Assembly (NCBI GenBank): GCA_930367215.1
Contig: OV884060.1
Span: 180,555,253 to 180,619,252, forward strand
Direction: 5' to 3'
Origin: Pollenia angustigena
Lineage: Eukaryota > Arthropoda > Insecta > Diptera > Polleniidae
Length of the DNA stretch: 64,000 nucleotides
Shown here: piece after piece, positions 1 through 64,000 of the stretch
Numbering within the stretch: position 1 is the first letter of the stretch
Layout: each line of letters starts with the position of its first letter
Position numbers and translations under genes: made by a program
Notes under the pieces: model-generated
Seen by the model: only the letters and a program-made list of their open reading frames with translations
What the model was told of the DNA's origin: nothing
Database searches by the model: none

Positions 1-675
1 TTCAAATTCATGACATTTGGACTCTGCAACGCCGCGCAGACGTTTCAAAGGCTCATACATGAAGTTTTACGAGGCCTTGATTTTGTTTTCCCGTATATAG
101 ACGACATTTTCATTGCATCATCTTCTGCCGAACAACACCGTAAGGACTTGCGAATGGTTTTTCAGCGAATACAAGAAAACAACCTGGCAATAAATCTGTC
201 TAAATGTGAGTTTGGAAGATCCGAAATCCAATTTCTTGGCCATCTTGTTACCGCTGAAGGAATTCGACCCTTGCCAGAAAAGATTGCTGCAGTCCGCGAT
301 TATCCAAAACCAGCAGTGGCTAAAGGTTTGAAGAGATTTTTAGCCATGATAAATTTTTACAGAAAGTTTTTGCCACATATCCTTAAACATCAGTCTAAGC
401 TGCAAAAATTATTCAAGGGCAATAAGAAAAATGATAACTCGCCAATTTGTTGGACATCTGAAACCGAAAGTGCGTTCCAAAAGTGCAAAGAAGAGTTAGC
501 ACAGGCTACAATTTTGGCGCATCCCGCTAAAAACGCAGAGTTGGCACTATACGTTGATGCTTCAGACACAGCAGTTGGTGCTGCACTACACCAATGTATA
601 GATGGTAACATGCAACCGCTAGGATTTTATTCCAAGAAGCTGACAGACGCTCAAAAAAAAGTACAGCACCTATGA
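1..675 (+). pseudogene. Ty3 (CsRn1-like) retrotransposon pol, RT and RNase H part
   Basis: This is the 3' part of a Ty3-type pol gene; the frame is already open at base 1, so the protease and first half of reverse transcriptase lie outside the window. RT motif FGLCNAAQTFQ is followed by the polymerase active site YIDD (about residues 29-32 from base 10), the LSKCEFG/LGH thumb region, and the start of RNase H at LYVDASDTAVGAAL. The frame closes at 675 inside RNase H, just after an A8 run at 652-659; the protein continues in another frame from about 660. A one-base length change in the A-run explains this, so the copy is disabled, although programmed slippage cannot be excluded from one copy. 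Clade choice rests on the integrase C-terminus of the next entry. Confidence 0.9.
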
Positions 676-691
676 TCGCGAGTTAACTGCA

Positions 692-2338
692 ATGTATCAA
701 GGTGTTTGTCACTTTCGGTATATGATCGAAGGTAGAAGATGTTACATCATTACCGACCATCGTCCTCTAACCTTCGCTTTTCATCAAAGTCTCGAAAAAG
801 CATCCCCACGGAGAGCAAGACAACTCGATTTTATTGGCCAGTTCACAACAGACGTACGTTATACTCCTGGAATAGAAAACGTCACAGCAGACTTTCTTTC
901 CCGGATTCAGAGTCTCAGCCATTTTGTGGATTACACAAAAATCGCAGCCGCTCAACAAGATGATGATGAGCTAGCCCAGCTTATGTCAGGTACTTCCTCT
1001 TATTCACTCGTACTAAAGTTTTTTACAATTACAGGAAGCGATCTTCAGCTAATTTGCGACACTTCCACAAGTAATGTTCGACCTTTTATCCCAAAAGAGT
1101 TCCGCCAGCAGGTATTATCGACGGTGCACGATTTGGCCCACCCTGGTGTTCGTGCCACAATCAAGTTGGTGACGAAAAGATTTATTTGGCCTGCAATCAA
1201 GAAGGACACAGCTGATTTCGTTCGGAATTGTCTTTCTTGTCAACGCTCTAAAGTACAACGCCACACCAAGTCACCAGCTGCACGGTACGAGCCACCAAAA
1301 GAACGGTTTTCGCACATCAATATCGATATCGTTGGCCCTTTTCCACCATGCGAAGGGCAGCGGTATTGCCTCACGATCATCGACCGTTTTACACGTTGGC
1401 CCGAAGCTGTGCCTATACCTGACATGACAGCCGAGACCGTGGCTAAAACGATTTTGTTCCACTGGATAGCACGCTTTGGTGTCCCAGCTAGGATAACATC
1501 TGATCGTGGCAGGCAGTTTGAGTCAGCTGTTTTCAATGAGCTAATGACAACAATTGGTGCAACTCATTTGCGTACCACGCCATACCATCCACAATCGAAT
1601 GGTATTATTGAGAGATGGCATCGAGTTTTTAAAGCAGCTATACTTTGTGGTGACCCAGCAAAATGGATTCACAGTTTGCCGTCAATCTTGCTTGGTCTAC
1701 GGGTCGTTTTCAAGCCAGATATAAATGCTTCGCCAGCCGAACTTGTATACGGCACGACTTTAAGAATACCAGGCGAATTTGTCTGTGAGAATTCACCATC
1801 CGAAATAACCAGCGAAACTGTTTCACAATTTCGAAAGGCAATGCGAAATTTACGACCTACTCAAACAGCTCATCACACGCAGGCAAAAACTTTTGTAAGC
1901 CCTGCTCTTACTTCAGCAACACACGTCTTCGTTCGCAACGACTCAATACGTCCGTCTCTAACTCATCCCTATGATGGTCCTTATCCCGTCACTCGAAAGA
2001 CTACGAAGTTTTTTACGATCACCATCAGAGGTCGTTCAGTAAACATAAGCATTGATCGACTTAAGCCAGCGTTCACTATGAATTTAAACCCCGATATCGA
2101 CATTTTAGTTAAAAGAAATCAACCACGAACCGTTAAATTTAGTGGTGCGAATTCGAATCTTGGTGAAGATGGCACATCAAGTTTGACTCAGCAAAGTGAA
2201 TCAACATCTGATCCAATTCCTGAAACCAACACAACAAGAGAGAATCATTCGCAAGCAGTTCAAAATGATACTTCTGCTGTACCAATGAAATCTACTAAAT
2301 GCGGCAGACGTGTCACATTTCCAGCAAGGTTCCGGTAG
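692..2338 (+). pseudogene. Ty3 (CsRn1-like) pol, end of RNase H plus integrase
   Basis: This is the continuation of the Ty3 pol in a shifted frame; the first residues of this part are encoded just before the ATG at 692. It holds the RNase H tail ([23 protein letters not shown]), then integrase with an HHCC zinc module (HDLAHPG ... CLSCQRSK) and the catalytic triad D (INIDIVGP), D (TSDRGRQF) and E (NGIIERWHR). The C-terminal GPY/F module reads [11 protein letters not shown] ... YDGPYPV ... SIDRLKPAF, a pattern I associate with CsRn1/Kabuki-type elements of invertebrates. No envelope-like gene follows: the stop at 2336-2338 is 22 bases from the LTR. The frame is otherwise intact over 548 codons, so decay looks recent. 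It lies on the strand opposite to ClC-b, in that gene's long intron. Confidence 0.9.
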
Positions 2339-2360
2339 CTTTCATCTAGCAGGGGAGTAT

Positions 2361-2705
2361 TGTGGCACCCTGTTTGCCTACTCCGAATCATTTTTACATT
2401 TTTATGCAACTATGTAAAAAAGCTTTTAGTTGTAGTCCCTTTTTATTATTGCATTATCACTCACTTCTTGTTTAGTATTAAAAGTATAAAGTCGAGAGCT
2501 CTCCAAACAGTACAAAAATAAATTAATAATTTTGGTTAAATTTATAAATAAATAAAATTTAAATATATTTGTAAAAATAAGAAACATCACAAATTTTAAT
2601 TGTTTAGGCAAATAAAAGATTTGCCAAATACTAGTGTTCGCCTTATGGTCAAAATTCGACCATGATGGTTTTTTTTTCGTAAATATGAAGAAATCATAAT
2701 TCATC
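2361..2705 (+). repeat. Candidate 3' LTR of the Ty3 element
   Basis: A purine tract (AGGGGAG, 2351-2357) is followed by TGTGGCACC at 2361, the usual arrangement of polypurine tract and LTR start. An AATAAA-like signal lies near 2518. The right end cannot be fixed because no 5' LTR is in the window for comparison, and the element is closely followed by the tail of LINE A near 2712. Confidence 0.5.
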
Positions 2706-2711
2706 TAAGTA

Positions 2712-4033
2712 TAAATTTATTTATTTATTTAATAAAAGTATGTAATATACAAAAGGCCAATAAAAATATATTACAAAAGCAAAATCCTGAATGTTATTAA
2801 TGGATACAATAAATAATCAAAAACTTATTTATTCAAGTATGTAATTATAAAAATACAAAAATACAAATATGCAAATGGCTCCCCAGCCAAAGATTGAAAG
2901 AAATTTTTAAAAAATACTAATTTATCAATTAACAGGTCCCAAAGTAGTAGCTCAGATGAAAAAGATGAAAAAAAAAATAGATAAGTCAAGTAGATATATC
3001 ATTACTTTACAGAACATTCTGTCTGAAATAAAGCCGTACTCACTCATTAAACATAAGATCAGGCAAAAAGGGAAAAAAACAATCAAAAGAGTACCTAATC
3101 CTGAACAGAAAAGTGTAACATAATTTTTAACCGGAAAGCGTTATTTGAATGAGAGAATATACGAAGGTCCACTGGTAAATAATTCCAACATCGAGCTACT
3201 CTGACTAAAAACGACCGTTCAAAACAACTAAAACGAATTCTAGGTATAATAAGTTGTGGGTTCCTAGTTGAATGTGTGAAGCAAAACCTGAAACAAAGTT
3301 GAGAAGGTTGTCCAGTTTTCAAAACTCTAAAAAATAGTAGCAAGTTACGATAGGATATAAATCTTTTAAACGTACAACCAAGAAAATGTTTGACATACCC
3401 AGAAATATGCGCTCGACGTCGAACACCATACGTATATCGCACAATGGTATTCACAATACGATTCAATCTAGCCGTAACGAGAGCCAGAGAACCAGATACA
3501 ACTTCAAGCCCATAAAAAATATGCGGCATTAGTAGTACATAAGCCAATTTATACTTAATGTGAAATGGTAAATAAATATTGTTCGAGTAAATTCTTCTCA
3601 AAATTGCAGAGACCCTACAACAAATAACATCAACATGCTTATCAAAAATAAGACGATCATCAATGTAAATACCTAAACATCGCATCCGGTCAACAAAGGC
3701 AAGACTATCTCCACCAATAAAAATATTAAGGTCAACAAAATGATGACGAGTTACCCCAAAGAGGATCGCCTTTGCCTTAGAAGTATTGGTAATTAAGGAG
3801 TTACTAGACGTTCGTTTTGAAAACGGTTCAAGGCTAAAGTTGATGTTGGATTCAAGAACATCAGCATTATCACGATCAGCACCAAAAAGTAGAAATACAT
3901 CATCAGCAAAAAGAAAAGAACAGCACACATTATCATCAATATACTCGGAAAGGTCATTAACGTATAATATAAAAAGAAGTGGTCCTAAGACAGAGCCTTG
4001 AGGTACTCCTGAGTGAAGGGGAAGTATCCCTGA
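2712..4033 (-). pseudogene. LINE A, 3' part of ORF2 (reverse transcriptase C-terminal half)
   Basis: Read on the minus strand, this begins with SGVPQGSVLGPLL and YVNDL, then the RT active site FADD (near 3905), the CLGIYIDDRL and LRRIYSNN region, and the conserved LINE C-terminus NYLPVDLRIFSHSNNAF. The frame is open from about 4030 down to 3095. About 380 bases of AT-rich 3' UTR follow, ending in short TTTA-type repeats near 2712-2735, the same tail type as LINE C at 56684. Sequence upstream of SGVPQGS is missing here; a matching N-terminal RT piece lies at 9866-10330, on the far side of LINE B. I infer one LINE A copy split by the insertion of LINE B. Confidence 0.85.
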
Positions 4034-4317
4034 ATATTTTTTTTTTTTTTTTTTTTATTTATTTCTTCGATTACATAACCGAGCCCTTAGGGCCTTATAT
4101 GGTTAATAAAAACTACTAATTAAACAACAAACTTCAGTAATTAATAAAAAAAAAAATATAATAAACAAGAAAATAATGTTACTTATGTATATAAAACTTA
4201 TATATAAAGTTCAAAAATAAAATGAATACATTAAATAACAAAGACATAAAAAATGCTATATATTCTGTTTCCATATTACGCAGATAGAAAATTCCAAAAC
4301 AATGGCAAATGTTCGTT

Positions 4318-5163
4318 TTAGTGAATTGATAAGTTATTTAGCTCTGCAAATTCCATCAACTTAGATTTAAATAAATGCAGCGAATAAGAAAATTTTCTTA
4401 GATCCCTTGGCAAAGTATTCCAGATTTTTGAAACCCGAATCTGATATGATTGTCCAAAAGTGTTCAAACGTCTAATAGGAAAAATAATTTGAGGATTCCT
4501 TGTTGACCTAGAGAAATTGAAATTTTCAACAATATAATCAGGGTAACCATTTACAATGCATTTATAGAAAAATAGTAGTATTCTAAAGGCAATAAAATTT
4601 TCAAAAGATGTCCGTAGAAAGGTAAGCGTATGCCGACTTACATGATCACGAAATCTCAAACCAAAAACATAACGAATAATTCTGTTAAAAATAACCTTAA
4701 ATTTCTCAAGTACATAATTACCTGCGCCCGAAAAGACCTCCAGACAGTATAGTATATGTGGCATTAAGACCGCCACAGCCACCCGCCTTCTCACTGAACA
4801 AGGCAAGTAAATATTTAGAGAATAAAGTCTTTTCAAGACAAATGATACCCGAGACGACAGGTAATTAATATGAGGAGAAAAATTTAACAAGTTATCAATA
4901 ACGACCCCTAGACATTTCATTTTGTCAACAAAAATAACAGGAACACCGTCAATAGTAATGTTTATATTATTTGTCTCAAATCCAAACCCCATCACTTTCG
5001 TTTTAACTCGGTTGACACTGAATCCATTGTCATGAGCCCATGTTACCACCTCGCGAATTACATAATTAACACCCTCCTCCAACACGTCGAGGAACTCAGC
5101 ATCGGAATAACAAACAAATTGTACATCGTCAGCATAGGACGAAGGGCTTACAGGAGACGCCAT
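4318..5163 (-). pseudogene. LINE B ORF2, C-terminal frame (RT palm onward)
   Basis: This frame begins just upstream of the RT active site YADD (about 5130) and runs through CLGVVIDNLL, RLYSLNIYLP and the C-terminal WNTLPRDLRKFSYS segment to a stop at 4318. It overlaps the upstream ORF2 frame between 5129 and 5163. The frame change falls directly in the codons before YADD, so neither frame alone has an active polymerase. The apparent start codon is a by-product of the shift, not a real initiation site. Confidence 0.85.
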
Positions 5164-7150
5164 TAAATGTCTCTAACAGGTCATTAATATAAGTCATAAA
5201 AAGAAGCGGACCAATTACAGATCCTTGTGGAACACCACTTGTAATCTGACGAATCTGAGAGTAACGAGCGCCTACTGATACATACTGAGATCTATCATAA
5301 AGGTAAGATTCAATAAGTTTACATGCATAACGGGAAAAATTAAATTCATGAGACAATTTAAGTAGTAATTTAGAGTGTACTACTTTATCAAACGCTTTTG
5401 AGAAATCTATAGAAAGTAAAACCACGTTCTTACGACTATCTAAAAACTGTCTAATAGAATCTGTCAGAGACAATAGCAGCGAAGTTGTGTTATAACCTTT
5501 TCGAAATCCTGACTGTGCGGAGTGAATTAACGATCTCTGATCCAGAAATTCAATCATTTGGTCTTTAAAGATATGCTCAACTACCTTAGAAAGAACGGAA
5601 AGTATTGATATAGGCCGCAAGTTATCAAAACAAGACGACTGACCTTCCTTCTTGATAGGCACGACTCTGGCAATTTTCCAATTATGAGGAAAAGTTGATG
5701 TTGTTATAATCGTATTAACAAGGTGAAGCAAATGCGAGGAAACAAACGGAAAAATTATCTTTAAAAATCTTACTGATAACATATCATGACCCACAGCAGT
5801 GGATTTAATTCTTAGTAATGCAGTGTATAAAAAATCGGAATTAATACATTTAAAGGAAAACCCCGACCCAGAAAATCCCCCTGAATTACATAAGACACTT
5901 GGATTCTGATTTTGGCATTCAACAAAGTTATTATTTAAATCATCTGGCTCGGTAAAAGCCTCATGTTCTCGTGATTCGAGACATCCATTTCTTCTCAAAA
6001 AACGCCACATACTATCCGTACTGAAATCCTTAAAAAGTCGTTCATGTGCACCTCTTTTTAACTTTCGAATAACCCCTTTTACCTTATTCCTATATATACA
6101 ATAAATTTTCCAGTTACTCGGAGTCCTACTTTGAAGATAATGTCCATAGGCTAAGTCCCTAAGAGAAGTCCAGTAACTGATTTTATTACTATCAAGCCAA
6201 TTCTCCCTAGTAGAACATACTTTCCGTCTCACAACAGGAACAATTGAGTGAATTAGATTAATATTAAACATAAGTGCCTCAAGTTGCAAGTTAACATCAT
6301 TTGTAACATACATGTTAGTAAAGTCACATTCATGTGCTGCTGCCTCTACATCCTCAATTCTTAAGGCCTTATAATTTGGGTATGAAACAAAAAGTGGGGA
6401 AAGTGAATTTGGAATAAAAGCAGCAATAAAGATTAACGAATGGCGAGATATACCAGGGCACTGCATTTGACCTGCCACACCTAGAGAAATTGCTTTACTC
6501 ATAAAAAAGAAATCAATCAACGAAGTCGAATCACAACCTGCATGGTAATTCGTGGGAATAGAGTTATGATGGTACGTTAGATCTTGTCGTTGACAAATAG
6601 AGCGAACACAAAGGGAGTCTATTTGGCAAAATAAATTGGTGTTAAAATCGCCCATTACGATAACATTTGTATATCTAACTAGTAAATCACCGACACAATT
6701 CTCAAAGGCATTTATATTACCATCGGGTAAATAGCACACACCCACTAACAGTTTAAATTCTCGAATAGTGACTTCGACAAACAGCGCCTCACAAGCATCA
6801 CCACTATCAGACATAAACACAATTCTGTAATCCAGATTAGCTGATAGCAGCAACGCAACGCCTCCACCTCTTCTTCCATCTACTCTATCATTCCTACACA
6901 TATTATAACCCTGTATATTAACAGCATTTGACAAAACAAATGGTTTTAACCAAGTTTCACTCAGTCCAACTATATTCAGATAATTACCATCCAAAATTCG
7001 CCGAATTTCATCAAGTTTAGTAGAACCTGCAGACACACCAAAACTGGTTATATTCCAATGCCCAATTTTCAAACAATTATCCAAATTTTGTACGCTGTTA
7101 TAAATAAATGAATTATCACTGCAAACTGGACCCAAATTTATAGCATTCAT
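5129..7150 (-). pseudogene. LINE B ORF2, endonuclease and first part of RT
   Basis: A 673-codon frame. The AP-like endonuclease occupies roughly residues 28-260, with GHWNITSFG, LSETWL, RRGGGVALL, VMGDFN and SRHSLIF as the recognisable catalytic and metal-site blocks. RT follows from about residue 480: PIKKEG, LRPISILSVLSKVVEH, FRKGYNTTSLL, the first catalytic Asp in LLSIDFSKAFD, and SGVPQGSVIGPLL. The frame ends a few codons before the YADD box through a frameshift (5129-5163). The ATG at 7150 looks like a plausible ORF2 start, preceded within 30 bases by the end of the MITE. Confidence 0.88.
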
Positions 7151-7179
7151 TATGTAAAACGTAAAATAAAAAATTACTA

Positions 7180-7767
7180 CAGTACTTTTCGTTTATAGTC
7201 ACAACGCTTATATTCACATTAGCGATATAGTCCATTTTATCTGTTTATTTTGCGGCTATAAGTTAATTTAATATAAAGTATTAACGTTATAGTCCATTAA
7301 GCGATATAAGCACATTTGCCATATATGCCATCCATCAACAGCCATCAAAGGGATAAGTAAAGCAAATTAATGGCGTTATAGTCACATAAGCAAAATTTAC
7401 TAAGTTCTTTTTAGTTTTTTAATCAAAAATCTATCCAAAGAAAGAATGAATTAAATCATTTAATTTTTGTCATCAACTCTCTAGTCGTAAAACATTAGTT
7501 TTTGCCGTTGGTATCAGTTAGGAAATATATTGTTATTATTTTAACTATTTTTTATACAGTATGTAACTCTGTTGTAAAACCATAAGCCTGATGTCGGTGT
7601 AATTTATATGCATTTTTAATTTCCTTTATTCACATAGCTTGATTATATTCGAATTCGGTTATATGCGTCATAGTGGCATATATGTGAATTAGCGTTATAG
7701 TCACATTAGCGATATAGTCCACGTTATGGTTGCAACTAAAGGATGTGACTATAAGCGAAAAGTACTG
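7180..7767. mobile_element. pogo/Tc1-like MITE nested in LINE B
   Basis: The ends are inverted repeats of about 23 bp: CAGTACTTTTCG(T/C)TTATAG at 7180 and its complement ending at 7767. Each end is flanked by TA (7178-7179, 7768-7769), the target duplication of the Tc1/mariner/pogo group; CAGT- ends are typical of pogo/Tigger. Inside both ends there are repeated subterminal words such as GCGATATAGTCC and GTTATAGTC. At 588 bp there is no coding capacity. It sits between ORF1 and ORF2 of LINE B and is therefore younger than that copy. Confidence 0.8.
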
Positions 7768-7769
7768 TA

Positions 7770-8398
7770 ATACAAAAAAAAAATAAAAATAAGTGATAAA
7801 TAATATTAAAATAAAGTTAACCAGGCAAAACTAGAAATTATTTACATTAACAGCTTAAGAGAATAAACTTTTAAGGAATTGTACTTCAAGGTTAAAATAT
7901 AAAGTTACCAAATTGAACAACTACCAAATACTTATGTATCTTTCAGCTGACGAAAAGAATTGAAAAAAAAAAAAAAAAATTTATGAGGAAATAAAGAAAA
8001 AATAAAAAACGTTCTCATGTAAAATTTTTTATGTAAAACAAAGGAAACAAATCAAAGTTCGCTAAAAAATTTCAACTTTAAACATATAACAGCAATATAT
8101 ACATTAAACATTGCGTCACTAAGGTTTTTACCAAAGAAAAACTGCTTTAATTTAAATATTTCAATTATAAGAATGCATAAAAAATATTACGTACAATAGA
8201 GAAAAAAAAAAATACACTTTAATTTCAAATATTTCCCTTTAGCAAAGCTACGTATTGTCAGTTGAAAGAATATAAAGAAAAAAAACATGAATAGTAAATA
8301 GTTACAATTTGGCAACTACACAATTAATATTCAATTATGTATGAAAATATAGGCAAGAAAAAAAAAAAACAACAATTTTAGATATAAAAAACTACAAT
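7770..8398. other. AT-rich stretch between MITE and LINE B ORF1
   Basis: 629 bases, very AT-rich, with several A-runs (longest at 7962-7979). No open frame, no terminal repeats and no RNA gene were seen. It is either inter-ORF sequence of LINE B or an unrecognised insertion; LINE ORFs are usually closer than this. Confidence 0.4.
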
Positions 8399-8695
8399 TC
8401 AACTATCTATCGTTTGATTTAGCAAGGAGCCAGATGGTTCCTTCAAAATGTTCGAACATTGATCATAATCAAATATTTTTACTGTACCACAATTTAATTC
8501 AACTCGAACTTTAGGAATATCATAATTCAGATGTGTAAACTTCTTAATTTTTTGTTTCAACTTTAGTTCTTTACAGACGTTGACAAGTTTTTTTGCAGCA
8601 GGGGTTAGATGATCATTCAAATACACTTTCGACTCGATACTACCTCCAATCACTTCTTTAAGTATAATATTACGATCCCTGTGATAATTTATCAT
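8399..8695 (-). pseudogene. LINE B ORF1, C-terminal part
   Basis: About 98 codons resembling the C-terminal domain that follows the FP-like/RRM-like core in many insect LINE ORF1 proteins (ILKEVIGGSIESKVYLND, LTPAAKKLVNVCK, PKVRVELNCG). It overlaps the previous ORF1 frame at 8670-8695. Frame is lost at the repeated AATTTATCATAATTTGTC stretch, where a small tandem duplication is the likely cause. Confidence 0.7.
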
Positions 8696-9395
8696 AATTT
8701 GTCATAATTTGATCACGTATTTGAACTGAATTAAATTTCACCAAAACAGCTTTATCTCCACCAAAGTATGTGCAATGCTGGATATCTGAGTTTGTAATGG
8801 AAACATTACACATCGATCCTATTTTAATGATAGGTTCCCTAAGATTTTTGATTGATTTAGGTAAACCTCTTATAACTATGTTGGATCTGTTTAAACGTCT
8901 CAAAGTCGTATTAGATTCCCTTTCCATTTTTTTTGTTCTGTCATTGTTTATTGCGTCCACATGTTTTATAAGTTCACAGGTATTCGTTATATCACCTTTA
9001 AGCTCATTCATTTCAGTCTTGTTTTGAGAACACTGTTTAGCCAGTTCCTCCAAATGTATTTTAAATATATTCGTTGCATCATCTAGCTTTTCTTCAATTA
9101 TTCGTCTAACCTCCTTTAATTTTAGCTCGAAGTCCTTTTCTAACGACATAGCTAGTGCTTCAAACCCTTTTCTTAACTCATTTTGAATATCATTAGAGAC
9201 AGGCGTACTCGGACAGCTTATACAAACAAATTTTAATGATTTGTGTTTTGCCATGAAATTAAATTCATCAGGCGTAATTTTGGCACAGGTAATATGGAAA
9301 AATAGACCACAGCAGGCACATCCCACCGATTTTTGTGTTTTAGTAACATTTTTCTTGCATGTAGGACATTTATAAGTTTCTTGTTGTGGCGCCAT
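8670..9395 (-). pseudogene. LINE B ORF1, PHD-finger and coiled-coil part
   Basis: Start taken at the ATG at 9393-9395 (MAPQQETYKC); an in-frame ATG at 9488 exists but its extra leader is hydrophobic and unlike an ORF1 N-terminus. A C4HC3 PHD-type finger spans the first 60 residues (CPTC, CACC, FFH, TC, CISC). A charged coiled coil follows (RKGFEALAMSLEKDFELKL ...), then a core with IVIRGLPK, as in FP/RRM-like ORF1 domains. The frame ends at 8670 by frameshift. The product would be the RNA-binding chaperone of the retrotransposon particle. Confidence 0.75.
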
Positions 9396-9865
9396 ATTTA
9401 TTAAATAATTAAAAAGTCCCAGCACTGTCCCAAGTATACAAATATGTATGTATGTACAAGAAAAAAAAAGGTAAACAAGATGGATCACCAGTGAAGAGCG
9501 AAAAATCCAATACGAACTGACAGGATCAACTTATAAATATATTTTATCTTATATACGTGAACACAAATTTTGCAATTTAATTTATAACAAAGAAGCAAAG
9601 CTTACAACAACCATGTTATTTCCATTCAAGCAGCAACAAAACAACTCAGAAATAAAAAATCCGCCACAAAGCAAAGCAGAGGTAGGTTATTTGAAGTTTA
9701 TTAATTTTCCAAAAGGCACAAGCTTACGAATTATTGATATTTTAATAATTTATCAATATTTGAACGTTTTTTTTTAATTTTCTCAATTAATAGAGGAATT
9801 AAAACCACAATTATACTTTATTTTCCAAAAAAATTTTTCTCTTAAGAACTTTTTGCTTTATTCTT

Positions 9866-10330
9866 GCATAGGGTTGCCAACTTTTTCATTACCATTTACA
9901 TCAACAAATTGACACCTCTCAGACAAATATGAGCAAATCATCTTACACGCAGACAATGAAAATCAGAAAAGATCTTTCAATTTGGACAACATAACGTTAT
10001 GATTAAACGAATTAAAGGCCTTAGTTAAATCCAATGCAACCAATGACGTCAATCTGTTCCTGTTTATATTTTCTCGATAATAGTTAGATTCAACAGCAAA
10101 GAAGTGGTATTGTATCCACTACGGAAGGCATACTGCGATGGCGAGACTTTCCCTTGAACAAAAGAGAGAATCTGGTCTTTCAGAATATGTTCAACCACCT
10201 TAGATAGGGCAGGGAGCATAGATATAGGCCTTAAGTCCTCCATACCACCAACAGTTCCTGACTTAGGGATAGGTACAACCCGCGCCACCTTCCATAAGGT
10301 AGGAAATGTAGAGGTAGTCAAAGTGGATCG
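9866..10330 (-). pseudogene. LINE A, N-terminal RT fragment
   Basis: Minus-strand reading gives TSTFPTLWKVARVVPIPK, LRPISMLPALSKVVEH and AFRSGYNTTSLLL; after a frame change near 10085 it gives LVALDLTKAFNSFN and CQFVDVNGNE. Both stops and frame changes are present. The order and the missing downstream part fit exactly with the fragment at 2712-4033, which starts at SGVPQGS. The right end near 10330 is an abrupt loss of RT similarity, so the copy is also 5'-truncated. Confidence 0.8.
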
Positions 10331-10419
10331 ATTTGGCGGGGGACCAACCTCCGGTTCATATTTTATCTTCTACGTGAGTAATTTAATTTTGTAAGTTCAG
10401 TATAAAAAATACCAATTGA

Positions 10420-10780
10420 AAAACAAAAAAGGATCAAAAAGTCTCCTTTATATATTGTCATCCACTCAGGACGTTGCACGTTTAATTTTATGTTTCTATG
10501 TCTAATACTAACGAAAATTAATCCAAGTACCAGATGTAGAACGAAAAAGTACCAAAAAGCTCCCCTTACATGCTTTTATTCACCCAGTTTAATGTACAAT
10601 TTTATCTTTATAGGTCGAATATTAACGAAAATTCAAAAAGTTCCAGATGAAAAACAAAAAATACCAGCATTTTTTATCTTATAGGTTATCACTCACTCAG
10701 GATCCTACACCTATAATATTATGTTTCTAAGTTCTATATTATAGAAAATTTAAAAATTATCACATGAAGCACAGAAAAGT
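10420..10780. repeat. Three diverged ~130-bp tandem repeats
   Basis: Units start near 10430, 10550 and 10650. Each contains a phrase like ACCAGATG ... AAAAAGTACC, then CTCACTCAGGA-type and TTATGTTTCTA-type words and ACGAAAATT. Divergence is obvious by eye. No coding potential; it lies in the ClC-b intron. Confidence 0.6.
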
Positions 10781-11476
10781 AAAAAAAAAAAGAAATTTAG
10801 TTTCCCGTATTTCCCCTTTCTTCTCCCCATAGAGGTTCGGTTGACAAAAAAAGAAAGAAAGCGTTCTTAACTGTTTTGCCTGGTCTGATTTATATAGTCG
10901 AAATATTCGAAAACCGGGTTTGTTTAAATCGGTTGACATACAGAGGAGGAAAGTGTTCTTAACTGTTTTGCCTTAGCCGATTTATATATAGATTATCGTA
11001 AGTTACAGATTTCTGAAAACCCTAAATTTGAACAAATTTCAATACAGTAATCAAATTTTTTTTAGAATTGAGTGTTTCTAAAATTTTTTTTTGGAAGGCT
11101 GCTTTATAAGGAAAATATGGTAAATTATGGACCGATTATCACAATATTACATGCTGTTAATTCTACCATATTTTATTACAATATAAACACGTTTGAAGTC
11201 GTAAATATGTAAATGATTTCCCAGAGTCGGCTATATATGGGGGCTGTGGAAAATTGTGGACCGATGTTCAAAAAATTTGGCAGAATTAGTTATCATATAA
11301 AAAAAACAATAGTAATCTTTGGTATAGTTTTAGGCGTACAAGTGTTTTCAAGGAATGGGAATAACTAGTACACATAACCTCATTCATCACTAGTGGTGGA
11401 GGCTATAACAATACTACTGGAAATTTGTGACCTTCTATTGAAAATTATATTTGTATTCAAACTATTTAATACTTAC
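10781..11476. other. Intron sequence of ClC-b without recognised features
   Basis: About 700 bases of unique-looking AT-rich DNA left of coding exon 3. A phrase of the type GGACCGAT occurs twice (near 11130 and 11260), as in old dispersed repeats. Nothing else supportable. Confidence 0.4.
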
Positions 11477-12250
11477 AATGTTTTAGAAATTCATATTTTC
11501 TGGCCGATAACTCTTCAATAACAATATCAATGACACAAGCAATCAATGCCGTTATAATTCCAATTTGTATGAATATAATCCAACGTAAAATATCTTTTCT
11601 AATAGAAAAACGTGCACTGCTGGTAAGTTGTTGTTCCTTTTGAAATAAAACATTTTCACAGACATCATAGTCTAAACTCTATTACATCAATAAAATAAAT
11701 AAAAGCTTGTGGTATTTAAAAAATTTAAATGAAAACAACAAAAAGTCAAACCTCATAAGTGTCTTGCTGTTCGGCGCGAGTTTCATTTATTACAGCTGTG
11801 CGAGATCGTACACGAAATGTGGGCTGCTGTTGGGTAGGATTTGTTCCCGACTGTAATGTCTGCTGTTGCGATCCAGAAGAAGATGGTAAGTTGCTGTTAT
11901 TAATTGAACGTGATGATGTTGTATTGAAAACCTATTTGCGTTTATAAAAAAAAACATGAGTCATATCTAAGAATGAGAACTGCAATTTAACTTACAATGG
12001 GTTCTGCCACCTCTGTACGACTGGAAGTTTTTGGATTTTGATTAATCGGTTGATTCTCTTTATCCAAAGAAATCTTTTGTTTCAATTTATTACTATCCGA
12101 CTTGATAGTATTTTTTAAACTACTAGACAACATTTGCTCGTCATCAGAACTACTTTCGTCCATTATGTTGTCGGCATTTGTTGCAAAAAGTTTTTCATCT
12201 TGTTTCTGATAGCTATTTAATAACTTTTCTATGTCTTTGTTAGTTTCCAT
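11477..12250 (-). CDS. ClC-b: ClC-7-type chloride/proton exchanger, first three coding exons (5' partial gene)
   Basis: Spliced minus-strand gene: exon 1 11996-12250 (ATG at 12250), exon 2 11752-11931, exon 3 11477-11678. Donors are GTAAGT, GTTTGA (weak) and GTAAGT; acceptors end in AG; the first two junctions are in phase 0 and exon 3 ends in phase 1. This gives 212 residues. Residues 1-145 are a polar, acidic N-terminus (SSSDDE, later Q/S/T-rich), as expected for a cytosolic tail. Across the exon 2/3 junction the chain reads YE/SLDYDVCENVLF, matching the conserved ESLDYD-ENxLF box of vertebrate CLCN7. ILRWIIFIQIGIITALIAC (about 175-193) is the first membrane helix, followed by VIDIVIEELSARKY. 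The family exchanges 2 Cl- for 1 H+ in lysosomes/late endosomes. The remaining exons are not in the window: the sequence from 11476 to base 1 is intron filled with transposons. Confidence 0.85.
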
Positions 12251-13091
12251 TTTAAAGATTTACTTTAATACTTTTATCGGGTGATAATAAAAATAATTAA
12301 TAAAAACTTTTGATTACACATGAACGTACATTGTGCAAAATTTTTATTAAAAAAAAAAAGCAAAACAAAAAGCCACAAAGAGTAAAGCAGCCCATACACG
12401 ATTCAATTAAGTTGCAGTGATGTCAGATGAAATTTTAATAGCTTCCTACGTTTGCATAAAAAAAATCCCCACATTTCCCTACAACAGCAATATTTTTCCC
12501 CTACAATTTTCCCTCCATATATTAGGTATAAGTAAAACTCAAATATTATTAATAATTCAATATAGTAAATTTTATTTACATTAAACAAAAAACAATAACA
12601 TACATTAAATAAATTTCAGGTAGTTTGTATACGTATAAAAAATTAGTTGTGAAGCACTTGCGAATTCATTTTCTTAAAATGACTTTCTGTACAACGGAAG
12701 CTTGTACAGTTTAACATTTTTGATTGTAAGTATAATCTAAGAATACATCTGAAATTTAAAACTTCGTGACTCAGTTTATTTTTTTTTTTTTTTTTTTGTA
12801 CGGCCCACAGAGGAGTATTTGGCCTGAAAAGCTGGCTAAAAAGGCAAAACTGAATTTTAGGAAATCTTCAGAACTAAGTACGCAGCTCGACAGACAACAG
12901 TATTTTACATTATATTGTAAATTTTGAAGACTTTTAGTTGGGATTTGTAGCTCTGAGACCCTGCTTAAGTCAGGAAAGTGAAGAAAATTATATGAGATTT
13001 AAATGTTTTTTTTTCGGTTTCTGGATGCTTATATGATTTTTTTTGCGGCTAAACGAATTAAGGTTTAACAAAGATTTATTTTTCACTGAAA
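12251..13091. other. ClC-b upstream region
   Basis: Holds the 5' leader and promoter area of ClC-b (minus strand) and a poly-T tract at 12778-12797. No further gene, no TATA box that I would defend, and no clear transposon ends were seen. Confidence 0.4.
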
Positions 13092-13356
13092 GTGCTGGTT
13101 CACACAGGTCAAGTTTGACTCTTCAAGTCTTGAGCTTTTAGGAGAGAGGGGTAAAGAGAATGGAAAGGGGTACATACTTGACCGTACCAGTCAGTTTTGT
13201 ATTTTTCTTTTCTTTTTTCATCCGTAATATAATAAAAAGCTACAAAGTTGAAGGAAAAGAAAACAAAAATTAATTTTGTGCATGAACGTGAACGGAAGTT
13301 CAAAAGAAAATTTAAATAAAACTGTTCAAGTAAACTTGACATGTGTGAACCGGCAC
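13092..13356. mobile_element. 265-bp MITE
   Basis: Ends are imperfect inverted repeats of about 24 bp: GTGCTGGTTCACACAGGTCA at 13092 against its near-complement ending at 13356 (TGTGTGAACCGGCAC). Flanked by AAA on both sides (13089-13091, 13357-13359), a possible 3-bp duplication. No coding content. Confidence 0.65.
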
Positions 13357-13376
13357 AAAGGTTTGATCAAAAGTTT

Positions 13377-13514
13377 CGATTTGTCAAAGTTTGTATACAA
13401 ACTTGTTTTTTATGTAAACAAACCTGTTTTTTTTACTAGCAATATTTTTGACAACCCGACCACAGAAGCATTGTAGTTGTAGAGTTGACCTCACCTTCTA
13501 GTCAATTCGCCTTG
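13377..13514. mobile_element. Truncated hAT MITE (CAAGGCGAATTGACTAG family)
   Basis: About 138 bp nearly identical to the right two-thirds of the complete copy at 21169-21359, including the end TAGTCAATTCGCCTTG. The left end is missing, so no target duplication can be read. Confidence 0.75.
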
Positions 13515-13992
13515 GAAATTGTATTTAAATAAAATTTTCATGTTCAAAAAAACGCTAGTGTCAAGTGTAGTAGTTTGTTTGCATGTCCTATACATTTGTA
13601 TATATACACCTGACCCTCAATTGCCGGTTAAAACTGAAAATTAAGATTATTTATATATTTGTTTTGAGTATAAAAAAAAAGTATAAAGATTAGTAAATGA
13701 AAGTAAAAGCTTATTTCTCAGGGAGCTCCTTTAGATAAGATAACAATAAGAGTACAGAAAAATAGACATGAGTTAAAAATAAATTAAAAATGAAAATAAA
13801 TATATATATATATATGATGAATTATAGAAAAAAAGGTTAAATGAGGATAAATTATAGTTGTATATATTGATGTTTTTTTGTGTTTATTTTTTTAGGTTTT
13901 TTTATATGAGTGTAATTATTATTATTATTATTATTAACTATAAAAAAATATATTCTTTAATAATAAATAATGTAAATTTTAAATTTGAATAG
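13515..13992. other. AT-rich intergenic stretch with microsatellites
   Basis: Contains short (TA)n at 13801-13814 and (ATT)n at 13916-13935. No gene recognised. Confidence 0.4.
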
Positions 13993-14190
13993 CTAGATTC
14001 TTTGATTTAGCAAGGTACAGGTAATGATGGTGTGGTAAGTGAAGAAGTGGTCAAGTGGGTAGTGGGTCATAGGAAGAAGGTAAGCGGATGCTTCTATGAC
14101 ATGGTTGGGAGGGCCAAATGAGACAAACAGCTGTCTCCCAAATTCTTCATGTGGTAGAGTTGTGTTAAGTAATAGTTTTGATTGTTTCAT
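13993..14190 (-). other. Unassigned 65-codon open frame
   Basis: Minus-strand frame starting MKQSKLLLNTTLPHEEFGRQ and containing FGPPNHVIEASAYLLPM. Its base composition is noticeably less AT-rich than the flanks, and the + strand next to it (14212-14280) carries a hairpin-like GGTGAGGAGGTTT/AAACCTCGCC pair. I do not recognise the protein. It could be a last exon of stil (see the splice-donor note there), a transposon fragment, or noise. Confidence 0.25.
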
Positions 14191-14382
14191 TTTTTTGTTA
14201 AATGTTCGAATACGAGGCTGGTGAGGAGGTTTGGAACCCCCCGAGAAAAAAAATGTTCAAGAACTAGTGGGAAACCTCGCCAGACCAAACGGTTCGTAAC
14301 AGGCTAAAATATGGAAATTATTTACAAACAAATCGATACAAAAATTCATTAAAAGCTCTAAACGCATAAATATATTGTTTCT

Positions 14383-14405
14383 AGTAGTAGTAGTAGTAGT
14401 AGTAG
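14383..14405. repeat. (AGT)n microsatellite
   Basis: About seven and a half copies of AGT. Confidence 0.9.
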
Positions 14406-14547
14406 GATATGACAGGACATCTCAAAAAGCACTACAGATAAAATTTAAGACAACAAATCCCATTGTTGATTTAGCTGATACATGTAAAAATTCCTTTCTT
14501 AAATTTTTTCATACATCAAATTAAGTTATCTTGTAAATTAATACGTA

Positions 14548-14665
14548 TAATTACCTCACTGAGGTATTTAAACGAATTCGCTTAATTACCTCAATGAGGT
14601 AGTTAAACGTATTCTTATTATTACCTCAACGAGGTAGTTAAGCGTATTCGTTTAAATGCTTACCC
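14548..14665. repeat. Three tandem units, each with a TACCTCA/TGAGGTA dyad
   Basis: Units of about 45-50 bp begin near 14550, 14596 and 14640. Each has the inverted pair TACCTCA-N-TGAGGTA (central base varying C/A/C) followed by GTTAAACG and TATTCG-type words. The pairing is kept while the loop base changes. Confidence 0.7.
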
Positions 14666-15846
14666 CGCATAATTACCCAAAAATATTGCCATTTTTGTCG
14701 AGGTAATTATCCGTGGAATACTGATAATTATAATACTTATGGCTAATAAATCACAGATAGTTTAAACGCTGGTTAAGTTGAACTAAACTTGAATTTATAT
14801 GTAGTTTTAACTCAACATCTATAAATCAGTGTCCCATGTATTATATATTGTTAAAAAAATAACATGTGGCAGCACTACGATAAACCTTATCAAATTTTAT
14901 GCGTTTAAAGATGGTTTATATTTTTAGAGATTTATAGATTTGTTGGTTTAAAAACATTTTAAACTAAAAATAGAGCTTAACTTGCTCTGATTTTTTAGCC
15001 CTTATTGTACAAGTTTTTTTTAAGAAAAACTAAAGAACAACTAATTAATATTAATCAGGGCCATTTGTTGATTTTTTTTTTATTGGTAGGACGATTTTTC
15101 GAAAGAAAATAATCTGACAGCACTATTTCACTTGTTTGTTTTCTTTGAGTACAATAACTGCCTGTTTTTAAAACACGAGTGCAAAACTCTTTCAAATTAC
15201 TGCCTGCTTTTAGATCGCTAGCACAAGTGACTCGTTAAACCAACATTTAAAACAAAATTCCAAAATGTTCATTCCTTAAGGGGGCTCCCATACAAAATGT
15301 TAAATACAGACTAGAAATATATTGAAGAAAACGTACCATAACATCCAATGAGTAAGTAGCCTTAACTATTTCTCGAGACATACTTACTTGCCCCTTAACA
15401 CCACTTCTTAAGGGGGCTCCCATACAAATATTGCGTTTTATGACATTTTTAAATAAATTAAAATTTTTCGACTTTTGTGAATAAAATCAAAAGTTGTTAA
15501 CAGATTTTAATCATTTATAGCTTATTTTGTATGAAGCTTTGTTTTTTATATGTCTGGAAGAAGCATAGCTGTAATTTTTTATAGATTTTTAACAAACAAA
15601 AATTTCGAAATGTTGCTAAAAAATAATTTTTGTTGCAAAAAAAAAAATTATATTTCTAAAACGACTGCGCATGTTAGAAAACATTTAACGTTTAAAAGAA
15701 ATTTTATTCCAGATTTTCGTTATTTTTAGTAATTTCAATAAACTGAACCCTTTTTGAACCGGTATTGGATTCAGCGTACCCGAATTAGGTTAAAGCGCCA
15801 GTTGCCCGGCTTGTCTCAAAAAAAAGTGTCAAATTCTAGCACATTG
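14666..15846. other. Intergenic AT-rich sequence with one direct repeat
   Basis: The phrase CTTAAGGGGGCTCCCATAC occurs at about 15276 and again at about 15411 in the same orientation, 135 bases apart, possibly marking the edges of an old insertion. No gene recognised. Confidence 0.45.
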
Positions 15847-16089
15847 TACACAGAAAAAAATAAAAATTTATTTCAATTAAAAATTTGTGATATTAATTAA
15901 AAAAATTAATTAAATTTGCACCAGTAAACAAATTAATAGTATCAATTAAGCAAGTTAATAGTATTAATTAAACGTTTAATTTACTTGATTAAACGTTTAA
16001 TTCACTTGATTAAATTTTTAATTAAAACTGATTTTATTTTTGATTAATGCTTTAATTGGTGTAAAATTTTGGAGAATTTTTTCTGTGTA
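15847..16089. mobile_element. AT-rich MITE with ACACAGAAAAA ends
   Basis: The left end reads ACACAGAAAAAAAT and the right end is its inverse, TTTTTTCTGTGT. The interior is built from TTAATT/AATTAA words, with repeats such as AATTAAACGTTTAATT near 15962-16005. Length about 243 bp; no coding content. Confidence 0.6.
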
Positions 16090-16809
16090 ATTGTTTGATA
16101 AAACTTTCGAAAAGCAATAAAAAAAATTTTTTTTAAATATAACAATAAAAAGAAATGAATTGTACTTTATATTTATACTGTATACTTTTTTTTCTCTTAA
16201 CCTTTAATATGCAATGTACTTTAATTGCAACAAAAAAAGTTGGGAGCCCTACTTATAACACACGTTAAATTCAAATTGCACACAAATCGCAAGTCACCAA
16301 TAAATATTGTCAAAATTCCTTTCTTCATAAAAATAATTTAATGAAAATTAAATTTGGTGAACTTAAGCCTAATTAAAAATATTAAAAATATTGTCAAAAA
16401 TAACTATCCACAGAGTACATCTCTGTATACTTTGTGGTTTAAACTTACGATGCAGATATAGATCGCTATGCATTTAAGGGTTTAGCAAAGTTTTAAAATT
16501 TTTGCAACGTTTAATTTCCTTGGTTAGTTTTTATTAAAATGAAATAAATAAATAAAAAAATTTCCTAATAAAATTTCTAACCATTACTTCTTTTTAATTC
16601 GCATTTATTTAAAAAAACAACAAAAAAAATTACAAATACTGTTCCGGTGCAGTCGACTTTCATAATAGGGGTGATTATAAATTTAATTAAAATTCACAAT
16701 TTAAACTTCAAATGTAAGTTTCTAAAAACAAAAAAATATTTTTTTAAACGTTATTTTAAAAACTTTATTGTTTTGAACCATGGTAATTTCACCATGTTTT
16801 GAACTTTAA

Positions 16810-16952
16810 CATAGGGTCTTCACCTGACAATTTTTTGTCATACCAAACGTCAAAGTCCATATTAAAAAAACTTTAAAATTTTTGTCAGCGTTTTTTTTTA
16901 TATGAAGTTTGACGTTTGGTATGACAAAAAATTGTCAGGTGAAGACCCTATG
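16810..16952. mobile_element. 143-bp foldback MITE with TAA duplication
   Basis: Near-perfect inverted repeats of about 43 bp start CATAGGGTCTTCACCTGACA at 16810; the right end finishes at 16952. TAA flanks both sides (16807-16809, 16953-16955). A 3-bp TWA duplication is typical of PIF/Harbinger-mobilised elements. The whole unit can fold into a long hairpin. Confidence 0.8.
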
Positions 16953-16955
16953 TAA

Positions 16956-17555
16956 AGAACAATTCAAACAACACTATTTTTTTTTTGTACGGATGCAAAT
17001 ATTTTTTTAACACCAATGATAAATATTTTTTCATGTACAAAATACATATTGTACTTCAAAAAAAAATATCTTTTTTTTTAACTAAGACCGTTTTCTTCGC
17101 TAGACCTCTTTCTAACAAACAAAAAGTTGCATGTGAAAGTTGCGGCGTTAATTGCATAATGTAAATATGTTCAAATATATATAAAACCTTATAAATTTTA
17201 AAATCATTTTCAGATATTAAAGTTTAAAATAGGTTTTTAATGCAAATAATAATGTATTGGTGGTATTTTGTTAAACAAATTTGGGGAAATTTTTTTTGTG
17301 TCTTGGGTAATTAATTTCGCTTTCCCTCTGATTTATTTCCCTAACCCAGAATAATATTAAAAGAATTTATTTAAATCATTAATTTTATGTACTAAATTAA
17401 CTTTTTATTTCAATGAAAAAAGAAAAAAAAAATATAAAACTAATAAAAATTTGTACTTCATTGGAATATATATAATATATACATATGTACATACTTATGT
17501 TACTCTTTTTAATAAACGAATATATAAAATGCGTACGTTCAATTAGCGCAATATC
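16956..17555 (-). other. Region 3' of stil
   Basis: Very AT-rich sequence downstream of the stil stop codon. A minus-strand AATAAA lies at 17404-17409 and is a reasonable polyadenylation signal. No transposon ends were seen. Confidence 0.4.
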
Positions 17556-20500
17556 TTACCAATTGAACTGAAAACCAGGATTTAAAAATTTAAATTTTGC
17601 AATATCTAGAAACATACGATTCGATTCAATTTGATTACGTACATTCATTTCACGTTGTATATCTTGCAACGAACTTTCAACTTGCCCTAAAAGTTCCTGC
17701 CATTTTGCATTGTTATTATTAGAGTAACTATTGCTATTATGTTCAACATCAATTGTTGTAGTATTAACTTTTTGAGTACCAGCTCTGTTATTATTAATAC
17801 TACTATCCTCGATGTTATTTTGAGAATCATTATCTTCAGAATTTGAAAATATCCCTGAGTCAGTTTGATAAGTTAGATCAATAGCTTCTGTCTCTGCTCC
17901 CACTGACAAGTGTTCCGGCTTTATTATTGTTAAATTATTGTGTTGCAAAGAAAAATTATTGTAGAAACGATTTGCTTCCATATCGTATTGATGACTACTC
18001 GAGTAACTGCTCATAACACTGGGACATGATAAATTTCGGTTATTTGTATGATTTTCAGTAATATATTCATTTGGTTTTGTGCCGTTATTGGTAAAAGATA
18101 AATTTGTTGGATGATTATTTGAATTTGAAAAACTTTTAAAAGATGTTTCTGTTATAATCTAAAGAAATTTAGCAAAAAAAAAGTATTTTAAAAGAATGTT
18201 AAAAAAAAGAAAATACAGTTATTTTTTTTAAGAGTATGAAATTGAAGATTTTACTTTGTACTTACATCATGTGATTTACTCTTCTCTTGCTGTGTTGGTT
18301 GTTGTTGGACATTTAAGCTCTGAATTTCATGGTTCTCTTGTGATTTTAAACTATAATTAATTGGCTGCTCAGTTTGTTCATTTGTTGGTAGTTTAGCAAT
18401 TGGCATAACGACACAGTTTGCATTATTCCACTAAAAAGATTCGAAAAAATTGAGTTAAATTTAGCAAAAACAAAATTTTACTGTTTGTAATTTTGAACGA
18501 AAGATATTTTGTAAAATATAACGGAACACTAAAAGATAGTAACATGCCATAAAAGAGATACCTACATGCCTACATAAATATTTTTTTTTTTTTTTTTCAT
18601 TTTAATACCTACTGTTATGGTGCTTATAATATTTGAATATATAAATTATATACAGTATCGGACAAAACCTAAGCACCCCCTCAGTATATTTTTTTTAAAT
18701 GTTAATTTTTTTAAGAAAACAAAATAATTAAACATTTTTTTTTATTTTTTTATTTATTTATATCTTTTTTATTGAAAAACACAAACTTAAGGAATTCAGA
18801 ATTTAATAAAAAAAGTTATAATTCAAAAAATATTTTAAGTCGCAAAAATAAGCGGACTAAACTAAAGCACCCCCAACTTAAGGTGCAAAAAAAACTATTG
18901 AAATCAATATTTCGTTGCGAATTCTTTATTCTGGATGACACACGCACATCTTTTAGGCATAGAGGATATTAAATTATTTCGGGTGATATTGCTTCCCAGG
19001 CCATATTTGCAGCTTCAAATAAATTTTCTTCGGTTTTGCAATTTTCTCGGTTGATTTTTATGTTAACGATTTCCCTCAAGTTCTCGATTGGGTTAAGATC
19101 AAGTGAATTTATCAAGACACTAATTAAGTGCAAAATATTCGATCAACAGATCAATTATTTCTAGGCTAATTAAAAAGTTTTTGCAGACTGGTCGCACATC
19201 TCCTACTCATTCTGGAGGAAGGCCACTTTAAACTTCGCAACATGAAGACTCCTTAATTAAAAGGACAATCCAAAAAAAAAAAAATTTATTATATGGGCAT
19301 TTCCTGGGGTCACGAACGTACGTTCGTACGCTTTTGATGTACAAATAATATAGAATACAAAACTTTTCCTAGCATTTTTTTTGCGATTCGATAGCATTTG
19401 GGTAGCTCTATGTTTAGTACAAAAGATGGATATCATCAAGTTTAAGTTTTCATAATAAAAGTTATAAACGTGTGGTCACGAACGTACGCAATATAGAAGT
19501 CAACTTCGGCTGACAGTAGTGAAATGTAAAAATCTGCGTAATGAAACGGAATTTTCAAAAGTGATTAATTTATTTTAAAAGTGTACTAATGTAGGTCTCC
19601 ATCCAGTATTTACAAAATAAAATATCTCTCTTGGTTTTTATTAAATTGGCTTATGTACCGGTCGCGAACGTACGGATCGCGAACGTACGATTTTTCCATA
19701 TGTTTTTTTTATTAATATCACCATGCATTTTACCATAAATGTCTTCAAATTTCTTTAACAAAAAAACTTAATACTCCTTTTACAATTGATTGTAATGGAG
19801 AGATTATGAAGAAAGAATGTAAACATAACATATTTTTTGCATGTAAAATAAGCATATAAAAATGTCTATAGAAGTAGAAAATACAGGAAATTATAAAATT
19901 TTCCAGTTTCCAGCCCAATTTTCTCAGGTAAAACAGCTCAGATATGCTAGGAAAAATAAAAAATAAGACATTTTTTCAAAACTATGTATGTTGGACAGAT
20001 AGTTGAAAAAACTATGGCCTATTCGTCGATTTTGAACGAAATTATAAAATATTCAGCCTTATTCCGGTTGTCGTTGTCGTAATCGCTCAAGTCGTTTTTT
20101 GTAAGAGATTAAAGAACACTGGTTTTGTGTTACTTTAATCTCTTACAAAAAACGACTTGAGCGATTACGACAACGACAACCGGAATAAGGCTGATTGTTT
20201 TTGTTTTACATGTAAGTTACGAAATCTTCATTCGAAATCGACGAACAGGCCATAATTTTAATATGTAACATAATTTTATTGCAAATGTGTATGCAATAAT
20301 TATTAAAACTTAAATATGTACGTTCCTTTTTTTCAATTAACGGCCAATTTCACCAAGTTCTGTTAAAACTAAGTTCATACTACTTTAACTTCCAGTTAAC
20401 AATATGTTTTTGACAGTTATAACTAATAGTTCATTAAAACTAAACTTGGTGAAATTGGCCGTAAATAAAATTGAAACTGTTTTCAACTTAATGAGAATTG

Positions 20501-23070
20501 TCATTATTTTCACAAGAAAAACGTATGAATCCAGTCAGAAATCTAATGCGAAATCGATCAGAAAACGGCGAGATAGTACGTTTGTATATTCAATGTCTGA
20601 GACATGGTCCAATTAGTAGGTCTTTCCGAAACGCCTGCTGATTTTTTGCAGAGTTGTGTTTTTTACGTGCAATTGTTTTTGACATTTCTATCATTTTTTA
20701 CACAAACAAATACTTCTGTTTTTGACATTCTTATCATTTTTTACACAAACAAAATGCGTGTTGTTTTTTCAATTGTTGGATTGTTGTAGTTGCGCGCAAA
20801 CCTTCTAATTGGGTCATGCCAAAACTCATAAAACGCTCTAAAATGGATAAATATATTGTTTCTGCCTTCTTTGGTTGCATAAAGAAAACATGCAATTGCA
20901 CATTTACGGGTTTCCTATATGACTTTAGACTAAATTTAAATTATAACGTGTAAAGAATTAAATATATATTTTTAATTGTCCAGTTATTTTTTAAAAATCC
21001 AGTTGAATTTTTTACATTGCCCAGTTATTTGAACTTTGGCTTCTGGCAACCCTAACCCATACCCATATTTGTATGCATACTACATACATAGATACTACAT
21101 AGGGGACATTTAAATGATGTATTTTCAGACATGTCTATTTTATTTGTTCCCTTTTGAAAAGTTTTGCTCAAGGCGAATTGACTAGGTGGGGTCAAGTAAA
21201 CATATGGTGTTTTTTCGGTGGTCGACGTGTCAAAGTTTTTATACAAACTAGTTTTTTATGTAAACAAACCTGTTTTTTTACTAGCAATATTTTTGACAAC
21301 CCGACCACAGGAGCATTGTAGTTGTAGAGTTGACCTCACCTTCTAGTCAATTCGCCTTGGTTTTGCTTTTGATTTTATGTATAATTGTCTAATCTTTTTA
21401 TACATATTGAAAAAAAATAAAAATAATATTAACAAACATGAAAACTTATTTCGTGTCTGTTTGGCAACCTTCCTTTCTTTTTAAACTCGATTGTCAACAA
21501 ACAAAACAAACGTGTTTGTTAGACATGTCTAAAAAGACATCGTGTAAATTCGCCATTACAGATACTTATACTAGGTACATACGTACATATCGTTAGCTAA
21601 AATGCAAAAAGACGTAACTAACAAAAATATAATTTTACAGGAGAAGCAAAAAACTTTGTAAAGTGAAAACTATAAACATGTCAGAAAAACATGCATTGAT
21701 AAGTCGTCCATGGAATTCTTCAACCAATTTTCAAAGAAAATCATTTCATTATAGGTATTTTCTTAGAAAAAAATGTGTAATTACGTCGTTTTGCATACAT
21801 CAAACAAAAAAACTTGAAGTTACGTCCCTTTGTTTTTTGTTAATAAAAGTGTAAAATTTTGTCAAGACATGTAGTTTTATGGCATTCATAATAATCAATC
21901 AAAAACTCGATTTTGAATTTTTTTTTTAGTTACGTCTTTTTGCATTTTAGCTAACGATATATATTTTTCAAATTGAACCGATATTTTTATGTAGCAATTA
22001 AATAAACAATTTCAGGTGGTAAAATTAATTCTTAACATTACTTACGTTTCGCATTTCTGTCGCCTGCTTTTGTTGCATTTGATGCCTTTGAAAAACCGTT
22101 TTAATTTTTAATTTGTGTGTATGCATTAAACTTAATTCGGGTGTTGAATCCAAGTTTATTTGTGTACCTGGAGTATTTGTATTCAATTCAGGGTTTTCTT
22201 CGTTTTTAAATGAACACATGTCGCTTGAATTAACATTAGTGCTATTAGGTCGATTTCGGTTATGGCGATGGGAGATTTTACGATTGCGCATCAAACGATC
22301 ACGACGTTCCAAAAGGGCATTTACTTTCATATCGTGAAGTTTTTCCAACAAATCGGGATGGCGCCTCTAAAATTAAAAGTAAAAACTGTTTTATTTTTAA
22401 ATAACTGTAAACATTTATTTTTAAATTCTTCTATACATAAGAACAATATTATAACGGAGCAAACTATGTTAATATACCTACTATGTACGTACATACTATG
22501 TAAGTTTTATTTATTGGGCATTTTTGACTCGATTTATTTGGAATTCGTTATAAACATTTTCTAATCTACTAAAATTTTTCATGTTAAACTGACCTTTATA
22601 TGCATATGAAAATTTCCCGTAGACCTAACACTACCTCTATAAACCCGATCCGGTGGACAATGGCAACATTTGACGGTGACATTTTCACCATCTTGCGTTT
22701 GTATTTGATATAATTCGCCATTCAATATGTAAGGAATGTGTACATGACGCATGTGCATTTTACTTAAATCCTCCATATCCGATTGATATTGAGTAGAATT
22801 AAATAGTCCACCATCAGTAACTATACCATGATTGGGTTGGGTTGGAACAATAATATTTTGTTTTGTTACATTGCAAAATGTTGTAGACATTCCACTCGTA
22901 TTTGGAACTATTTGTAGTTCATCTTGTTGTTGTAACTGAACATTTATCGTACTAACATTAGTAATTGCTGAAGGTAATAAGGAGGAGCAGGTTTGCTGCA
23001 TAGCTTCAGGTGAATTTAATAACTCAGATATTATAGTTGTATCGTCACTGGATGCTTCTTCCGATTCCAT
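17556..23070 (-). CDS. stil: BED-type zinc-finger protein, probably stand still
   Basis: Four coding exons on the minus strand: 22594-23070, 22046-22366, 18266-18430, 17556-18158, all phase 0, with donors GTCAGT, GTAAGT, GTAAGT and acceptors ending TTTAG; 521 residues in all. A BED-like finger straddles the first junction: C135-x2-C138 and H157-x4-H162 (CCHCPPDRVYRG ... FHMHIK/RRHP), followed by the basic run LLERRDRLMRNRK. The rest is low-complexity Q/N/S-rich, with a possible coiled coil near the C-terminus (LLGQVESSLQDIQREMN). BED fingers bind DNA. In Drosophila, Stil is a germline chromatin protein controlling ovo and female germ-cell survival; I recall its gene as a close neighbour of ClC-b, as here. 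I could not align it, so the name is tentative. The 3.6-kb third intron is packed with MITEs and Tc1 relics. The stop overlaps a good splice donor (GGTAAG), so a further exon is possible. Confidence 0.65.
18653..19120 (-). pseudogene. Tc1-like transposon relic, transposase C-terminal piece
   Basis: The left end reads TA-CAGTATCGGACAAAAC at 18651-18668, typical of Tc1-like termini. On the minus strand from about 19120 the reading SLDLNPIENLREIVN contains the catalytic-Glu region of a Tc1 DDE/D transposase, followed by FEAANMAWEAISPEII and a stop. The rest of the gene is lost. It lies in stil intron 3. Confidence 0.7.
19161..19275 (+). pseudogene. Tc1-like transposase N-terminal scrap
   Basis: The plus-strand reading RLIKKFLQTGRTSPTHSGGRPL, then a stop and SLIKRTIQ, resembles the second helix-turn-helix and GRP(R) linker of Tc1 transposases. 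It faces the previous fragment in the opposite orientation, so the two are either separate copies or a rearranged one. Confidence 0.6.
19300..19700. repeat. Cluster of GGTC(A/G)CGAACGTACG motifs
   Basis: Near-identical words occur at about 19307 (followed by TTCGTACG, making a palindrome), 19474, 19660 and 19675. They stand out as GC-rich, CpG-bearing words in AT-rich DNA. No terminal inverted repeat was found around them. Confidence 0.65.
20013..20254. mobile_element. Outer inverted-repeat element around the 20054 hairpin
   Basis: TATGGCCTATTCGTCGATTT at 20013 is the near-complement of the sequence ending at 20254 (AATCGACGAACAGGCCATA). It is split by the hairpin MITE 20054-20193. Length without the insert is about 100 bp. 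Confidence 0.65.
20054..20193. mobile_element. 140-bp hairpin MITE, 61-bp perfect arms
   Basis: Begins CAGCCTTATTCCGGTTGTCG and ends with its exact complement; arms of about 61 bp face each other across an 18-bp loop. ATT flanks both sides (20051-20053, 20194-20196). Such perfect arms imply recent insertion or ongoing correction. Confidence 0.8.
20341..20461. mobile_element. 121-bp MITE with TAA duplication
   Basis: CGGCCAATTTCACCAAGTT at the left, inverse at the right, TAA on both sides (20338-20340, 20462-20464): PIF/Harbinger-like. A degraded relative is visible at 48779-48860 (GGTCAATTTCAGCAAGTTC). Confidence 0.8.
20680..20760 (+). repeat. Short tandem duplication
   Basis: The phrase TTTTTGACATT(T)CT(T)ATCATTTTTTACAC followed by AAACAAA occurs twice in succession (units of about 52 bp). 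Confidence 0.6.
21169..21359. mobile_element. Complete hAT MITE (CAAGGCGAATTGACTAG family)
   Basis: 191 bp. Terminal repeats are CAAGGCGAATTGACTAG and its inverse TAGTCAATTCGCCTTG. The 8-bp duplication GTTTTGCT is exact (21161-21168, 21360-21367). CA(A/G)NG ends plus 8-bp duplications are diagnostic of hAT. Inserted in stil intron 3. Confidence 0.9.
21587..21960. mobile_element. MITE with 35-bp terminal repeats
   Basis: ATATCGTTAGCTAAAATGCA at 21587 continues for about 35 bp and is repeated in inverse at 21926-21960. Internal copies of TTACGTC(G/C)(T/C)TTTG recur. The duplication is unclear because the flank is TA-rich. Confidence 0.7.
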
Positions 23071-23640
23071 ATGATTCGTTAATTTTTTAATTAAAATAAA
23101 TTCTACAAAAAAACGCGTTCGCGAAGGTCTATAATTAAGAAATGGTAACTATTTTTTTATTTTTAAATATTTCGTTTGCTAACTTTCAGAGCTCAAAAAG
23201 TTCGATATACATATCTCTTGCCCTTGAAATAGAGAAGTAAATCACACAAGTTATTTTGCTGATATTCTGTTTGTTTTGCCATTCATCCTTATGTTTGTTG
23301 CTTTTTTTGTAAAATAAATGATTTTGTTGTTGGCTTAAACTCATTCTCATTTCATCCAATAAGCGAATTTTTTAGTACTCACGCACAATGCATCCAATAG
23401 AACATACAAAAAATCCAAAGAAACCGTTAACTTTTTTTCAATAATCAAGTGTTGCCAGTACGTTATAATTAAAATATACAAAAAGAGGTACATTTTTAAT
23501 TTAAAAAAAGTTGATAAAGTGGCGGATTAGAGAGAAGAATTAAAAAAAGAATCAATGCATATGAACGCAAAAAAAATTATAATTGGGTTTTATGTTTCCA
23601 GATTTTAAAGAAAGATAAATTCTTACTGATATGGACACTA
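23071..23640. promoter_or_regulatory. stil upstream region
   Basis: Contains the 5' leader and presumed promoter of stil. I see no convincing TATA box or initiator and no open frame. An element of unknown kind may begin near 23640. Confidence 0.3.
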
Positions 23641-24050
23641 TATTTTAAAACCCAAGATTTTAATGACATGTTAAAGATAGATAGATTCCTACTTATATGG
23701 ACACAGTTGCTAAACATTTTGTAAAAAATAATGCCACAAGGTGAGGTAGGGGCGATTTCTAAGAAAGATTCCTACTTAAGCTGCCTCTCCGAAACTATCT
23801 AACAGATTTTAACGAAATCTTAAACATAAATAGATCCCTACTTAAATGTTCACATTATCTATACAACTTTTAAAAAATATTCTCACGAGGGGTGGTAGGG
23901 GGAAATATCTGCCTCTCTAGGACTATTTAACAGATTCGAATGAAATTTAAAACATAGATTGATCTCTATTTATATACCAACATAAGCTATAAACGTTTTT
24001 AAAAATACGACTACAAGAAGGGGGAGCGTAGTAGCATACGCCGGGTAACC
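23640..24050. repeat. Diverged ~150-bp tandem repeats
   Basis: Three units share AACGAAATCTTAAACATA-like and GAT(C/T)CCTACTTA(T/A)ATG-like words, with ACAAG(A/G)(A/G)GG(T/G)G-like G-rich stretches. Divergence is high. No coding content. Confidence 0.55.
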
Positions 24051-24179
24051 GTTAGCTTAATAATATAAAGTGCCAAAAAAGTATGCAACAAACTTGACAA
24101 GCAACCCAGAATTTTAAGTTTGTACAAACATTTTGCGTTTATCAAATTTATTTTCAGCAATACAAAGTTTATTATTAAT

Positions 24180-24300
24180 AAGATTTACGTATGACGTGCT
24201 AAATCCCCAATTTTTCATATTTTATAAATGCACTGCAATTTATTGTTGAGGGAAAGCTAGCTTCTATGCGCATTTTACTGTTTGCTTAGGCCAGCTCATC
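24180..24300. repeat. Dispersed repeat, inverse copy at 50947-51067
   Basis: About 118 bases from AAGATTTACGTATGACGTGC to GCTTAGGCCA match, in inverse orientation, the segment at about 50947-51067 with roughly 90% identity by eye. Nature unknown. Confidence 0.75.
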
Positions 24301-24559
24301 AGGAAACCTTTTCCAGAGACTTTAGAAAAGCCAAAAATATTAAACAAATAAAATCCTAATGTAAATTAATTGATATATGAATGTACATATGTACATAGGT
24401 GTATGTATATAAAAATTAAATTATATTAAAGTTAAAATATAATTACAAAAGGGTAAAGCGGCCCATACACTTGCAATATTATTGTATATGATACTAACTG
24501 ACCCGACAGACGTTGTCCTGTCCAAATTAGGAAAAATGTTTGCGTTCGATTTTTAAAAT

Positions 24560-25150
24560 CCTTTAAAAAGATACGAACATTTGAAAGAAAAATAAGTCAA
24601 ATCAATGGAGCCGTTTTCTGGTTTTAGGTAAATCGAAAAAAGTGGGCGGTGCAAAATCTTCTTTCCGTAAAAACCTAAGTTGGACCATGGCGATGATTTT
24701 AAAGAAAAAATCGGTCAATCCGTTCTTAAGTTATGCGCTTAATAGAAAAAGTGGGCGTAAAAGTAGGCGTGGTACATTTTTCTTCCAATGAAAACGTAAA
24801 ATGGATTAATACGAACATTTAAAAGAAAAATTAGTCAAATAGATGGAGCCGTTTTTTGATTTTAGGTAAATCGAAAAAAGTGGGCGGGGCAAAATTTTCT
24901 TTCCGTAAAAACCTAAGTTGGACCATGGCAATAATTTTTAAGAAAAAATCGTCCAATTAAGTTATGCGCTTAATAGCAAAAGTGGGCGTAAAAGTAGGCG
25001 TGGTCAATTTTTCTTTAGATGAAAACTTAAAATGGATTAATGCGAACATTTGAAAGAAAAATTTGTCAAATCGATGGAGCCGTTTTTTGACTTTAGGTAA
25101 TTCGAAAAAAGTGGGCGGGGCAAAATTTTCTTTTCGTATAAATCTAATAC
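24560..25150. repeat. ~235-bp tandem repeat, two and a half units
   Basis: Each unit has ACATTTGAAAGAAAAAT, TCAAAT-GATGGAGCCGTT, TCGAAAAAAGTGGGCGG, CTTTCCGTAAAAACCTAAG and GTGGGCGTAAAAGTAGGCGT. Units start near 24570, 24810 and 25035. This GTGGGCG-rich type is familiar from fly genomes as decayed repetitive DNA; I cannot name it. Confidence 0.7.
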
Positions 25151-25380
25151 GGGTCTTTTTTTTGTTTTTAAAGTCTTTGCGTTGCATGATTTTTAACTCT
25201 TCAATACGTTTTTTCTAAATGACTCAAAATCGTTATTTATTTTTCCATTCACAAGTGCCAAAAGCACTAAGTTGGCATCACTGCAGGCCATACTTTTTTT
25301 CGTGCAAATTGTGTTAATTGTCAAACAGCTGTAAAACATAAACAAAACAATGAAATGCAAAGGAAAAAAAAACCATGAAC

Positions 25381-25840
25381 CAAGGCGAATTCATTTTCCA
25401 GGTGGCGTTGAAAGCACAGCTGTGCTACTTTTTTTTTTAAATTTGAGAGAGGAATGTCAAAAGTTACTTGTGTTTTTGACCAAGGTCTATCCAATAGGTC
25501 TGCTTAAGAAGCCAGATGTTTTTTTGGTTTTTTCCTCAACGATTTCAAAAGTTGTTTACATGTTCCTTATACGTGTATATTTTTGTTTACTTTTTTGGTT
25601 TTTTGCCACACAAAACACATTTTTCCTTTTGTTTTGCCTATGTAGTAGTAAGATTTTGACAACGGCGGGGAATTTTACACAAACAAAATGCCTGTTGTTT
25701 TTTGTATTGTTGTAGAAGTAAGCAGACCTATTGGATAGGCGTTGTTTTTGACTTATCGGTCAACGAAAGCAGCAACAAAATACATTGTTGTGTTTTTGGT
25801 GTTGTTAATTGTTGTAGTATCGACACCAAAGTATATTTAT
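25381..25840. mobile_element. hAT MITE (CAAGGCGAATTC family), interrupted and right-truncated
   Basis: Matches the complete copy at 60413-60610 from the left end (CAAGGCGAATTCATTTT) up to the GTAGTATCG(A/C)CACCA region, where similarity stops before the right end. Split by another hAT MITE at 25481-25744. Confidence 0.8.
25481..25744. mobile_element. 264-bp hAT MITE nested in another hAT MITE
   Basis: Terminal repeats CAAGGTCTATCCAATAGGTC and inverse; the 8-bp duplication TTTTTGAC is exact (25473-25480, 25745-25752). The uninterrupted relative at 60413-60610 shows the original joined target. Confidence 0.9.
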
Positions 25841-26007
25841 TACAAGTACATGCAAGTGATCAGCTGTTCAGTTGTTCTATTTTTGATAGTGTCAAAATTT
25901 GCTTATATTTTAGTACGCCATGATTTTTTTTTTTTTTTTTTTTTGTTTTCTTTATGTTTGGCTGTTTGAGAGTAGGTCTGTCTGCGTACACATATTTTGC
26001 GCAAAAT

Positions 26008-26242
26008 CAAGGTATATTTATAGCAGGTAGCCGCGAGATTACAACAATTGTACAATAAAACAAACAACAGGGCTTTTTATTGTTGTTTTGCGATACGAAC
26101 TGTCAAACAGCAAAAGGGTTGAAAAGAGACAAAAACTTGTTTACTTGTTTACTATACAACATTTGACAGTTTGTATCGCAAAACAAGCAAATAAAAAATA
26201 ACCAGCTGGCTTTCCGAGACTACCTGCTATAAATATACCTTG
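26008..26242. mobile_element. 235-bp hAT MITE (CAAGGTATATTTATAGCAGG family)
   Basis: Ends CAAGGTATATTTATAGCAGG and inverse; the 8-bp duplication CGCAAAAT is exact (26000-26007, 26243-26250). The second copy at 43741-43988 is in opposite orientation. Confidence 0.92.
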
Positions 26243-26250
26243 CGCAAAAT

Positions 26251-26709
26251 GTTGCAAAATGTTGTCTGCGTACTCCAAATCTCTTGCAGCGAGAGAGCCA
26301 AAAAGAGAATTTTTTGACAGATGGAAGTTAGAGAGCTTGCAAAATGTTACTGGATAAATTTCCGCTTGCAAGATTTTGCAAATAGTTTGAACAGCTGGTA
26401 AGTAGTTAGAATTGTGTTGATTTTTAACGTTTATAATAAATTATAATAAACAAACCATTTTACTTCATGCTAGAAACGTCCAAAACAGAACCGTTTGTTT
26501 TTGTTAAAAAATGGGAAAAACAAAGTGCTGCCAAATTTATACACAATAAATTTGACAGTACCTGTCAATATTGACAGAACTTTTTTTGAAAAACAAGCGT
26601 TTAAAAAAAAAAACGTTAAATTTTTCCGCAAAACGTAAATATAAATAAAAACTTCCAAACAAAATAAAATAACAAATAATTATTAATAAAGAAATAACGG
26701 TTTAAGAAC
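26251..26709. other. Unassigned stretch left of the Harbinger relic
   Basis: AT-rich, with a GACAGTACCTGTCAATATTGACAG-like imperfect palindrome near 26556-26579. It may contain the 5' end of the Harbinger element, but no matching terminal repeat was found to the right. Confidence 0.35.
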
Positions 26710-27340
26710 ATGGATTCTGTTGCATTGTGGTAGGTAGATAGCGATAAAGAAAGTGATGCAATTGCAGAAAGAGTTCAACAGAAAATAATAAGAGATACAT
26801 CCGAGATTATGAGCCTTGCTAATCGTACGTAAAAGATTTTTTTAATTATGAAATTTAATCATAAAATTACTACTTTTAGTTTCTTGAAAAACTTTCGGCT
26901 TGATAAAAATTCATTTATGTATATCTACAATTGAATAAAAGGCGATTTAGAGCCACCTGAAAGATCGACGGTCATTGCACCTTTGAAAAAATTAGCTGCC
27001 AAATTAAAATATTTTGCACTAGTTGGATACCAATATCAGATTGGCCAAGATCGCCTTGTGGCCGATTTCAATTTCCATATGCTTATCTGTGGTATACGAA
27101 ATAATCGAACCAAATCTTTGCCCGAAGCATATTATCTTTGAAATGACTGAAGAAAAAAAAGGAGGCGAAAAGATATTTTTTTAATTAATATGGAATACTT
27201 GGAGTAATTGGAGCAGTAGACGGCACTCACATTCAAGTAATAAGGCCAAGAAACGATGAGCATTTATACTTCAACCGAAAACAGACATTTAACTTTAACG
27301 TGTTGTTTATAATCTTCCCGTACCTAGTAACAAAGCACAT
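26710..27340 (+). pseudogene. Harbinger (PIF) transposase relic
   Basis: The plus-strand reading starts MDSVALW-stop-VDSDKESDAIAERVQQK; a GT-AG intron-like gap (about 26827-26880) leads to FLKNFRLDKNSFMY, then LAAKLKYFALVGYQYQIGQD and, after frame changes, LGVIGAVDGTHIQV, the block carrying a catalytic Asp of the DDE_4/HARBI1 family, and RPRNDEHLYFNRKQTFNFN. Stops and frame changes show it is dead. Autonomous Harbingers encode this nuclease plus a Myb/SANT-like DNA-binding partner; the next entry is that partner in convergent orientation. Confidence 0.75.
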
Positions 27341-27369
27341 TTGTAAAAATAGTTAACACAAATCGATTA

Positions 27370-27557
27370 AATGATATCTCACTTTTTTCCAATTCACTAT
27401 ACGGTGGACCAGCCGCATCTTAATCCTTTGACAGTCTTTGCCACAAATCCTTCGACTTGCTTTTAGCATTTGCAACATTTAGGTGGCCCTTTGCTAAATC
27501 TGCATGTGCAACCATAAAATCAACCATCACCTCATACGGTCTTGGTTTTGTAAACAT
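27370..27557 (-). pseudogene. Harbinger Myb/SANT-like gene relic
   Basis: Minus-strand ATG at 27557 opens MFTKPRPYEVMVDFMVAHAD, then LAKGHLNVANAKSKSKDLWQ and RLSKD with an in-frame stop, followed by DAAGPPYS in the same frame. This resembles the start of the trihelix/Myb-like protein that accompanies PIF/Harbinger transposases. Seven bases upstream of the ATG the sequence is broken by the 14.8-kb palindromic element; its missing 5' side resumes at 42390. Confidence 0.65.
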
Positions 27558-28101
27558 TGCTTTGTTTGAAGTAGTGTGTTTAGAGCGGTTCTAGCGCAAC
27601 TACGCCATACAAAGTTGGGAGCATGTCGTAACCCAGTAAACAATTTCATGTGAAAACTATCGCCTATATATCGCCTTCTTATTGCCTCCAATTTAGGAGC
27701 ATGCAAGCAAACAATTGTTTGCTGGGTTATGCTATACATTTACTTGTGGGAAAATTTTTTTTTTATTTATTTAGTAGCAGATGTTAAATTTCTTCGTGTA
27801 CGTGTCAGTCTTAAAGATTTTAAAATTTTGTGAGGGATGATAATTTTACTTGTGCGTTTTCGTATTAACGATAAAACTGATCGTGGAATTATTATTTTTA
27901 GTTTTTCAGTTATTGTGTGTGTGTTTAGAATAGTTAATGACTTTGTTGCATAGGTTTTCTAGTGACTTTTTATATACATACCTCGGTAGGCTTGTGGGAT
28001 AGTGAGCTAATCTCAGTATAAGGGTTGCATATTTGATTATCACCAGAGATTCTGGTCTGTTTCACTACAACGAACTAATAGGCTAAGTAACTATTGATCG
28101 G

Positions 28102-28167
28102 TTGTGTGTGTGTGTGTGTGGGTGTGTGTGTGGGTGTGTGTGTGTGTGTATGTGTGTGTGTGTGTGG
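28102..28167 (+). repeat. (TG)n microsatellite
   Basis: Interrupted TG run, mirrored at 41156-41209 as CA. A similar pair lies at 28804-28852 and 40470-40520. Confidence 0.9.
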
Positions 28168-28803
28168 GTATGATTGATAACGATTATTCATGTGAAAAGT
28201 AGAATTCCATCCACTTTTTTTATATCAACAGCAACTAATATTTCAATTCAGTATTTATAAAAATATTTAACCATATTAAAATATCCCTACAGTAACAAAT
28301 ACGAACATGAGTGTAAAAGGAAAATGACGTGTAAAGAAAGTTTATTATTTAGCAGGTGTGACATTTTTATTAGTTGTAAAATTTCTTCTTGTACGTGTCT
28401 TGAAGATTTTAAATTTTGTGAGGGATGATAATTTTACTTGTGCGTTTTCGTATTAAAGGTAAAACTGATCGTGTAATAAGTATTTTTTTAGTTTTTTTTC
28501 AGTTATTGTGTATGTGTTTAGAATAGTTAATGACTTTGTTGCATAGGTTTTCTAGTGACTTTTTGCATTGAATGCCTCGGTAGGCTTGTGGGATCAACCA
28601 CTTCTTTTTATATCAACAGCAACCGGCTGCACATCACTTTTAATTACATTTAACAAATAGAAGGAGTTGTCATTTTTGGGTTTTGTTAATCTTAAATAGA
28701 ATTATATATAAATATTTTTTTTTTTTGCGCAGATTTAATTATCACAAGAGACTCTGGTCTGTTTCACTATAGCAGACTAAGGATCTAAGTAACTATTGAT
28801 CGG

Positions 28804-28811
28804 TTGTGTAT

Positions 28812-28852
<41 letters not shown>
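28804..28852 (+). repeat. (TG)n microsatellite
   Basis: Nearly pure TG run in the second direct repeat of the left arm; mirrored at 40470-40520. Confidence 0.9.
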
Positions 28853-28856
<4 letters not shown>

Positions 28857-30320
28857 TGATTGATAACGATTATTCATGTGAAAAGTAGGATTCCATCCAC
28901 TTTTTTTATATCAACAGCAACTAATATTTCAATTCAGTATTTATAAAAATATTTAACTATATTAAAATATCCCTACAGTAACAAATACGAACATGAGTGT
29001 AAAAGGGAAATGCCGTGTAAAGAAAGTTTATTATTTAGCAGGTGTGACATTTTTATTAGTTGTAAAATTTCTTCTTGTACGTGTCTTGAAGATTTTAAAT
29101 TTTGTGAGGGATGATAATTTTACTTGTGCGTATTCATATTGATGATTTACAAGTTGTTTATTTTAGTGGAAGGTGTGAAATTTCTTCGTGTTCGTGTCTT
29201 GAAGATTTTAAAATTTTGTGAGGGATGATAATTTTACTTGTGCGTTTTCGTATTAAAGGTAAAACTGATCGTGGAATAAGTATTTTTTTAGTTTTTTTTC
29301 AGTTATTGTGTATGTGTTTAGAATAGTTAATGACTTTGTTGCATAGGTTTTCTAGTGACTTTTTGCATTGAATGCCTCGGTAGGCTTGTGGGATCAACCA
29401 CTTTTTTTATATCAACAGCAACCGGCTGCACATCACTTTTAATTACATTTAACAAATAGAAGGAGTTGTCATTTTTGGGTTTTGTTAATCTTAAATAGAA
29501 TTATATATAAATATTTTTTTTTTGCGCAGATTTAATTATCACAAGAGACTCTGGTCTGTTTCACTACAACGGACTAAAGGTCAAAGTAACTATTAATCGG
29601 TTAATTAAGTTAGCATATAATTTTTGTTGATAACACTTAATAAGCATTTTCTAAAAACATTTGCAGATAGTTTCATTATTACTCAATGTTTATAACCTTT
29701 TATTTATTTTTTTCTAGTTTGATACTCTATAGTATAAGTTTAATGAAGAATTTTTCTATGGTTTGATACTCATCAATGACAGTATAGTTAAGAATTTAGT
29801 TCAATCCAAGGATACACTTCATACAGTTAATAATTATACATTATACATACAAATACAATAAAATTTCCATTTTATTAACCATAGTACATGGTTTATTAAT
29901 TGTTTTGATAATATTTAGTAAAAGTTTATATATAGTATAAACTTGAAGTCGATTATACCAATAGAATATTAAATGTTAATGAAAAAAGGAAATCATATTA
30001 CAAAATCAATTAAGATGATCTAAAAAAGAGTATTACATAGGAGTTTTGAATATTTAATAAGGAAATATCTATTATATCTGCTTATAATTATCAGTTAGAA
30101 ATTTAAAGATAACAAATTTGTTTTATAATTAGTACAGCATTATATGTTTTTTTTTTCTAGTTTATTAACCATACATTATCATACCATACCATTATAATCC
30201 ATAGAATATAAAACAATTTAAAATAGTTAAATCCGCAAAAGAAAATCAAAAAACTGTATTTATTTATTTATGTAAAACCTTACTCCATTAATCATTTATT
30301 TATACTTTATATATACTAAT

Positions 30321-32920
30321 ACCATGAAATGAATAGTTCAATAACCATATTATATGGTTTATTTAATGTTTTGTATACCGTTTTGTAATTCCTATAATTT
30401 GTTTTCCTATTATTTCCCTTATATATTTAAAATTTATACACTTCCATACATCCTTAAATATACATTCTGTTTTAAGCATTTCTACTATACATATATACAA
30501 ATTTTTTTTTTCTTATACTAACATTCTATATTTAATCTTAGTATTATAATCTTACTCTTGATTTTAATCTTAGTCTTAGTGTTAATCTTAATAGTAGTCT
30601 TTTGATCTTGGTTTTATAGTTTCGGATTTCGATCTTATTTTTTTTTTTTTTGTTTATAGACTTGCAACATTACTCTTGCGTGCTGCTTTGTTTACGTTTT
30701 CTTAGACTGAATACATATCTGGAAATTTAAAATTTCTTTAATTACATATAAAATATCTATCTACTGTTATACGAATGCTTTGAACTTAGTGTTTTCAATT
30801 GAAATATTAAACTTCGATTTTAAACAGACATATACATATTTTATTTTATATAAGAAATTAATACTCGATACTAGCGACAACCTCGAAGCTTGCACCGACC
30901 CCAGTTTTCATTACGTGCAAGAATCGAGTTTCTACTATACTTCATTATCATCAAACTAATCACACAAGGCGATTTTAAGAAAATCCATACTAATCCTTTC
31001 CATTTTATCAAATCTATCCATTATATTATTATTTTAATTTAAACAATTCTTATAAATTCTATTCAGTTCTCATATAATTTAATTCATTCTATATACAACC
31101 TTAACGAGTAATTCATATTTATGTATACAGTTTTTTCAAACCACTTTTAAAAACATATTTTGATTTTTACTTGTCTACTATATTAAAAAATAATCTATAA
31201 AGTTAAATGAAAATTTAGGTTTATATTAAGTAATTTAATTATACGCTGAGATACGCTGATGGTTTTTCTACCTTAAATTTATATATTGGATAGAAAGTTA
31301 AATCTGAATGTAGTGTTTCGGTAAGAATGTGTCTATATTACTTTAAATCAGGTTTCTTATAATATAAAGTTTTTGAATGAAATATTAACAATACTAATGT
31401 TAGTTTCAATCTAATTCCATTTAAATCATATATATATATATATACATATGTATATTAATTTGTTAGAATCAAACCATCAATTACCATCATGATCTTATTA
31501 ATGTCATATATTTTTTTTTTTTTTTCATTATTTTTATTATTCGTTAAAAACTTTATATTCTTATATATAGGAGATGCATATGATTTTGGATTTCTCCTTC
31601 ATTTTAAAATTGTTTGATTTTACAATTTTCATATTAGTTATTTCAGCCTTTTCATTATCATTATGATCATTATCATAATCATCATAATTAAGATCAGTTA
31701 TATTCTTTGCTCATTAAAAACAACAATTCTATTATCTTATGTTTTTTTTTCTAGTTTGCTACTCTATAATATTAGTTTAATGAAGAGTTTTTCTTTACCA
31801 CGAAATGAATAGTTTAATAACCATATTATATGGTTTATTTAATGTTTTTGCATACAGTTTTGTAATTCCTATAATTTGTTTTCCTTTTATTTCCCCTTCT
31901 ATACTTAATATTTATATACCTCCATACATCCTTAAATATACATTCTGTTTTAAGCATTTCTATACTATACATATATATAAATTTTTTCCTTTACTAACAT
32001 TCCTATATTTAGTCTTAATCTTATGATCTTAGTCTTGATTTTAATCTTAATCTTAGTGTTAATCTTGATAGTAGCCTTTTGGTCTTGGTTTTATAGTTTC
32101 AGATCTCAATCTTAGTTTTTGTATAGACATCTCATTTACAAACCTATAACTTCAATCTCATCAAACCTATCACACAAGACGATTGTCTTCTGTTTTTCAA
32201 GAAAATCCATACTAATCCTTTCCATTTTATCAACTCTATCCATTATATTATTATTTTAATTTTAACAAATCTTATAAATTCTATTCAGTTCTCACATAAA
32301 GTTATTCATTGTATATACAACCTTAACCATTATCTCATATTTATATATGCAGTTTTTCAAACCACTTTTTAAAACATAGTTTGATTTTTACTTGTCTACT
32401 ATATTAAAAAATAATCCATAAACTTAAATGAAAATTTAGATTTATATAAAGTAATTTGATTATACACTGAGATACGCTGATAGTTTTTCTACCTTAATTT
32501 TATATATTGGATAGAAAGTTACATCTGAATGTAGTGTTTCGGTAAGAATGTCTCTATATTACTTTAAATCAGGTTTCTTTAAATACAGAGTTTTTAAATA
32601 AAATATTAACAATCCTAATGTTAATTTCAATCTAATTTCATTTAAATCATATATATATATATATTAATTTGTTAGAATCAAACCATCAATTACCATCATG
32701 ATCTAATTAATGCCATATATTTTTTTTTTTTTATTATTATTTTTATTATTCGTTAAAAACTTTATATTCTTATATGTAGGAGATACATATGATTTAGGAT
32801 TTCTCCTTCATTTTAAACTTGTTTGATTTGAAAATTTTCATATTAGTTATTTCAACCTTTTCATTATCATTACACTCATTATCATAATCACCATAATTGA
32901 GATTAGTTATATTCTTTTCT
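30321..32920 (+). repeat. 1.1-1.4-kb tandem duplication within the left arm
   Basis: Both units start TACCATGAAATGAATAGTT-like (30323; 31797 as CCACGAAATGAATAGTT) and share TTATATGGTTTATTTAATG, AAGAAAATCCATACTAATCC, GAGATACGCTGAT and ACCATCAATTACCATCATGA. The first is longer, containing extra sequence around 30700-30950. The same duplication exists in the right arm, so it predates the palindrome or was copied with it. Confidence 0.75.
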
Positions 32921-34648
32921 CATTAAAACCAACAATTCTATTATCATAATCATCAAAATTGGGTTTAAATATATTTTGTTTTTATTTTTTCGTTGAAACC
33001 AACAAATCATAATCATTATTATCAAAATCAGGTTTATATATGTTTTTTTTTTTTTTTTTTAGTCAAGATACTTTAACATCATCATAATCAGAAATATTGT
33101 TTTTACAAATGTTGATATTGTGATTTTAATTAAACTGGTTATAATCACCTAAGGTTGAAATGATAGAGATGTTATCCGTTTAATTCTGTTGACTAATTCA
33201 CATTTATTAAGACATATAGATAATAACAGAATTGATAGAGGATTCATAATTGAATAACTTTGAATAAGAATTGAGCTTATAGTTGGATGTAAGTACGATT
33301 TAAACAATAATAACCGACATCGAATGAGTAATTCATCATTTTATTTAATTGAAAACATACCACTTTACATCAAGATACCTTATTTTTAATCTAGTAGCAT
33401 TAAGCAGTTACCTATTTTTGATCTGGTAATGTAGAAACAGGGAGAATTAATATCAGATTTAAATAACAAACCAAATATAAGATACATTATATAATCCAAC
33501 AACAACAACAATATATTCAACATGAATTAATTCGAAATAAAATACACACATTTCTTAAATACATTCAATTAGTTTGTCTTATAATTATACTTTAGCTGAG
33601 AGAGATTCATACCATAAACATATTTACACGTTATGCACTTACAACATAAAATTCAAAGTTTATTAACCATAATATATGGTTTTATATAATGTTTTAACAG
33701 CAATCATTAAAAATTTATATATAATATAAACTTATAGTTGACTGTACCATCAGAATTTTGACTGATAATATCACAATAGAATCATATTACACAAACAATA
33801 TATAGAATATTATAAAGAGAAAGGTACAAATTCATATGTCTATAGGTAACAGTTAAGAATTTTACAATATATTGGTTTAAGATATGTTATTTCTAATTAA
33901 GAGTTTAGTTTGATGGTTTTTGCAAGTTTATTTTCAATATAAATACATACATACATATTTGCTGATTTATTTCTATTTGATAATTTTTGATTTAATTGTT
34001 TTTTTTTTTCTTCTTTTTTACCTACAACACATTAATGAAATGGATATAAGATATACGTTCATGATGATGTTTTTTAACTCTTTTAAATATTTGTTAAATA
34101 TAGCTACATCAACTTCTTAATACATCGAATCAACTTACTTAGAATTAATTTTTAAATTAATATTTTGATATCCGTATACCCAGCTGATAGGCTGGTTGTG
34201 TATAGGTTTACGTGATAATCACAAATTTCTTTAAAATAATGAAATTTCATTGAATTAACTCTCAAATTGCAACCATACCCATAAAGTATAGATAGTACAT
34301 CCCATATAAATTTATACTTTTACATTAAATTATATAGTTTCACTATGTTCTCATCATGATTAATATAGAAAATCATATTTTCATATACCCACACCACAAA
34401 AGTAAAGAGTATATTAGATATACGTTAATACTGATCCTAGTTACCTTTTGATATACTAAATCAACTTATTTACTTAGAATTACTTTTTAAATCAATTTAA
34501 ACATGAACCAATCCGACTGGTTGGTGGGCTGTTCATATAAAACTAAAACTAAAATTTGATTTTTAGGTTTACATACACAGCTAGCTGTCTATTGGGTGAT
34601 TTATAGAACACAAACACAAAACTCATCAGTTCAACTTACATTTAAAAC

Positions 34649-34661
34649 AAAATTTGTTTCA
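34649..34661. other. Palindrome centre, 13-nt spacer
   Basis: The arms meet at ACATTTAAAAC and GTTTTAAATGT, leaving AAAATTTGTTTCA. With so short a spacer the DNA can extrude as a cruciform, and such centres are unstable in cloning and replication. Confidence 0.85.
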
Positions 34662-37600
34662 GTTTTAAATGTAAGTTGAACTGATGAGTTTTGTGTTTGT
34701 GTTCTATAAATCACCCAATAGACAGCTAGCTGTGTATGTAAACCTAAAAATCAAATTTTAGTTTTAGTTTTATATGAACAGCCCACCAACCAGTCGGATT
34801 GGTTCATGTTTAAATTGATTTAAAAAGTAATTCTAAGTAAATAAGTTGATTTAGTATATCAAAAGGTAACTAGGATCAGTATTAACGTATATCTAATATA
34901 CTCTTTACTTTTGTGGTGTGGGTATATGAAAATATGATTTTCTATATTAATCATGATGAGAACATAGTGAAACTATATACTTTAATGTAAAAGTATAAAT
35001 TTATATGGGATGTACTATCTATACTTTATGGGTATGGTTGCAATTTGAAAGTTAATTCAATGAAATTTCATTATTTTAAAGAAATTTGTGATTATCACGT
35101 AAACCTATACACAACCAGCCTATCAGCTGGGTATACGGATATCAAAATATTAATTTAAAAATTAATTCTAAGTAAGTTGATTCGATGTATTAAGAAGTTG
35201 ATGTAGCTATATTTAACAAATATTGAAAAGAGTTAAAAAACATCATCATGAACGTATATCTTATATCCATTTCATTAATGTGTTGTAGGTAAAAAAGAAG
35301 AAAAAAAAAAAAACAATTAAATCAAAAATTATCAAATAGAAATAAATCAGCAAATATGTATGTATGTATTTATATTGAAAATAAACTTGCAAAAACCATC
35401 AAACTAAACTCTTAATTAGAAATAACATATCTTAAACCAATATATTGTAAAATTCTTAACTGTTACCTATAGACATATGAATTTGTACCTTTCTCTTTAT
35501 AATATTCTATATATTGTTTGTGTAATATGATTCTATTGTGATATTATCAGTCAAAATTCTGATGGTACAGTCAACTATAAGTTTATATTATATATAAATT
35601 TTTAATGATTGCTGTTAAAACATTATATAAAACCATATATTATGGTTAATAAACTTTGAATTTTATGTTGTAAGTGCATAACGTGTAAATATGTTTATGG
35701 TATGAATCTCTCTCAGCTAAAGTATAATTATAAGACAAACTAATTGAATGTATTTAAGAAATGTGTGTATTTTATTTCGAATCAATTCATGTTGAATATA
35801 TTGTTGTTGTTGTTGTTGGATTATATAATGTATCTTATATTTGGTTTGTTATTTAAATCTGATATTAATTCTCCCTGTTTCTACATTACCAGATCAAAAA
35901 TAGGTTTGTAACTGCTTAATGCTACTAGATTAAAAATAAGGTATCTTGATGTAAAGTGGTATGTTTTCAATTAAATAAAATGATGAATTACTCATTCGAT
36001 GTCGGTTATTATTGTTTAAATCGTACTTACATCCAACTATAAGCTCAATTCTTATTCAAAGTTATTCAATTATGAATCCTCTATCAATTCTGTTATTATC
36101 TATATGTCTTAATAAATGTGAATTAGTCAACAGAATTAAACGGATAACATCTCTATCATTTCAACCTTAGGTGATTATAACCAGTTTAATTAAAATCACA
36201 ATATCAACATTTGTAAAAACAATATTTCTGATTATGATGATGTTAAAGTATCTTGACTAAAAAAAAAAAAAAAAACATATATAAACCTGATTTTGATAAT
36301 AATGATTATGATTTGTTGGTTTCAACGAAAAAATAAAAACAAAATATATTTAAACCCAATTTTGATGATTATGATAATAGAATTGTTGGTTTTAATGAGA
36401 AAAGAATATAACTAATCTCAATTATGGTGATTATGATAATGAGTGTAATGATAATGAAAAGGTTGAAATAACTAATATAAAAATTTTCAAATCAAACAAG
36501 TTTAAAATGAAGGAGAAATCCTAAATCATATGTATCTCCTACATATAAGAATATAAAGTTTTTAACGAATAATAAAAATAATAATAAAAAAAAAAAAAAT
36601 ATATGGCATTAATTAGATCATGATGGTAATTGATGGTTTGATTCTAACAAATTAATATATATATATATATATATATGATTTAAATGAAATTAGATTGAAA
36701 TTAACATTAGGATTGTTAATATTTTATTTAAAAACTCTGTATTATAAGAAACCTGATTTAAAGTAATATAGAGACATTCTTACCGAAACACTACATTCAG
36801 ATGTAACTTTCTATCCAATATATAAAATTAAGGTAGAAAAACTATCAGCGTATCTCAGTGTATAATCAAATTACTTTATATAAATCTAAATTTTCATTTA
36901 AGTTTATGGATTATTTTTTAATATAGTAGACAAGTAAAAATCAAACTATGTTTTAAAAAGTGGTTTGAAAAACTGCATATATAAATATGAGATAATGGTT
37001 AAGGTTGTATATACAATGAATAACTTTATGTGAGAACTGAATAGAATTTATAAGATTTGTTAAAATTAAAATAATAATATAATGGATAGAGTTGATAAAA
37101 TGGAAAGGATTAGTATGGATTTTCTTGAAAAACAGAAGACAATCGTCTTGTGTGATAGGTTTGATGAGATTGAAGTTATAGGTTTGTAAATGAGATGTCT
37201 ATACAAAAACTAAGATTGAGATCCGAAACTATAAAACCAAGACCAAAAGGCTACTATCAAGATTAACACTAAGATTAAGATTAAAATCAAGACTAAGATC
37301 ATAAGATTAAGACTAAATATAGGAATGTTAGTAAAGGAAAAAATTTATATATATGTATAGTATAGAAATGCTTAAAACAGAATGTATATTTAAGGATGTA
37401 TGGAGGTATATAAATATTAAGTATAGAAGGGGAAATAAAAGGAAAACAAATTATAGGAATTACAAAACTGTATGCAAAAACATTAAATAAACCATATAAT
37501 ATGGTTATTAAACTATTCATTTCGTGGTAAAGAAAAACTCTTCATTAAACTAATATTATAGAGTAGCAAACTAGAAAAAAAAACATAAGATAATAGAATT

Positions 37601-40468
37601 GTTGTTTTTAATGAGCAAAGAATATAACTGATCTTAATTATGATGATTATGATAATGATCATAATGATAATGAAAAGGCTGAAATAACTAATATGAAAAT
37701 TGTAAAATCAAACAATTTTAAAATGAAGGAGAAATCCAAAATCATATGCATCTCCTATATATAAGAATATAAAGTTTTTAACGAATAATAAAAATAATGA
37801 AAAAAAAAAAAAAATATATGACATTAATAAGATCATGATGGTAATTGATGGTTTGATTCTAACAAATTAATATACATATGTATATATATATATATATGAT
37901 TTAAATGGAATTAGATTGAAACTAACATTAGTATTGTTAATATTTCATTCAAAAACTTTATATTATAAGAAACCTGATTTAAAGTAATATAGACACATTC
38001 TTACCGAAACACTACATTCAGATTTAACTTTCTATCCAATATATAAATTTAAGGTAGAAAAACCATCAGCGTATCTCAGCGTATAATTAAATTACTTAAT
38101 ATAAACCTAAATTTTCATTTAACTTTATAGATTATTTTTTAATATAGTAGACAAGTAAAAATCAAAATATGTTTTTAAAAGTGGTTTGAAAAAACTGTAT
38201 ACATAAATATGAATTACTCGTTAAGGTTGTATATAGAATGAATTAAATTATATGAGAACTGAATAGAATTTATAAGAATTGTTTAAATTAAAATAATAAT
38301 ATAATGGATAGATTTGATAAAATGGAAAGGATTAGTATGGATTTTCTTAAAATCGCCTTGTGTGATTAGTTTGATGATAATGAAGTATAGTAGAAACTCG
38401 ATTCTTGCACGTAATGAAAACTGGGGTCGGTGCAAGCTTCGAGGTTGTCGCTAGTATCGAGTATTAATTTCTTATATAAAATAAAATATGTATATGTCTG
38501 TTTAAAATCGAAGTTTAATATTTCAATTGAAAACACTAAGTTCAAAGCATTCGTATAACAGTAGATAGATATTTTATATGTAATTAAAGAAATTTTAAAT
38601 TTCCAGATATGTATTCAGTCTAAGAAAACGTAAACAAAGCAGCACGCAAGAGTAATGTTGCAAGTCTATAAACAAAAAAAAAAAAAATAAGATCGAAATC
38701 CGAAACTATAAAACCAAGATCAAAAGACTACTATTAAGATTAACACTAAGACTAAGATTAAAATCAAGAGTAAGATTATAATACTAAGATTAAATATAGA
38801 ATGTTAGTATAAGAAAAAAAAAATTTGTATATATGTATAGTAGAAATGCTTAAAACAGAATGTATATTTAAGGATGTATGGAAGTGTATAAATTTTAAAT
38901 ATATAAGGGAAATAATAGGAAAACAAATTATAGGAATTACAAAACGGTATACAAAACATTAAATAAACCATATAATATGGTTATTGAACTATTCATTTCA
39001 TGGTATTAGTATATATAAAGTATAAATAAATGATTAATGGAGTAAGGTTTTACATAAATAAATAAATACAGTTTTTTGATTTTCTTTTGCGGATTTAACT
39101 ATTTTAAATTGTTTTATATTCTATGGATTATAATGGTATGGTATGATAATGTATGGTTAATAAACTAGAAAAAAAAAACATATAATGCTGTACTAATTAT
39201 AAAACAAATTTGTTATCTTTAAATTTCTAACTGATAATTATAAGCAGATATAATAGATATTTCCTTATTAAATATTCAAAACTCCTATGTAATACTCTTT
39301 TTTAGATCATCTTAATTGATTTTGTAATATGATTTCCTTTTTTCATTAACATTTAATATTCTATTGGTATAATCGACTTCAAGTTTATACTATATATAAA
39401 CTTTTACTAAATATTATCAAAACAATTAATAAACCATGTACTATGGTTAATAAAATGGAAATTTTATTGTATTTGTATGTATAATGTATAATTATTAACT
39501 GTATGAAGTGTATCCTTGGATTGAACTAAATTCTTAACTATACTGTCATTGATGAGTATCAAACCATAGAAAAATTCTTCATTAAACTTATACTATAGAG
39601 TATCAAACTAGAAAAAAATAAATAAAAGGTTATAAACATTGAGTAATAATGAAACTATCTGCAAATGTTTTTAGAAAATGCTTATTAAGTGTTATCAACA
39701 AAAATTATATGCTAACTTAATTAACCGATTAATAGTTACTTTGACCTTTAGTCCGTTGTAGTGAAACAGACCAGAGTCTCTTGTGATAATTAAATCTGCG
39801 CAAAAAAAAAATATTTATATATAATTCTATTTAAGATTAACAAAACCCAAAAATGACAACTCCTTCTATTTGTTAAATGTAATTAAAAGTGATGTGCAGC
39901 CGGTTGCTGTTGATATAAAAAAAGTGGTTGATCCCACAAGCCTACCGAGGCATTCAATGCAAAAAGTCACTAGAAAACCTATGCAACAAAGTCATTAACT
40001 ATTCTAAACACATACACAATAACTGAAAAAAAACTAAAAAAATACTTATTCCACGATCAGTTTTACCTTTAATACGAAAACGCACAAGTAAAATTATCAT
40101 CCCTCACAAAATTTTAAAATCTTCAAGACACGAACACGAAGAAATTTCACACCTTCCACTAAAATAAACAACTTGTAAATCATCAATATGAATACGCACA
40201 AGTAAAATTATCATCCCTCACAAAATTTAAAATCTTCAAGACACGTACAAGAAGAAATTTTACAACTAATAAAAATGTCACACCTGCTAAATAATAAACT
40301 TTCTTTACACGGCATTTCCCTTTTACACTCATGTTCGTATTTGTTACTGTAGGGATATTTTAATATAGTTAAATATTTTTATAAATACTGAATTGAAATA
40401 TTAGTTGCTGTTGATATAAAAAAAGTGGATGGAATCCTACTTTTCACATGAATAATCGTTATCAATCA

Positions 40469-40513
<45 letters not shown>

Positions 40514-42389
40514 ATACACAACCGATCAATAGTTACTTAGATCCTTAGTCTGCTATAGTGAAACAGACCAGAGTCTCTTGTGATAATTAAATCTGCGCAA
40601 AAAAAAAAAATATTTATATATAATTCTATTTAAGATTAACAAAACCCAAAAATGACAACTCCTTCTATTTGTTAAATGTAATTAAAAGTGATGTGCAGCC
40701 GGTTGCTGTTGATATAAAAAGAAGTGGTTGATCCCACAAGCCTACCGAGGCATTCAATGCAAAAAGTCACTAGAAAACCTATGCAACAAAGTCATTAACT
40801 ATTCTAAACACATACACAATAACTGAAAAAAAACTAAAAAAATACTTATTACACGATCAGTTTTACCTTTAATACGAAAACGCACAAGTAAAATTATCAT
40901 CCCTCACAAAATTTAAAATCTTCAAGACACGTACAAGAAGAAATTTTACAACTAATAAAAATGTCACACCTGCTAAATAATAAACTTTCTTTACACGTCA
41001 TTTTCCTTTTACACTCATGTTCGTATTTGTTACTGTAGGGATATTTTAATATGGTTAAATATTTTTATAAATACTGAATTGAAATATTAGTTGCTGTTGA
41101 TATAAAAAAAGTGGATGGAATTCTACTTTTCACATGAATAATCGTTATCAATCATACCCACACACACACACACATACACACACACACACACCCACACACA
41201 CACACACAACCGATCAATAGTTACTTAGCCTATTAGTTCGTTGTAGTGAAACAGACCAGAATCTCTGGTGATAATCAAATATGCAACCCTTATACTGAGA
41301 TTAGCTCACTATCCCACAAGCCTGCCGAGGTATGTATATAAAAAGTCACTAGAAAACCTATGCAACAAAGTCATTAACTATTCTAAACACACACACAATA
41401 ACTGAAAAACTAAAAATAATTATTCCACGATCAGTTTTATCGTTAATACGAAAACGCACAAGTAAAATTATCATCCCTCACAAAATTTTAAAATCTCTAA
41501 GACTGACACGTAGGGCACTGCTACACGTTCAATAAATATCGTGATATTTGGATCACGATCCATTTTAAAATATTGATGGATCACGAGCGTATGCTACATG
41601 TTCAATATTTATCGCGTCAGTATTTTTGTTATTTTTATGTATTTTGTTTATTTTAATAATTTTTGCAGTGCAGTCGCTCTTTTTATTTTGTCGGAATAAG
41701 CTTTAGCCGACAAGTCCCACAATTCCGGCAATGCCTCCAAACTAAAAATGAAATCTTTTAAAAAATTTTTTCACTTGTTAATTCCGATTCCACCGGCAGA
41801 ACCCACTCGATTTCACTGTCTTCTGCCATTACCCTTTATTTCAATAAACTTTTCACAAAATTTGTCAATTATTTTACTTTTTATTTGTTTAATTTTTTCC
41901 ACTGCGTATTTTATTTCCTTTATTTTGACACTTTTTACTGACGTATTAATTTTTATAATTATTATTTTATATCATGAAAATGCTACACGTTCAATAGTTA
42001 TCACGCGATCCACGATCCGCGATCTGGATTTCTGGATTTCATATTTTAGGCCATTCTGCGATATGGATCGCGATCCATCAATATTGCATGCTACACGTTC
42101 AATAAATATCGTGATACTAGAAATATCACGATATTTATTGAACGTGTAGCAGTGCCCGTACACGAAGAAATTTAACATCTGCTACTAAATAAATAAAAAA
42201 AAAATTTTCCCACAAGTAAATGTATAGCATAACCCAGCAAACAATTGTTTGCTTGCATGCTCCTAAATTGGAGGCAATAAGAAGGCGATATATAGGCGAT
42301 AGTTTTCACATGAAATTGTTTACTGGGTTACGACATGCTCCCAACTTTGTATGGCGTAGTTGCGCTAGAACCGCTCTAAACACACTACT
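34662..42389 (-). repeat. Right arm of the palindrome
   Basis: 7728 bp, inverse of the left arm. Differences I could see: the MITE at 41513-42157; a 4-bp insertion (TTGT) in GATCAAAAATAGGT...AACTGC at about 35896; a T/C change in CCTCGG(T/C)AGGCTTG (27977 against about 41326); CTTTAAATAC against CTTATAATAC (32577 against about 36742); and different (TG)n lengths. Most other stretches that I compared are identical. Confidence 0.85.
41513..42157. mobile_element. 645-bp MITE with fossil MADF-like exons, in the right arm only
   Basis: Ends GGGCACTGCTACACGTTC and inverse; 3-bp duplication GTA (41510-41512, 42158-42160). The left arm has the joined, empty site near 27797. On the minus strand it reads MAEDSEIEWVLPVESEL (about 41850 down), then an intron-like gap, then LEALPELWDLSAKAYSDK, resembling the start of a MADF domain. 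It is thus a deletion derivative of an element with a MADF gene, likely PIF/Harbinger. Sister copy at 44710-45378. Confidence 0.85.
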
Positions 42390-42395
42390 GTTTGA

Positions 42396-43589
42396 GCTTT
42401 CCCTAAAGCATTTAAAAAAATTGCTATGTATAAAACTTTTCAGACTTAAAACAAAAAAAGTTGTGACAACAAACACATGGTATAAATTGTGATTTCAAGT
42501 CACTCACAGTTCTAAATATAGAGGATGTCTTATGTTTTTAATTGTATTTTGGACTATTTGTAAAAAGTTTTATTTACTTACTTATATTTTTAAATTTTTT
42601 ATCGTTTTCGCAAGCACAGCCACTTTCGAATAATTTACGAACAATTTAAATGAACTGACATTTGCTTTCGTATTACATAGTTGCAATTGTAAAAGGGTAA
42701 TTTTCAATTTACGAAAAGGGGTAAAAAATCCCGCAAAAATAAAATATTTCCGAACGTTCGAAAATAAATTTTCGAAAAACGTACTACATAATAAAATTTG
42801 TACGAATTCGTAAATCTTTTCGTTCGATTCGTATTACATAATAACCCCCAGAGCTATTATTTTCATTTTGTCCTACTTATATTATGCAACACGACGCACA
42901 ATGGTTTCATTCATTCAAATGTCAACAAATTTCAGTTTCTTATCGTTGTGCAATAAAAATCTAAAGTCTTTTGATTGTTGCCAATATATTGTGGCACCTT
43001 CGAATATTACATACACATCGGCGATATAATTGTACAATACGTAAAATTGAACAATTTTATTGCAAGTATATGTGCCGCTTAAGATAGCTTAATTAAAATG
43101 TAAGAGTTCCAGCTATTAAAAATCCCAAAACGAACGATTCAGAAAATTATATGAAAATATTAAGTTTGTTGCTTCAGGCGTTTAGGCTGTGCGGTGATGA
43201 ATCAGTCAGTCAATCAGTGAGTCAGTCAGTCAGTATTGTTACAATTTTATATACATACATACATATGTATAAAGATAACTGAATATTTATTTGTTTTTAC
43301 GAAATTCACGGTTGAATTTTTGACAGTAAAATTAAAAGAAACTTTTCGTTAAAATTAAATGAAAAATAAGTAGACCAGGTTTTAACCGAAACTTCTACTT
43401 TTTGTAACGTAACGCCAGAAGTAATTTAAATTATTTCTCAATTAAATTTTATTGTATGTATAATTTAGGTACTTTTTTATATTTTGGTGTAAAGCGCAAC
43501 TGCATTTAGTTTTGCGTCACTTTATTAGGACACCCTGCAATAACTTTAGTTATTCTGAAGCAAGTGAACAAGTGCAATAGAAAAAAGTT
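42396..43589. other. Continuation of the Harbinger relic and intergenic DNA
   Basis: The first bases continue the Harbinger Myb leader interrupted by the palindrome. Around 42665-42850, TCGTATTACATA occurs repeatedly (CTTTCGTATTACATAG, GATTCGTATTACATAATAACCC), possibly the end of that transposon. A GTCAGTCAGT microsatellite lies at 43202-43235. No gene. Confidence 0.4.
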
Positions 43590-44112
43590 GTTTTAATGGG
43601 CCGAGGAAAAACCTTAACATAAGCTAAAAAAAAAGTTAAAATCTTTAGGAATCTAAATAATCGATAAACAAAATTGCTGAACGAATCAAAAAAAAACCGA
43701 AATGTGGCATCGTATACGGGAAAAATATGAAAGGCCATACCAAGGTATATTTATAGCAGGTAGTCTTGGAAAGCCAGCTGGTTATTTTTTATTTGCTTGT
43801 TTTGCGATACAAACTGTCAAAGTTGTATAGTAAACAAGTAAACAAGTTTTTTGTTTTTATCTTTTGTCTCTTTTCAACCCCTTTGCTGTTTGACAGTTCG
43901 TATCATAAAACAACAATAAAAAGCCCTGTTGTTTGTTTTATTGTACAATTGTTGTAATCTCGCGGCTACCTGCTATAAATATACCTTGGGCCATACTAAC
44001 AGTGTACTTTTGGCAACTAATAAACGTGCTATTCTCAGAGCAGTATCAAATTCTCATGACTCGTCTGCACAAATTAAAGCTAAAGAACAGTGCAGCGTGT
44101 AATTTCGAAGCC
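43590..44112 (+). pseudogene. Tc1/mariner-like transposase, N-terminal relic
   Basis: Reading from 43595 gives MGRGKTLT and further helix-turn-helix-like scraps. After the hAT MITE (43741-43988) it continues as NKRAILRAVSNSHDSSAQIKAK, resembling Tc1 helix-turn-helix text. Stops are frequent. The C-terminal part appears at 45500-45778. Confidence 0.55.
43741..43988. mobile_element. 248-bp hAT MITE (CAAGGTATATTTATAGCAGG family), second copy
   Basis: Inverse orientation relative to 26008-26242; 8-bp duplication GGCCATAC is exact (43733-43740, 43989-43996). It splits the Tc1-like relic. Confidence 0.92.
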
Positions 44113-44179
44113 TGAACATCTATCGCAATTAAAACTTAAAAAAAACCACCACTTAACGATGTTCAAAAAAATAGGTGGC

Positions 44180-44200
44180 GGGGGGGGGGGGGGGGGGGGG
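44180..44200 (+). repeat. Poly-G tract of 21
   Basis: An uninterrupted G21 run in an AT-rich setting; G-quadruplex-capable and prone to sequencing error. Confidence 0.9.
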
Positions 44201-44203
44201 AGG

Positions 44204-44700
44204 TGCTTTAATACCATGGTAGATAAGCCCATGATGGCTTTATCTCTCATTCAATAGGGAGATAAAGCCTTTTATTTTTTCATTTGAATGGGACATAAAG
44301 CCATCATGGCCTTAGCTCACATTAGCAATACTAGAAAAGTTTTTCTGCGTGGCGGCCTGCGGCCGTGCTAACGAGTTTTTTCCTCCAGTAGGACGCGGCA
44401 GGTGGCTTTGCTGAATTAAGTTTTCCTGCGTGCTTCACAAGAATAAAAAAATGTTTTTCAATGATATCTAAGGATTTTCCCTTTTACAGAATGTTTACAC
44501 CATGCATAACAATATTCTGGAAAAATATGGCTTTATCTCTCATTTGTGAAAAAAATATGGCTATATCTCTCATTTCAAAAAAATTTAAATATTACCTTAC
44601 CTCTCAATGAATAGGCAATAAGGTCATTATGGCTTTATCTCCCATTCAATTGAGCAATAAAGGCATCATGGCCTTATCTATCATGGTTTGGGCTTGTGTC
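44204..44700. repeat. Cluster of TGGCTTTATCTCTCATT motifs in both orientations
   Basis: The word (A)TGGC(T/C)(T)TATCTC(T/C)CATT occurs at about 44233, 44529, 44560, 44630 and 44671, and in inverse (AATAGGGAGATAAAGCC, ATGGGACATAAAGCCATCAT) near 44255-44305. AATATGG and ATCATGG words accompany it. The organisation is like the subterminal repeats of a transposon, but no clear ends were found. Confidence 0.6.
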
Positions 44701-44709
44701 GAACTCATA

Positions 44710-45378
44710 GGGCACAGCTACACGTTCAATAAATATCGTGATATTTGGATCGCGATCCATTTTAAAATATTGATGGATCACGAGCGTATGCTACATGTTC
44801 AATATTTATCGCGTCAGTATTTATGTTATTTTTGTGTTGTGCGGGTCGTTTATCAATGTCGCGAGAAAACCAAAAGAAAGCCTGTTTACCTATTTTGCTT
44901 GCTTTTTTAAAAACCTTTAATAATTTTTGCAGTGCAGTCGCTGTTTTTATTTTGTCGGAATAAGCTTTAGCCGACGAGTCCCACAATTCCGGCAATGCCT
45001 CCAAATTAAAAATGAAATCTTTTAAAATAATTTATTCACTGCTTAATTCCGATTCCACCGGCAGAACCCACTCGATTTCACTGTCTTCTGCCATTACCCT
45101 TTATTTCAATAAACTTTACACAAATTTGGTCAATTGTTTAACTTTTTATTTGTTTAATTTTTTCCACTGCGTAATTTATTTCTTTTATTTTGACACTTTT
45201 TACTGACGTATCATGACTATTTAATATCATGAAATTGCTACACGTTCAATATTTATCAGGCGATCCACGATCCGCGATCTGGATTTCATATTTTAGGCCA
45301 TTCTGCGATATGGATCGCGATCCATCTATATTGCATATTTCTAGTATCACGATATTTATTGAACGTGTAGCAGTGCCC
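44710..45378. mobile_element. 669-bp MITE with fossil MADF-like exons, second copy
   Basis: GGGCAC(A)GCTACACGTTC end and inverse ...GTGTAGCAGTGCCC; 3-bp duplication ATA (44707-44709, 45379-45381). The minus-strand reading MEALPELWDSSAKAYSDK (45004 down) and an upstream exon (MAEDSEIEWVLPV, about 45095) are retained as in 41513-42157. It carries about 50 bp not present in that copy near 44840-44900. Confidence 0.85.
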
Positions 45379-45499
45379 ATATGACGTCGGATAACGAGTA
45401 TCAACGTATCGTTTTTCAGATGAAAAAAAATTAAATTTAGAAGCCCCTGATGGCATCGATTATTCACCCTAATTGTGTTTGGCGTATTTTAAATATGCC

Positions 45500-45778
45500 A
45501 AACACAATAAGGGCTGACTATTTTCACTAGCACCGAATAGAGGAGCAACAATTGGATCGTTTGCATAGCAGAGTGAGAGGTGTTAGGTGTGGGAAACCAT
45601 ATCCTATTGTTGTATCTGTGAGCTGAAATTTTTGTCCAGCGCCATGAACGCTCATTACTACATTGAAATGCTACAAAAAGCGTTTCCTAGCTTTCAGAAC
45701 ATTTTTGGAAGCTTACAGTGGACATTCCAGGATGACAATGCAACAACTCATACTGCGCGGATAATTAGTGCAACTCAA
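45500..45778 (+). pseudogene. Tc1-like transposase, catalytic-domain relic
   Basis: SAMNAHYYIEMLQKAFPSF followed by LQWTFQDDNATTHTARIIS contains the Tc1 second catalytic Asp block (FQxDNAxxHTA). It is cut off by the hAT MITE at 45779. A small palindrome (ATTGTGTTTGGC ... GCCAAACACAAT) lies just upstream at 45471-45507. Confidence 0.7.
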
Positions 45779-45935
45779 CAAGGCGAATTAACTCCATGTA
45801 TTTTGTTTTTGCAATTTTCTTACTTGTTGTCAAATTTCAGTATAAAACAAAACAATATTTTGACGTTTCATGATTTTTGTGGATACAGCTGATGAACGGC
45901 TGACGAGTTGAATTTACCTTGTTGAATTCGCCTTG
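45779..45935. mobile_element. hAT MITE (CAAGGCGAATTAACTCC family), short copy
   Basis: 157 bp; CAAGGCGAATTAACTCC at the left and GAATTCGCCTTG at the right. It shares most of its sequence, inverted, with 63717-63930. The flanking 8-mers (CAACTCAA, CTTGTGTC) differ, so an internal or flanking deletion has removed the target copy. Confidence 0.75.
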
Positions 45936-46194
45936 CTTGTGTCAAAATGGTATACCGTCCTGTTGGTTCTGGGGAATCTTAACTAAATTCTTTAATTTTC
46001 GATTAAAATTGTGAAATTTAAAACTTTTTTAAGTTATAAAATTTCAAACAAACACAATTTAATATAAAAACAAAATCAAATATTTCTTTGAATTTTTGAC
46101 ACAGCGTTAAAATGTTTAACAGTGTTGTAAAACGTTTTCAAAATAAGACCACCTTGTATGAATTAGCCCTGAAACATACTTTAACAAAAACTGC

Positions 46195-46440
46195 TACCTT
46201 TCATTTGAGAAAACAAAAATAATTGCGGTCGAGAACACAAAAGTTTTTACTATTTTTTACTAAACTTTACTGCATTTTATGAAATTGCGAAATGCATGTA
46301 TGGACTAGTCTCGTTATCTGCAAGGACATTCAGTTGATTTGGCCCAAAACTATAAGTGCATCACTGATTTGAGAAGAATTAAGCACAAAACTTGGCATCA
46401 CTTTGTCTAACAGGCAACTTTGACGTTACTGTGGATTGTA
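46195..46440. repeat. Repeat shared with 54700-55260, upstream of ATPsynF
   Basis: ACCTTTCATTTGAGAAAACA ... GTCGAGAACACAAAAGTTTT and TACTGCATTTTA(T/C)GAAATTGCG are nearly identical to sequence flanking the MITE at 54724, so this copy shows that insertion's empty site. It ends 100 bases or less from the ATPsynF leader and may supply part of its upstream region. Confidence 0.6.
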
Positions 46441-46540
46441 TTGTTTTCGCCGTCACTGACAGTCTAGAAGAAATTCATGTAAGGCAACACCGCTTAAATT
46501 TTTGTGTTAAAAAATAAATAATTAAAAAATTAATTTACAG
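46430..46540 (+). promoter_or_regulatory. ATPsynF: ATPsynF leader exon and 5' UTR intron
   Basis: A leader exon probably covers about 46430-46478 and ends in the donor GTAAGG. The intron 46479-46540 ends TTTACAG directly before ATACAAAATG. Short 5' UTR introns are common in fly nuclear mitochondrial genes. The transcription start is not defined by a TATA box. Confidence 0.5.
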
Positions 46541-46547
46541 ATACAAA

Positions 46548-46970
46548 ATGGCTTTCGGTGATTATCCAGCTGAATACAACCCCAAAGTACATGGTCCTTA
46601 TGACCCTGCACGCTTCTATGGCAAAGGTAATGCATTATTGCAAAAAAAATGTTTAATACATTTTTTGTATTACGTAAGATTAAAAAGGGTATGTAATTTA
46701 TGAAATCGTTGCTTCTCTTTTGCAGCTGATGTTCCATTAGGACAAGTTAAGGTAGGTGAATTGGGTGCTTGGTTAGCACGCCGCAATAAGACTCCCAATG
46801 CCATGGCTGGCGCAATTAGTCGTGCATGGTGGCGTTGGCAACACAAATATGTGCAACCTAAACGTGCTGGTATTGCACCGTTCTTTCAAATCACAGTAGC
46901 TGCTATGACTTTCTTCTATGCCATCAACTACGGCAAGATGAGACACCACAGAAACTACAAATACCATTAA
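46548..46970 (+). CDS. ATPsynF: Mitochondrial ATP synthase subunit f
   Basis: Two coding exons, 46548-46626 and 46726-46970, joined at G/CT within an Ala codon (donor GTAATG, acceptor TTTTGCAG), giving 107 residues, the length I recall for the Drosophila protein. The N-terminus MAFGDYPAEYNPKVHGPYDP, the central WLARRNKTPNA and AWWRWQHKYVQPKRAG, and the single membrane helix (about residues 77-95, IAPFFQITVAAMTFFYAIN) followed by basic HHRNYKYH are those of insect subunit f. It is a membrane-sector (Fo) subunit in the inner mitochondrial membrane that supports dimerisation and proton channel assembly; it has no catalytic role. The gene is compact and lies between transposon-rich blocks, with no sign of damage. 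A polyadenylation signal follows at 47088. Confidence 0.96.
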
Positions 46971-47087
46971 ACTTTATTGGACTGGTCCTAAGCGTTTTTG
47001 ACACGAAAAGCAATTGCTGGCAATGTTAAGAAGTTGTGCTGGGGGAGGAAAAGTTGCGTTTTTCTGATATATTTGCTTACAATACTT

Positions 47088-47093
47088 AATAAA
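47088..47093 (+). terminator. ATPsynF polyadenylation signal
   Basis: Canonical AATAAA 118 bases after the stop codon, followed by a T-rich stretch. Confidence 0.7.
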
Positions 47094-47295
47094 ATTCTCG
47101 TATTTAACCAATGAAAATTTTATTGGTAAAAAATAAATTTTGATGAACTCCAAATTAAGAAAATTATTTTTTTTTCAAAAATCCTAACCTATAAACAAAT
47201 TTATGTATGTACCTACATTACTACCCGTCTATACCAGAGATAAATGTTGCGACATATGTTTGTTGCAGCAAATGTCGAAGTAATGTTATCTTTAA

Positions 47296-47773
47296 TGCTG
47301 GGGGTCTACTCTCTATTGCGATGCGAAAACAATTTCGATGCGAAAGCTAAAAGCCAAATTGGTACTCTCTATCACTTTCGCAAAATTTTCTGAAAAAGAA
47401 GCGATAGTGGCAATAAAAATTAAAGATGGCGCGGATTTACAGTAATGGAATACCAAAGTGTGTAAAAATATTTGATATTGGAAAATTTAAATAAAATAAA
47501 GTGATGATTTACGAAAAGAGAAAAAATTAAAAGATGCGAAAGTCACATGTGCAAACGTATTAAAGAGTACCAATCGCTAGATTTGCTACAATTTTCTTTC
47601 GCATCGCAATAGAGAGTAGCCCCCCTGGGTACACACAGTGCAATCTACATGCAATCTGTTTCAATGCAACCTCAAAATATCAAAGCGTTTTGATGTTGAT
47701 GCAATCTAGAATGAATGAAAATTAATTTAATTCACTAGATTGCGTAAATGTGTTGCATAGTGTGTACCCAGCA
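47296..47773. mobile_element. MITE of the TGCTGGGTACACAC family, interrupted
   Basis: Ends TGCTGGG ... and ...GTGTGTACCCAGCA; TAA on both sides (47293-47295, 47774-47776). Broken seven bases in by the MITE 47301-47624, after which TGGGTACACACAGTGC resumes. Sister copy at 47998-48336. TWA duplications point to PIF/Harbinger mobilisation. Confidence 0.8.
47301..47624. mobile_element. 324-bp MITE (GGGGTCTACTCTCTATTGCG family), nested
   Basis: About 28-bp terminal repeats GGGGTCTACTCTCTATTGCG / inverse, with 3-bp duplication CTG (47298-47300, 47625-47627). The element at 50144-50351 shares the GGGTCTA start and also has CTG duplications, so the two may share a transposase. Confidence 0.8.
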
Positions 47774-47799
47774 TAAAATGTAGACAGCAAATACATATT

Positions 47800-47920
47800 C
47801 AGCCCAATTATAAATAAAAAATTCCCGGGAGTTTTTTTTTCCTTTTTACAAATGAATTTACATAGGAAAATTGGGAGAAGCGATAAAACTCCCGGGGAAT
47901 TTTTATTCATAATTGGGCTG
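47800..47920. mobile_element. 121-bp MITE (CAGCCCAATTAT family)
   Basis: CAGCCCAATTATAAATAAAA start and inverse end; ATT on both sides (47797-47799, 47921-47923). The subterminal CCCGGGAG/CTCCCGGG pair and ACAAATGAATTTACATAGG interior relate it to 53109-53686. Confidence 0.8.
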
Positions 47921-47997
47921 ATTTATTGATGGCAATAATTGATTCTGCATTTTCGTTAACAATTATTGCTAACTTAAAACGTAAAATTTTGTTGTTA

Positions 47998-48336
47998 TGC
48001 TGGGTACACACTATGCAACACATTTACGCAATCTAGTGAATTATGCTGGGTACACTATGCAACGCGTTTACGCAATCTAGTGAATTAAATTCATTTTGTC
48101 TGGGATCACACTATGAAAGTTTTCTTTCAGAAAGTCTTAGTTTATTGGTGAGAGGGGAAGAGAACATGCTTTTCTTTTCTTCTCTCTCACCCATAAACTA
48201 AGACTTTCTGAAAGAAAACTTTCATAGTGTGATCCCAGACTTTCATTCATTCTAGATTGCGTCAACATCAAAACGCTTTGATTTTGAGTTTGCATTGAAA
48301 CAGATTGCATGTAGATTGCACTGTGTGTACCCAGCA
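47998..48336. mobile_element. MITE of the TGCTGGGTACACAC family, second copy, interrupted
   Basis: TGCTGGGTACACACTATGCA and inverse end; TTA on both sides (47995-47997, 48337-48339). The left end is itself partly duplicated (TGCTGGGTACACTATGC again at 48048). Interrupted at 48098 by another MITE. Confidence 0.8.
48098..48240. mobile_element. 143-bp hairpin MITE (GTCTGGGATCACACTATG family), nested
   Basis: Arms of about 50 bp, starting GTCTGGGATCACACTATGAA, are perfect inverse copies; TTT flanks both sides. The CTGGGATCACACTATGAAAG end resembles the CTGGGTACACACTATGCAAC end of its host, so host and insert are probably related families. Confidence 0.8.
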
Positions 48337-49389
48337 TTAGAGTTGCAATCTATGGCCCCCAGGCAGCGTTACCGTTATGCGACTAAAGTCGCAATTTTGC
48401 CCCTTTTTTAATGCCTTGTAGTCTTGGGCTTAATCGTTCATTTAGGTGACCGGTCATTATCGTTCAGTTAAAACAAATGAACTAGTTCGTTCTTTTCGTT
48501 CAATCGGTCTTTTCTGTCAGCGGTCTTTTGTGTCAGTCGGTCTTTTGTGTCACTTGGTCTTTTGTGGCCTTCGTTTAGTCATTCACAATTGATTGAATAC
48601 GGCAATGTGTTAAAAGAAACAAGTATAGCATACTTGTATGATGTTACACTCAAAATATTATGTAGGTAAATTCAAAAGAATATTAAGTTTGAATGAAAAT
48701 TTAATTAGAAAACGGAAAATCATTTAAAATAAAGGAATTTTACGGCTTTTTTTAATGTTAATTTATCAATCACATCAACGGTCAATTTCAGCAAGTTCAG
48801 TTATAATTAACTATTCGCTATAACTGACAAAAACATATTTTATTTATTTTAGTTAAATTGGTCGCAAGTTATTTAATTTACAAGTTTTTCTACACAAGTA
48901 AATCTCGCGACAAGCTTTAAATCGTATAATTTATGTAACGACGTTTTAAGTTGATAGTAAAAGTTTTTAAGTTACATTTTATTTTTTTTTTCTTTTCACA
49001 GCATTTAAATAAAAGATGTTTTTTTTTAAATAATTTTTTACTTTTAACTCGCATTCGTATTCTCAGGAAGTAATTTTAGTTGATACCCATATTGAAGATT
49101 TAGAGTCACTCAGCAAGCCCTCCCATTTGATACTCATATTGTTGGAATGCCTTTAAAATAATAAGTCCGCCATCTTGGGTGTTTTACCATGTTGGATGTA
49201 TAATAACTTTACACAGTTAACCATGCATTTTCATTACAAAATGTCAGCCAAATCGGTTCGAGTAATCTGCTTTAAATTTGAGTTGCAAGATTTTGCCCAC
49301 ACACATACATACATTGCAAGTTAAATAAAAGCTTTTAAAATTCATAAGTAGTTTCTTATAAACAAATTTTTTTTTATATTAACAGTCTT

Positions 49390-49569
49390 ATGCCCGTAAT
49401 TTCTACAAAAAGAAATCTAGCAGTGCATAGAAGTCAATGGTGTAAAAGCTGTCATATTTTAAATGAAAACTGAAGCATAAAACATCAACGCTAAATAAAT
49501 GTTGAAATAGGTAAAAATAACTGTTAGGTACGAATACGACCAGCTTTCTTTTTTAGAAATTACGGGCAT
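49390..49569. mobile_element. 180-bp MITE (ATGCCCGTAATTTCT ends)
   Basis: ATGCCCGTAATTTCT followed by AAAAAGAAA-like sequence at the left, inverse at the right. No clear duplication. Confidence 0.65.
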
Positions 49570-50143
49570 CATTCATAAACGAACGCTTAAGTAATATCTA
49601 CATTCAAAATGGGGTTTCCATAATAATTTCGTGCTCTAAAACTTGACTAAGCTTTAATAAATAAATCTGTTGACTATTGAATTTGGTTATTTATTTAAAG
49701 GTCTAATTTAAAAAATAAATGAAATAAATATGTATACAATTTTCTGCTCAAATAAAAAATTTGCATTTGGCGGGTTTTATATTAAGAACAACTGGCAACG
49801 CTCATGTACATTGTAGAAAAATTGTAAATAGCAGCCAGGGTTGTCGGATTTATTTTGATCTTTTTTGCCAAATTAATTGTCCAAAATCGCCAAAGCCTTT
49901 TTTATAAATCCTAAAAAATAAATGTCTTCCTAATTGCTAAAATTTGCCAAAAAAAAAATGGGAAAAAGCCGCCTTGATATATGTAGTATATTGTTTAATT
50001 AAAGTAAAATGATTGGTGAACACAAAAAAGATATAGTTTATAATAGTCTAATTGAAGTAGCAAAACGTTTTTTTGTGGTTTGTATTAAATAAATATTGGA
50101 TATATAATTAAACGCTATACACTTCACCGGCAGGGCAATTCTG

Positions 50144-50351
50144 GGGTCTAGTCGAATAAACTATCGAATTTTTTTGCATACGATAGACACTGACGTATGG
50201 AATGAAAACTCGATAAATGTATTGTCGAGTTACTCAATATCAAATGCTTTTATTTTTAATTCACTACATTTCATTCGATATCGAGTTTCATGATACCAAA
50301 ATAAATAATTTCGATCAATTTTGCTCGATATCGAATGCGGTGATTAGACCC
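50144..50351. mobile_element. 208-bp MITE (GGGTCTA ends, CTG duplication)
   Basis: GGGTCTAGTCGA at the left, inverse TGATTAGACCC at the right, CTG on both sides (50141-50143, 50352-50354). The interior has several ATCGA/TCGAT words arranged symmetrically. Confidence 0.65.
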
Positions 50352-50660
50352 CTGCTATTAACATTCATATAATTTATAACTCGTAATAACGTGCCAAGAA
50401 GTTTATATTGCACTTTATTTTGAAAGCGAGTTTTAGTTGAGTTAATTATTAAAAATAACTATTTCAACACAGACATTAAGAGTTGGAATAACATGCACAT
50501 AAAGAGTTCTTTAAAATGGTACGTACCGGACGTATCTAATAGCTATAAACTTTTTTCAAAAACTAATTTAAATTAGATGTAATACCACCATTGAAATAGT
50601 CTTTCCAAATAATAAACGGTAAATTTGTATACGAGTCTCAAAACAAATTCATGGCTTATA

Positions 50661-50930
50661 CTATGCTCACACTTGGGTTCTTTAACTCTGCTTAACGTTT
50701 TATTTTTTTTTTTTTTTTCTTAAATAATTCATAAATTTGTACAATTTTATCATTAATATGTTTAAAATAATCTTCTGATAACTTTATAAAGTATTTTTAT
50801 CCATTTTTAATACTTAAAAGAAATATAAATTTGTTTGTTGGGATTTTTTCTTAATAATCTGTCATCTTAATCATTTCAAATGTAATAACATTTTGCTTAA
50901 ACACGTTTAAAAAACCAAGTGTGAACATAG
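50661..50930. mobile_element. 270-bp MITE (CTATGCTCACACTTGG ends)
   Basis: CTATGCTCACACTTGG at the left; inverse with one mismatch at the right (CCAAGTGTGAACATAG). Interior AT-rich with a poly-T tract at 50701-50719. Confidence 0.65.
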
Positions 50931-50946
50931 CATTATCAACCAACAA

Positions 50947-51067
50947 AATGATCTGGCCTAAGCAACCAGTGAAATGCGCATAGAGGCTAGCTTTCCCTCA
51001 ACAATAAATTTCAGTGTATTTATCAAATATGAAAAAATTGGGAATTTAGCACGTCATACGAAAATCT
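50947..51067. repeat. Dispersed repeat, inverse copy of 24180-24300
   Basis: Begins TGGCCTAAGCAACCAGTG and runs to CGTCATACGAAAATCTT. See the entry at 24180. Confidence 0.75.
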
Positions 51068-51381
51068 TAAAATCGCCATATATTTTAAAATCCACCAAAA
51101 CTAAATCGCCATGACGCCAAATTGAAAATTAAGTCGCCAAGAAACTTGACAGTCCTGATCGTATTATGAAAATGTGTAAAGCAATGAGTAAATGAAATAA
51201 GTATATTATATGGCATCACATATAAACAAGTGACCGACTGACTAAAAAGACCCAAGTGAACCATGCAAGTGACCGATTGAACGGAATTGAACGATGAAAC
51301 TGAACGGCCATTCATCGTTCATCTGACTGACCCGTTCAATTGAACTAGTTCGTTCATGACCGACACAACTCTAATGCCTTG

Positions 51382-52994
51382 CCACTTTCTTTGCCCCTTT
51401 ATTTTAAATCCCCTTTTGTATCATTTTGTATGTTTTTGTGCCCCTTTTGCCCCTTTTTGAACTTCCAGCTTTTATATGATTGTATGAATTTATTTAACCG
51501 CATAGAAGTGCATCCGCTTAACGGATTTTTTTTAATTAGCATTATAAAACAATAAGTGGTCCAATAGACTGAAACTAGATACTTGGCAGTCCATGTTGAA
51601 CTTATTAATAAATATACATAGATGCATATTTTCGAAAATTAGATACTTATATAACAACTAAAGAAACAGCATAGCACTGTAATGCATTTATAAAAAATCG
51701 TACCTCTACTAACTTCTTCTAATAGGAAATTTCAGAACTAAATTTGGTCCACCTACCACTCATAATAAAGACGCTATTGTGACAACGCGCTTATTTTGGG
51801 AATTATAACGTGGTTATAAGTCTATTACTAAGTCAATTAGTAACCGATTTTGTTAAATTAAAAATGGAATGACAAACTATATAATAACGAACTTACATAT
51901 GTATATATTTCCAGCTGTGGTGAAGAGTAAAATTATATGCAACAGTTCATACACATTAACTTGCAAACAAGACGTGTATTTTCGCTGTGTATATATATGT
52001 ACATTCGAACATCTCTATAGTGAAGTTCTATAAAATGAAGCTTTCTATATAAAAAATTTAAAAAAATTATTATTATCTCCTTACACACAAAAAAATCATA
52101 GGTAAAATAACCTTAAAATATGGTATTAAATTAACTAAGCGCAAAGGTAGCATGGCAGTATCTTAGTTTCTTGATAACGATTTTAGCAACAGTCGCTCGT
52201 TTTAGTGGACAAAAATGTAGCAGCATTTATTTTAAAATAAATATGATAATTAAAAGTTAAATAAGCAGCACAAAAGGTTTTGTAGCCCAGCAGATTATTT
52301 TCCAGCACTTTATTTCGTACAAGCAATTAAACACTTAACGCAAAAGTCTTCAAACTTTTCCTTATAAGGATATTATTGAAGCAAATGTTAATCGATAATC
52401 GAACTAAAATACCAGTTTTTATTAACGAAAGTAGAAAAAAAATTTAATTCTGTATAATATAGTGAAGTTCGACTATATATGGATGTGTCAAAAGCTAAAA
52501 GGCCTCCACAAAATAAAAAGTAGAGAAAATTAGTATTGTTTGAAAAATGGATTTACAAAATTTATAATGCTCCAAAAAAAAATTTGCCAAACACGCGAAG
52601 CTTAGTAATTCATATTTAAGCAATATATAATGGCCTAATTTTGTTATGTATATTTTCCTTTTATCTGTCTGGTAGCTTCTGAAAACATCAAATAAGATTA
52701 AAACCCTATACCAATTTTTCATATTTTTTAATGGAAAATATTAAAATTATAAAAGAACAAAATCATTTTCAAAGAGTTCACAGCTAATTAGATATGAATA
52801 TAACAAAATTGAGAAATTTTCGAAAAGAGGAAGAGGCTTATTTTTTGGAACGTTTATGTTTTAAGTAAAAATAACTTAATAAAAATGAAAATGGTCTTAT
52901 TTTTAAAGTTGCCCCTTTTTTTTCTCAGAATTCCCCTTTTTGTGCCACTTTTATTTTGAAAATCCCCTTTTTGTGCCCCTTTTTGAAAATTTTG
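51382..52994. other. Body of the GGCAGCGTTACCGTT transposon and unassigned AT-rich DNA
   Basis: No coding frame worth reporting and no RNA gene. CCCCTTTTTGTGCC-like phrases recur near 51400-51460 and 52908-52985 at the two ends. Confidence 0.4.
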
Positions 52995-53171
52995 AACGGT
53001 AACGCTGCCCCCAGGGCTATTGAAATTTTATTCACCTCAATAGTGTCATAATTTTACTTCCATGAGTACTTTGCTACCGTTTTACACACACCCAGAGACA
53101 GAAATATTCACCCCTATCGTGAATAAAAATTCCTTGGGAATTTTTCCCCATTTCCCATTTTTACAATTGAA

Positions 53172-53621
53172 GCACAGCCGCGAATAACGTTTTAAGTTAC
53201 AAAATAATAATTTTTCAGGAGAGCAAAAAAACGTTTTTTGACAAGCAGCATTATTTGTTTTAAAAATTTTTTTTTTCTATTATTTAAAATAGTGATAATA
53301 AAAACTTTAATGCAAAAGGCTTTTAAAACATTATTCCGCACTGCAAAACCATTTCGGTTTCATCATTATGTTCGTAAAGGCCAGTTTACACGGTAATATT
53401 CTACATTATGTCGTAATACAATGTATTACCGTGTAAACTGGCCTTAACTTGCAATGTTCTTCCACTGGCTGACACTTTGTACGCCATTTTGAAGGCGTTA
53501 AGGTGCATAGTTTTGGTTGATTTGATGTTTAAACTGTGGAAGAGAGTAAAGTCAACGTTTATCTGCAAAAAAACAGTTTTTGCAAAATGTGGCGTTTACA
53601 ACGTTTTTCGCGGCTGTGCTT
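53172..53621. mobile_element. MITE (GCACAGCCGCGAA ends), middle layer
   Basis: GCACAGCCGCGAATAACG at the left; inverse TTCGCGGCTGTGC(TT) at the right; CAATTGAA on both sides (53164-53171, 53622-53629). Because the flank is palindromic the duplication may be 6-8 bp. Confidence 0.7.
53378..53444. mobile_element. 67-bp micro-MITE (AGGCCAGTTTACACGG ends), inner layer
   Basis: AGGCCAGTTTACACGGTAAT and its inverse make up most of the unit; TAA on both sides (53375-53377, 53445-53447). Among the smallest elements here. Confidence 0.8.
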
Positions 53622-53689
53622 CAATTGAATTAACATAGGAAAAAGGGAAAAAAACTCTCAAGGAATTTTTATTCACGATAGGGGTGATT

Positions 53690-54620
53690 GTTTTTTCTGT
53701 TACCCTGCGGCCACACGATCAAGTTGTTCTTGATACTCTTTAAGGCTAGATTACACTATCATACTTTATATTAATACATGTCAAAAATTCAAGTAATATG
53801 ACAAAGTGTGATAGTGTGAATGCAATGTGTCACGAAAATGACAAGTATTATGAAAAAAGTTTGACATCCCATACGACTTCCTCGTTTTTTTAAAAATTTC
53901 TAACTTGAGGGTTACACGATCAAGTTTTGGCTATCAAGTTTTAATACACTCACACTTTTTTACCAATACACTCAAACTTTTAAAAATTGATACGAACTTG
54001 CCTCTAAAATTCTCTTGCCAGTGAGTGTATCAATTTTCGTTCAAGAAAACAGCTTATTACAAATCTTTTGAAGTTGTTTTTGTTTTTTTTTCACAAATAT
54101 TTTGCCGGCAAAAGCTGAAGTTCTTTTTTTTTACAAATTGTTGCGGGAATTTTAAAATTTTAACTAAAAACCTAAAAAAATAGTGAAATATGTTTATTAA
54201 TAAAATTAATAAGCAAAATTATAAAGTCCCTTCGAACAGCCTACAGTGCAGAAAAATCAAAAGTGGAAAATAGTAAAACATTTTGAGTTGTTTTCTCGGC
54301 GACGACATCTTGAAAAAGTAAATTGCTTTCAACTTGCGTGCAGCCTACGTCACAGCTGCACATAACAATGTGCAGTTCAGAATAATAAGCTGAAACAATT
54401 TTTAATATATTGTGCATTCTCAAGCATAAAAATAAAGTATTATTGCAAAAAATAATGCATTTAAATGTATTTTGTTTGCTTAGTAATCACAAGAATTAAA
54501 ATTTCACAAAAATAAAATGTTTTTCACAATTTTACACTTTTTTAATTCAAAATGGCGCGCACTAACCATAAGTATGTAAATAAACACAAGGAACCAACGG
54601 AACCTACATAAATAACTTTT
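53690..54620. other. Unassigned region with small inverted repeats
   Basis: ACACTATCATAC/GTGTGATAGTGT pair at 53751-53818 and CACACGATCAAGTT/TACACGATCAAGTT direct pair at 53712 and 53935 suggest further decayed MITEs. No gene. Confidence 0.4.
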
Positions 54621-54699
54621 GACACTAGGGTTCCAAATGGGGTAAACAGCTGACAAACATATGGGCCAACGAGTTTACCTTGTGTAAATATACCTTGCT
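54620..54699. mobile_element. hAT MITE right-end fragment (TAAATATACCTTG)
   Basis: GGGGTAAACAGCTGACAAAC ... CCTTGTGTAAATATACCTTG matches the right end of the element at 60179-60403. The left end is missing. Confidence 0.65.
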
Positions 54700-54723
54700 A
54701 CCTTTCATTTGAGAAAACAATAA

Positions 54724-55193
54724 AGGTGGAAGTACATAACACGCGTTAGTTCGTCGACAAGTATCGTGCGTTTATAAACTTTAGCGCGTCAAAAACTGCA
54801 AGTTACACAACACGCGTTACAAAAGCCGTTCCTGTCAGCTGTTTTTTATTTTTTTACTTATTTGTGCATTAAAAACGGGTTCGAAAGTATAGCAAGATTT
54901 TGTTATTTTATTAAATTTATTCTTTTTATATAAATATTGTATGTTTTTTAAGCTCTTCTCTAAGTTTTTCTTTCATGATTCACAAATTTGTTAAATTACT
55001 ATTTTTATTGTCAGCTGATTACTTGTCAAAAACACACAACGCGTTAAAAAGTTCAAAGTTAACCAACTTTCTGGCGCAAACGCGTCAAAATATTTTGCAT
55101 GTAGCTTGTTCTATGAAAACACACTAGCTTAACTTTTTTTGACAGAAGACGACAGAGCGCGCGCGCACTAACGCGTGTTGTGTACTTCTACCT
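54724..55193. mobile_element. 470-bp MITE (AGGTGGAAGTACATAACACG ends)
   Basis: AGGTGGAAGTACATAACACG at the left; inverse CGTGTTGTGTACTTCTACCT at the right; TAA on both sides (54721-54723, 55194-55196). Extra ACACAACGCGTTA words occur internally. The paralogous sequence at 46195 lacks it. Confidence 0.82.
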
Positions 55194-55196
55194 TAA

Positions 55197-56244
55197 TAGT
55201 TGCGTTCGAGAACACAAAAGTTTTTACTATTTTTTACTAAACTACTGCATTTTACGAAATTGCGTTCGAGTACACAAAATGCAGTAAATGAAAACATAAA
55301 TTGAGAGCGAAAAGTGACAGTTATTGTCTGAGTATTTACAAATTTTTACTGCAGAAATTTTTGCAGTAAAATTTAGTAAATCAAAAAAACATATGTTTCA
55401 AAAGGTAATCAAACAAAAGTAACAAATAAAAAGCATACAAATTGTGAAAAAATTGTTAAATAAAAGAAAAGTTGAAATAAATATTAAACCAAAACAAAAA
55501 GTGAAAAAATATTAATTGATAAAAGGTGTTTGTGAAGCATTTATTACAACAAATACAAACTTTTTAAATTTTTTTTGTTTTGCAAATTTTTTAGAGTTGT
55601 AAAAGTGTGAAGTACTTGGATACTTAAGTAATCAATAGCAAATAAATTATTCATGTTCTTTTAAATAATTTAACCCGCTACAAATTAATAAAATCAAATA
55701 AAATAAAAAACAAACAAATATGAAAAGATTACATAAAATAGTTTGTTTGTATTTTCCAAAAATGTTCGTGTTATAAAAAGTATTTAATCGAGTACCGATA
55801 AGAAAACGAGTTACTGAACAACCTAAACAAAAGCGGCAAGCGTTTTTTTAAACATGAAAATTTTATTGAAATACAATTTGAATAAAACAAACCGACATAG
55901 CGATCTGTCAAATAAGATTTATCAGCCGGGTGGTTTCTAATTCGCATTCTAATGGTTTGTTTCGTATAAATTGTATGCAAATGAGAAGTTTTGACGTACA
56001 AAAAACGCTTCCGCTTTTATTTAGGTAGCTCAGTTAAGTAGTCAAAAGTGTCCATATTTTTCAACACTTCAATTATTTGCCATCAGCTGTTGCCTTTATT
56101 TTACGAATTTTTACAAATTTTGCGTTCGCGTACGTTTTTGGACAACAGCTTTTTGTGAGAGAAAAATTTTTAAGTTCACTCATTTACTGCATTTTACTGT
56201 AAAAGTACTCAAACGCACCTAATTACAATATGTACAATTTATAA

Positions 56245-56248
<4 letters not shown>
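55197..56248. other. Repeat-derived AT-rich region
   Basis: GCGTTCGAG(A/T)ACACAAAA is present twice (55202, 55263) and in inverse as ACTCAAACGCACCT near 56206-56221, so a decayed inverted-repeat element of about 1 kb may span this area. No gene. Confidence 0.45.

Positions 56249-56337
<89 letters not shown>
56249..56337. repeat. (AT)n microsatellite
   Basis: About 43 uninterrupted AT units, bounded by TATAAATTTATA palindromes on both sides. Confidence 0.92.
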
Positions 56338-56341
<4 letters not shown>

Positions 56342-56683
56342 ATTTATATATAAATAACAAAAAAATTTTGTTCAAAATATATCGATTAAATAAGTTGAAA
56401 GGATTTTTATCAAGTTTTCCAATTTTTTTTTTTGTTACGTTTTTATTACATGATCTTTATGAATTGTGAGTAATTATTATTTTAAGCTTGTTTTAATTAT
56501 ATTTTTTACAAATAAATAATACCCATATGTTCATGAAATATGAGTATTTACTGGAAAATTAAGTTTTTTTTTTTTTATACAACTTAAAAAGTATTTACAT
56601 ACATATTTAAAGTACAGTACACGCTCGGAAATTCGAACCACTTTGTTTTTAGGGCGATTCGAATTTCCGAATTATTCGAATTT

Positions 56684-59602
56684 ATTTATTTATTTCATTA
56701 AATGTAATATAAAAAGCCACTCTAGGCCAATTAAAATATATATTACAAAGCAGTTTGCCTGAATACATTTATAAATTAATTAATAATACAAAAATTATTT
56801 TAAAAATATATATAATAAAATAGAAAAAAATGATTTTATTATTAAATTAAATTAATCCTCAAACCGGTTTAGTTTTTTTCGGTTCCCCAACCAATAAAAA
56901 AGAAAAAACACAGAAAACAAAAGATCCCAGCAGTGTAGAAGCATTAATAAAGACCAAACAAATTTTGGAAACAAGTTTTATTATACATTTGTAAATACAT
57001 ATTTAATACACAACAAATGTATACATAAACAAATGATTTTTATTTAAATAATCAAGTGGAATATACATCTAATAAAACGGTCAGTGATTAACACTAAAGT
57101 TAATTACAAAGTATTCTATAAAGTTTTAGGCGGAATGCATTGTTAGAATGAGAAAAAATTTTAAGTTCCAGAGGCAACCAGTTCCAACAACGCGCAGTTC
57201 TTACAATAAACGAATGTTCATAGAATCCATTGTTAATTCTCGGAATCAAAACTTGCGGGTTCCTAGTAGAACGAGAAAAACTAAATTTAGAGCAGAGAGG
57301 TGTAGGCAACCCAGTTTTAATTACCCTGTAAAAAAATATCAAATTTCGACGTTGTATCAAATTGTGGAAGGAACAGCCAAGGAAAAGTTTAACATATTCA
57401 GAAATATGTTCACGTACTCGAATATTATAAACAAATCTAACGATCATATTAACCACCCTATTTAACTTAGAAATCACATAGGAAAATGTACCCGTAAAAA
57501 CCACAAGACCATAAAGTATATTTGAAATTAACAGAGAATGAGCAAGACAACATCTTATACGAAAAGGCAAGTAGGTGTTTGTTGAGTACAGTTTACGTAA
57601 TATTCCAGTAATTTTACAACAGAGGTGGTCAATATGGTTCTCAAAAGTTAGACGTTTGTCAATATATATACCTAAACATTTAAGTTTATCAACAAATACA
57701 ACTGAAGAACCAGATATAGAAATGCGTAGATTGTGCAAATATAAATCACCATAACCAAACACTAGGGCTTTCGTTTTAGTAGTATTAACAACCAAAGAAT
57801 TCACAGATGACCATGATGAAAAGCGATCAAGGTAATAATTAATTTCACTGCTAAAAGTGTCAACATCATTCCTGTTGCTATTAAACAGAAGCATAACGTA
57901 ATCAGCAAATAACAATGATCTGCAGCATTCAGAGTCCAATTGGGCTGGTAAGTCATTGATATATAAGATACAAAGAAGTGGTCCCAAGACTGAACCGTGA
58001 AGCACACCGGAAGTAATTGCAAGTAAATTGGAACTTTGATCATTGACATTTACAAATTGAGATCTGTCAGTAAGATAAGACAATATAAGCTTGCAAGCAG
58101 TGGTAGAACATTTAAATAGTTCTTTCAATTTCCTAATCATAATAGCATAATTTATTGAATTAAAGGCCTTAGCTAAATCAAGAGATACTAGTAAAGACAA
58201 CTCACCATCATTTAGATTCCTCCTTATATCATCAGTCATGTCAAGCAAGAGAGAAGTAGTATTGTGATTACAACGAAAAGCATATTGAGATGGAACAATA
58301 AGCCTTCGAACAGAATTTAACATTTGTTCCTTTAATATGTGTTCAACAGCTTTGGACAAAGAAGGGAGAATTGATATGGGTCTAAGATCATCAAGTGTCC
58401 GAACATTTCTACACTTTGGAATTGGAACAACCCGAGCTATTTTCCAAGATTTAGGAAATATTGATGTAGTTAAAATCGAATTGACGTGATGAATTAGAAT
58501 GTTAGATACATAAGGATAAATAATCTTAACAAAACGAATGGGTATGGTATCAATATCTACATACTTAGACTTAACCCTACAGATCGCAATAAATAACTCC
58601 TCCTCACTAACACCACTTAAGGAAAAAGAACCATTAACATCAATAAAGGTGCTAAAATCCACATCATCACTTAGGGAATCAGACGAGTTAACAAAAAAAT
58701 CATTAATACTATCAACATCAAATTCATTACACCATCCATTATCCCCAGTTAGACCAGACTGCCTTAAAATTCTCCACATACCAGATGAGTCTATGCCACA
58801 AAATAATTTAGAATAATATGCTCTTCTCTCTTTACGTACAATATTTTTAGCCTTATTTCGGTATTTGCAGTACACATTCCAATTAAAAGTATTTCTATTT
58901 GAACGATAAGCCAAGTCTCTAAGCGATGTTGCCAATAAAATATTGTTAGATCTGAACCAAATGTTATCATCCATCTTTACTTTCTTTCTCACTGTAGGCA
59001 CGTAAGTATAAAGGATGTTAAAAAAGAAACTAATAATAGAAGCTTGGTAATCAACATCACTCGAATTAAAAAATGTATTAGTGTCAAATTCTGATATAAC
59101 GGAAAATATACCCTCCCAATCAATATGATTAAAGTCTTTATATTCAATCAACTTATCTGTATTTATGACATCCAACCAAAAAACCGCAAAAATCAAAGAA
59201 TGGTGAGAAATAGCAGGACATGAAACTTGGTCAGAATAACAAACCATAGAGTCATCACGAACTAGCCAATAATCTAGCAAAGATGTAGTGCCATGAGCCC
59301 TGTCAAAGTGTGTTGGCCTTGAATTGTGAAAAACTGAAAGATTACATCTCATACACATTAAGCGCAACAAGTAGGCTTTAGAAACATTAAACATATTGCA
59401 ATTAAAATCGCCAACGACGATGACCTTGGAATAACGTTTCGGAAGTACCAATCAACTCAAAGTTGTTATACGTAATATTGGCAACCTCATGAAATTTCAC
59501 AGAACCACGCGAAGGACTAATGCTCTGGCAATTAACATGTGCCACCTTAAGTTGTTTAGAATACATAGATAAATTATTATTTAAAAAAGAACCACTGCTA
59601 AC
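56684..59602 (-). mobile_element. LINE C, internally deleted non-LTR retrotransposon
   Basis: Minus-strand insertion with an exact 22-bp target duplication (56662-56683 and 59603-59624, sequence around TTCCGAATTATTCGAA). The 3' end shows a TTTA-type tail at 56681-56696 and about 390 bases of 3' UTR. Its 3' UTR words (GGCC(T)A near the tail, TATTACAAA) match LINE A, so both belong to one family. The 5' side opens in the endonuclease domain, so it is 5'-truncated. Confidence 0.88.
57100..59451 (-). pseudogene. LINE C ORF2 (endonuclease remnant plus RT)
   Basis: 783-codon open frame. The N-terminal endonuclease is cut: upstream text (VAHVNCQSISPSRGS, FELIGTSET, about 59540-59455, another frame) jumps straight to SKVIVVGDFN, so about 100 residues between SETW and GDFN are deleted. 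GDFN and SHHSLIFAVF remain. RT blocks: PIPKCRN, LRPISILPSLSKAVEH, FRCNHNTTSLLL, first Asp in SLDLAKAFN. Two key sites are mutated: SGVPQGS reads SGVLHGS, and the active site reads FADY rather than F/YADD, removing a catalytic Asp. The long open frame is therefore a recent but inactive copy. The C-terminus NWLPLELKIFSHSNNAF matches LINE A. Confidence 0.9.
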
Positions 59603-60049
59603 AATTTCCGAATTATTCGAATTTCTGGACGGTTTTTTTTATACAAAAATTTAGGTAAATTTGACCATAAAATTAAAATTTAATTTAATATAAAAACTAT
59701 AAAAAACTTAACGAGCTAAAACAAAAAATAACAATTCGGTTCATATGACTTTTTTTAGTATGTGTAGTATGTGTAAAACGGACTTTTAAACTCTAACAAC
59801 ATCAACAAGATCTGTAAGTTATCTTTTAAAATGGGATTTCCCTTTTTTTTGTATTTGGTTCAGCTAAATTGTCAAAATTATAGTGTTTACAATAAAAAGA
59901 AAAAACCGCTCGGAAATTCGAATTTTGGATTCTAATTTTAGAGCGCCAAATGTAATGAAATTACTGATTCGAATTTCTGGAAATTCGAATTTCTAAGAGT
60001 TTGAATTTCTGATCGTCTACTGTATTTACATAAATACCGAAAATTTTTC

Positions 60050-60150
60050 AAAAATCCCGTGAATCAAAATATCCCGGGACCCCGAAATATTTTCTTCAAT
60101 CCCGAATCCCGGGATCAAAAAAACCAATCCCGATTAGAAGCCCTAGCTCT
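60050..60150. repeat. Clustered ATCCCGGGA words
   Basis: TCCCG, ATCCCGGGA and GAATCCCGGGATC recur within 100 bases, a GC island in AT-rich surroundings; possibly the end of a decayed transposon. Confidence 0.4.
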
Positions 60151-60178
60151 GTGTCTATGGTTAGAGTGGCATACACCC

Positions 60179-60403
60179 AAGGTACATTAGCACATGGTAG
60201 ACGCATTTGTGAGTGTAGACATGCTGCTCTATGTAAAAAGAACCGAGCTGTCAAAATTGTCTTAATATAAAACAAAAACAACTTAACGCACACATGAACA
60301 AATGTTGGCTCATATACACAAAATTTGACGTTTGGATTCTAACTGGGGTAAACAGCTGACAAACATATGGGCTACCCAGTCTACCTTGTGTAAATATACC
60401 TTG
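60179..60403. mobile_element. hAT-like MITE (CAAGGTACATTAGCACATGG ... AATATACCTTG)
   Basis: CAAGGTACATTAG at the left, inverse TAAATATACCTTG at the right, with GGTAGACGC/GTCTACCTTGTG subterminal inversion. Flanking 8-mers do not match (CATACACC, GCATTTAC). Related right end at 54620. Confidence 0.65.
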
Positions 60404-60412
60404 GCATTTACC

Positions 60413-60610
60413 CAAGGCGAATTCATTTTTCAGGTGGCGTTGAAAGGACAGCTGTGCTACTTTTTTTTACTAAATTAGAGAGGAATGTCAAAAGTTACTT
60501 GTGTTTTTGACATATCGACCAACGAAAGCAACAAATAAAATACAATGTTGTGTTTTTGGTTTTGTTACTTGTTGTAGTATCGCCACCACCGTATACATGA
60601 ATTCGCCTTG
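60413..60610. mobile_element. 198-bp hAT MITE (CAAGGCGAATTC family), complete
   Basis: CAAGGCGAATTCATTTTTCA and inverse end TGAATTCGCCTTG; 8-bp duplication CATTTACC is exact (60405-60412, 60611-60618). It shows the undisturbed form of the copy at 25381. Confidence 0.92.
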
Positions 60611-60919
60611 CATTTACCCTTATCACAGAATACACAGAACTGTCACGAGACGGAAGATTTTGCGTTTTTTTTTGTCTCTTTCAAAGAAAGCTGCCTTTTT
60701 GCATTTCTCTTTTCATCTTATTCTATGCCGCAATACAATGAACACAAATTTATTTAGTTAAGATTTATTTACAAAACTGTTGTAAAAATTAACTTTTAAG
60801 TTCACCACAACACGAGTAAATAATATTTAAGTAAGTAAATAACATTATAACACAAAACAATACTACTAAATACATTTTTTGCACAAAAAACAACGTTTAT
60901 TGAACTAATGCATTTGTTT

Positions 60920-61650
60920 AACGTGGTTTGTGTTTTGTTATTTCTGTTTTGATCACGCCATTTGTGTTGATTGTCGCGGCCTGTTTTTACACCTTGCCAC
61001 TTCACTACCAAAAAAAGCTTTCTGTCTCCTTCTTCGAAAGCTGCCCTCGCAACTGATTTGGGCCTTTTTCACACGTCACTTTTTACAGTGCTGTGTATTC
61101 TGTGCCCTTATCACAGACACAGAGTATACAGAGGCGTCACGAGACAGAAAATATTGTGTTTTTTTCTGTCTTTTTCTTCGAAAGCTGCCCTTTTTGCGTT
61201 TTTTGTTTTGATTATGCAATTTGTGAAGATAGTAGCGGCCTGTTTTTACCCATTGTCACTTCACCAACAAAAAACGTTTTCTTTCTCTTTCTTCGAAAGC
61301 TGCACTCGCAAATGATTTAGGCATTTTTCATACGTCACTTTTTTCATCTCTGTATACTTTGTGTCACAGAGCCTTCACCCTTATCAAAGTCACAGAGTAT
61401 ACAGAGGCGTCACGAGACAGAAAATATTGTGTTTTTTTCTGTCTTTTTCTTCGAAAGCTGCCCTTTTTGCGTTTTTTGTTTTGATTATGCAATTTGTGTA
61501 GATAGTAGCGGTCTGTTTTTACGCATTGTCACTTCACTAACAAAAAACGTTTTCTTTCTCTTTCTTCGAAAGCTGCCCTCGCAAATAATTTAGGCATTTT
61601 TCATACGTCACTTTTTTCATCTCTGTATACTTTGTGTCAAAGTGCTCTGT
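60920..61650. repeat. ~275-bp tandem repeat, nearly three units
   Basis: Units start near 60944, 61203 and 61478 with TTTTGATTATGCAATTTGTG (first unit TTTTGATCACGCCATTTGTG). Each has a GTAGCGG(C/T)CTGTTTTTAC, TTCTTCGAAAGCTGC and ATACGTCACTTTTT order. The last two are almost identical. Open frames across it reflect the repeat and its low stop content, not genes. Confidence 0.8.
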
Positions 61651-62138
61651 GATTGAAAATATAAATGTGGATTTCTGTTAAAGCTAAAGGTTTATTTCTT
61701 GTTTTATTTTAATTCAAATTTGTATCTATTAACTTCTTTTTTTGAAAACTTCTATTTGTATATGTATATGAGTAACAATACGATGATTAGTTTTTTGATA
61801 ATATATAGAAAAAATAGGGTCCTTTACTTTCCATTGAGAAATAATTAATATAAAATTATCTCTGAAGTTTTCAAAATGTGTATGAAAATATTTTTAAGAT
61901 GAGGTGAAGTGTTTTAAATGTGCTTTAAATTACTATTTCTCATTTTGATTTGAAACCCTATTTTTTCCCAAATTTTAGTTCCCATTTTCATTTTAATTTC
62001 CAAAAGCATTAAATTCTCATTTATATTTCAACCTCCCAAAAACGCCAATTAAATTTTGCATTTCTTGGCACTCGAACGCACCTATTGCAACTGTGGTTGT
62101 TTTGGCAATTGTGCTCAGGCCAAAGTTAGTAAAAAAAG
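61651..62138. promoter_or_regulatory. Upstream region of the ZNF511-type gene
   Basis: AT-rich, with a GCACTCGAACGCACCTATTG word near 62070 that recurs in the repeats at 56206-56221. The last 60 bases are the likely leader. No TATA box is evident. Confidence 0.35.
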
Positions 62139-62867
62139 ATGTTGAATTCCGAGGAAATCCTGAATTTGTTGCAAAGATGTCCGCAGGGATACCTTAAACC
62201 GGAACATAAAATGTTTAAATCAACTAATTTAAACCTATTTCCGACTTATAAAAAACTAGGAGCAATAAGCAACAAAGAAGTTGAAATCATAAATGAATCA
62301 CTCGAAAATTCCAGCAATGAAATTTTTTGCAATGCATTTGGCTGCAGCATGGTTTTTGATAATATAGCATCATACCAGAGCCACTACAATGTAATGCATC
62401 GTTTTATATGTGCAGAGTGTAAAAAATCCTTACCTACAGAGCACTTTTTAGATTTGCACATAACAGATAATCACGATTCCTATTTTAAAGCCAGAGTGGA
62501 AAAAGGTGAACGTTTGTTCAAATGTTACTTAGAAGAATGTAAAGAATTATTTGGAAATCCCTTTGAACGTAAAGAGCACTGTATAAAACAACATAAATTT
62601 CCAAGTAATTTTAGATTCGACCAAATTCATAAGAAAACCCAGCACAAAGTGTATAAAATATGCAAAAATAAATCGGAGCACAATTCTATGGAGGTGGTAG
62701 AAGAACTAAAACCAAATAATAATATAAATGGGGAATTAAAAATGTTCTCGTTTGGCCATCAAAAAGAAAAAACGTTTTGCCCTCGAAATGGTCTTAAGCA
62801 AAAACAAGAAACCGGTAAAACGTTGGAAAATATGGATACGCTAAAGCAAGCATTAGAATCAATGTAA
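62139..62867 (+). CDS. l(2)k10201: ZNF511-type C2H2 zinc-finger protein
   Basis: Intronless 242-residue frame. Three fingers occupy residues 64-152: C64/C69/H82/H87, C91/C94/H107/H112 and C129/C134/H147/H152. Fingers one and three have the wide C-x4-C spacing. The block PSNFRFDQIHKKTQ right after the third finger is the signature of animal ZNF511 (RFD-K). The C-terminus is lysine-rich and low-complexity. The function in vertebrates is poorly known, presumed nuclear; the Drosophila orthologue is, as I recall, the lethal locus l(2)k10201, so it is probably essential in flies. The start is chosen as the first ATG after stops, with a leader of A/G purines. It is convergent with OST4 168 bases away, so their 3' UTRs probably overlap. 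Confidence 0.85.
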   Translation: MLNSEEILNLLQRCPQGYLKPEHKMFKSTNLNLFPTYKKLGAISNKEVEIINESLENSSNEIFCNAFGCSMVFDNIASYQSHYNVMHRFICAECKKSLPTEHFLDLHITDNHDSYFKARVEKGERLFKCYLEECKELFGNPFERKEHCIKQHKFPSNFRFDQIHKKTQHKVYKICKNKSEHNSMEVVEELKPNNNINGELKMFSFGHQKEKTFCPRNGLKQKQETGKTLENMDTLKQALESM

Positions 62868-62913
62868 TTTATCATAAAAAGCAACCTTTTTTTTATTGAA
62901 TCTTTTAAAATTA

Positions 62914-62919
62914 TTTATT
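62914..62919 (-). terminator. Candidate OST4 polyadenylation signal
   Basis: AATAAA on the minus strand 116 bases after the OST4 stop. A transcript ending here would approach within about 50 bases of the ZNF511 stop. Confidence 0.5.
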
Positions 62920-63034
62920 AAATATGCGTAAATACAAGATTAAAATATAAAGCATTTTACTTATTCTTAGAGCTTATTCTGAAAAGAAAAACGGGTTTTT
63001 TAGTATTTAATTAAAAAAAAAAAACATAAATATC

Positions 63035-63142
63035 TCACTTGCTGCTGGAGTTGGCATTGATGTAGTGATATAAAACCACTAGCAAGAACAATAAGACTCC
63101 CAACACATTGGAGAATATGGCTAATTGTACATCAGTAATCAT
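63035..63142 (-). CDS. OST4: Oligosaccharyltransferase subunit OST4 (35-residue microprotein)
   Basis: Minus-strand ATG at 63142 opens [20 protein letters not shown], then [15 protein letters not shown] and TGA. The first 28 residues are almost identical to metazoan OST4 ([23 protein letters not shown]). The protein is a single membrane helix (about residues 5-27) in the ER that stabilises the STT3 catalytic subunit of the N-glycosylation complex. The usual length is 35-40 residues, so this is complete. An acceptor (TCTTTTGCAG) lies 17 bases upstream of the ATG (about 63160 on the plus strand), so at least one 5' UTR exon exists further right. It is tail-to-tail with the ZNF511-type gene. Confidence 0.95.
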
Positions 63143-63169
63143 AGTGTACGCTGTAGAGTCTGCAAAAGA

Positions 63170-63708
63170 TATACAAATGGACACGTCATATATTTTTTAA
63201 TAAAACGATTTTATCTTTAACAAGTTATGAGTTTTATATTAAAATGTTAATGCATGATATTTTCCAATAATAAAATTTATAAAAACGCACCTTTTTAAAG
63301 AATTAATAAAATATGTAATATACTTTCTGCCGGTTTTTGTTTATTTTTTATTACCAGAATTTAAATAGATCTATACAAAAGTTGAAGAGTCCGAAATTTA
63401 TATGCTGCCAAGTTTGAAAAATAAAATCGTAAGTCCCAGTTTACACGTTGAAATTGAAAGGCAGACATTTTCTTATTCTCTTTTGAACTTGCCTAAACCT
63501 TTCACAATCGCGAAATTAATAGACAGACAGAAATTATTGTTTTCCTTTTTTCGTCCTTTTCGCTGTTGACGAAGATGAACATTTAACAGGTATTGATACT
63601 AAAATTACATTGGTGTGAGAAAAATTATATGAAGCAACAACATGAAAATGCCGAAAAGTGTAAAAGATAACCAAAAAATGTCCAGTACAAATAGTCATGT
63701 ACTACACA
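63170..63708. other. OST4 5' intron / upstream DNA
   Basis: AT-rich. Should contain the OST4 leader exon and promoter; I cannot place them. CCCAGTTTACACG at 63437 resembles the end of the micro-MITE at 53378. Confidence 0.4.
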
Positions 63709-63716
63709 CTCTACCT

Positions 63717-63930
63717 CAAGGCGAATTAACTCCAGGTAAGCTCAACTCGTCAGCCGTTCATCAGCTGTATCCACGGCGAATTAAAAAAATGGTGAAACGT
63801 CAAAATATTGTTTTGTTTCTATACTTAAATTTGACAACAAGTCAGAAAATTGCAAAAACAAAATACATGGAGCTAATTCGTCTTGTTTTGTAGTTGTAGA
63901 GTTGCACTTACCTGTTATAAATTCGCCTTG
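63717..63930. mobile_element. 214-bp hAT MITE (CAAGGCGAATTAACTCC family)
   Basis: CAAGGCGAATTAACTCC at the left, inverse AAATTCGCCTTG at the right; 8-bp duplication CTCTACCT is exact (63709-63716, 63931-63938). The central part is shared, inverted, with 45779-45935. Confidence 0.9.
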
Positions 63931-64000
63931 CTCTACCTCTACAACCCCTCACAAACAAACTTCATCTGTCAAAACCAAATTATAAACAGCTTAAAAAGCA

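What the first reader, a model, noticed from the sequence alone, without database searches (positions are those of the whole stretch)
27564..42395. A 14.8-kb palindrome that behaves as one transposable element
Seen: two ~7.1-kb arms in inverse orientation with a 13-nt spacer, ends AGTAGTG/CACTACT, and GTTTGA on both outer sides. The flanks are the two halves of one older Harbinger gene leader, so the unit moved in as a piece. Known: Polinton/Maverick elements have 5'-AG ends, 6-bp duplications and 15-20 kb length, but encode PolB, integrase, ATPase and capsid genes and have TIRs of hundreds of bp, not half the element. Galileo/foldback elements have long TIRs and 7-9-bp duplications but are much smaller. 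Inference: a non-autonomous, gene-free element that is TIR from end to end, perhaps mobilised by a Polinton integrase, is not something I recall described.
Basis: partly seen in the sequence, partly recalled or inferred. Interest (0 to 1): 0.92.

Follow-up and report, generated by a model that had tools for sequence, protein, structure and literature searches.

The report
Palindromic 15-kb satellite of Polinton transposons
A gene-free, nearly perfect 14.8-kb DNA palindrome in a fly genome is a jumping element that carries the end sequences of virus-like Polinton transposons found in the same genome, and its two halves are kept almost identical in copy after copy.

Summary
The palindrome is real (27570-42389): arms of 7,079 and 7,728 bp (the right one holds a 648-bp insertion), a 13-nt spacer, AGTAGTG/CACTACT ends, GTTTGA on both sides. 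It belongs to a multicopy mobile family: of 13 end pairs whose two flanks were read, 12 have an exact 6-bp duplication and 1 has 5 bp; all 13 differ. Empty copies of the insertion site exist. The same genome holds Polintons (integrase, double-jelly-roll capsid, PolB homologue) with the same terminal motif, three with an identical 26-nt end, and with terminal repeats matching the palindrome's outer arm (94% over its first 666 bp, gaps excluded). So it is a gene-free, wholly palindromic derivative of Polintons. In a tree of seven copies the two arms of each copy are sisters, 7 of 7 (by raw distance 5 of 7); one copy shows a single LINE insertion on both sides of its centre. Yet 9 of 11 complete centres keep one arm-to-arm mismatch 11 nt from a shared asymmetric spacer, in the same phase. 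That suggests one palindromic founder that moves whole, with arms homogenised by conversion, not rebuilt from one arm at each jump. Trans-mobilisation and a snapback origin are inferred. New variant of a known kind.

The parts
27564..27569 (.). Target-site duplication, left copy (GTTTGA)
   Evidence: empty sites with a single GTTTGA
27570..34648 (+). Left arm of the palindrome, 7,079 bp, gene-free
27570..28235 (+). Outer part of the left arm collinear with a Polinton terminal inverted repeat (94% identity, gaps excluded)
27570..29602 (+). Sub-repeat block of the left arm; pieces of it match Polinton TIRs up to arm position about 2,030
29603..34648 (+). Inner left arm, AT-rich, non-coding, origin unknown
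34649..34661 (+). Asymmetric 13-nt central spacer AAAATTTGTTTCA shared by 11 copies with a complete centre
34662..42389 (-). Right arm, 7,728 bp including the 648-bp insertion
41513..42160 (.). 648-bp insertion present in the right arm only; most of it matches 44708-45336 of the window (91-97%)
42390..42395 (.). Target-site duplication, right copy (GTTTGA)
26008..43988 (.). Older repeat into which the palindrome is inserted; inverted pair 26008-26242 / 43741-43988 (Harbinger-like by a remembered motif only)

Best explanation
A non-autonomous, wholly palindromic DNA element derived from the Polinton/Maverick family, in a genome that is probably of a calyptrate fly. It keeps a Polinton's terminal repeats, so that a Polinton integrase (and probably the protein-primed replication machinery) can act on it in trans and insert it as an intact palindrome with a 6-bp duplication. 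The copies studied go back to one palindromic founder. After insertion the arms of a copy are homogenised by inter-arm gene conversion, probably in cruciform or hairpin form; this can copy even a 5-kb nested insertion but seldom reaches the last ~11 nt beside the spacer. SHOWN: multicopy family; 6-bp duplications; empty sites; ends and TIR shared with elements that encode integrase, capsid and a PolB homologue; sister arms; a nested LINE on both sides; a common centre. INFERRED: the enzymes act in trans; the conversion mechanism. CONJECTURE: the founder arose as a snapback product of protein-primed replication, like self-complementary defective viral genomes.
For: 12 of 13 end pairs with an exact 6-bp duplication; 78 end motifs, 0 in the control, 28 inward pairs; empty sites; Polinton with rve integrase (1.5e-15) and DJR capsid (5.9e-90) with the same ends and TIR; integrase inside 6 of 28 end pairs, 3 of them with the identical 26-nt end; PolB homologue beside the TIR of one of these; arm tree 7 of 7; LINE on both sides; conserved spacer and phased mismatch in 9 of 11 centres.
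Against: No assay of trans-mobilisation. The inner 5 kb of the arm matches no Polinton piece examined. By raw distance the sister arm is not the nearest for one arm of C6a nor for either arm of C4b, and C4b's arms differ by 1.78%; C4b is rearranged. 18 of 139 arm differences have both states in other copies. At C1:99.17-99.25M six inner-arm hits lie on one strand, so not every fragment is palindromic. One duplication is 5 bp. 22 of the 28 end pairs showed no integrase among the 150 scored hits, and not all of them were read.
Confidence: 0.82

Rival explanations
1. The palindrome is rebuilt from a single arm at every transposition (hairpin copying), which makes the arms identical each time.
For: Arms of one copy are sisters in the tree, 7 of 7 copies; 121 of 139 arm differences have a state private to that copy.
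Against: 9 of 11 complete centres keep the same arm-to-arm mismatch in the same phase with the asymmetric spacer, in both genomic orientations; copying one arm would erase it.
Confidence: 0.07
2. Same element and same helper, but the founder arose by stepwise TIR expansion and loss of the coding middle, as in Galileo or foldback elements, not by a snapback replication error.
For: The outer 2 kb of the arm is made of TIR-like sub-repeats; the inner arm has no recognisable Polinton gene; elements with variable nested and satellite content occur.
Against: The centre is a short 13-nt turn shared by 11 copies, and no intermediate with long arms around a remnant gene core was found among the copies read.
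Confidence: 0.35
3. A foldback/Galileo-type element moved by a P- or Mutator-type transposase.
For: Very long terminal repeats with internal sub-repeats, as in Tetris (PMC4079207).
Against: Duplications are 6 bp, not 7-8 bp (Galileo, PMC4168063 passages) or 8-10 bp (Tetris); ends and TIR belong to integrase-coding Polintons.
Confidence: 0.02
4. Assembly or library artefact (fold-back chimera).
For: Near-perfect palindromes are a known artefact class (general knowledge).
Against: Different flanks with a matching duplication at 12 of 13 end pairs, private mutations in each copy, one shared centre and nested insertions.
Confidence: 0.02

Closest known systems
Polinton/Maverick (polintovirus) elements
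   Same: 6-bp duplications, AG..CT ends, terminal repeats of the same sequence, similar total length; present in the same genome
   Different: Polintons encode PolB, integrase, ATPase, protease and capsid genes (PMC4028283 passages) and here have TIRs of about 0.9-1.1 kb; this element has no gene and is arm from end to end
Foldback-type elements (FB, Galileo, Tetris)
   Same: Long terminal inverted repeats with internal sub-repeats; satellite arrays inside some copies, as Tetris has
   Different: Tetris TIRs reach 1,735 bp with 8-10-bp duplications (PMC4079207), Galileo duplications are 7-8 bp (PMC4168063 passages); here arms of 7 kb, 6-bp duplications, Polinton ends
Snapback (self-complementary) defective genomes of AAV
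   Same: Self-complementary molecules that depend on helper functions (PMC8235507, abstract only)
   Different: Not integrated transposons, a different replication system, keep parts of viral genes; an analogy only

Membership tests
Polinton/Maverick | 6-bp target-site duplication | tested here: met
   12 of 13 end pairs exact 6 bp, 1 of 13 5 bp; criterion from PMC10045372 passages
Polinton/Maverick | 5'-AG..CT-3' termini | tested here: met
Polinton/Maverick | Terminal repeats shared with elements that encode RVE integrase, DJR capsid and PolB | tested here: met
   PolB rests on homologues annotated PF03175, the frame itself is not recognised by Pfam
Polinton/Maverick | Own genes (PolB, integrase, ATPase, protease, capsid) | tested here: not met
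   no open frame above chance in the arm; no Polinton protein match outside the TIR block. Hence filed as a non-autonomous derivative, not as a Polinton
Polinton/Maverick | Length of 15-20 kb | tested here: inconclusive
   14,820 bp here; other unnested palindromic copies 10.6-15.1 kb; integrase-bearing pairs 15.6-29.1 kb; criterion from PMC4028283
Polinton/Maverick | Mobilisation by Polinton integrase | not testable with these tools
   inferred from shared ends and duplications only
Foldback/Galileo (P or Mutator superfamily) | 7-10-bp target-site duplication | tested here: not met
   criteria
Foldback/Galileo (P or Mutator superfamily) | Very long terminal inverted repeats with sub-repeats | tested here: met
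IS3EU/GingerRoot (also 6-bp duplications) | TA..TA termini | tested here: not met
   Ends are AG..CT; criterion from PMC10045372 passages, which also names TG..CA as an occasional GingerRoot end

The most novel reading that the evidence does not exclude
The element is a snapback genome of a polintovirus turned transposon: a self-complementary defective genome made by protein-primed replication that lost all genes, kept replication and integration ends at both termini, is nearly the size of its helpers, and spreads as a parasite of Polintons while the arms of each copy correct each other. Such a hairpin-forming satellite could be replicated, perhaps packaged, and compete with its helper, as defective interfering viruses do.
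Probability: 0.35. Interest if true: 0.88.

Novelty: new variant of a known kind. Interest (0 to 1): 0.75.

Why it matters
Long palindromes with tiny spacers are expected to be lost quickly (general knowledge), yet here a ~15-kb one spread to many loci and stays homogeneous. It gives a natural series of palindromes for studying arm conversion and centre stability, suggests that Polintons can support a gene-free parasite, and links transposon biology to the defective-genome biology of viruses. The listings of six searches of the open library show no report of it, and none of the papers found holds the phrase non-autonomous Polinton or Maverick; Repbase and most subscription papers could not be searched.

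Tried and rejected
Idea that the 37-42-kb end pairs are autonomous elements: the three that were read are palindromes enlarged by nested LINEs or by ~103-bp satellite arrays. Idea that C2:92.33M holds an autonomous core: it is a nested gypsy-like LTR element. Rebuilding from one arm at each jump: disfavoured. Pfam PF03175 search of the genome: no hit, but the control rang nowhere; the model also misses the PolB frame read later. That frame against PDB, PHROGs and lax Pfam: only endonuclease VII and zinc-finger matches. Inner arm against the Polinton pieces: one weak AT-rich match (63 columns, 74.6%, E 2e-4), not counted; the tblastn hits lie within the TIR block. Terminal 22-mer in viral contigs: 0. 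Rfam: only Sphinx matches outside the element. Harbinger label by Pfam: none. The search for the protease family PF00770 did not complete and not repeated. Rows dropped: C6a, C4b and C2e have no complete centre and C4c lacks one side, so they are not among the 11 centres; of 12 central stretches taken, L050-L053 and L056 did not contain an apex. Arm tree: only arm positions 2100-7079 were used, to avoid sub-repeats. In script 105 I gave 23 of the 150 integrase hits to the comparison with end pairs; the other hits I compared by eye and found none inside a further pair. The automatic duplication line for C2:105.16M used a wrong offset; the duplication GCAAGC is read from the flanks printed in the same output.
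Full report
WHAT IS THERE. The window holds a 14,820-bp element, 27570-42389: left arm 27570-34648, 13-nt spacer AAAATTTGTTTCA at 34649-34661, right arm 34662-42389. Apart from a 648-bp insertion in the right arm (41513-42160) the arms show 17 small differences: 11 substituted bases and 7 short indels (11 of 7,064 sites). The outer ends are AGTAGTG and CACTACT, flanked by GTTTGA on both sides. In 2-kb windows inside the element GC runs from about 21 to 33%. The arm has no open frame above chance.

IT IS A MOBILE FAMILY. The window lies in a 1.37-Gb genome of 31 contigs. The 171-bp end has 40 scored matches there (409 first-look candidates, 40 scored). An exact 26-nt end occurs 35 times, 0 in the reversed control. 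A looser 31-nt end motif with at most 2 mismatches occurs 78 times, 0 in the control, and makes 28 inward-facing pairs within 60 kb. Both flanks were read for 13 end pairs: 7, 5, and 1 from the flanks printed. Twelve have an exact 6-bp duplication and one (C5:82.43M) has 5 bp; all 13 sequences differ. Of these 13, two are coding Polintons (C4:239.98M, C2:105.16M), C5:82.43M is unclassified, and ten are palindromes: seven by arm maps (window and the six copies), C1:122.48M and C6:8.09M by inverted probe pairs, C2:80.22M by its centre. A mid-arm probe (915 candidates, 40 scored) gives 24 loci, 16 of them seen as inverted pairs, all facing inward. An inner-arm probe (422 candidates, 40 scored) gives 10 such pairs, 5 of them new, counted by eye. 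The candidate numbers suggest hundreds of arms but are not a count of copies. Against a pure picture: six inner-arm hits at C1:99.17-99.25M lie on one strand.

EMPTY SITE. The two flanks joined with one GTTTGA give 352 nt that match 40 of 40 scored places (254 candidates) at 95-98%, all spanning the junction. In the four loci inspected the junction is ungapped with one GTTTGA. The palindrome therefore entered a pre-existing repeat as one piece.

WHO MOVES IT. Two end pairs with unusual variants of the motif were read inside. One (C4:56.16M) showed only satellite and no gene in the 10 kb taken. The other, C2:105164658-105184260 (19.6 kb, duplication GCAAGC), encodes an integrase core (PF00665, 1.5e-15), a chromodomain match below Pfam's cut-off, a double-jelly-roll capsid (PF21738, 5.9e-90 and 7.2e-44) and a BIR-domain protein. 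Its left TIR aligns with the palindrome's arm 1-666 at 94.1%, gaps excluded (197 gap columns). A search with that integrase scored 150 of 3,999 candidates, all at E 2.5e-53 or better. Six of the 28 end pairs contain such an integrase, and three of these (C4:48.19M, C2:107.54M, C4:239.98M) have exactly the palindrome's 26-nt end (23 of the 150 hits were given to the script, the rest compared by eye). At C4:239.98M the TIR is about 1.13 kb; its right copy matches the palindrome's arm 1-161 at 97%, its left copy arm 175-441 at 92.5% and, with gaps, arm 1-286 at 80%. Further TIR matches reach arm position about 1,880 and, from C2:105.16M, about 2,030; none lies beyond at E 1e-5 in the pieces taken. 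Near its right TIR lies an 854-aa frame, open at the edge of the piece, whose best homologues are insect proteins; several of the 120 listed carry the PolB domain PF03175, among them a Musca protein named DNA polymerase, 54% identical over 97%. Pfam does not recognise the frame itself, so the null says little. By integrase, capsid, PolB homology, TIR and duplication these are Polintons; not all genes were shown in one copy. Close homologues come from Lucilia, Stomoxys, Calliphora and Musca, so the host is probably a calyptrate fly (inference).

HOW THE ARMS STAY ALIKE. For seven copies (14 arms, arm positions 2100-7079) a tree pairs the two arms of each copy in 7 of 7 cases, support 0.85-1.00; 121 of 139 arm-arm differences have a state private to that copy, 18 do not. 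Arms differ by 0.16-0.74% within six copies and by 1.78% in C4b, while arms of different copies differ by 0.56-3.2%. By raw distance the sister arm is the nearest for both arms in 5 of 7 copies; in C6a it fails for one arm and in C4b for both. C4b is rearranged, and its arm calls may mix sub-repeats. In C4b a LINE sits at the same arm position with the same 9-10-bp duplication in four copies, two on each side of the centre in opposite orientation (one partial), 98.9-99.9% identical: one insertion, copied across and duplicated. In the window the 648-bp insertion is in one arm only, and at C2:92.33M an LTR element lies in one arm; the length of the other arm leaves no room for it.

ONE FOUNDER, MOVED WHOLE. 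The asymmetric spacer is shared by the 11 copies with a complete centre, in both genomic orientations. In 9 of these 11 a mismatch between the arms 11 nt from the spacer is kept, always with the same base on the same side of the spacer. The window lacks it, and L041 lacks it and has a duplicated inner part. Copying one arm at each jump would have erased this mismatch. So the palindrome is most simply inherited whole, and conversion rarely reaches the apex.

MECHANISM. Shown: ends, TIRs and duplications shared with Polintons, insertion as one piece, arm homogenisation, a common centre. Inferred: the Polinton integrase acts on it in trans; conversion uses cruciform or hairpin forms. Conjecture: the founder was a snapback product of protein-primed replication. 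Snapback defective genomes exist in AAV (PMC8235507, abstract only). Against it: the inner arm matches none of the Polinton pieces examined. The alternative is TIR expansion as in Galileo.

KNOWN OR NEW. Polintons are 15-20 kb with PolB, integrase, ATPase and protease (PMC4028283, passages) and make 6-bp duplications (PMC10045372, passages). Foldback-type elements have shorter TIRs (Tetris up to 1,735 bp; PMC4079207, abstract and one results section) and longer duplications (also PMC4168063, passages). I also saw passages of PMC2836005, PMC6431247 and PMC12910113. The listings show no report of a palindromic or gene-free Polinton; Repbase was not searchable. I file it as a new variant: a non-autonomous, wholly palindromic Polinton derivative. 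It is not itself a Polinton by gene content.

Noticed in passing
L022, L031, L062 (elements at C6:21.41M, C4:47.87M, C4:56.16M): Kb-long arrays of a ~103-105-bp satellite (units 77-88% alike) inside three elements with Polinton-type ends; reminiscent of satellite growth inside Tetris.
   Followed up: partly
L070:470-838 (+): A BIR (inhibitor of apoptosis) domain protein, PF00653 3.9e-17, in the Polinton at C2:105.16M.
   Followed up: no
G000 C4:248522440-248582541: Going by coordinates, the 36.6-kb palindromic copy C4b lies inside another pair of family ends (about 60.1 kb apart), as if one member had inserted into another.
   Followed up: no
G000 C1:99.17-99.25 Mb: Six same-strand matches to the inner-arm probe, two pairs of them about 3.46 kb apart: a direct array of arm pieces without an inverted partner among the scored hits.
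   Followed up: no
G000 C5:210242414, 210262452, 210282489: Three identical family ends on the same strand spaced 20,038 and 20,037 bp apart, which looks like a tandem array of ~20-kb units.
   Followed up: no
window 46543-46642 and 46803-46960: Rfam matches to Sphinx conserved regions 1 and 2 (72.5 and 115.3 bits).
   Followed up: no
ends of family members: The terminal 12 bp AGTAGTGTGTTT are nearly constant while the next ~8 bp come in a few variants (AGAGCGGT, AGAGGGGT, GAAAGAGT, ATGCCGCT and others), mostly the same at both ends of a copy.
   Followed up: no
L041:3453-9257 (-): A gypsy-like LTR element with gag-, pol- and env-like frames (by eye, not tested with a library) nested in the palindrome at C2:92.33M.
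   Followed up: no
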